From a virus: 26,502 nucleotides of DNA. This document shows positions 1 through 26,502 of the stretch, piece after piece; within the stretch, counting starts at the first letter, position 1; every line of letters begins with the position of its first letter. The stretch lies in IMG/VR virus record IMGVR_UViG_3300030389_003789, positions 1 to 26,502 of that record. One strand, 5' to 3'. The notes under the pieces were generated by a model. That model saw nothing but the letters and a program-made list of their open reading frames with translations, made no database searches and was not told where the DNA came from. The translations under genes and the position numbers were made by a program.

Positions 1-1374
1 TATTATAAAGTATCTTTTATATATGATGGCTATCAAGAAGGTCCATTAAGTGATTCTCATTGGCTTTGGAATGATACATTTTCAAGAGCAAAATTAGTAA
101 TAACAATTAAAGTTAAAAATCCAAGTAGAAGATTAACAGCAGTTTGTCTTTATAGAAAAGATTCTACGACTGATTTGTATAAACTAGTAGAAGAAATACC
201 TACAGATACTGGATGGAGTAAAGAGTCAGAATCATATTGTTATACTTTATCTGATTCAGGTTCTTTGCAGGCTACGTATGAAACTAGAAGTGGTATTTCT
301 GAAGTATTAGATACTATAAAAATTAAATATGGAATATCAACCGAAATAGATGGTTATTTATTTGTAGGTGATTGTTCACATAGCAAAATAAAAAAAGCTT
401 CTAATATGGTATTTAGGTCTAAACCAGGTAAATATAGTATATTTGATTATGCTAATGATTTTTTAACATTAAAAAGTAAACCTACTGCATTTGCTAATTT
501 TTTAGGAAGATTGTATATATTTGACGATTTAAATATATATAGAGTAAATCCAGAAAATTTAGTTATAGAAGATATATATGAAGGTATAGGTTGTTTTGGA
601 AAAGATAGCTTAGTTGTTACTGAGCTTGGTTTATTTTTTGCAAATAAAACAGGTATATATTACCACGATGGTAAAACCCCTATCAGAATATCAGAAGCTA
701 TACAGAAAGCTGGCGGAACTGATGAAACATTTGGTGGTACAGATAATATAAAAGATTGTAGTTGGGAAAATATTGTTAATAATAATCCTAATGCAAAACC
801 TTATTTATTTTATGATGCTAAAATAAACAGTATATTAGTTAATATAGAACTTGTAGATAAAGATTCTACTTATAATAAAGCTATTTTAAGGCAATATATA
901 TGGTCATACAATATCCCAAGAAAAAGGTGGGATTTATGGGAATTAGCAGAAGATAGCGAAGTAGGCAAACCTTTTACTGGTCCAAATGGAGAAATATTAA
1001 TACCTATTAATAATGCTATATATGAAAACAGAGGTGGTATTACAAAAAGAGATTGGACTTGGGTAAGTAAAAAACTTACCATGAATGAAGATTCTATTAT
1101 GAAAGTGTTTAATAAAGTAAAGATTAATGGTTTGTCAAATGATTTAAATCTTGGTGGTAGCTACATTGAAAGTAGCGATAGATTATTTATAGTGACAAGT
1201 ACAGGAAATATAGATTCTAGTAATATAACTTATGCTCAAGCTAATGTTGAAAGTTCTGATTACAAGTTATCAGGTAGTAATAAAAAAGGTAGATGGATGC
1301 AATTTAAAATAGAAAATGTAAAAGAAGATATAGATTCCATTGGTATAATATTTAGAAGAAAAAGCACTAAATAA
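1..1374 (+). CDS. Tail nozzle/stabilisation-type beta-propeller protein (5' truncated)
   Basis: The frame is open from base 1, so the gene begins outside the window. The first in-frame TTG at 175 is not a credible start because coding-like sequence continues upstream of it. At least 457 residues are present. The central part has the blade-like pattern I associate with podovirus tail tubular/nozzle or 'stabilisation' proteins: 'GRLYIFDDLNIYRVNP', then 'IEDIYEGIGCFGKDSLVV', then 'GLFFANKTGIYYHDG'. Those proteins (T7 gp12-like role) form the distal tail tube that holds DNA in the capsid and carries the fibres. The tail-fibre gene follows directly, which agrees with this role. The assignment comes from recalled family motifs and not from a database search. 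A generic beta-propeller virion protein is the main alternative. Confidence 0.7.
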   Translation, partial: YYKVSFIYDGYQEGPLSDSHWLWNDTFSRAKLVITIKVKNPSRRLTAVCLYRKDSTTDLYKLVEEIPTDTGWSKESESYCYTLSDSGSLQATYETRSGISEVLDTIKIKYGISTEIDGYLFVGDCSHSKIKKASNMVFRSKPGKYSIFDYANDFLTLKSKPTAFANFLGRLYIFDDLNIYRVNPENLVIEDIYEGIGCFGKDSLVVTELGLFFANKTGIYYHDGKTPIRISEAIQKAGGTDETFGGTDNIKDCSWENIVNNNPNAKPYLFYDAKINSILVNIELVDKDSTYNKAILRQYIWSYNIPRKRWDLWELAEDSEVGKPFTGPNGEILIPINNAIYENRGGITKRDWTWVSKKLTMNEDSIMKVFNKVKINGLSNDLNLGGSYIESSDRLFIVTSTGNIDSSNITYAQANVESSDYKLSGSNKKGRWMQFKIENVKEDIDSIGIIFRRKSTK

Positions 1375-1387
1375 TGGATAATATTTT

Positions 1388-3148
1388 ATGAGACATATAA
1401 AATCTTTCAATGATGCTAATAAAGCCTTACAAGAGCTAGAAATAACTCTTAATAAATTAAATAAAAGTTTAGGTATAATAGCGGCTGTACAAACTTCAAG
1501 CTTATCATTCAATGATAATAACACATCTTTAATGACATCTGCTGCTATAGCTGATAAAATAGAATCTTATGGCTATGTGTCTGGAACTTTAACTGATGAG
1601 CAAGTTCAAGATAAAGTAGGCGCTATGTTTAGTGGAAATACAGAATCTCTTATAACTGCTACTTATCAAGATGCAGATGGAACAATAGATTTAGCAGTTG
1701 ATAATGATTTGTCAAATTATGATAATAGTTCATCAGGGTTTATAACTTCTACATTAACAACAGAGCAAGTTCAAGATATAGTTGGAGATATGTTTTCATC
1801 TAATACTGAAACAAGAATAGCAGCTACTTATGTAGATGGAGGGGTAGGAGCAGGTAAGATAAACTTAGTAGTAGACGATATGACTGCAGATACTAATACT
1901 CAAAATACTACTACGTTATCATTTGTAGATAGTAGTAATGATATTATATTAAGAAATACAACAGGTGGTGCTGGTAGTGGCACTGATGATATTAAGTTTG
2001 TAGCAGGTTCAAATATAACTCTTACACATACTGATGCTGACAATATAACAATAGCTTCTACAGATACAAATACAACTTATACTGTAGGAGATGGTGGTTT
2101 AACACAAAACAATTTTACTGATGCAGACCATACTAAATTAAATGGAATTGAAGATAATGCTACTGCAGACCAAACTCAATCAGATATTAATGCGCTAGGC
2201 ATAACAGAAGTAGGCACTATTACTAGTGGTGTATGGACTGGTACTCCAATAGCAGATGCAAATATAGCTAGTGCATCTACTTGGAATAGTTTAGTTAGTA
2301 ATGCTACTCATACAGGAGATGTTACAGGAGCTACTTCACTAACAATAGCAAATGATGCTGTTACCTATGCTAAAATGCAAAATATTACTGACAATAGAGT
2401 ATTAGGAAGGTATGATGCTGGTTCTTCTGGTAACATAAAAGAATTAGATGCATCAGAAATAAGAGGTATGATTGGCGTATCTTCTGGAGCAAATGCTAAT
2501 GTTAAATCTAATTGGAATGAATCGGATAGTAATAGCGATGCATTTATACAAAACAAGCCAAATGTACAATACACATCTGCTATACCAACAGGAAACAATG
2601 GACTTGTACCTGCAGCAGGTAGTGCTGGTGAATTTTTAAAACACGATGGAACATTTGGTACTCCTTCTTATATTGCTAACACAGATGTAGATGTGTCAGT
2701 TACAAACCTTGAAGCTAGACTTGCAGAAATAGATAACTCTGTTACTTATATTGGAGCTACACAAAATGATGATATACAACCAAGAGGAGAAGTTAGATTT
2801 GCTCACTCTGCAAGTTTTGTAGAGCAACCAGCAGATTCTTTCCTTATTGCAACACATTATGTTTCTTGGGACCAAGGTAACAAATATAATTTAACCTTGC
2901 AAGGAGCTAATATAAATTTTTTAACTCATCCATATGGTGCTTGTAATTTGCTTTTAAAATTAACACAACCTGCAAGTGGTTCTACATTTACAAGTATAAC
3001 TTGGACAGCAGACGGAAGTGATACAATATTATGGCCTTCAGGAACTGCTCCTACTTTATCATCTGCTAATGGAGCAGTAGACATAATAAGTTTTTACTTT
3101 GACGGAACAAGTAAATATTATGGTGTAGCAAGTTTAAATTTTAGCTAA
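1388..3148 (+). CDS. Tail fibre protein
   Basis: This 586-residue protein is probably a trimeric receptor-binding fibre. Residues 1-50 are helical and may be the tail-attachment end. Residues 67 to about 167 hold two copies of a roughly 45-residue module. Residues 170-330 are low-complexity, rich in Thr, Asp, Asn and Gly, with phrases typical of fibre shafts such as 'DADHTKLNGIEDNATADQ' and 'GTITSGVWTGTPIAD'. The C-terminal 100 residues form a compact Trp/Phe-rich tip ending 'YYGVASLNFS', a common end for phage fibre head domains. No clear Shine-Dalgarno site precedes the ATG, and the gene starts 13 bases after the nozzle-like gene, so translational coupling is likely. Its stop codon overlaps the next ATG (TAATG). 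There is no sign of a pectate-lyase or depolymerase domain. Confidence 0.75.
   Translation: MRHIKSFNDANKALQELEITLNKLNKSLGIIAAVQTSSLSFNDNNTSLMTSAAIADKIESYGYVSGTLTDEQVQDKVGAMFSGNTESLITATYQDADGTIDLAVDNDLSNYDNSSSGFITSTLTTEQVQDIVGDMFSSNTETRIAATYVDGGVGAGKINLVVDDMTADTNTQNTTTLSFVDSSNDIILRNTTGGAGSGTDDIKFVAGSNITLTHTDADNITIASTDTNTTYTVGDGGLTQNNFTDADHTKLNGIEDNATADQTQSDINALGITEVGTITSGVWTGTPIADANIASASTWNSLVSNATHTGDVTGATSLTIANDAVTYAKMQNITDNRVLGRYDAGSSGNIKELDASEIRGMIGVSSGANANVKSNWNESDSNSDAFIQNKPNVQYTSAIPTGNNGLVPAAGSAGEFLKHDGTFGTPSYIANTDVDVSVTNLEARLAEIDNSVTYIGATQNDDIQPRGEVRFAHSASFVEQPADSFLIATHYVSWDQGNKYNLTLQGANINFLTHPYGACNLLLKLTQPASGSTFTSITWTADGSDTILWPSGTAPTLSSANGAVDIISFYFDGTSKYYGVASLNFS
1586..1888 (+). repeat. 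Two-copy internal module in the tail fibre
   Basis: Residues 67 to about 108 (beginning TLTDEQVQDKVGAMFSGNTE) and 122 to about 167 (beginning TLTTEQVQDIVGDMFSSNTE) are clearly related copies. Each continues with an 'ATY.D' strand and a 'L.VD' strand. The copies are diverged at the DNA level, so this is an old duplication. Such modules can vary in number between related phages and lengthen the fibre shaft. Confidence 0.75.
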
Positions 3149-5217
3149 TGTACAATCCTATTAACAGAACAACAGTTCAAGTAGAAGAAAATAAATTTAG
3201 AGTATATCCTAAACAAGGTCCTCTTTTTTATAAAAAATCAAATGGAGAACTGAATGAAATAGATTTGACTTTTAATGATTCTACATCTACAATAGGCGAT
3301 ATATCTTTAATGAACAAAGGAATATTATCAGTAGGTAAAAGAAAAGATAAAAATCCATACAAAATAACTGGAGTTAGACCTGATAATTGTCAAACTGGTG
3401 AGAAACAATTAGAGTTTAGTGTAGTAAATATAGAATTAGATGATGAAAAACAAAATTTTGATGATATAGAAATTCTTTTAAGTCCTAACTCTATTTATCA
3501 ATTAGTCAAACTAAATAAACAGTTTAGTAAAATAAAAATTGAATTTGATATACACGCTAAAGGTTTAGAACTGGTTAATAATAAATACACAGAAAAAACT
3601 ACTATATGTGATTATGGCTTTAATTTAAATAACGTTGGGCAAAAAAGCGGAAACGAAATGCTAAGTATTCATAATTCGTATGCAAATTTAGATAAAGAAA
3701 TACCTTATTTAGATTTTACAGTAGGTTTAATTAATGACAAATTTATAACAATGGGACAATATACTGAATCAGAAGAATTTGGCGAATCAAATCTTGCTAA
3801 TTATAGTATATACAATGATATGTATACACATGGAAGTGCAGTATATTACGAAGATGCTATTGTATTTACTATGCATTCATATAATATTATTAATTTTGAA
3901 AACATTATACTAAACAATCTGTGTGCGTTATATGGTTTAGAAGTTTTTGATGATGATGGTTACGGAAAATATTTAACTAAAGATAATAAAAAAGTTATTG
4001 GCTATTATGTTAAAGATAATGTTTTTGTTGGTTTTATTAACACTAAAGAAATTTCTGATAATATTAAAAATTTATTTATAAGAAAAACATTTGAAGATAC
4101 GTCTTATTTAAATATAACATTAGATGATTTTTGCAATGACATAAGTAATGCGTTTAATAAAAATTTAAAAATTGAAGTAGATTCAAGCTATTATGAAGGT
4201 AATTCTTATGAATTTAAAATAAACAATGAATCTCTTTATATAAATAAACCAATTGCATTTGACAAAAATTTTAATGAGTTATATTATTTTACTACCCATA
4301 CATTAACAGATAATAATGATGGAAGCTATAGGTATACTAAATATTTATTACCAGAAACAGCATTAAACATAAATGACGCAACATATATAGATGCTACGTT
4401 ATCAGTTGCAAGTGAAACATGTCAACTTTTAAGTGGAAGGCCATTAGGAACAGATGCTGGTATTGTTGGATTTTTTTATAGTTCTGGAAGAAAAAAGACA
4501 AGTACAAACTTTACTGCTATAAGAAATGAAACAACTGGAAGTGGATTCCCAGTAGGTGGCATAACAACTAATTTTGGTGTAGTTGGTGATTATGGTGCAG
4601 TAAGACCAAGTAGTAGTCAATTTGGAACAACTTTTGCATATAATTATACTATACAAAAAGTGTATTTTAACTTTGATTGTTCTTCTGTTACAGATACTGT
4701 AGATGATATGGATTTTGTAATGAGAGCTAAATTTCAATCCCAATATACAACTGGAAATACTGGGGGAATAGCAGACCATAGTATTATTTTACTTAAAGGT
4801 GATGTTGGTTCTAATATTGGTAATGATAGGTGGAATGATTTTACTGGGCATACAAGTAATTGGAGCGCAAGCGATGTAACAGAGTATTCTGGCGAGTTTG
4901 TTACATCAGATACGAGTTATGATTACAGAACAATACCAATGACTTCTGATGCAAAAACTGATTTAAAAAATTTATCAAAACTTGAATTATTGGTGGTTGA
5001 TTACGACCAATATTATTTAAATAGTTTAAATACATCATGGGCATATAATCCGCAAGGAAGTTTTACAAACAATGTTATTAGAAGCGAATTTAGGCAGACT
5101 ATTATGAATGATGCACAAACCTCAACTACAAGTTATAGACCATATATAGAATTTACAACAACAACTACACCAACTGCACCAACTGAAAACGCAACATTTT
5201 TTGGAGCTAATTTTTAA
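3148..5217 (+). CDS. Virion adhesin-like structural protein
   Basis: This is a 689-residue protein of the tail-gene cluster. Residues 1-400 are rich in beta strand and aromatic/Asn residues and I do not recognise them. The C-terminal part (about 410-680) looks like a carbohydrate-binding or DNRLRE-like jelly roll: a phrase of the type 'YFNFDCSSV' near 500, alternating hydrophobic strands, and an ending 'YRPYIEFTTT' with a Thr/Pro tail. A second fibre, a fibre-associated adhesin or a tail-tip decoration protein would all fit. The start overlaps the fibre stop codon as TAATG, so translation is coupled. No catalytic motif is visible, and the precise function is unknown. Confidence 0.6.
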   Translation: MYNPINRTTVQVEENKFRVYPKQGPLFYKKSNGELNEIDLTFNDSTSTIGDISLMNKGILSVGKRKDKNPYKITGVRPDNCQTGEKQLEFSVVNIELDDEKQNFDDIEILLSPNSIYQLVKLNKQFSKIKIEFDIHAKGLELVNNKYTEKTTICDYGFNLNNVGQKSGNEMLSIHNSYANLDKEIPYLDFTVGLINDKFITMGQYTESEEFGESNLANYSIYNDMYTHGSAVYYEDAIVFTMHSYNIINFENIILNNLCALYGLEVFDDDGYGKYLTKDNKKVIGYYVKDNVFVGFINTKEISDNIKNLFIRKTFEDTSYLNITLDDFCNDISNAFNKNLKIEVDSSYYEGNSYEFKINNESLYINKPIAFDKNFNELYYFTTHTLTDNNDGSYRYTKYLLPETALNINDATYIDATLSVASETCQLLSGRPLGTDAGIVGFFYSSGRKKTSTNFTAIRNETTGSGFPVGGITTNFGVVGDYGAVRPSSSQFGTTFAYNYTIQKVYFNFDCSSVTDTVDDMDFVMRAKFQSQYTTGNTGGIADHSIILLKGDVGSNIGNDRWNDFTGHTSNWSASDVTEYSGEFVTSDTSYDYRTIPMTSDAKTDLKNLSKLELLVVDYDQYYLNSLNTSWAYNPQGSFTNNVIRSEFRQTIMNDAQTSTTSYRPYIEFTTTTTPTAPTENATFFGANF

Positions 5218-5234
5218 AATAGAGTAAAATAACT

Positions 5235-5267
5235 TGTTTAAATAAGAAGGTATACGTAAATTATAAT
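5235..5267 (+). promoter_or_regulatory. Possible promoter ahead of the internal virion protein genes
   Basis: The 77-base gap after the adhesin gene holds a perfect TATAAT at 5262-5267, with a strong AAGGAG ribosome site at 5278-5283 for the next gene. The only -35-like hexamer I see, TTGTTT near 5234-5239, is about 22 bases upstream, which is too far for a canonical sigma-70 promoter. In such AT-rich DNA a chance TATAAT is quite possible. Confidence 0.3.
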
Positions 5268-5294
5268 GATGAATTCTAAGGAGATATATATATA

Positions 5295-5882
5295 ATGGGT
5301 AAACTTAAAGATTTATTAGGAAAAGCTCCAATAGGAGCTGGTTTATTAGGTGGACTAGGAGGAGCTGCTTTAAGTGGTTTATTTTCTAGTTTTTACGAAC
5401 CTGAAAAGGTAGATATTGGAAAAATACAAGAGTATCAAGCGCCTACCCAAGCATTAGTAGATGAACAATTAGGTATATCTAGGGGGTTAATGGACCCACA
5501 ATCTGTTATAAATCAAAGATTAAGAGATATGTTAAAAGGCCAAGGATACGAAATGAGTGCTCTTGGTATGAGTCAAGTAGGTAAACTTGGAGCTCAAACA
5601 GGTATGTCTCCTGGACAAATAGCAATGCAACAAAGAATGATGTCTAATCAAGCTTTAGGTACATCTATGGCTAATCTTAATAAAATGCTACAAGATAGAC
5701 TTGGTTCTGGTATTGGTTTATTAGGTAGTTCTATAGGTGTTCAAAGAGGATTAGACGAAAATTTATCTAATGCATATTTAACTAACTTAGGTATTGAAAA
5801 TCAATATGGTAGCTCTACAACTGCTGGTATGGGCTCTGGTTTATTAGGTGGTATGCAATTAGCGTTAGGACGGGTATCATAA
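5295..5882 (+). CDS. Small internal virion/ejection protein (T7 gp14-like position)
   Basis: The 195-residue protein opens with a Gly/Ala/Leu-rich amphipathic stretch (residues 10-30, 'GAGLLGGLGGAALSGLFSS'). A Gln/Met-rich helical middle (45-150) and a Gly/Leu-rich end follow. The length and position match the smallest T7-like ejection protein (gp14, about 196 residues), which leaves the virion to help build the DNA conduit across the cell envelope. A strong AAGGAG site lies about 11 bases before the ATG. The stop overlaps the next ATG. The call rests on size, composition and gene order, not on a recognised domain. Confidence 0.5.
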   Translation: MGKLKDLLGKAPIGAGLLGGLGGAALSGLFSSFYEPEKVDIGKIQEYQAPTQALVDEQLGISRGLMDPQSVINQRLRDMLKGQGYEMSALGMSQVGKLGAQTGMSPGQIAMQQRMMSNQALGTSMANLNKMLQDRLGSGIGLLGSSIGVQRGLDENLSNAYLTNLGIENQYGSSTTAGMGSGLLGGMQLALGRVS

Positions 5883-6739
5883 TGGCAGTAGATTACAGTA
5901 AAGTATCTTCAGGTATGGTAAATCCAGGTGCAGCTGTAGGTACAGCTTTATCTACATTAGCATCAGCATTACCAACTAAATCTGAACAAATACAAATGTC
6001 TATGATGAAAACTATAGAGAATGAACTTACGGAGCCTATGAAGCTACTTGGCAAAGACCCCTCAACTTATACAGATTTAGATGAACCAGTTAGAGATGCT
6101 TTTTCTTTATATACTGACTGGAAAAAGAGCTTATCTCCTAGTGAACAAGAAATAGCAATGAGAAATAATATTAATGCTATGACATTTGGCAATGCTTATC
6201 AACAAAGTGCTATGTCTGTAGGTACTGCTATATCTAAAAAAATACAAGATTTTGGCAATGAAGATATATATGCAAAAATAGGTATGTCAAAAAATTTAGC
6301 TCCATTTTTAAAATCTGTAGACCCTTTGGCTATGGATTATTTAGTTACACCTAAAACTAAAAAAGAAAAAATAATGTCAGGTGCTAAAATAAGTGGAGGA
6401 GTAGGAGCTGCTGTAACTTTACTAGGAGGAGCAATAAAAAAATATGGAGTTTCTGGACTAATAGCAAAAATTACATCAAAAATTGGGGCTAGTGTAGCTC
6501 TTAGAACTGTAGCTGGTCTTACAGCAGGAGCTTTAGGAGGAGCTTTAACAGGAGGCGCTCTTACAGCTGCTATGTTAGCTTGGACTGCAAGTGATGTAGC
6601 TAAAGTAACAAAAGCTTTAAAAGAAATAGGAGAAGAAGAGGGTAGTTTAGATAATCAATCAATGCCCCCTAAAGAGCAACCAACTATGACTAAATCAAGA
6701 GAAGATATTTTAAAATCTTTATATGAATTAAAGAAATAG
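5882..6739 (+). CDS. Internal virion/ejection-type protein with hydrophobic C-terminal half
   Basis: This 285-residue protein is Met/Ala-rich and helical through residues 1-160. It then has a long Gly/Ala-rich hydrophobic region (about 168-245, with runs such as 'GGVGAAVTLLGG' and 'AGALGGALTGGALTAAML') that could insert into or perforate membrane. The last 35 residues are charged. It starts at the stop of the preceding small protein (ATAATGG) and ends 8 bases before the megaprotein, whose ribosome site overlaps this gene's end. Its place between a gp14-like and a giant gp16-like protein suggests a second ejection protein. No enzymatic motif is seen. Confidence 0.45.
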   Translation: MAVDYSKVSSGMVNPGAAVGTALSTLASALPTKSEQIQMSMMKTIENELTEPMKLLGKDPSTYTDLDEPVRDAFSLYTDWKKSLSPSEQEIAMRNNINAMTFGNAYQQSAMSVGTAISKKIQDFGNEDIYAKIGMSKNLAPFLKSVDPLAMDYLVTPKTKKEKIMSGAKISGGVGAAVTLLGGAIKKYGVSGLIAKITSKIGASVALRTVAGLTAGALGGALTGGALTAAMLAWTASDVAKVTKALKEIGEEEGSLDNQSMPPKEQPTMTKSREDILKSLYELKK

Positions 6740-6747
6740 GAGCTTAG

Positions 6748-9700
6748 ATGGCAGAGGTTCAACAATTTGCACCTATTTTAAGCAAACAACAAACCAAAAA
6801 TTATATAAAAGCCTACGATAATCGTCCTCATCGTTTTAACGAAAGCGATTTAGAAAGAATTAGGCAACACGCACAATATCATAATGTCCCCTTTTATGAA
6901 GGGGATTTTTCTATAATAGATGCTGTTGGTCATGCAGCTTCTGGATTCTTTGAAGGTTTTACTACTTTAAATGTATCTAAAAAAGCTCCAGACAATACAT
7001 ATGAAGCAATAGCTAAAAACTTAGGTCATTTAATTGGATTTGCTCCTGGTATATTAGCAGGTCCACTTAGTTTGGGTGGTCGTGCATTAGCTAAGACAGC
7101 TTTAACTAAAAGTAATATATTGTTAGATGCATCTAAATTTTTAGCAGGTAAGAAAGGTTTGCCTTTACTTGTTGCTGAAAAATACATAACTCCAAGAGCT
7201 GCTAAATTATCTTCATCATTAATTAATGCTGGTACTTCTTCTAAAAGTAAAGCAATGCAAGAAGCGTCTGCATTTTTATTATCAGGCAAAGCAAAACACA
7301 TTGCTGAAGGAGCATTTAATTTAGGTACTGCTAGTGCTTTGTCTTCTTGGCAAGGTGGTGTAGATTCTATGATAGATAGTTTTTTTAGTGGAGCTGTAGC
7401 AGGTGGTGTATTTAGAACTATAGGTAATCAAATAAATGCAGGAAGCCCCCGTGCAGAAAAGTTTGCAAGAGGTTTAGCTGGTTCTATATTTATGGGTGTT
7501 CCATCTACTTTAAGAGGTGCTACAACACCAGAACAAGTATATGAATATTTAATGGGTGCATATTTTGGTGGTAGTGAGAGACCTTGGACTGTAGCAAGAG
7601 CTATGCCTATTGCTCAAAAAGTTAGAGAAAAAGCATTAAAAAGCGATGACCCAGTACAATCAAAACTAATGGACCCTAGAGTTTTATATGAAAAATGGGA
7701 TACGTTAGCTCCTGAGGTTAAAAAAGAAGTATTAAAAATTACAGAAGGACCTGGTTTTGCTGGAGGTAATGCAGAGCAAATAGAAGCTACTATTAACGAA
7801 GTATATAATGAAGCTGTAAGAAAAGGTATGGCTCCAGCTAGAAAAGAAATAGAAGCTCAAGGAAAAGATATAAGAACAGAAGTATTTAAAGAAGCTGCTA
7901 AAGAACAAACAAGACAAGTTCAAACAGTAGTTAAAAAAACTTTAAAGAAAGCTGGTATAAAATACAAGCCAGATGAAAGACAGTTTTATGTTTTGACTAC
8001 TGGTCAAAAAGGTACACAAGCAGAAGCATTAAAAAGTGCTAAAAAAAGTGGTATAGCTTCTGTTGAAACAGTATTTCCAGCTCAAAGAGAACGTGGTAAA
8101 GCTGATTTACCTGTTACATTACCTAGACAAGAATTAGTCAAATCAAACCAAGCAATAGAAAAAGCTGTAAAATCTTTAAATGAACTTGGAGAAAAAGTTA
8201 ATTTAGCTAATTTAAATGAGTATGCAAGAGATGGAATTAGAAGAGATTATCGTAATGTTGAGTTTTCTAAGCAAGTAGTTGCTGTTGATACAATAAATCC
8301 TAAAATGACTGCTACTAGAGGTTTGTCTAAATATGCTGTTCAAATGGCTATAAACGCTAATAAAAGAGTAGATATTTATGATAAAACTAAGGGTTGGTTA
8401 AAGTATGATAAAGATAAGAAAAGATTTGTTACAACTGCTGTAGTACCTGAATTAGGCGCTAGAACAGCCTTTTTTGGAAAGAAAGCACTTGATGCTACTG
8501 AAAAGATGGCTTTGCAATCAATGTTTGATAAATACGAGAAAATAGGCTTTAAACAGGAAATAGCTAAAGAAGTAGAGAAAAAAGAAGATACTTTAGAATT
8601 AGATACAAACAACATAAGAGACATAGGTGAGTCTAGCTCTAGTTTTATAGATAATAAAATGTCTTTTCTTATGAATCAGTATTTAAGACCTGAATTAAAA
8701 AAGACTATAAAAAGTATAGATGATGTTAATGCAAAAATAATAGAAACAACAAAAGTATCAGGTGAATTAGCTCTTGATTATTTAGATAGAGGCTCTACTA
8801 AAAATAGGTCTTATGAATGGGTAGAAGCTGTAGAAGAAAAGTCTGGTATAGAAATACCGCAAGCTCTTAAAAACAAAATGAGACAATGGGTAGCAGTCCA
8901 GAATCAAGGAGAAGTTGTTAGGTTTATTAATGCAGAAGAAGCTCCTCCTGGTTTATTTTATGCAAAAAAAAGAGCTGCTTCAAAAGTTGAATTAACTGAC
9001 AAAGAAAACCCATTTTCTTTAGGTGGCAAATCTAAATTAGTTATAGAACCTAAAAAACCTTTTAAATATGCTATACTAGACGCTATTAATATTGAGGGAA
9101 AAGAATATGATTTGTCTAAGTTTGAATTTCAAAGAAGTTTAGAAGGTGTACCGCCTAATACAATCCGTAGTGAAAGAATGTATTTTCTTAATAATGTTAT
9201 TAAAAAAATGGATAAAAAAGGCTACCATATGTATGGTGGTGTAGGTGATAAAGATAGAATAGTATTTGTCGAATACCATCCTAACGCTAGTAAAGTTAAG
9301 TTACCAAAGTTTCCACCTTCTATATATACAGAAGCTAAAAACAGATTTCTTATGGATAAAGCTATGCATGATAAAGCTGCTAGGTCTATTATAGCACATG
9401 AAGAAGCTATGAATGGACTGCCTATTAGTGAGATGGTAGGTAAAAAAGGTAAGTTTATACAAAATGCAGTAGAGGCTAATAAAAGAGCTCAGATATGGTT
9501 TACTAATGGCATATCTGGGGACAAAGAGTTTATTAATAATCCTAAGCGTGTAGGCAATCTTAATTTATCTAAAGAAGGTAATTATAAAACTTCTTTAATT
9601 GCAGACCCTAAAAAAGTAAAAAACATTTTAAATAAATTAAATATAGAGTTACCTCAGCACGTTGATGGAGCTATTATAGTAACAGACAAAGTTCTTGATG

Positions 9701-12700
9701 CTATTAACCTTGATGCAGGTGTTCCATATTCTGGTCAAAACAAATCATTTATTATATCTAAAAACAAAAAAGGTACTATACTTGGTAAGTTTATGTTTCA
9801 CAAAGCTGGTCCAGAACTATCTGAAGCTATGGAAAAAGCTAATAATGGCGAAGGTATAAACTTTTTAGCAATGAGTAGTGCTATTAAACAATCAGGTAAT
9901 AGAGAACCTGGTGATTATATTTACAAAAAAGGTCAACCATTAGAGTTAACAGGTGCTGCAAAAGAAATTATAGAAATAAGACCTGGAGATTTAAAATACT
10001 CACAATCAGTTATAAATGACCATAAAATGTTGGGTATGAATGAAAGCCAAACAAAGGTAACAGGAATTACTTTTGTTAAGCAAATGGGTACAAATTTGCA
10101 TCCAGATATGTATAGCAAGACAGAACAATCTACTATAAATAATATATTTAATGAATTATCTCAAAGGTCTTTTGATGGTAAAACAGAGATTAATAATTTA
10201 GTTAGAGAATATAATAGAAAGCCTTCTAAAGAATTAATAGAAGATATAATAGAAAACTTTGATGATGTAGGCGTTAAACAAATTGAAACAACTTTAAAAA
10301 CTCCTGGTAGTGAAAAACTTGCACAGGAAATGCTTCTAAAAATATTAAAGGTTAATAAACAAAATTTAGAACAATCTATAACAGAAGGTGAATTAACAGG
10401 TACAACAGCAGAAGAAGCATCTAGGAATTTAGTGGATTTTTATTCTACAGCTGATAATATTGTAAAACATTTGTCTAAATTAGACCAAGCATATCCTATG
10501 TTTTTTGACAAATATACAAAAAACTATGTGAATGATGCTGTAAATAGATTTGTAGGAGAAAGAGTTTTAAAACCTAAAGTTAAAAATGCTATAGTTGCAA
10601 GAATGAGACCTTATGATAAAGCGTTACAACAAAAGTTTCCAGAGCTTAATAAAAATGATGAAATATTTTATTTAGGAGATTTATATAAAGAAACACCTAT
10701 GTTTACTAATATACCTGGTCTTGCTAAAACAACGTTAGGTAAATTATGGTCATTAAAAGAAACTAATAATCCTAAGTATAGACAAAACAAAGAACAGTTT
10801 GAAGAAATATTTGAAGCTATCAATGTAAGAGTTCCACAAGACTCTCCATCTGGTGCGCAGGTACTTAAATTTAAAGGTTTTACTGGCATTAAAGACCATG
10901 GAGTATTATCTCACGGTAGGTCTATGGAAGCACAAGGCGGTGCTGACCTTGATGGTGATGAATCATTTATTTATTTTGGTGGTAGAAACAGAGATGGTGT
11001 AGGCGAAGGTATGAAACAATCTTGGAAAGATATGTATAAAGCACAAAAAAAAGAGTTTTATACGAAAGATGAAAAAGCTATAAAGGATGCTAAAGAACAG
11101 TACCGAGACCAAATAGTAGTTAATCCTAAAAATAGTAAGATAAATCCTCAATTTTTAAAACAAGTAAATACTAATCCTGAAGCCAAATATTCTCCTGTTG
11201 TTAGAGCATTTACAGGTTTAGAAACTGCATCTAATAGAGGTAAAATGGGACCTGTTGTTACAATGGTATCTAATATGAGAGGAGCATGGAGTTCTCTTCG
11301 TGCAAGTAAAGATAAATTTGAAATTTATCAAGAAGGCGAGTATAAAGATGGTAAGAAGTTTAGAATAACAATGGAGCCTAGAGAGCCTAGTGCTGAGCAA
11401 AGAGACTTAACAAAAGCTCTTGTAAACTTTACAGCTGACCCAGCTAATGAAGCTGGATTAATTAGTATACCAGAAATGCAAAGTCTTTTAATGAGAGCTT
11501 ATTATACAGGTAAACACGAAACATACAATCCTGCAAATAAAAAATGGTCAGAATTTCCTGTAATGCCTGAACAATTTAGAAAATTTACTAAAACAATAAA
11601 CCAAAGATATAAAGATATAAAAGATTTTAATAGTGCTTATTTTAGTAGAAACTTTGAAGCTGATAGAGCTTATTCTGCTTATGAAAAACAAGAAATGACA
11701 AAAAGAATAAATAAGTATGAAGAACCCGAAATGACTACTTTTACTATGAAGTTTGCTAATACTTTAAAAGATGTTGATATGAATTTGTCTATATTTAATA
11801 GACTTGATTATAAAAGTTTAAAAAAGCTTCACGATAAACATAATGAATATGTTAAAAATTTAGATTTTTATAAAGAGCTTCTTGGTAGAACTGGTTTTAA
11901 AGAAAAATTTAGTGACCAAATAGATTTTGTATTAACTAATGATTTATTTGTTGAATCTACTTTAAAAAATACAGCTAAAGATGGTTTAGCTTTAATTAAT
12001 CAATTAAGAAAAGCTAAAATTGAACACAATATAAAAAAACCTAATGATGCAGTTGAAGTTGAAAACTATTTAAGAAAACTTGTAGATACATCTGAAGATT
12101 ATTTGTCAAATGCTTTTCACAATATTTCTACTTTAGAAAGAGTAATGGAAATATATCAGGCAAGTCGTAAAACAGACAAACCTTTAACTAGAGCTCTTAT
12201 GAAAAAAATAAGAAAAGAAGTAGAGCTATTAAAAGGTTTTAGTGCTTTTCAATATTCACAGAGAAGTAGAAAAGGTGATTTGTCTGCTATTGAATCTCAA
12301 AAACGAATGCAAGAAAAAAGAGAAGCTATAGAATTTTTTAAAGAAGCTGGTGTAGAGCCTCCTCCTGAATTAAAACTTCCTACTAGAAGAACAAAGATAA
12401 TGGACAATGCTCAAATAGATGCTAGGATAAAGAAATTTAAAGAATCTTTGCCTTCTAAATCTGCAAGAGATATGTTTGACACTTTATTTATAGGTTCTTT
12501 ACGTAGTCCAGAAGTGCAAAAAGCATTAGATAATGCTTTTAAAAATAATGTACCTCAAGATATAATAAATCAAATATTTCATGAAGGTACTAGAACAAAT
12601 ACTACTAAAGCTGCTTTTGATTCTAAAGAAATAAGTTCTGAAAATATTATTAAATTTTTTAAGACAAAAAACAAATACTATCTAAAATCTTTTGAACCTT

Positions 12701-15700
12701 ACAAAGAAAGTGAAGCAGATATAGCTAAATTTGAAAAGAAAGTAGAGCCTTTAGTTAATAAACGTAATATAAGATTGCTTGGTACTTTAACATCTGATTT
12801 TGACTCTTATAAAGGAATTACTCAACCTGGTAAAAAAATCTCCCCTGAAAATAAAAAAGTTGTACAAGAGCTTTTTGAACATTTAAAAATGTATTCTGAT
12901 GCAAAAGGAAAAGATATTAGCCAGTTATTAAGTGGTATATATGCAGGTATGGGAGACCCATTCGTAGATGTTGTTCCTAAAAAACTTAATCAAATGAACA
13001 TATCTGATTTTAAACTTATTAATAATTGGTTTAGACAAATACGTGAAGGCAATATGTTTCAACGTATGGAAAATTATGAAAATGCTTTAAAAAAAGCAGG
13101 CGTTAAAAAAAGATGGTGGTTATTGTTTCCTAAGCAAGTAAACTCAGAGCAAATGGCTCATGATATAAAGTTTTTACCTGCTGAAGGCTACTTTAAAACT
13201 AAAGATGTTACTCCTAAATTAGACAAAATGTATAGACCTACTTACTACGGTGAAGTATTACAAAACTGGATAGGAAGAACACAGGATTTAGCTCATGGTG
13301 TTGCTACTCAACAAATAGAAAGATTTAATGAAACATTTAAATATTTAGACCAAGTACCAGATGGTAGTGCTATCTGGAGATTAGGTGTTAGAAAAAGCGA
13401 ATTAAAACAATACGCTTCTACTAAAAAGAAAGTATATAAAGAAAACTGGGAAAAATCTAGAAAAAATAATGATTACTTCAAATTAAGAAAAAAGAAATAC
13501 AGCGTTGATTTTGGTGATGGTAAAAAAATCTATAGTGGTTACGAATTAGTTGATTTGACTATGAATAAACTTGAAGGTTTAATGAAAGAATATCATACTA
13601 GTATATCTGGAAAATTAGGAGCTTTGGCTAAATATAGAACAGGCTGGTATGACCCTGAACCTCCTAAAGGTAAACGTGAAAAAGGTCGTAGATATGAAAC
13701 TCAACCTATATTAGATTATAAATCTTTTATTAACGATTTAAATGTAGCTTATAAAAAAGGACAATTATTAAAATCTGGTGATAAAAAAGTTTCAGAATTT
13801 TTAGATATAGGTATTGATGGTATGAGACATATGGCTCGTTCTATGCTTGTAGATTTATTGCCTGTTACTGAATATACTAGAGTAATAAAAGGCAAAGAAC
13901 AAAAAATAGGTGTTAAAAAGTATTATTCTTTGTCTAAAGCTGAACAAAAACTTTGGAAACCTGATAAAGCTGGAACATCTAAACAATATGAAGATTTAAT
14001 AATTAGTACAACAGGTTATAGAGAAGGTTATTATCCTCACTATTTTTATAGTAATAAAGAGTTAAAAAAATCTCTTGAAAAAGAAAAGAAAGCTCTTGAA
14101 GATAATACTACTATGAATAAAAAACAAAAAGCTCACGAAATGGAAAAGCTTATATATAAATACAAACATAGAGTTGGTGATTGGGATTATGCTGATTTTC
14201 ATAATTGGAAAAAAATGGATGCAGATTTATTTAAAGAAACATTGTCTAAAATAGAAACAAAAGAACTTGCTAAAACAGAAAGCTCTAAGTTGCCTACTGT
14301 AGATATGCAATTTGGCAATATGAAAGCAAGAGACAATCATATGGCTGGATGGATGATTGAGCCTATGGCTGTTGAAATGTATATAAATAATGTGACAAAT
14401 ACTTACTTTAGACAACTTGGAAATATAATGTCTAGATATACTCTTCATAATATGAGAGATAGATTATATAATGAGATGGTTACAAAAGCTAATAAAAAAG
14501 ATAAAGATGAAGCTTCTAGAGTTGTTAATGGCATTGTTACTTTTTGGAAAAAATATGCAAGTGAGGCTATGGGCAATCCTGTTACTATATCTCAAGCTGA
14601 ACTATCTGACCCTAATTTAAAACTATCAGGCACTCCTTATGCTTGGTTTGCTGATAATTTAATGGCTAAAAAGCTTAATAAAATGGGAGAAAAATTAGGT
14701 TTTAAACAAAAAGATATGGTTTTAGGTGGCCTTGATGCTTTTAATGTTAGGTCTTTTGCTAACGTTGAAGGTAAATATCAGTTAGCTACTCTTATGACAC
14801 ATCCTAAAACTATGATAAACAATGTTTTTGGTGGTACTATACATACATTTCAATCTGTTGGAGGAGATGCTTTATTAAAAGCTAGAAATATAGATTACTT
14901 ACAAGGAATTAATCCTCAATTTAAAACAAAAGAAGATGTAAATAAATTTGTTAGAAAGTTTGGTATACAACCTGAAATGTTGCAACACGAGTTTGGATTA
15001 CAAAGAGAATTTAGACAAGGTAAAGCTAAAGCTTTTGTTAATGAATTAGTTGATATATCTAAAAAAGAAGGATTTAGAGTTAGTGATTTAGACATATCTG
15101 CTATTGCAAAAAAATATGGAGTTAGCAACGCTATTATGACTAAGGCTGCTAAGTTTATGACTATACCTGAGTTTGCATTAAGAAGAGATTCATTTATGGC
15201 TCATTATATTAAAGCTTACGAAAGATTCGGTGGTGCAATTACAAATCCTGAACATCCTTATTTAATAGAAATAGCTAAAAAAGGTGTTAAAGCTACCCAG
15301 TTTTTATATAATGCTCCTTATCGTCCTGCATTTGCTCGTTCTGCATTTGGCAAAATGATGACAAGATTTCAATTATGGTCTTACAATGCTGTAAGATTTA
15401 GAAATGATGCAAGAAAAGCTGCTAAACTTTATGATTTTGCTCCAGGAACTGAAGCTACTAAAAGGTTAGAAAGAATATTAGCATTAGATATGCTTATTAT
15501 GGCTCTTTCTGGTGTGTTTATGTATTCATTATTTGAACAAACATTACCAGCTCCTTGGAACTGGTTACAAGATTCTGCTGAATGGATTTTTGGAGATGAA
15601 AAAGAAAGAGATAGAGCTTTCTTTGGTATGTATCCTACAGCTATAGCTCCATTACAAATGATTACTCCTCCTATAGCAAGACTTCCAATATCTGCTATAA

Positions 15701-15942
15701 GACAATTTGCTGAAGATGATTACACTAAATTATCTGATTATTATATGTGGACTATGCTTCCTTTTGGTAGGATTTTAAGGGATACATTCCATCCAGAATC
15801 TGGTATTATAAACAATCCTATGAGATTACCAGAAAAAGTTGCTGGATTTCCATTAACAGGACTTGCTATAGAAGCTTCTAAAATTAAGAAATCTGATAGA
15901 CAAGTACCTATTCCAGGTTTTGTTTCTAGTAAAGAGGATTAA
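6748..15942 (+). CDS. 3064-residue virion megaprotein with RNA-polymerase-like DxDGD motif
   Basis: This is a giant polyvalent protein, probably packaged in the virion and injected. It has an AGGAG site and an ATG at 6748. Residues 60-260 include several hydrophobic Gly/Ala segments ('LGHLIGFAPGILAGPLSLGG', 'FFSGAVAGGVF') that could be membrane-active. Around 970-1050 lies a segment with 'VDGAIIV' and 'FLAMSSAIK' (Lys1047). Arg-Val-Pro follows at 1361-1363 and 'GGADLDGDES' with D1400, D1402 and D1404. In cellular RNA polymerase beta', an Arg-Pro segment sits about 35 residues before the Mg-binding DFDGD, a very similar spacing. Residues 1500-2900 are long charged helical regions, with a 'GYYPHYF' motif near 2425. 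Near 2910-2930 there is one probable membrane segment. It is therefore a candidate double-psi-barrel polymerase of the YonO/crAss-gp66 kind. The exact domain borders, and whether it is active, are unknown. Confidence 0.6.
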   Translation: MAEVQQFAPILSKQQTKNYIKAYDNRPHRFNESDLERIRQHAQYHNVPFYEGDFSIIDAVGHAASGFFEGFTTLNVSKKAPDNTYEAIAKNLGHLIGFAPGILAGPLSLGGRALAKTALTKSNILLDASKFLAGKKGLPLLVAEKYITPRAAKLSSSLINAGTSSKSKAMQEASAFLLSGKAKHIAEGAFNLGTASALSSWQGGVDSMIDSFFSGAVAGGVFRTIGNQINAGSPRAEKFARGLAGSIFMGVPSTLRGATTPEQVYEYLMGAYFGGSERPWTVARAMPIAQKVREKALKSDDPVQSKLMDPRVLYEKWDTLAPEVKKEVLKITEGPGFAGGNAEQIEATINEVYNEAVRKGMAPARKEIEAQGKDIRTEVFKEAAKEQTRQVQTVVKKTLKKAGIKYKPDERQFYVLTTGQKGTQAEALKSAKKSGIASVETVFPAQRERGKADLPVTLPRQELVKSNQAIEKAVKSLNELGEKVNLANLNEYARDGIRRDYRNVEFSKQVVAVDTINPKMTATRGLSKYAVQMAINANKRVDIYDKTKGWLKYDKDKKRFVTTAVVPELGARTAFFGKKALDATEKMALQSMFDKYEKIGFKQEIAKEVEKKEDTLELDTNNIRDIGESSSSFIDNKMSFLMNQYLRPELKKTIKSIDDVNAKIIETTKVSGELALDYLDRGSTKNRSYEWVEAVEEKSGIEIPQALKNKMRQWVAVQNQGEVVRFINAEEAPPGLFYAKKRAASKVELTDKENPFSLGGKSKLVIEPKKPFKYAILDAINIEGKEYDLSKFEFQRSLEGVPPNTIRSERMYFLNNVIKKMDKKGYHMYGGVGDKDRIVFVEYHPNASKVKLPKFPPSIYTEAKNRFLMDKAMHDKAARSIIAHEEAMNGLPISEMVGKKGKFIQNAVEANKRAQIWFTNGISGDKEFINNPKRVGNLNLSKEGNYKTSLIADPKKVKNILNKLNIELPQHVDGAIIVTDKVLDAINLDAGVPYSGQNKSFIISKNKKGTILGKFMFHKAGPELSEAMEKANNGEGINFLAMSSAIKQSGNREPGDYIYKKGQPLELTGAAKEIIEIRPGDLKYSQSVINDHKMLGMNESQTKVTGITFVKQMGTNLHPDMYSKTEQSTINNIFNELSQRSFDGKTEINNLVREYNRKPSKELIEDIIENFDDVGVKQIETTLKTPGSEKLAQEMLLKILKVNKQNLEQSITEGELTGTTAEEASRNLVDFYSTADNIVKHLSKLDQAYPMFFDKYTKNYVNDAVNRFVGERVLKPKVKNAIVARMRPYDKALQQKFPELNKNDEIFYLGDLYKETPMFTNIPGLAKTTLGKLWSLKETNNPKYRQNKEQFEEIFEAINVRVPQDSPSGAQVLKFKGFTGIKDHGVLSHGRSMEAQGGADLDGDESFIYFGGRNRDGVGEGMKQSWKDMYKAQKKEFYTKDEKAIKDAKEQYRDQIVVNPKNSKINPQFLKQVNTNPEAKYSPVVRAFTGLETASNRGKMGPVVTMVSNMRGAWSSLRASKDKFEIYQEGEYKDGKKFRITMEPREPSAEQRDLTKALVNFTADPANEAGLISIPEMQSLLMRAYYTGKHETYNPANKKWSEFPVMPEQFRKFTKTINQRYKDIKDFNSAYFSRNFEADRAYSAYEKQEMTKRINKYEEPEMTTFTMKFANTLKDVDMNLSIFNRLDYKSLKKLHDKHNEYVKNLDFYKELLGRTGFKEKFSDQIDFVLTNDLFVESTLKNTAKDGLALINQLRKAKIEHNIKKPNDAVEVENYLRKLVDTSEDYLSNAFHNISTLERVMEIYQASRKTDKPLTRALMKKIRKEVELLKGFSAFQYSQRSRKGDLSAIESQKRMQEKREAIEFFKEAGVEPPPELKLPTRRTKIMDNAQIDARIKKFKESLPSKSARDMFDTLFIGSLRSPEVQKALDNAFKNNVPQDIINQIFHEGTRTNTTKAAFDSKEISSENIIKFFKTKNKYYLKSFEPYKESEADIAKFEKKVEPLVNKRNIRLLGTLTSDFDSYKGITQPGKKISPENKKVVQELFEHLKMYSDAKGKDISQLLSGIYAGMGDPFVDVVPKKLNQMNISDFKLINNWFRQIREGNMFQRMENYENALKKAGVKKRWWLLFPKQVNSEQMAHDIKFLPAEGYFKTKDVTPKLDKMYRPTYYGEVLQNWIGRTQDLAHGVATQQIERFNETFKYLDQVPDGSAIWRLGVRKSELKQYASTKKKVYKENWEKSRKNNDYFKLRKKKYSVDFGDGKKIYSGYELVDLTMNKLEGLMKEYHTSISGKLGALAKYRTGWYDPEPPKGKREKGRRYETQPILDYKSFINDLNVAYKKGQLLKSGDKKVSEFLDIGIDGMRHMARSMLVDLLPVTEYTRVIKGKEQKIGVKKYYSLSKAEQKLWKPDKAGTSKQYEDLIISTTGYREGYYPHYFYSNKELKKSLEKEKKALEDNTTMNKKQKAHEMEKLIYKYKHRVGDWDYADFHNWKKMDADLFKETLSKIETKELAKTESSKLPTVDMQFGNMKARDNHMAGWMIEPMAVEMYINNVTNTYFRQLGNIMSRYTLHNMRDRLYNEMVTKANKKDKDEASRVVNGIVTFWKKYASEAMGNPVTISQAELSDPNLKLSGTPYAWFADNLMAKKLNKMGEKLGFKQKDMVLGGLDAFNVRSFANVEGKYQLATLMTHPKTMINNVFGGTIHTFQSVGGDALLKARNIDYLQGINPQFKTKEDVNKFVRKFGIQPEMLQHEFGLQREFRQGKAKAFVNELVDISKKEGFRVSDLDISAIAKKYGVSNAIMTKAAKFMTIPEFALRRDSFMAHYIKAYERFGGAITNPEHPYLIEIAKKGVKATQFLYNAPYRPAFARSAFGKMMTRFQLWSYNAVRFRNDARKAAKLYDFAPGTEATKRLERILALDMLIMALSGVFMYSLFEQTLPAPWNWLQDSAEWIFGDEKERDRAFFGMYPTAIAPLQMITPPIARLPISAIRQFAEDDYTKLSDYYMWTMLPFGRILRDTFHPESGIINNPMRLPEKVAGFPLTGLAIEASKIKKSDRQVPIPGFVSSKED

Positions 15943-15960
15943 CCTTCTTTTATTTGTTTT
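15931..15960. terminator. Weak possible bidirectional terminator at the convergent junction
   Basis: The last codons of the megaprotein and of the convergent zinc-protein gene overlap by 4 bases. The sequence AAAGAGG-ATTAA-CCTTCTTT can form a short stem with a one-base bulge. It is followed on the plus strand by TATTTGTTTTT. The stem is short and AT-rich, so efficiency would be low. Confidence 0.3.
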
Positions 15961-16127
15961 TCTATAGCTACAAAAGGGTCATAAGTAAAATCGTAATAAC
16001 AATCCATATGAATAATAACTGATTCATCTTCATGAAAAGTACCATCTTGACCTAAAAACCCTCTTGATGCTTTATATATAGGAGCGCTATGTCCAATCAA
16101 CTCTCCACACTTTTTACATCTAACCAT
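15939..16127 (-). CDS. Small zinc-ribbon-like protein, 62 residues
   Basis: Residues 4-7 form CKKC after 'MVR'. A His-Met-Asp-Cys at about 40-43 could complete a zinc site (C4, C7, H40, C43). I do not know a specific family; many phages carry such short treble-clef/zinc-ribbon proteins of unknown role. The ATG overlaps the 3' end of the upstream DUF1599-like gene by 8 bases, with a modest purine-rich ribosome site (AAGAGAT). It is the last gene of the minus operon and runs 4 bases into the end of the megaprotein gene. Confidence 0.6.
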   Translation of the reverse strand: MVRCKKCGELIGHSAPIYKASRGFLGQDGTFHEDESVIIHMDCYYDFTYDPFVAIEKQIKEG

Positions 16128-16470
16128 TCTTTATCTCTTTTAAATATTTAGCATTTCTACTTTTTTTACCATCATCTTCTACCATTCCCCACAAAAGACA
16201 AAGATAAACAATCGCATCTGTTATTCGACCTCTAACATCTTCTCTTTGAGATTTATGACCATTAACATATGAACTAATGCCATCTATATGCTTTAAAAGA
16301 TAGACCATTAATACTTTTTCTCTGGTACATTCTATATGGTCAGCAACTCTTTCAAAGTTAGCAAAAGCGTTACTTGTCTTTCTTGCGTACTCCTTTTGAC
16401 CCGCTTCCCTCATCTTTTGGATTTGACTGAATATTTTTTGTATCAGGCTTTCCATCTTTTTTCTTGTCAT
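16120..16470 (-). CDS. DUF1599/nucleotide-modification-associated-like phage protein
   Basis: This is a 116-residue helical protein. The core reads 'QKEYARKTSNAFANFERVAD', later 'LLKHIDGISSYV', and near the end 'RITDAIVYLCLLWGMVED'. This pattern (K.Y......ANF......, KH......, .I.D...YL.LL) matches what I recall of the DUF1599/Nmad1 group, which is common in tailed phages and linked by context to modified nucleotide metabolism; its biochemical role is unsettled. The start at 16470 is favoured by an AAGGAG seven bases upstream, although it lies 101 bases inside the preceding gene. A later Met at residue 20 lacks a ribosome site. Confidence 0.55.
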   Translation of the reverse strand: MTRKKMESLIQKIFSQIQKMREAGQKEYARKTSNAFANFERVADHIECTREKVLMVYLLKHIDGISSYVNGHKSQREDVRGRITDAIVYLCLLWGMVEDDGKKSRNAKYLKEIKNG

Positions 16471-16669
16471 CTTTCATCTCCTTCATCTTTTCTGCTTGTT
16501 TTTCAACGTATTTATTAAAATCTTCTAGCTTATTTTCCATTCTAATATACATACCTAACAAGTTATCAAGATTGTGTATTATGTTTATTGTTTGATTTAA
16601 TCTGTTGTTTACCTCTACAACAGAACTTGCTACTTCTCTTATTGTTGGCTTTTTTTTAAAGTTTGCCAT
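16370..16669 (-). CDS. Helical small protein with charged tail, 99 residues
   Basis: Residues 10-62 look like a long helix or coiled coil ('VVEVNNRLNQTINIIHNLDNLL', then 'YVEKQAEKMKEMKDDKKKDG'). The last 35 residues are Lys/Asp/Gly-rich and probably disordered. Similar short helical proteins occur in marine podoviruses but I know no function. There is an AAAGGAG site before the ATG. The start overlaps the stop of the upstream zinc protein by 14 bases, and the 3' 101 bases also encode the start of the DUF1599-like gene in another frame. Confidence 0.6.
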   Translation of the reverse strand: MANFKKKPTIREVASSVVEVNNRLNQTINIIHNLDNLLGMYIRMENKLEDFNKYVEKQAEKMKEMKDDKKKDGKPDTKNIQSNPKDEGSGSKGVRKKDK

Positions 16670-16886
16670 CTAAACTCCTTTCTTTCATTTTCTTTCTATA
16701 ATGTTTACTTCCATAACATTCTTTGTAAACACATTTTCTACACATTGGTTCTAAGATAGGCGGCTCCCAAGTATCAACAAATTGTGCATGTCTAAACCTG
16801 TAAACCGCCTGATTTTTGTATGTGCCACAAACTGTGCACTTTTCTAATCTATTCTCAGCCAGTAACTGAACAAGCCTCTTTTTCAA
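16656..16886 (-). CDS. Zinc-finger-like small protein with TTG start, 76 residues
   Basis: Two Cys pairs are visible: CTVC at residues 17-20 and 'MCRKC' near 49-52, with an extra Cys at 57. This fits a four-Cys zinc ribbon of about 35 residues, followed by a basic tail ('KHYRKKMKERSLDGK') that could bind nucleic acid. The start is TTG at 16886, preceded by GAGGAAATAAAGC; no in-frame ATG exists before the first Cys pair. It overlaps the upstream gene by 32 bases, which suggests coupled translation. No specific family is recognised. Confidence 0.6.
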   Translation of the reverse strand: MKKRLVQLLAENRLEKCTVCGTYKNQAVYRFRHAQFVDTWEPPILEPMCRKCVYKECYGSKHYRKKMKERSLDGKL

Positions 16887-17136
16887 GCTTTATTTCCTCG
16901 TTCAATTTAGTTGTATAGCGTTTTAAGGCGCTATTTGCCTCTTTTTTCCACTCTTTTACTTTATAGGCACTAAAAGATATAGGTTTTGAGTTTTCTGCTC
17001 TAATTATTTCTATTTCTCTCATTTTCTTATCAAAGTAAAATTTTATACCTTCTAAAAGCTTAACGCATGTTACTGTATCTTTACCTATTACGTCTTCTAT
17101 TATTTTTGCGATGTTTTCATAGTCGCTTCTTTGCAT
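16855..17136 (-). CDS. Unrecognised small helical protein, 93 residues
   Basis: I do not recognise this protein. It is predicted helical and Lys/Glu-rich throughout, with residues 5-50 ('ENIAKIIEDVIGKDTV') likely one helical bundle and 65-90 another charged helix. A GGGAG ribosome site lies before ATG 17136. It overlaps genes on both sides, as is usual in this cluster. It is probably soluble, since no membrane segment is present. Confidence 0.55.
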   Translation of the reverse strand: MQRSDYENIAKIIEDVIGKDTVTCVKLLEGIKFYFDKKMREIEIIRAENSKPISFSAYKVKEWKKEANSALKRYTTKLNEEIKLEKEACSVTG

Positions 17137-17228
17137 AACTCTAACTCCCTTCTTAGAAAAGCAATCTCTTCGTTTGCTTTGTCTAATTGGATTTGGAGAT
17201 GCCTTCTTTTATCATATTCTGTTTTCAA
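17100..17228 (-). CDS. Candidate 42-residue coiled-coil protein with TTG start
   Basis: This short frame starts with TTG at 17228, six bases after a good AAGGAAG site, and ends with TAA at 17100. The product begins MKTEYDKRRHLQIQLDKANE and continues with heptad-like Leu/Ile spacing ('EEIAFLRRELELCKEA'), a typical short coiled coil. It overlaps the preceding 72-residue gene by 17 bases and the next gene by 37. It fills the only gap in an otherwise fully overlapping cluster, which supports it. The non-ATG start and the small size keep it a candidate. Confidence 0.5.
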   Translation of the reverse strand: MKTEYDKRRHLQIQLDKANEEIAFLRRELELCKEATMKTSQK

Positions 17229-17430
17229 TGCTATCTTCCTTTCCTATATTTCTTAGTTCAAATTCCTGATGATTCACAGGGAATCTACCAGTAGGTCCAC
17301 CAGTTTTAAATACAGGGAATAAACCCCTGTTTCCGCACAAAAACAAAGGTTTATTTGATACCCATCTTCCTGGTTTTTCCTCAGTTAATACAGCGCCAGT
17401 ATAATTTCTATTTCTTTTAAAAGATTCCAT
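17212..17430 (-). CDS. Unrecognised 72-residue protein
   Basis: I do not recognise a family. The middle is Gly/Pro/Phe-rich ('KPLFLCGNRGLFPVFKTGGP') with many aromatic and basic residues, and suggests a small beta-rich fold. A clear AAGGAG site precedes ATG 17430. The start overlaps the nuclease gene by 14 bases and the stop overlaps the candidate coiled-coil gene. The strong ribosome site and tight spacing support a real gene. Confidence 0.55.
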   Translation of the reverse strand: MESFKRNRNYTGAVLTEEKPGRWVSNKPLFLCGNRGLFPVFKTGGPTGRFPVNHQEFELRNIGKEDSIENRI

Positions 17431-17833
17431 GAATCTCCTTAATAGGAATTAATACTATTTCGCTTGTATTGTCATCTCCTCCTACAGTTAGAGTAGCTTT
17501 GCCTTCTTTGACAAGTTGTTTTACTCTTTTTTTCAGTAAATCAACAGGTATTAATATAACTCCTTCTTTAACGCCTTTGTATGATAGTATATGCGCCCAC
17601 CATTCAGCTTCTGTTACACTTAAACCGCTATATTTACCTCTACTTCTTAACTCTATTACTATGTTACCAGTTCTCTTCCAGATGTCTCTTTCTGTCTTAA
17701 CTTCTACTTTACCTAAAGACAAAATATTAGCTAAGCTATACTCAGCTTCTTCTCCAAACTTTAAATCAATATCAAATTTTGAAGTATATTCTTTCGTGAA
17801 CTTTTCTTTTAGCCTTTCAGCCACTTGTTCCAT
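17417..17833 (-). CDS. PD-(D/E)XK nuclease (Holliday-resolvase-like)
   Basis: This 138-residue protein is a probable metal-dependent DNA endonuclease. The catalytic core is visible as 'EEAEY' near 28-32, then a strand with 'KVEVKTERD' (E44, K46 as the E-x-K of the motif), then 'GNIVIELRSRGKYSGLSVTEAEWW'. This matches small phage nucleases that act on branched or recombination DNA. The first acidic residue of the motif is probably one of E28, E29 or E32. A resolvase or branch-nuclease role fits the nearby Sak4-like recombinase. The ATG has an AGAGGT site and overlaps the upstream 52-residue gene by 25 bases. Confidence 0.7.
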   Translation of the reverse strand: MEQVAERLKEKFTKEYTSKFDIDLKFGEEAEYSLANILSLGKVEVKTERDIWKRTGNIVIELRSRGKYSGLSVTEAEWWAHILSYKGVKEGVILIPVDLLKKRVKQLVKEGKATLTVGGDDNTSEIVLIPIKEIHGIF

Positions 17834-17967
17834 TCGTCTAACCTCTTCTTTCTTTCCTTTGCTATTTGTTTAGTTTTTTCAGGGTTAACCTTTGCTCCCT
17901 TTTTCTTTAATTGATGTGTTTTAGTTCCCATTTTAGGAAAAACACATTTTGCATAATCTCCTTTCAT
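17809..17967 (-). CDS. Basic 52-residue protein
   Basis: The start at 17967 is chosen because a strong GGAGGT lies 5 bases upstream. A longer frame reaching 18000 would begin inside an inverted-repeat element and has no ribosome site. The product is very basic (about a third Lys/Arg), starts MKGDYAKCVFPKMGTKTHQL and ends with a helical 'AKERKKRLDEWNKWLKG'. It could bind nucleic acid. No family is recognised. A structured leader lies directly upstream. Confidence 0.6.
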   Translation of the reverse strand: MKGDYAKCVFPKMGTKTHQLKKKGAKVNPEKTKQIAKERKKRLDEWNKWLKG

Positions 17968-17990
17968 GTTACCTCCTATGTTTAAGCATT

Positions 17991-18073
17991 TAAGGGACAA
18001 ATATAATTGACATTACATTCCGACTTATTTCTAAGCTTTCAGCTGCACACCGCTGACGTGTATTTGTCCCTTA
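17991..18073 (-). ncRNA. Predicted structured RNA leader upstream of the basic protein gene
   Basis: A perfect 13-base inverted repeat closes this element: TAAGGGACAAATA at 17991-18003 and TATTTGTCCCTTA at 18061-18073. In the minus-strand RNA two further hairpins lie inside: UCAGC/GCUGA with an eight-base loop (18039-18056) and GCUUA/UAAGU capped by a GAAA tetraloop (about 18025-18038). That makes a junction-like fold ending about 20 bases before the GGAGGT of the 52-residue gene. It does not match any riboswitch consensus I can recall. A DNA site, such as a protein-bound palindrome, is an alternative. Confidence 0.45.
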
Positions 18074-18080
18074 TTATTTT

Positions 18081-18241
18081 AATTGGTAATTCCTGCAACT
18101 TCCAGCCAGGCAATCCTCTATGGGTTGTTTTTTAATAGCTTTAGTATTACTATGATATAAGTAGCTAAATAGATATTTGATTTTATTTAAAGCTAAACAG
18201 TTAGCTACTTGATTATTAGAGTTTTTATGCTATTACCAATT
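18081..18241. repeat. Noncoding segment bounded by a 10-base inverted repeat
   Basis: The segment between the HNH gene and the structured leader has no credible gene. It is bounded by AATTGGTAAT (18081-18090) and ATTACCAATT (18232-18241); the right arm touches the HNH stop codon. A second perfect pair, AAGTAGCTAA (18159-18168) and TTAGCTACTT (18201-18210), lies inside, along with a CCTG/CAGG hairpin near 18092-18110. A TTGCAG...TAATAA pair with 16-base spacing on the minus strand (from about 18097 down to 18072) is a weak promoter candidate. Possible roles are an origin-like site, an RNA or the scar of a mobile HNH element. Confidence 0.4.
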
Positions 18242-18747
18242 TAAAAGTCTCTGCTTGACATTTTTCTAAGAACGTACTTTCTAAGTTCTCCGTTTTGTCT
18301 ATCAAGCCATTTTAATAGTTTTCTAAAATTTCTATCTGTTAAAGGTCCTTTTCTTGTGTTACATCTTCCACATATCATCTGTAAATTATCAGGAGTTGAA
18401 TTACCACCCAAAGAAAGAGGTAGAATATGGTCACATACCATATTACTAACAAGCAATTTACAATCGCAATAGCAACATTTTTTTCCATAAACTCTATATA
18501 AAAGTTCTCTAACTTCTTCAAGTGATATATTAAATTCGACTTCATATTCTTTACTCCTTCTTTTCAATGTCGACCTAAGTGTAGATGATTTTTTCATCAA
18601 TCTGTGAAACGTTTTTTTAGCAAACGTTCCATGGTGTCTCTTTAACTTTTTATTAAATTTTTGTTCCCAGATAGTAAGCCTATTAGGGGACTTGCGCCCC
18701 CTTTTTGGCTTATAGTATCTTTTTTTCTTATGCTCTTCCAGCTTCAT
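18241..18747 (-). CDS. HNH endonuclease
   Basis: This is a 168-residue free-standing HNH nuclease. Residues 1-70 are strongly basic and helical, likely DNA-binding. The HNH fold follows: C91 and C94 (CCYC), D106-H107 ('CDHILPLSLGG'), N121 ('NLQ') and C126/C129 with Asn130 ('CGRCN'). All the expected metal and structural-zinc ligands are present. Such genes in phages are often homing endonucleases but can also serve in packaging or restriction; here it stands away from terminase genes, which favours a homing or selfish role. The ATG overlaps the upstream 68-residue gene by 20 bases, with a GAGGT site. Confidence 0.85.
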   Translation of the reverse strand: MKLEEHKKKRYYKPKRGRKSPNRLTIWEQKFNKKLKRHHGTFAKKTFHRLMKKSSTLRSTLKRRSKEYEVEFNISLEEVRELLYRVYGKKCCYCDCKLLVSNMVCDHILPLSLGGNSTPDNLQMICGRCNTRKGPLTDRNFRKLLKWLDRQNGELRKYVLRKMSSRDF

Positions 18748-18934
18748 CTAGCCATACCTCTATTGGTTTTACTTTAGATAAGTATAACTGACATTCAAAC
18801 TTATACAATCCAATTACAAAACTAAATCCATCAGATTGCTTTCCGTTTACTCTAATTATACCTATTTTTACAAAGCTTAATAATATAAGAAAAAACCTAT
18901 CTTTTAACAAAGCTATTTTTATTAACCATTCCAT
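18728..18934 (-). CDS. Unrecognised 68-residue protein
   Basis: This small protein has a hydrophobic, possibly amphipathic N-terminal helix (residues 1-30, 'MEWLIKIALLKDRFFLILLS') and then a beta-rich part ('FSFVIGLYKFECQLYL'). I do not recognise it. An AAGGAG site lies inside the end of the primase-helicase gene, and the ATG overlaps that gene's stop by 13 bases, so translation is probably coupled to the helicase. It may be an accessory replication protein, but nothing in the sequence proves that. Confidence 0.55.
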   Translation of the reverse strand: MEWLIKIALLKDRFFLILLSFVKIGIIRVNGKQSDGFSFVIGLYKFECQLYLSKVKPIEVWLDEAGRA

Positions 18935-20688
18935 TGTGTTCTCCTTAATCTAAATGACGGTGTCCATTCGACTTCAGTATCAAATAGTTCTCCATCGGTA
19001 TTTTTAAATAATCTAACAGCTCTAGACGCTGAATTTGATTGACCATTAAGACCAATCACTTTTCTAGATGCATTCTCTATTGCGCCTGACCCTTTACCTG
19101 CATACAAATCAAGCACTTCATTCCGACTGTATTCTCTACTTACTTGCGATATTTGGATAACTATCATATCGTTATTTACTGCCATATTAGATAGTCCATG
19201 AGATATATATTTAATCTTTTCATACTCACCTCTATAACTAGAAGGTGTGTCTACAAGGTCAATATAATCTACAATAACTAAGGATGGTTCTAACTCTCTA
19301 ACTTTCTCTGCTATCTTATCAAGAGTTGGAGAAATAGTTTGAACCATTAAATGCGATAGTTTATCTTCATTTTCTTTGTATAGCTCTGCGTAATTATCGT
19401 TAGCTTCTTGCTTACTAACGCCAGATACTATTTGTAGGTGTCTTCTGTGCATATACCAAGATGACAGCTCTAAACTAAGAAACAATGTAGGTATTTGCCA
19501 TTCTTTAACAATTCTATCATTTACAAAGTCTACACCAAGTGCTAAATTCTGAGCAAATGTAGTTTTATTAGAACCTGTTGGTCCAAATATAGTAACTAAT
19601 TCGCCTGGATATATAACTGATTCTTTGTCTATTCCTAAGGCTCTACCTAAGTCTATAGTTTTTCCACTAAAATCAGTATTTAGTCTTTCGTGTAATTCAC
19701 TTTGCATATCATTTGATGATTTAACATCTATCATATAGTCTTTCTTATTAAAGAATATACATTGTGTTTTACAATGCTCTGACATAACAGAATCTTGACA
19801 ACCATATTTATAGTTTCTATTATATACATTTTCTACCATTTCCATTATTTCTTTTTCTGGCATACTTTTGTTATTCCAATGAAGCATCATAACTTTAGCA
19901 TAATGACTAGGAATGCCGTGTCTTTTACAATGACTAACTATCCTTAATGCTGTTATATGCCTACTACCTTTCTTTGCTCCTTGGGCTAACATTGATTGTA
20001 CACAAGGCACTATTTTAGTTGGTTCCGATATTTTATTAAACACTTGAACATCAGGAACGTCTTCTTTTACAGTATGCTCTAACTCTCCATCGCCTTGTAA
20101 TCCTAGATATTTATAATCACTACGATTAACTTTGGCTAATTTGAGTATATCAGCTGCATTTAGATTCATAACCTCATCTCTATATAAAGGTATCTTATAT
20201 AGGTTTGTCTTTTGGTTAATAGTATGCTGAACTCTATAAATACCAGTTCGCATATATATGGATGAATCTAAATCAGGTATTAAACTTTTAAGTGTTTGTT
20301 TTACCATATATGGCAAATCAACACCAGATTTAAAGTTAAATAACCCACCAGCTAAATCAATATGGTATCCAGAGCCAGAAAAGTAACATTGGAAACTTTC
20401 TTCCGTAATGTCGGCCTCTTCTAGCTCTAGAACAACACCTCTCAAGACATCTAAAGTTTTCTCATCTGTGTAACCACCTTTATCAATATCAATAGGTATT
20501 TTGTCAATGTATCTAACACCAAAGTAATTCTTTAATGAACCGTTATCTTCTACATATTTAAGTGCTTCTTCATCATATAGATATACACTTCTGTATAATG
20601 CATTTTCGTTAATGAATTTACTTAAGTCATTTTTATTAATCAAATACCCTCTATTGCCAGGTGTTCCTTTAGCTATCTCGACGTACAT
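18922..20688 (-). CDS. Primase-helicase fusion (AEP primase + Cys-rich domain + DnaB-like helicase)
   Basis: This 588-residue replication protein makes primers and unwinds DNA at the fork. Residues 1-170 look like an archaeo-eukaryotic primase: D67 and D69 ('IPIDIDKGG'), 'FSGSGYHI' (103-110) and the basic strand 'RTGIYRVQH' (147-155). Residues 227-312 resemble the PriL C-terminal domain: Cys at 229, 297, 306 and 310 with the arrangement P-C...Y-G-C...C-x3-C, a likely Fe-S or zinc site. Residues 360-588 are a DnaB/RecA-type ATPase with Walker A 'GPTGSNKT' (369-376, Asn replacing the usual Gly before Lys) and Walker B 'LVIVDY' (D474). It overlaps the SSB-like gene by one base (TAATG). Confidence 0.8.
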   Translation of the reverse strand: MYVEIAKGTPGNRGYLINKNDLSKFINENALYRSVYLYDEEALKYVEDNGSLKNYFGVRYIDKIPIDIDKGGYTDEKTLDVLRGVVLELEEADITEESFQCYFSGSGYHIDLAGGLFNFKSGVDLPYMVKQTLKSLIPDLDSSIYMRTGIYRVQHTINQKTNLYKIPLYRDEVMNLNAADILKLAKVNRSDYKYLGLQGDGELEHTVKEDVPDVQVFNKISEPTKIVPCVQSMLAQGAKKGSRHITALRIVSHCKRHGIPSHYAKVMMLHWNNKSMPEKEIMEMVENVYNRNYKYGCQDSVMSEHCKTQCIFFNKKDYMIDVKSSNDMQSELHERLNTDFSGKTIDLGRALGIDKESVIYPGELVTIFGPTGSNKTTFAQNLALGVDFVNDRIVKEWQIPTLFLSLELSSWYMHRRHLQIVSGVSKQEANDNYAELYKENEDKLSHLMVQTISPTLDKIAEKVRELEPSLVIVDYIDLVDTPSSYRGEYEKIKYISHGLSNMAVNNDMIVIQISQVSREYSRNEVLDLYAGKGSGAIENASRKVIGLNGQSNSASRAVRLFKNTDGELFDTEVEWTPSFRLRRTQWNG

Positions 20689-21287
20689 TATAGATTACCT
20701 AAAGCACTCTGGTCCATAGATGGTTGAGAAACTTCACCTTCTACAAACTCTTTTAAATATCCTTTAGATTTCATCCATTTAACGTCATCTTCTAACTTTG
20801 CTTTGTTTTCTATGACATTTTTATATACTTTAGATAATACTCTAGTATATGCTTTCCCACCTGGAACTTTAGGCTGTTCTTTATAAAAGTAACCTAAATA
20901 TTTTAAATCAGGTGTATCTGTTCCATTAGCAATAACAAAGTTATCATTTAAATATTTTGCAATATCTGGTATTTCTTGTCCATCAGCTGTTTCCCAGCCT
21001 CCATCTACATTAATACCAGCATCACATCCTATTTGGTCAAAGAAATGATACAATCTTTTTAAACCATTGCCACCTGTAATCTTTCCACCTACTTTTTCGA
21101 AAGAACCTTTAATAGCTAATGGTCTATCATAATCACTTCCTTTTTGTTTTACAAGTACTTCAATAAATAAATCAGCCCAATCAAACTCTCCTGACCTATC
21201 TTTAAACTCTAATATTCCAAACTCACATACTCCTGTAAAGTTTGAATAATTATCACTACTTGTTGTTTCTGGTTTAAATATCGCCAT
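20688..21287 (-). CDS. Probable ssDNA-binding protein partnered with Sak4-type recombinase
   Basis: This 199-residue protein lies between the Sak4-type ATPase and the primase-helicase, the usual place for a phage SSB. Residues 10-75 are beta-rich with aromatic residues ('FGILEFKDRSGEFDWADLFIEV'), consistent with an OB-like fold. A helical segment 'GGNGLKRLYHFFDQIG' follows, and residues 130-199 form a helical/disordered tail. The C-terminus is not the acidic tail of bacterial SSB. Identification rests on gene neighbourhood and a general resemblance to proteins I associate with Sak4 operons. The ATG has a strong AAAAGGAG site although it overlaps the upstream stop by one base. Confidence 0.5.
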   Translation of the reverse strand: MAIFKPETTSSDNYSNFTGVCEFGILEFKDRSGEFDWADLFIEVLVKQKGSDYDRPLAIKGSFEKVGGKITGGNGLKRLYHFFDQIGCDAGINVDGGWETADGQEIPDIAKYLNDNFVIANGTDTPDLKYLGYFYKEQPKVPGGKAYTRVLSKVYKNVIENKAKLEDDVKWMKSKGYLKEFVEGEVSQPSMDQSALGNL

Positions 21288-21961
21288 TATTTACTCTCCT
21301 TTTTATATATATTATTCCATGTTAACTCTATCTCTTTGCCTCTCAAATGAGGACTTCTACTACCTGCTTCTAAGGCTTCATTAGCTTGAAATGATACCAT
21401 TAACTTCTTGTTTTCATCATCTCTGTAAACGTAACCTATAGCATCACAATCTGCCATTAACATGTTCTTTAACTTTCCTGTTAAATCCAAGCTTTCTGGC
21501 TCAACTATAGCTTTACTATCTACAACAGCTCTAGCCCATTTCCTATGTCCGATTATTATCACATGAGGAAATATCTCTTTTAGTATGTTTACTGTATTAA
21601 GAACTTTTTCTCTAACCATAGAAAAACCTTTACCAAATGCTAGGTCTTGTACAGCTGATACTCCTTCTTCTTCACATACTGCTTTCTCTGCCCATATAGC
21701 TATTTTATCTATTGTATCTATCGCAGCATACTTAAACTCGTGTCCATCTTGAGCTTCTTTTAATAACTTTATTAGGTCTTCTCTACTACTTACTGTTTCT
21801 ACATATCCATCTATCATATTTGCACCACCTTCTGTGTCAATTATTAAACAATCTTCTAACTGACTTAAAGCTGTAGTTTTACCTACTTTTGGTGCTCCAT
21901 ATAATAGCATTGTTTTTGGATTCTGAGAGACAGCTTTCCTTTTGACTTTTTTTAATGCCAT
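21287..21961 (-). CDS. Sak4-like RecA-fold ATPase (AAA_24 type recombinase)
   Basis: This 224-residue ATPase promotes single-strand annealing or strand exchange in phage recombination and replication. Walker A is 'YGAPKVGKTT' (residues 21-30), Walker B is 'YAAIDTID' (D82), and a sensor-like 'VIIIGHRKWAR' follows. The compact RecA core without an N-terminal domain, the Asp-Thr-Glu-Gly-Gly motif at 42-46 and the end 'ELTWNNIYKK' fit the phage nucleotide-binding/Sak4 group. There is an AGGAG site before the ATG. It is the first gene of the replication block, 79 bases after the E1-like gene with a stable RNA hairpin between them. Confidence 0.75.
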   Translation of the reverse strand: MALKKVKRKAVSQNPKTMLLYGAPKVGKTTALSQLEDCLIIDTEGGANMIDGYVETVSSREDLIKLLKEAQDGHEFKYAAIDTIDKIAIWAEKAVCEEEGVSAVQDLAFGKGFSMVREKVLNTVNILKEIFPHVIIIGHRKWARAVVDSKAIVEPESLDLTGKLKNMLMADCDAIGYVYRDDENKKLMVSFQANEALEAGSRSPHLRGKEIELTWNNIYKKESK

Positions 21962-21986
21962 TTTTATTCTCCTATTTTAAAGTGAA

Positions 21987-22022
21987 ATGGACTGGCTCTT
22001 TAGAGTATTTCAGCCAGCCCAT
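21987..22022 (-). terminator. Stable RNA hairpin between the E1-like and Sak4-like genes
   Basis: In the minus-strand transcript AUGGGCUGGC (22022-22013) pairs with GCCAGUCCAU (21996-21987) over 10 base pairs, including one G.U pair, around a 16-base loop that can form CUC/GAG. On the plus strand the wobble would be an A-C mismatch, so the fold favours the minus RNA. No U-run follows, so it is more likely a processing, stability or attenuation element than a full intrinsic terminator. It separates the conjugation genes from the replication genes. Confidence 0.5.
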
Positions 22023-22040
22023 TATATTACAACATTTATT

Positions 22041-22706
22041 TCATCTAACCAAGGTATTTTTATCTATACACATTGTTGGAAAATGGAATGATAAAAACTC
22101 CTCAAATGGTTGAACAGTAACCAACTTTCTTACAGCATTAGCGATAAAACTACCAGACATATTACTACAATAGCTTGTCGCCTTCATATTACAAGGTTCT
22201 TCGCTACCTTCATCATCGCTGTACCATATTTCTTTATACTTTGCCAATGTAGGCTTTAGTATAACATATTGTTGATAATGTTCAGCTCCCATTCGACCAT
22301 CTATAAGAGCTAGTGGCATACTTTCACGCCACCCCATTATTGCTTTGACTGCTTGTAATCTAGATTTCATACTATCAAAACCTAAAATAATTATATCATT
22401 ACTATTCATATAAATATAATTATCAAACAATCTATCGTCACACATTACTTCAGCTGAATCATTAATATCTAATATTTTAGATTTTAACATATCAACTTTC
22501 TTATGACCTACATCATATAATGTATATTGTGACACACCTACATTTCCCGTATCAACTTTGTCATTATCATACAAACAAAAGTTTTCTGCACCCATTCTAA
22601 CTAGTTGGGTAGCTGCGGCACTACCTATAGCACCGCAACCTAGTATATGATAATTAAATTCATTTAAGTTGTCTACAAGACCTCTTGAACGCATATTAAT
22701 AGCCAT
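22041..22706 (-). CDS. E1/ThiF-like Ubl-activating enzyme
   Basis: This 221-residue adenylating enzyme is predicted to activate the C-terminal Gly of the nearby ubiquitin-like protein with ATP. Motifs in order: Arg6 and Arg8 near the start; the nucleotide loop 'GCGAIGS' (23-29); 'LYDNDKVDTGNVGVSQY' (45-61) with D47/D49, N55 and Q60; 'DVGHKKV' (65-71); 'GFDSMKSR' (109-116); and 'DGRMGAE' (136-142). Possible catalytic Cys residues are C172 and C180 in the segment after 165. It is a minimal E1: no ubiquitin-fold domain and no rhodanese domain. It overlaps the JAB gene by 11 bases with a GGGGAGG site, so the two are co-translated. No thiamin or molybdopterin genes are nearby. Confidence 0.85.
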   Translation of the reverse strand: MAINMRSRGLVDNLNEFNYHILGCGAIGSAAATQLVRMGAENFCLYDNDKVDTGNVGVSQYTLYDVGHKKVDMLKSKILDINDSAEVMCDDRLFDNYIYMNSNDIIILGFDSMKSRLQAVKAIMGWRESMPLALIDGRMGAEHYQQYVILKPTLAKYKEIWYSDDEGSEEPCNMKATSYCSNMSGSFIANAVRKLVTVQPFEEFLSFHFPTMCIDKNTLVR

Positions 22707-23601
22707 ACAGACCTCCCCATTTATGCTCGAAAGGATTTAAAGCTCCTTCAAGCTCGTTTTTAACATTATTATCATCAAATTCAACAAGCTCATCTGGCAT
22801 TGCTGTCATTAACAGATTCAATACCTCATCAGCTGTTTCTTTGAATGTTCTCATTCTAAATGGAACACTTCTTTTCTTGGCTTCTTTATTTACATCAGCA
22901 ACTTTTTTCTTAAACTCACCAAACTTTATAGTACCAGATACATAATCATCTTGCATTGATTCTATAGCTTCTAACAATAGATTATAATTATCTTCGTGTT
23001 TATGTTTGGTAGGTTTCTTACTCCATAGATTCTGTTGATAATGTTGCCACCCTTTACCATATGTAGCAACTTTATTATCACAAAGCTTTTCATATTGCTT
23101 TTTCATAGCTTTTGTAATATTTATCTTTGGTGTTTCTCTTTCTATTGTAAGAGTAGTATCTATGTGTTGCTCAATAGGTAAACCGCTATTTTGCCAGAAG
23201 CTGACTCTAAACAGATATTCTTCTTTAAGATTAATCACTAACGCTAAAGAATAACTTGTATTCTTCCAAGCTTTAATCTCGTTTTCATCTGTTCCAGACC
23301 AGAATGCTCCCATTGTATGATGTGAATGCCACCATACAAACTTCATATTAGGGTTATTATACTTCATACCATACTTCATCATGTATTCGCTAACAGCATC
23401 ACCATTAAGTTCTGTATTTGTCCCACTATTTTCTTGTTTTAGGATTTCTACATCACCAACTTTTATTCTACCATCTTTTTGTGGTACTGCTGTCATTAAC
23501 CCTGATATTTCATTCTTATCTTCTTCATAAGCTATTGTAGCCCATGCTTGTAACTTATACCAGTCATCTTCTAATATGTAAAACATATCCTTAAGTTCCA
23601 T
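22696..23601 (-). CDS. JAMM/JAB-domain isopeptidase
   Basis: This 301-residue zinc metallopeptidase is predicted to cleave the ubiquitin-like protein from its targets. The full JAMM site is present: E31 ('NEISGLM') and H92-S93-H94, then seven residues, S102, two residues and D105. The JAB domain covers about residues 1-150. Residues 150-301 are a helical extension that I do not recognise, possibly substrate or partner binding. A strong AAAGGAG site is embedded in the end of the E2-like gene, one base separates the stop and start codons, and the E1-like gene overlaps its end. There is no NlpC/P60 domain, unlike tail-tip JAB proteins such as lambda K. Because the Ubl already ends in Gly-Gly, removing conjugates is a more likely job than precursor maturation. 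Confidence 0.88.
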   Translation of the reverse strand: MELKDMFYILEDDWYKLQAWATIAYEEDKNEISGLMTAVPQKDGRIKVGDVEILKQENSGTNTELNGDAVSEYMMKYGMKYNNPNMKFVWWHSHHTMGAFWSGTDENEIKAWKNTSYSLALVINLKEEYLFRVSFWQNSGLPIEQHIDTTLTIERETPKINITKAMKKQYEKLCDNKVATYGKGWQHYQQNLWSKKPTKHKHEDNYNLLLEAIESMQDDYVSGTIKFGEFKKKVADVNKEAKKRSVPFRMRTFKETADEVLNLLMTAMPDELVEFDDNNVKNELEGALNPFEHKWGGLYGY

Positions 23602-23602
23602 T

Positions 23603-25168
23603 TTATCTCCTTTCTGAGCTATAAGCCCACATTTTAGTTAATTTCTCTATGTCTTCAGTTGTTTCTTTCTTTACATCATCTGATTTTTTATTAGTTATTT
23701 CAATAAGTTCTTTATTTTCTAACCATTTAATTAAATTATCAGTATAATAAAAAGAAGACAACATTTCTTCAGTCATTTCATATGCTTGTCCAGCTTGTTT
23801 GTCAAAACAATGATAATACATTTTGTTAAAAATCATATCACACATTCCTTTTTTATCAAAACCATCATCATTTAAGAAAAGCCAATATTTAATATCTACA
23901 TATTTAAAATATCTTGCTATCTCTGAGCTTATTGCTTGCATATCATCTTCTGATATTTGCTCTAAATTATTAACAATATCAGTATAATATTCTGTTATCA
24001 TTAAAGCCATAGCTTGTAGTTTAAAACCACAATCTGAATTTAAAACATTTATTGTTTTCTTATTTCTAATGTAATGACTAGAACTATCTCTGAATTGACA
24101 TTCAATATCATCATATGATTTAATAATAAACTCAGCTCTATTTTCCTCGTTTAACATTAAATTATCAGCATATCTTTCTAATCTTCTTTCTGTAAATGCT
24201 AATACTGATGATTGAGATTGACACGCAACATATTCTTCGCTAAACTCTTTAGGCATACCTAAATGAGCCATATGAGGTTGATTGTATGGGTTTGAATATT
24301 TTAGATTGTAATACTGAGCCCATTCTAATAAAATAAATGCAAAACTTAGAAGCTCATTATTCCTAAGTGCTTTATTTATATCTTCAAAGTATTTATCAAA
24401 ACATACACTACCATATGCTGAACCTCTACTAGATATATATGGATGCAAAAGATTTAACATTGAATCAATTTTACCGTTAGCATTAAAATTACTATTATTT
24501 AATCCTAATTTTCTTCTAAGGTCAATATTAAGTATTAAATGCATTCTATCTAAATCTATTTTTTGGATTGATTTATCACCATCAAACACATTTAATTGTA
24601 AACCTACTAAACTTACATCATAATACAGTTGAGGATTTCTATTTGTTATTTTGTCAAAATAAGGAACAATTAGCACTTTTTCATTCGTTGCTTCATAAAC
24701 TGTTTCACATTGTTTTATGATAGTTTCTGTAAATGTTTTGACTTTTTCTTTAAATTCATTAATATCAACATCTTTAGAAACACCCATTCTTTTAAGCTTA
24801 TTTCTTTCATATTCCATATCATTAGTCATTCTTTTTATGTAACCTAAATAATTTACTCTATCTGTAGTTCTATGTAATAAATTATCTAAACCATTTGTCT
24901 TTTTATGTAAATAAAGTCTGTTATATATAAGTTCTTTTACTTTATCATAAGTTTTTGGTTTCCAGTTCCATTTATTTGTTACTTCTATATTGTCAATACC
25001 TTCTGATTCTAAACATCTATTAATATATTCTAATTTTTCATAGAATAAATCTTGAGGTCCAGTTGCCAACATATTTACTTCTTCTTGATTCATATTATCA
25101 AGTTCTGTTAAATTACTTACTTTTACGTCTTGTATTCCGTTAAAATAAGTAAATGTATTATCTGCCAT
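23603..25168 (-). CDS. E2-like ubiquitin-conjugating-fold protein (predicted)
   Basis: This 521-residue protein is predicted to carry the activated Ubl as a thioester and pass it to targets. After a helical N-terminal region (1-160), strands at about 165-215 are followed by 'LHPYISS' (H242, P243), then 'YGSVCFD' with Cys256, then a helix and 'YSNPYNQP' (291-298). This order mirrors the E2 core: HPN, G-x-C-L-D around the catalytic Cys, then helix and a Pro/Asn loop near the end of the fold. Residues 300-521 are helical and unrecognised. A strong AAGGAG precedes the ATG, and the gene sits between Ubl and JAB. The E2 call is inferred from motif and context, and is weaker than the E1 and JAB calls. 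Confidence 0.6.
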   Translation of the reverse strand: MADNTFTYFNGIQDVKVSNLTELDNMNQEEVNMLATGPQDLFYEKLEYINRCLESEGIDNIEVTNKWNWKPKTYDKVKELIYNRLYLHKKTNGLDNLLHRTTDRVNYLGYIKRMTNDMEYERNKLKRMGVSKDVDINEFKEKVKTFTETIIKQCETVYEATNEKVLIVPYFDKITNRNPQLYYDVSLVGLQLNVFDGDKSIQKIDLDRMHLILNIDLRRKLGLNNSNFNANGKIDSMLNLLHPYISSRGSAYGSVCFDKYFEDINKALRNNELLSFAFILLEWAQYYNLKYSNPYNQPHMAHLGMPKEFSEEYVACQSQSSVLAFTERRLERYADNLMLNEENRAEFIIKSYDDIECQFRDSSSHYIRNKKTINVLNSDCGFKLQAMALMITEYYTDIVNNLEQISEDDMQAISSEIARYFKYVDIKYWLFLNDDGFDKKGMCDMIFNKMYYHCFDKQAGQAYEMTEEMLSSFYYTDNLIKWLENKELIEITNKKSDDVKKETTEDIEKLTKMWAYSSERR

Positions 25169-25199
25169 TTTATTCTCCTTTATTTAATCTCTGTTTAAT

Positions 25200-25312
25200 T
25201 AAATGAGAGAATGCCTTCGTTTTGCCTATATAATCATAACCTAATAATCACTTTATTTTACGAATAAAAAGGACTTATTGAGTGTCTTCTCGGGACTTAC
25301 ATCTCTCATTTA
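25200..25312. repeat. 11-base inverted repeat in the Ubl-E2 gap
   Basis: TAAATGAGAGA at 25200-25210 and TCTCTCATTTA at 25302-25312 are exact reverse complements. They enclose 91 noncoding bases in the 167-base gap between the Ubl and E2-like genes. The enclosed part has no gene with a ribosome site. In the minus transcript this would be a closed RNA domain ending about 30 bases before the E2 start. A protein-binding DNA palindrome is the alternative. Confidence 0.45.
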
Positions 25313-25319
25313 AAGTTAT

Positions 25320-25336
25320 ACCCTAATAATTAGGGT
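25320..25336 (-). terminator. Hairpin directly at the Ubl stop codon
   Basis: CCCTAA-TAA-TTAGGG (25321-25335) is a perfect six-base-pair stem with a three-base loop, extendable by one A-T pair into the stop codon. No T-run follows on the minus strand, so it is not a standard intrinsic terminator. It could protect the 3' end of a short Ubl message or partly halt transcription, giving more Ubl than enzymes. Confidence 0.4.
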
Positions 25337-25533
25337 TATCCACCTACTTTATTGTTACTTGCATAAGCAACAACTTCATCTTCTGATAGTTCATAGTCGT
25401 TATTTCTAACTGTGCCTTGAACCATTACTTTAGCATCTGTTGGAATGCTTAGTTCATTTCTTAACTCACCTACTGTTGTAGATGTTATTTCTTGAGAAAC
25501 GAACTCACCGTTTAATAATAACTTGATAGTCAT
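25336..25533 (-). CDS. Ubiquitin-like protein with C-terminal Gly-Gly (beta-grasp)
   Basis: This is the predicted modifier of the conjugation set. ATG at 25533 is chosen: AGAAAGGAG lies just upstream, whereas a longer frame to 25632 lies over the end of the preceding gene and has no good site. The 65 residues fit a ThiS/MoaD/ubiquitin-like beta-grasp: strand 2-7 ('TIKLLL'), 'NGE' turn, strand 10-17, helix 20-29 ('TVGELRNEL'), strand 'AKVMVQG' (34-40), 'YELSEDEVVAYA' (47-58) and the tail K62-V-G-G65. The chain ends exactly at Gly-Gly, so no processing is needed before adenylation. Its only other Lys residues are K4 and K35, possible chain sites. E2-, JAB- and E1-like genes follow it. Confidence 0.85.
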   Translation of the reverse strand: MTIKLLLNGEFVSQEITSTTVGELRNELSIPTDAKVMVQGTVRNNDYELSEDEVVAYASNNKVGG

Positions 25534-25552
25534 TTTAAACTCCTTTCTGTTT

Positions 25553-25906
25553 TTATTTATTAACGTTAACTTCTTCGGCATAATATGTTGTAAATAATCT
25601 TTCATTCCAATGGAAGATATACCCAGCTCCATATTCTGCTCTCATTTTTCTGAAAGTATCTTTAAAAGATAAACTACTTTCAAAACCTTCTATAAACCTA
25701 TTTTGCTCCTCATATATTTCATAATATGATATAGTTTCAACAGGTTTAGATTCCAACTCTATTAATCTATTCATCATAGAATTAACAGTTCTGTTTAATA
25801 CTTTGACATCTGGTGAAATACTATTTATTTTTGATGTATGTACCGTTAGCCATATTGTTGTCATCGCTAATATTGCGAATATTGCTTGATTTACTTTTCT
25901 TTGCAT
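25553..25906 (-). CDS. Membrane-anchored small phage protein with AFR..W..Y.T-type motif
   Basis: The 117-residue protein has an N-terminal membrane segment (about residues 6-23, 'NQAIFAILAMTTIWLTVH'). Next comes a helical stretch (33-60) and a C-terminal motif 'SFKDTFRKMRAEYGAGYIFHW', then N-E-R-L-F-T-T-Y (80-107). A related motif ('AF..AR....TF.W.GK.YTT') is widespread in phage proteins of unknown function. TAAGGAG precedes the ATG. It ends 19 bases before the Ubl start, so it probably shares the transcript. Whether it takes part in the Ubl pathway, for example as a membrane target or adaptor, cannot be told. Confidence 0.65.
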   Translation of the reverse strand: MQRKVNQAIFAILAMTTIWLTVHTSKINSISPDVKVLNRTVNSMMNRLIELESKPVETISYYEIYEEQNRFIEGFESSLSFKDTFRKMRAEYGAGYIFHWNERLFTTYYAEEVNVNK

Positions 25907-25982
25907 TATTTCTCCTTAACTTTATATTATTTTCTATCATTACATCTACTACGCTTAGTAGATAGTCATTGTACTCTTCCAT
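25821..25982 (-). CDS. Candidate 53-residue protein overlapping the membrane-protein gene
   Basis: ATG at 25982 follows a good AAAGGCGGT site and a consensus -10 box. The frame encodes MEEYNDYLLSVVDVMIENNI, then a basic and Asn-rich tail, and stops at 25821. Its last 86 bases overlap the 117-residue gene in another frame, where its low-complexity tail suggests chance extension. It may be a real leader peptide or small protein whose translation is coupled to the membrane protein. Confidence 0.4.
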   Translation of the reverse strand: MEEYNDYLLSVVDVMIENNIKLRRNNAKKSKSSNIRNISDDNNMANGTYIKNK

Positions 25983-25999
25983 CTTAACCGCCTTTCTAA

Positions 26000-26005
26000 A
26001 TTATA
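26000..26005 (-). promoter_or_regulatory. Consensus -10 box (TATAAT) for the Ubl operon
   Basis: The minus strand reads TTGCT-TATAAT-TTAGAAAGGCGG. This -10 lies just after the terminator of the upstream unit and before the first candidate gene. No good -35 lies 16-18 bases upstream (only TTTAAT-like sequence), so a helper factor or other recognition may be needed. It partly overlaps one arm (26004-26013, TAAGCAAGTG) of a perfect 10-base inverted repeat whose partner, CACTTGCTTA, is at 26073-26082; such an arrangement could be an operator. Confidence 0.4.
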
Positions 26006-26033
26006 AGCAAGTGCAAAACACGAATTAAATATG

Positions 26034-26068
26034 AAAAGAAAAAAAATCCGCTGTGGCCTCACGGTTAC
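26034..26068 (-). terminator. Rho-independent terminator
   Basis: In the minus RNA, CCGUG-AGGCCA-CA(G)CGG forms a GC-rich stem of five pairs with one bulged G, at 26064-26048. It is followed at once by A and then eight U's and more pyrimidines (plus-strand gaaaagaaaaaaaat). This is a good intrinsic terminator for the transcript arriving from the right edge. Confidence 0.65.
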
Positions 26069-26088
26069 ACAACACTTGCTTAATTGTT

Positions 26089-26206
26089 ATTAATAGATTA
26101 CACGAAGGACTTTCACCTTTCACCTTAGCTCACCACCACCCGTCTCAAGTTGCGTAGAGTTATATGTTACCTCAAACTTACCTACTCTTGAACCTCATCT
26201 ATTAAT
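26089..26206 (-). ncRNA. Possible structured RNA, about 118 nt
   Basis: The noncoding stretch between the right-edge gene and the terminator is closed by a perfect 10-base pair: ATTAATAGAT (26089-26098) and ATCTATTAAT (26197-26206). On the minus strand the inside is purine-rich and noticeably more GC-rich than its surroundings ('GACGGGTGGTGGTGAGC' near 26120-26140). It contains possible stems UUCAAG/CUUGAG, AAGUU/AACUU and AAGG/CCUU. A terminator follows 25 bases later, so this could be the 3' part of a small RNA or a regulated leader. I cannot match it to a known family. Confidence 0.4.
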
Positions 26207-26208
26207 TA

Positions 26209-26502
26209 TTAAAATTTAACATCTTGATTTCTGTTGTGAATATACCTTGTATCTTGCTCACCCATAGCTTCCACAACTTTATATTTATTATCTTTCCACC
26301 ACTTAGCAAATGCTAAATAGTCTTGGTCAGAAAATATATCTATTACTTCTTCTTTACCGCTTTCTTTATAAACAAACGATATTTTGCTTTGACTAAAATT
26401 TAAAGACGCTAATTCATTCACTTTAATATTATAATGATGAACATCATCGCCACTAAACTCTATTATAATCATTAATACACCATAAAACATTTCTATTATC
26501 AT
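26209..26502 (-). CDS. Unrecognised 97-residue protein at the right edge (start uncertain)
   Basis: The frame reaches the last base, where an ATG lies exactly at the edge, so the true start may be upstream of the window or downstream at an internal Met. The internal start beginning MIIIEFSGDD would give about 87 residues, but I see no clear ribosome site for it. The product has beta-strand character ('SKISFVYKESGKEEVIDI') followed by a helix with 'AFAKWWKDNK'. No family is recognised. It belongs to the transcript that ends at the terminator near 26050. Confidence 0.5.
   Translation of the reverse strand: MIIEMFYGVLMIIIEFSGDDVHHYNIKVNELASLNFSQSKISFVYKESGKEEVIDIFSDQDYLAFAKWWKDNKYKVVEAMGEQDTRYIHNRNQDVKF

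Follow-up and report, generated by a model that had tools for sequence, protein, structure and literature searches.

What does a marine phage do with four neighbouring genes that resemble the parts of a ubiquitin-like protein modification system? The window, which is the whole 26,502-nucleotide stretch of IMG/VR virus record IMGVR_UViG_3300030389_003789, carries these genes as open reading frames on the minus strand in the order Ubl-E2-JAB-E1, with one base between E2 and JAB and an 11-base overlap of JAB with E1. A preliminary description of the sequence had given this layout and proved correct to the base; its placement of the cassette next to replication genes was likewise borne out, the adjoining genes encoding a Sak4-like protein, a primase-DnaB helicase and an HNH/endonuclease VII-like nuclease. 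The features, all on the minus strand and numbered by window position, are as follows.

25336-25533, minus strand: Ubl, a 65-aa ubiquitin-like modifier with C-terminal NNKVGG (GG codons 25339-25344)
25199-25313, minus strand: RNA hairpin with a long outer stem and interchangeable inner modules, in the Ubl-E2 intergenic gap (25169-25335)
23603-25168, minus strand: E2-like protein, 521 aa, with predicted catalytic Cys256 (codon 24401-24403) in HPYI...GSVCFD
22696-23601, minus strand: JAB/JAMM metallopeptidase, 301 aa, with E31, H92, H94, S102 and D105
22041-22706, minus strand: E1-like ThiF-fold adenylating enzyme, 221 aa, with GCGAIGS and predicted catalytic Cys172 (codon 22191-22193) in CxxKxT
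21287-21961, minus strand: Sak4-like AAA/RecA-type annealing protein, the next gene downstream (phrog_124, E = 3e-32)
20688-21287, minus strand: replication-module gene for a 199-aa protein of unknown function, conserved in position
18922-20688, minus strand: primase-DnaB helicase (PF03796 and phrog_19)
18241-18747, minus strand: HNH/endonuclease VII-like nuclease (phrog_1035 and PF14279)

Conservation was followed across distinct marine-type loci related to the window, the residue counts (55, 66, 77 and 79) referring to those loci in which the sequence concerned is present. The Ubl was modelled as a beta-grasp (pLDDT 85.6), and its Foldseek matches in the PDB were the archaeal MoaD/ThiS-like protein Mth1743, ThiS, TtuB and ubiquitin (probability 1.00, best E = 3e-4). 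Pfam ThiS was matched by 5 of 15 Ubl homologues (best E = 1.6e-4); a Ubl profile gave chance matches only against PDB sequences. The tail reads [NDT]K[VT]GG in all 55 loci, and in 17 of these further residues, which vary, follow the GG. Model, fold matches, tail conservation and ThiS matches together uphold the beta-grasp protein with a Gly-Gly end that had been proposed. The proposed ThiF/E1 enzyme was confirmed by a Pfam ThiF match above cut-off (E = 1e-17). It carries the nucleotide-binding residues and the predicted catalytic cysteine: Cys172 was found in 79/79 loci, and GxGxxG, D47, K70, D111, R116 and C172 are invariant or almost so in both the marine-type clade and the crAss/Flavobacterium-type clade described below. 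The best NCBIfam matches of the E1 were ThiF models, all the same well below the ThiF/MoeB equivalog cut-offs (72 versus 159 bits for NF006395, 52 versus 152 bits for TIGR02354); because these cut-offs were missed and no thiamine genes were seen, thiamine biosynthesis was rejected as the function.

The intact JAMM active site (E, HxH, S, D) also held up, its residues being present and invariant across loci, with the His/His/Ser/Asp set found in 77/77. JAB matches to Pfam Prok-JAB and JAB fell slightly short of cut-off (E about 1e-4), and the best PDB sequence matches were to RPN11 (E = 1e-5). The E2-like protein, whose residues 242-258 are HPYISSRGSAYGSVCFD, has Cys256 in 66/66 loci, in the context HPY...VC[LF][DSG]. 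It had no E2 family match in Pfam, NCBIfam or PADLOC, and its profile gave chance matches only against PDB sequences. The fold of this protein had been named beforehand as a check on the whole reading, and the outcome was suggestive: in searches with the model (pLDDT 84.8), the UEV (E2-variant) domains of TSG101 were the top PDB folds, at a non-significant E of 0.6. The model at most suggests an E2 fold around Cys256. A BFVD fold search linked the protein, by name, to the 435-aa crAss protein cr128_1; a second viral fold match, A0A1B0WLX5, was set aside as a candidate Fpv protein because the link was by length alone. The four-part composition is therefore well supported, with the E1 standing on Pfam, the Ubl on its fold, the peptidase on its residues and weak family matches, and the E2, more tentatively, on an invariant cysteine motif, gene order and fold matches that are non-significant.

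The gap between Ubl and E2 holds a hairpin whose stem is paired in 231 of 242 cells across 22 sequences, several pairs having changed on both sides. The mean folding z of these gaps was -2.9 (n=37 gaps), and the hairpin had no Rfam match. It may have a role in the cassette.

The cassette is not peculiar to one odd phage; it is widespread, hundreds of further phages having the four genes in this order, and a fixed part of the replication module. Among 85 distinct related viral loci of the marine type, each detected gene followed the order Ubl-E2-JAB-E1, and none of the 52 complete loci had another order. The same order occurs in a diverged cassette of the crAss/Flavobacterium type (82 loci, 73 complete), which adjoins replication genes in phages available in culture, namely crAss-like phages of the gut (Steigviridae) and phages of Flavobacterium. 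Because both sets of loci conserve the gene order and the residues, the cassette is not a product of chance. The genes of the diverged cassette are currently annotated as hypothetical, metalloprotease, ThiF or thiamine biosynthesis. The crAss001, DAC15/17 and Fpv phages share with the window the four genes, their order beside replication genes, and homologous E1 and JAB proteins; they differ in a Ubl with a K-x-x-SG end and a long C-terminal extension, in an E2 motif of HSH...C[LTI]G, and in an E1 about 28% identical. With an SG end in place of GG, followed by an extension, the crAss-type Ubl could be matured in another way, or might serve as one domain of a fusion.

Profile comparisons between the clades make homology firm for E1 (probability 99.8, E = 3e-29) and JAB (E = 3e-9). 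For Ubl the case is good (E = 7e-5 versus 0.27 for a reversed control, with larger alignments) and for E2 it is suggestive (a weak link in the larger alignments, P = 0.014); comparisons of small alignments gave no link for either. In a tblastn search of 50,697 annotated phages, the E2-like and JAB proteins found nothing, and E1 was the only bridge to the crAss/Fpv phages. The sole match in 84,980 bacterial and archaeal genomes was a crAss-like phage fragment. Within these scans, the cassette is restricted to phages. No description of it was found in the literature searched, which covered few subscription papers or preprints.

E1/JAB lie upstream of the primase-helicase in 51/51 relatives with room upstream, so that in this lineage the cassette is fixed, at a core position of the replication module. 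The 199-aa protein of this module had no family match in Pfam or PHROG searches, and the host was not predictable from the primase-helicase or from a tail-region protein, both of which had distant matches only.

The cassette would work like the Bil, Bub and PRTRC systems, named earlier as its relatives in composition, and by the tests run it belongs to none of them: family cut-offs were missed and architectures differ. BilABCD, a bacterial anti-phage system (ISG15-like), likewise encodes Ubl, E2, JAB/DUB and E1 together. BilD, however, is an E1 with inactive and active adenylation domains (PMC11354881), whereas the phage E1 is a single 221-aa ThiF domain; Bil is bacterial and defensive, whereas the genes here are phage core genes, and the phage Ubl and E2-like protein matched no PADLOC defence model. 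Bub operons also combine Ubl, E1 and JAMM functions, and the E1 profile matched BubCD weakly (E = 4e-4); BubCD, which is in the PDB, is an E1-DUB fusion, unlike the four separate phage genes, and the nearest plasmid operon has a multiubiquitin protein where the phage has a single Ubl. PRTRC modules and operon class 6d (Iyer et al. 2006, PMC1779556) share four stand-alone proteins (Ubl, E2-like, JAB and ThiF/E1) with the cassette. Class 6d has an extra helical protein and E2s without a His before the Cys (PMC1779556), which in the phage proteins is usually preceded by HPY or HSH; PRTRC NCBIfam cut-offs were missed widely (14 versus 102 bits for PRTRC_A, 28 versus 145 bits for PRTRC_ThiF), and the phage Ubl and E2-like protein had no NCBIfam match. 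CBASS type II Cap2/Cap3 has a related E1 (PADLOC E1-E2 models, E = 4e-15) and a JAB partner. In Cap2, though, E1 and E2 are fused, and the protein acts together with a cGAS-like enzyme, whereas the phage proteins are separate, and no nucleotidyltransferase (CD-NTase) or effector was recognised near the cassette. Finally, the lambdoid/T1 tail-assembly proteins TAPI (a Ubl with a conserved Gly) and TAPK (JAB-NlpC) (PMC1779556) resemble the phage Ubl and JAB, but are tail genes without E1 or E2.

The pattern of divergence within the cassette bears on its target. E2 and JAB diverge fast, whereas Ubl and E1 stay constant and the replication proteins are near-constant. In one pair of loci, L003 and L006, the E2-JAB block is 53-90% identical between flanks 97-100% identical, and other close pairs diverge in the same E2/JAB-specific way. 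Chimeric assembly was rejected as the source of this swap because L005, from another metagenome, is much like L006 in its E2 and JAB distance from the window, and because other close pairs show this bias too. E2-JAB appears to be exchanged as a block. Fast, block-wise change in E2 and JAB against constant Ubl and E1 points to E2/JAB as a target-specificity unit, and such fast evolution favours a host-encoded target.

We therefore consider it probable that the cassette is a phage-borne pathway of Ubl conjugation and deconjugation, most likely directed at a host-encoded target early in infection or replication, in host takeover or counter-defence. JAB would trim precursor tails where present to expose K-x-G-G; E1 would adenylate the Gly end of Ubl and then take Ubl on Cys172, from which it would pass to Cys256 of the E2-like protein. 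The latter would transfer Ubl to an amine on the target, no separate E3 having been seen, and JAB could take it off again. Ubl and E1 would be the constant core, and E2 and JAB the exchangeable specificity unit.

The same chemistry could instead serve housekeeping regulation, with phage proteins of the replication complex or virion as targets. Fixation in this lineage next to the genes for the primase-helicase and Sak4, and a place beside the primase in crAss-like phages, fit such a role; for a conserved phage target, quick block-wise change of E2/JAB next to near-constant replication proteins is unexpected, and we regard this explanation as unlikely.

E1, Ubl and JAB by themselves would also fit a sulfur-carrier pathway, in which Ubl would serve as a carrier of the ThiS/MoaD/CysO type, E1 would form its thiocarboxylate and JAB would release the product, as Mec+ does for CysO. 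The 521-aa protein would in that case be a substrate enzyme that might, for instance, thiolate tRNA, DNA or a nucleotide while replication proceeds. The ThiS, TtuB and MoaD-like proteins among the best Ubl folds, the Pfam ThiS matches, the ThiF models that best match E1 and the adjacent replication genes all agree with this. Nevertheless, the invariant cysteine of the fourth protein lies in an E2-like context, that protein and the peptidase evolve fastest, unlike a metabolic enzyme, and the searches of neighbouring genes revealed no recognisable sulfurtransferase, rhodanese or thiolase, all of which makes a sulfur carrier improbable. That the phage carries the cassette as a defence against competing phages (superinfection exclusion of the Bil/CBASS kind) seems very improbable, despite the defensive nature of bacterial Ubl operons of like make-up (Bil) and the location of the nearest plasmid E1 matches in Bub-type multiubiquitin and CBASS operons, since the cassette occupies a core replication-module position and not an accessory locus, has no recognised effector or regulator and is essentially absent from the bacterial genomes scanned.

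Most Ubl pathways known from bacteria serve host defence or belong to plasmid modules. More tentatively than for the conjugation pathway itself, and with somewhat less than even confidence, we suggest that tailed phages across a wide range, from ocean to gut, keep a complete Ubl pathway as a fixed part of the replication module, tag host proteins with it and swap E2 and JAB among themselves as a matched specificity cassette, making the pathway a viral weapon against bacteria. The cassette is directly testable, because its carriers crAss001 and DAC15/17 are cultured with laboratory-tractable Bacteroides and the Ubl tail sequence predicts defined mass-spectrometry remnants. If true, the proposal would account for several crAss-like genes whose present annotations go no further than hypothetical, metalloprotease or thiamine biosynthesis, and would place ubiquitin-like tagging in the hands of the attacker.

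The virus record that supplied the window is 26.5 kb long, and its candidate ubiquitin-like (Ubl) cassette comprises the following features.

25336-25533, minus strand, Ubl gene
25169-25335, minus strand, Ubl-E2 gap with a structured RNA element (hairpin at 25199-25313)
23603-25168, minus strand, gene for a 521-aa E2-like protein
22696-23601, minus strand, JAB gene
22041-22706, minus strand, E1 gene

The four ORFs lie exactly where the preliminary description placed them, with the 1-base E2-JAB gap and 11-base JAB/E1 overlap that it stated. The replication-gene neighbourhood also holds: downstream, in the same direction, come a Sak4-like protein, a 199-aa protein, a primase-DnaB helicase, and an HNH/endonuclease VII. 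Facing this module is a 3064-aa ORF (6748-15942, plus strand) with one weak PHROG match only. Assignment of the last cassette gene to ThiF/E1 was borne out by a Pfam ThiF-fold match (E 1e-17), and JAB has all five residues of the JAMM peptidase claimed for it. JAB falls slightly below Pfam cut-offs (E about 1e-4), and its profile matches proteasomal RPN11 (E 1e-5). Searches of family models gave no direct match for the Ubl or the 521-aa protein.

A model built from 15 Ubl homologues is, as proposed, a beta-grasp (pLDDT 85.6); among solved structures it comes closest to an archaeal MoaD/ThiS-like protein, ThiS, TtuB, and ubiquitin (probability 1.00, E from 3e-4), and five of the 15 homologues match Pfam ThiS. 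The Gly-Gly terminus recurs as [NDT]K[VT]GG in 55 distinct loci, ending the protein exactly in 38 and followed by further residues in 17. These tails are mostly short (C, QA, IK, KKQ, WTYYIIR, VTIVRFKVKLK; one has about 60 residues). Modifier precursors processed by a peptidase have this form, with a constant diglycine before a variable tail.

The E2-like assignment is less settled. E2 enzymes carry the active-site motif HPN...C[LI]D, which the context of Cys256, HPY(I)...[VL]C[LF][DSG], resembles; every one of the 66 distinct sequences covering the site has Cys256. The model (pLDDT 84.8) has the E2 order of helix, beta-meander, HPY loop, Cys, and helices, and its nearest solved folds are TSG101/Vps23 UEV domains, with 8 of the first 43 places. 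However, the best E is 0.6, so that these matches support but do not prove an E2 fold, and the protein has no match among the E2 models of Pfam or NCBIfam. In E1, the nucleotide-binding residues and Cys172, within CxxKxT, are kept throughout both phage clades described below. Catalytic cysteines of E1 enzymes occur in PxCTxxxxP; the resemblance of the two motifs suggests a catalytic role for Cys172.

The cassette would work like bacterial Ubl cassettes, but by the tests run it belongs to none of the Bil, Bub, and PRTRC systems named as its relatives by composition. It missed the NCBIfam cut-offs for PRTRC; its E1 is single-domain and its Ubl and E2 lack a PADLOC match, unlike Bil; and it has neither the fusion nor the multiple Ubls of Bub. 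Comparison with CBASS operons rejected Cap2 as its identity. Passages of a 2006 survey of prokaryotic Ubl systems mention phages for tail-assembly Ubl and JAB proteins (PMC1779556). The main texts of the crAss001 paper and the 2021 crAss-like phage paper mention neither ubiquitin, ThiF, nor metalloprotease; a published description may exist beyond the open literature searched.

Searched by pattern, viral contigs yielded 452 E1 relatives and at least 399 for JAB; with a crAss-type query the count was 88. Among 85 distinct loci of the window's marine type, 52 have all four genes as Ubl-E2-JAB-E1 and the remainder part of that order, without exception; the crAss/Flavobacterium type has the full set in identical order in 73/82. 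Named carriers include crAss001, DAC15/DAC17, Kolpuevirus, and Kehishuvirus on Bacteroides and Fpv phages on Flavobacterium psychrophilum, in whose records the genes are labelled hypothetical, metalloprotease, or thiamine biosynthesis. Across the two clades, E1 (E 3e-29), JAB (E 3e-9), and Ubl (E 7e-5 vs 0.27 for a reversed control) are evidently homologous. For E2 the comparison reached only P 0.014, aligning Cys to Cys with a common [GN]PY motif; a viral fold search with the E2-like model lists a 435-aa protein of phage cr128_1, the length of that phage's E2-position gene. The crAss-type E2 motif is [S]H...C.G (Cys in 76/76), and the Ubl domain ends in K-x-x-SG, followed in all but a few by an extension. 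In phage cr106_1 (locus L041, 1671-2874) an HNH endonuclease gene within the Ubl gene cuts the domain, ending KIKSGKF, off from its C-terminal extension; the domain may still function by itself. One of ten crAss-type Ubl genes has a ribosomal L7/L12 C-terminal-like domain in its extension (Pfam E 5e-12), probably that of phage cr126_1 (L043, 2269-3195), judging from the extra insert there. After E1, loci L033-L043 encode a conserved protein of about 190-270 aa, longer in Fpv (e.g., L035, 8642-9454); found in crAss-like phages and absent from the marine type, it is a possible fifth component in the former. Among 84,980 bacterial and archaeal species (one genome each), a scan resting on two peptide patterns found one relative, a 3.7-kb MAG contig with the crAss001 gene order, which supports, but does not prove, restriction to phages.

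About 37 relatives also have the RNA element between Ubl and E2; it has no Rfam match. Its outer stem (TTAAATGAGAG/CTCTCATTTAA) shows two-sided compensating changes (e.g., loci L148, L157, and L021); some phages with E2 proteins <40% identical share nearly the same inner modules, and in others the modules differ. It may decouple Ubl expression from that of the enzymes. Copies or parts lie at other intergenic sites (L016, 8033-8136, the E1-Sak4 gap; L010, 5721-5827), which suggests a possible mosaic or mobile hairpin.

With the primase-helicase alone as query, independent of the cassette, E1 or JAB lay upstream in 51/51 loci with enough room, so the cassette is fixed in the window's lineage. 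Within it E2 changes fastest. The related loci L003 and L006 are 97-100% identical on both sides of the E2-JAB block, Ubl and E1 being part of these flanks, but 53-90% identical within it (L003, 9700-12300), and the block has sharp edges. This looks like a swap of alleles that took in exactly two genes; protein identities are 60% for E2, 98% for E1, and 100% for Sak4. L005, from a different metagenome, is about as distant from the window in E2/JAB as L006 is, with a near-identical E1. Further closely related pairs are biased in the same way: nucleotide identities for L151/L146 are E1 96, Ubl 99, E2 77, and JAB 84%, and for L138/L076 E1 91, Ubl 95, and E2 79%.

In the mechanism considered most likely, JAB would mature Ubl by trimming the tail after the diglycine, E1 would activate it via Cys172, the E2-like protein would carry it on Cys256 to a target, and JAB would remove it again. 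This target is more likely encoded by the host than by the phage, since the phage's replication proteins stay constant and E2 and JAB do not; that Ubl is attached to phage proteins is accordingly unlikely, if a serious contender. A sulfur-carrier pathway, despite the ThiS-like fold of the Ubl, seems more improbable still. Returning to a modifier aimed at the host, we read E2 and JAB as a putative matched specificity unit, recombined or diversified on a constant Ubl-E1 core.
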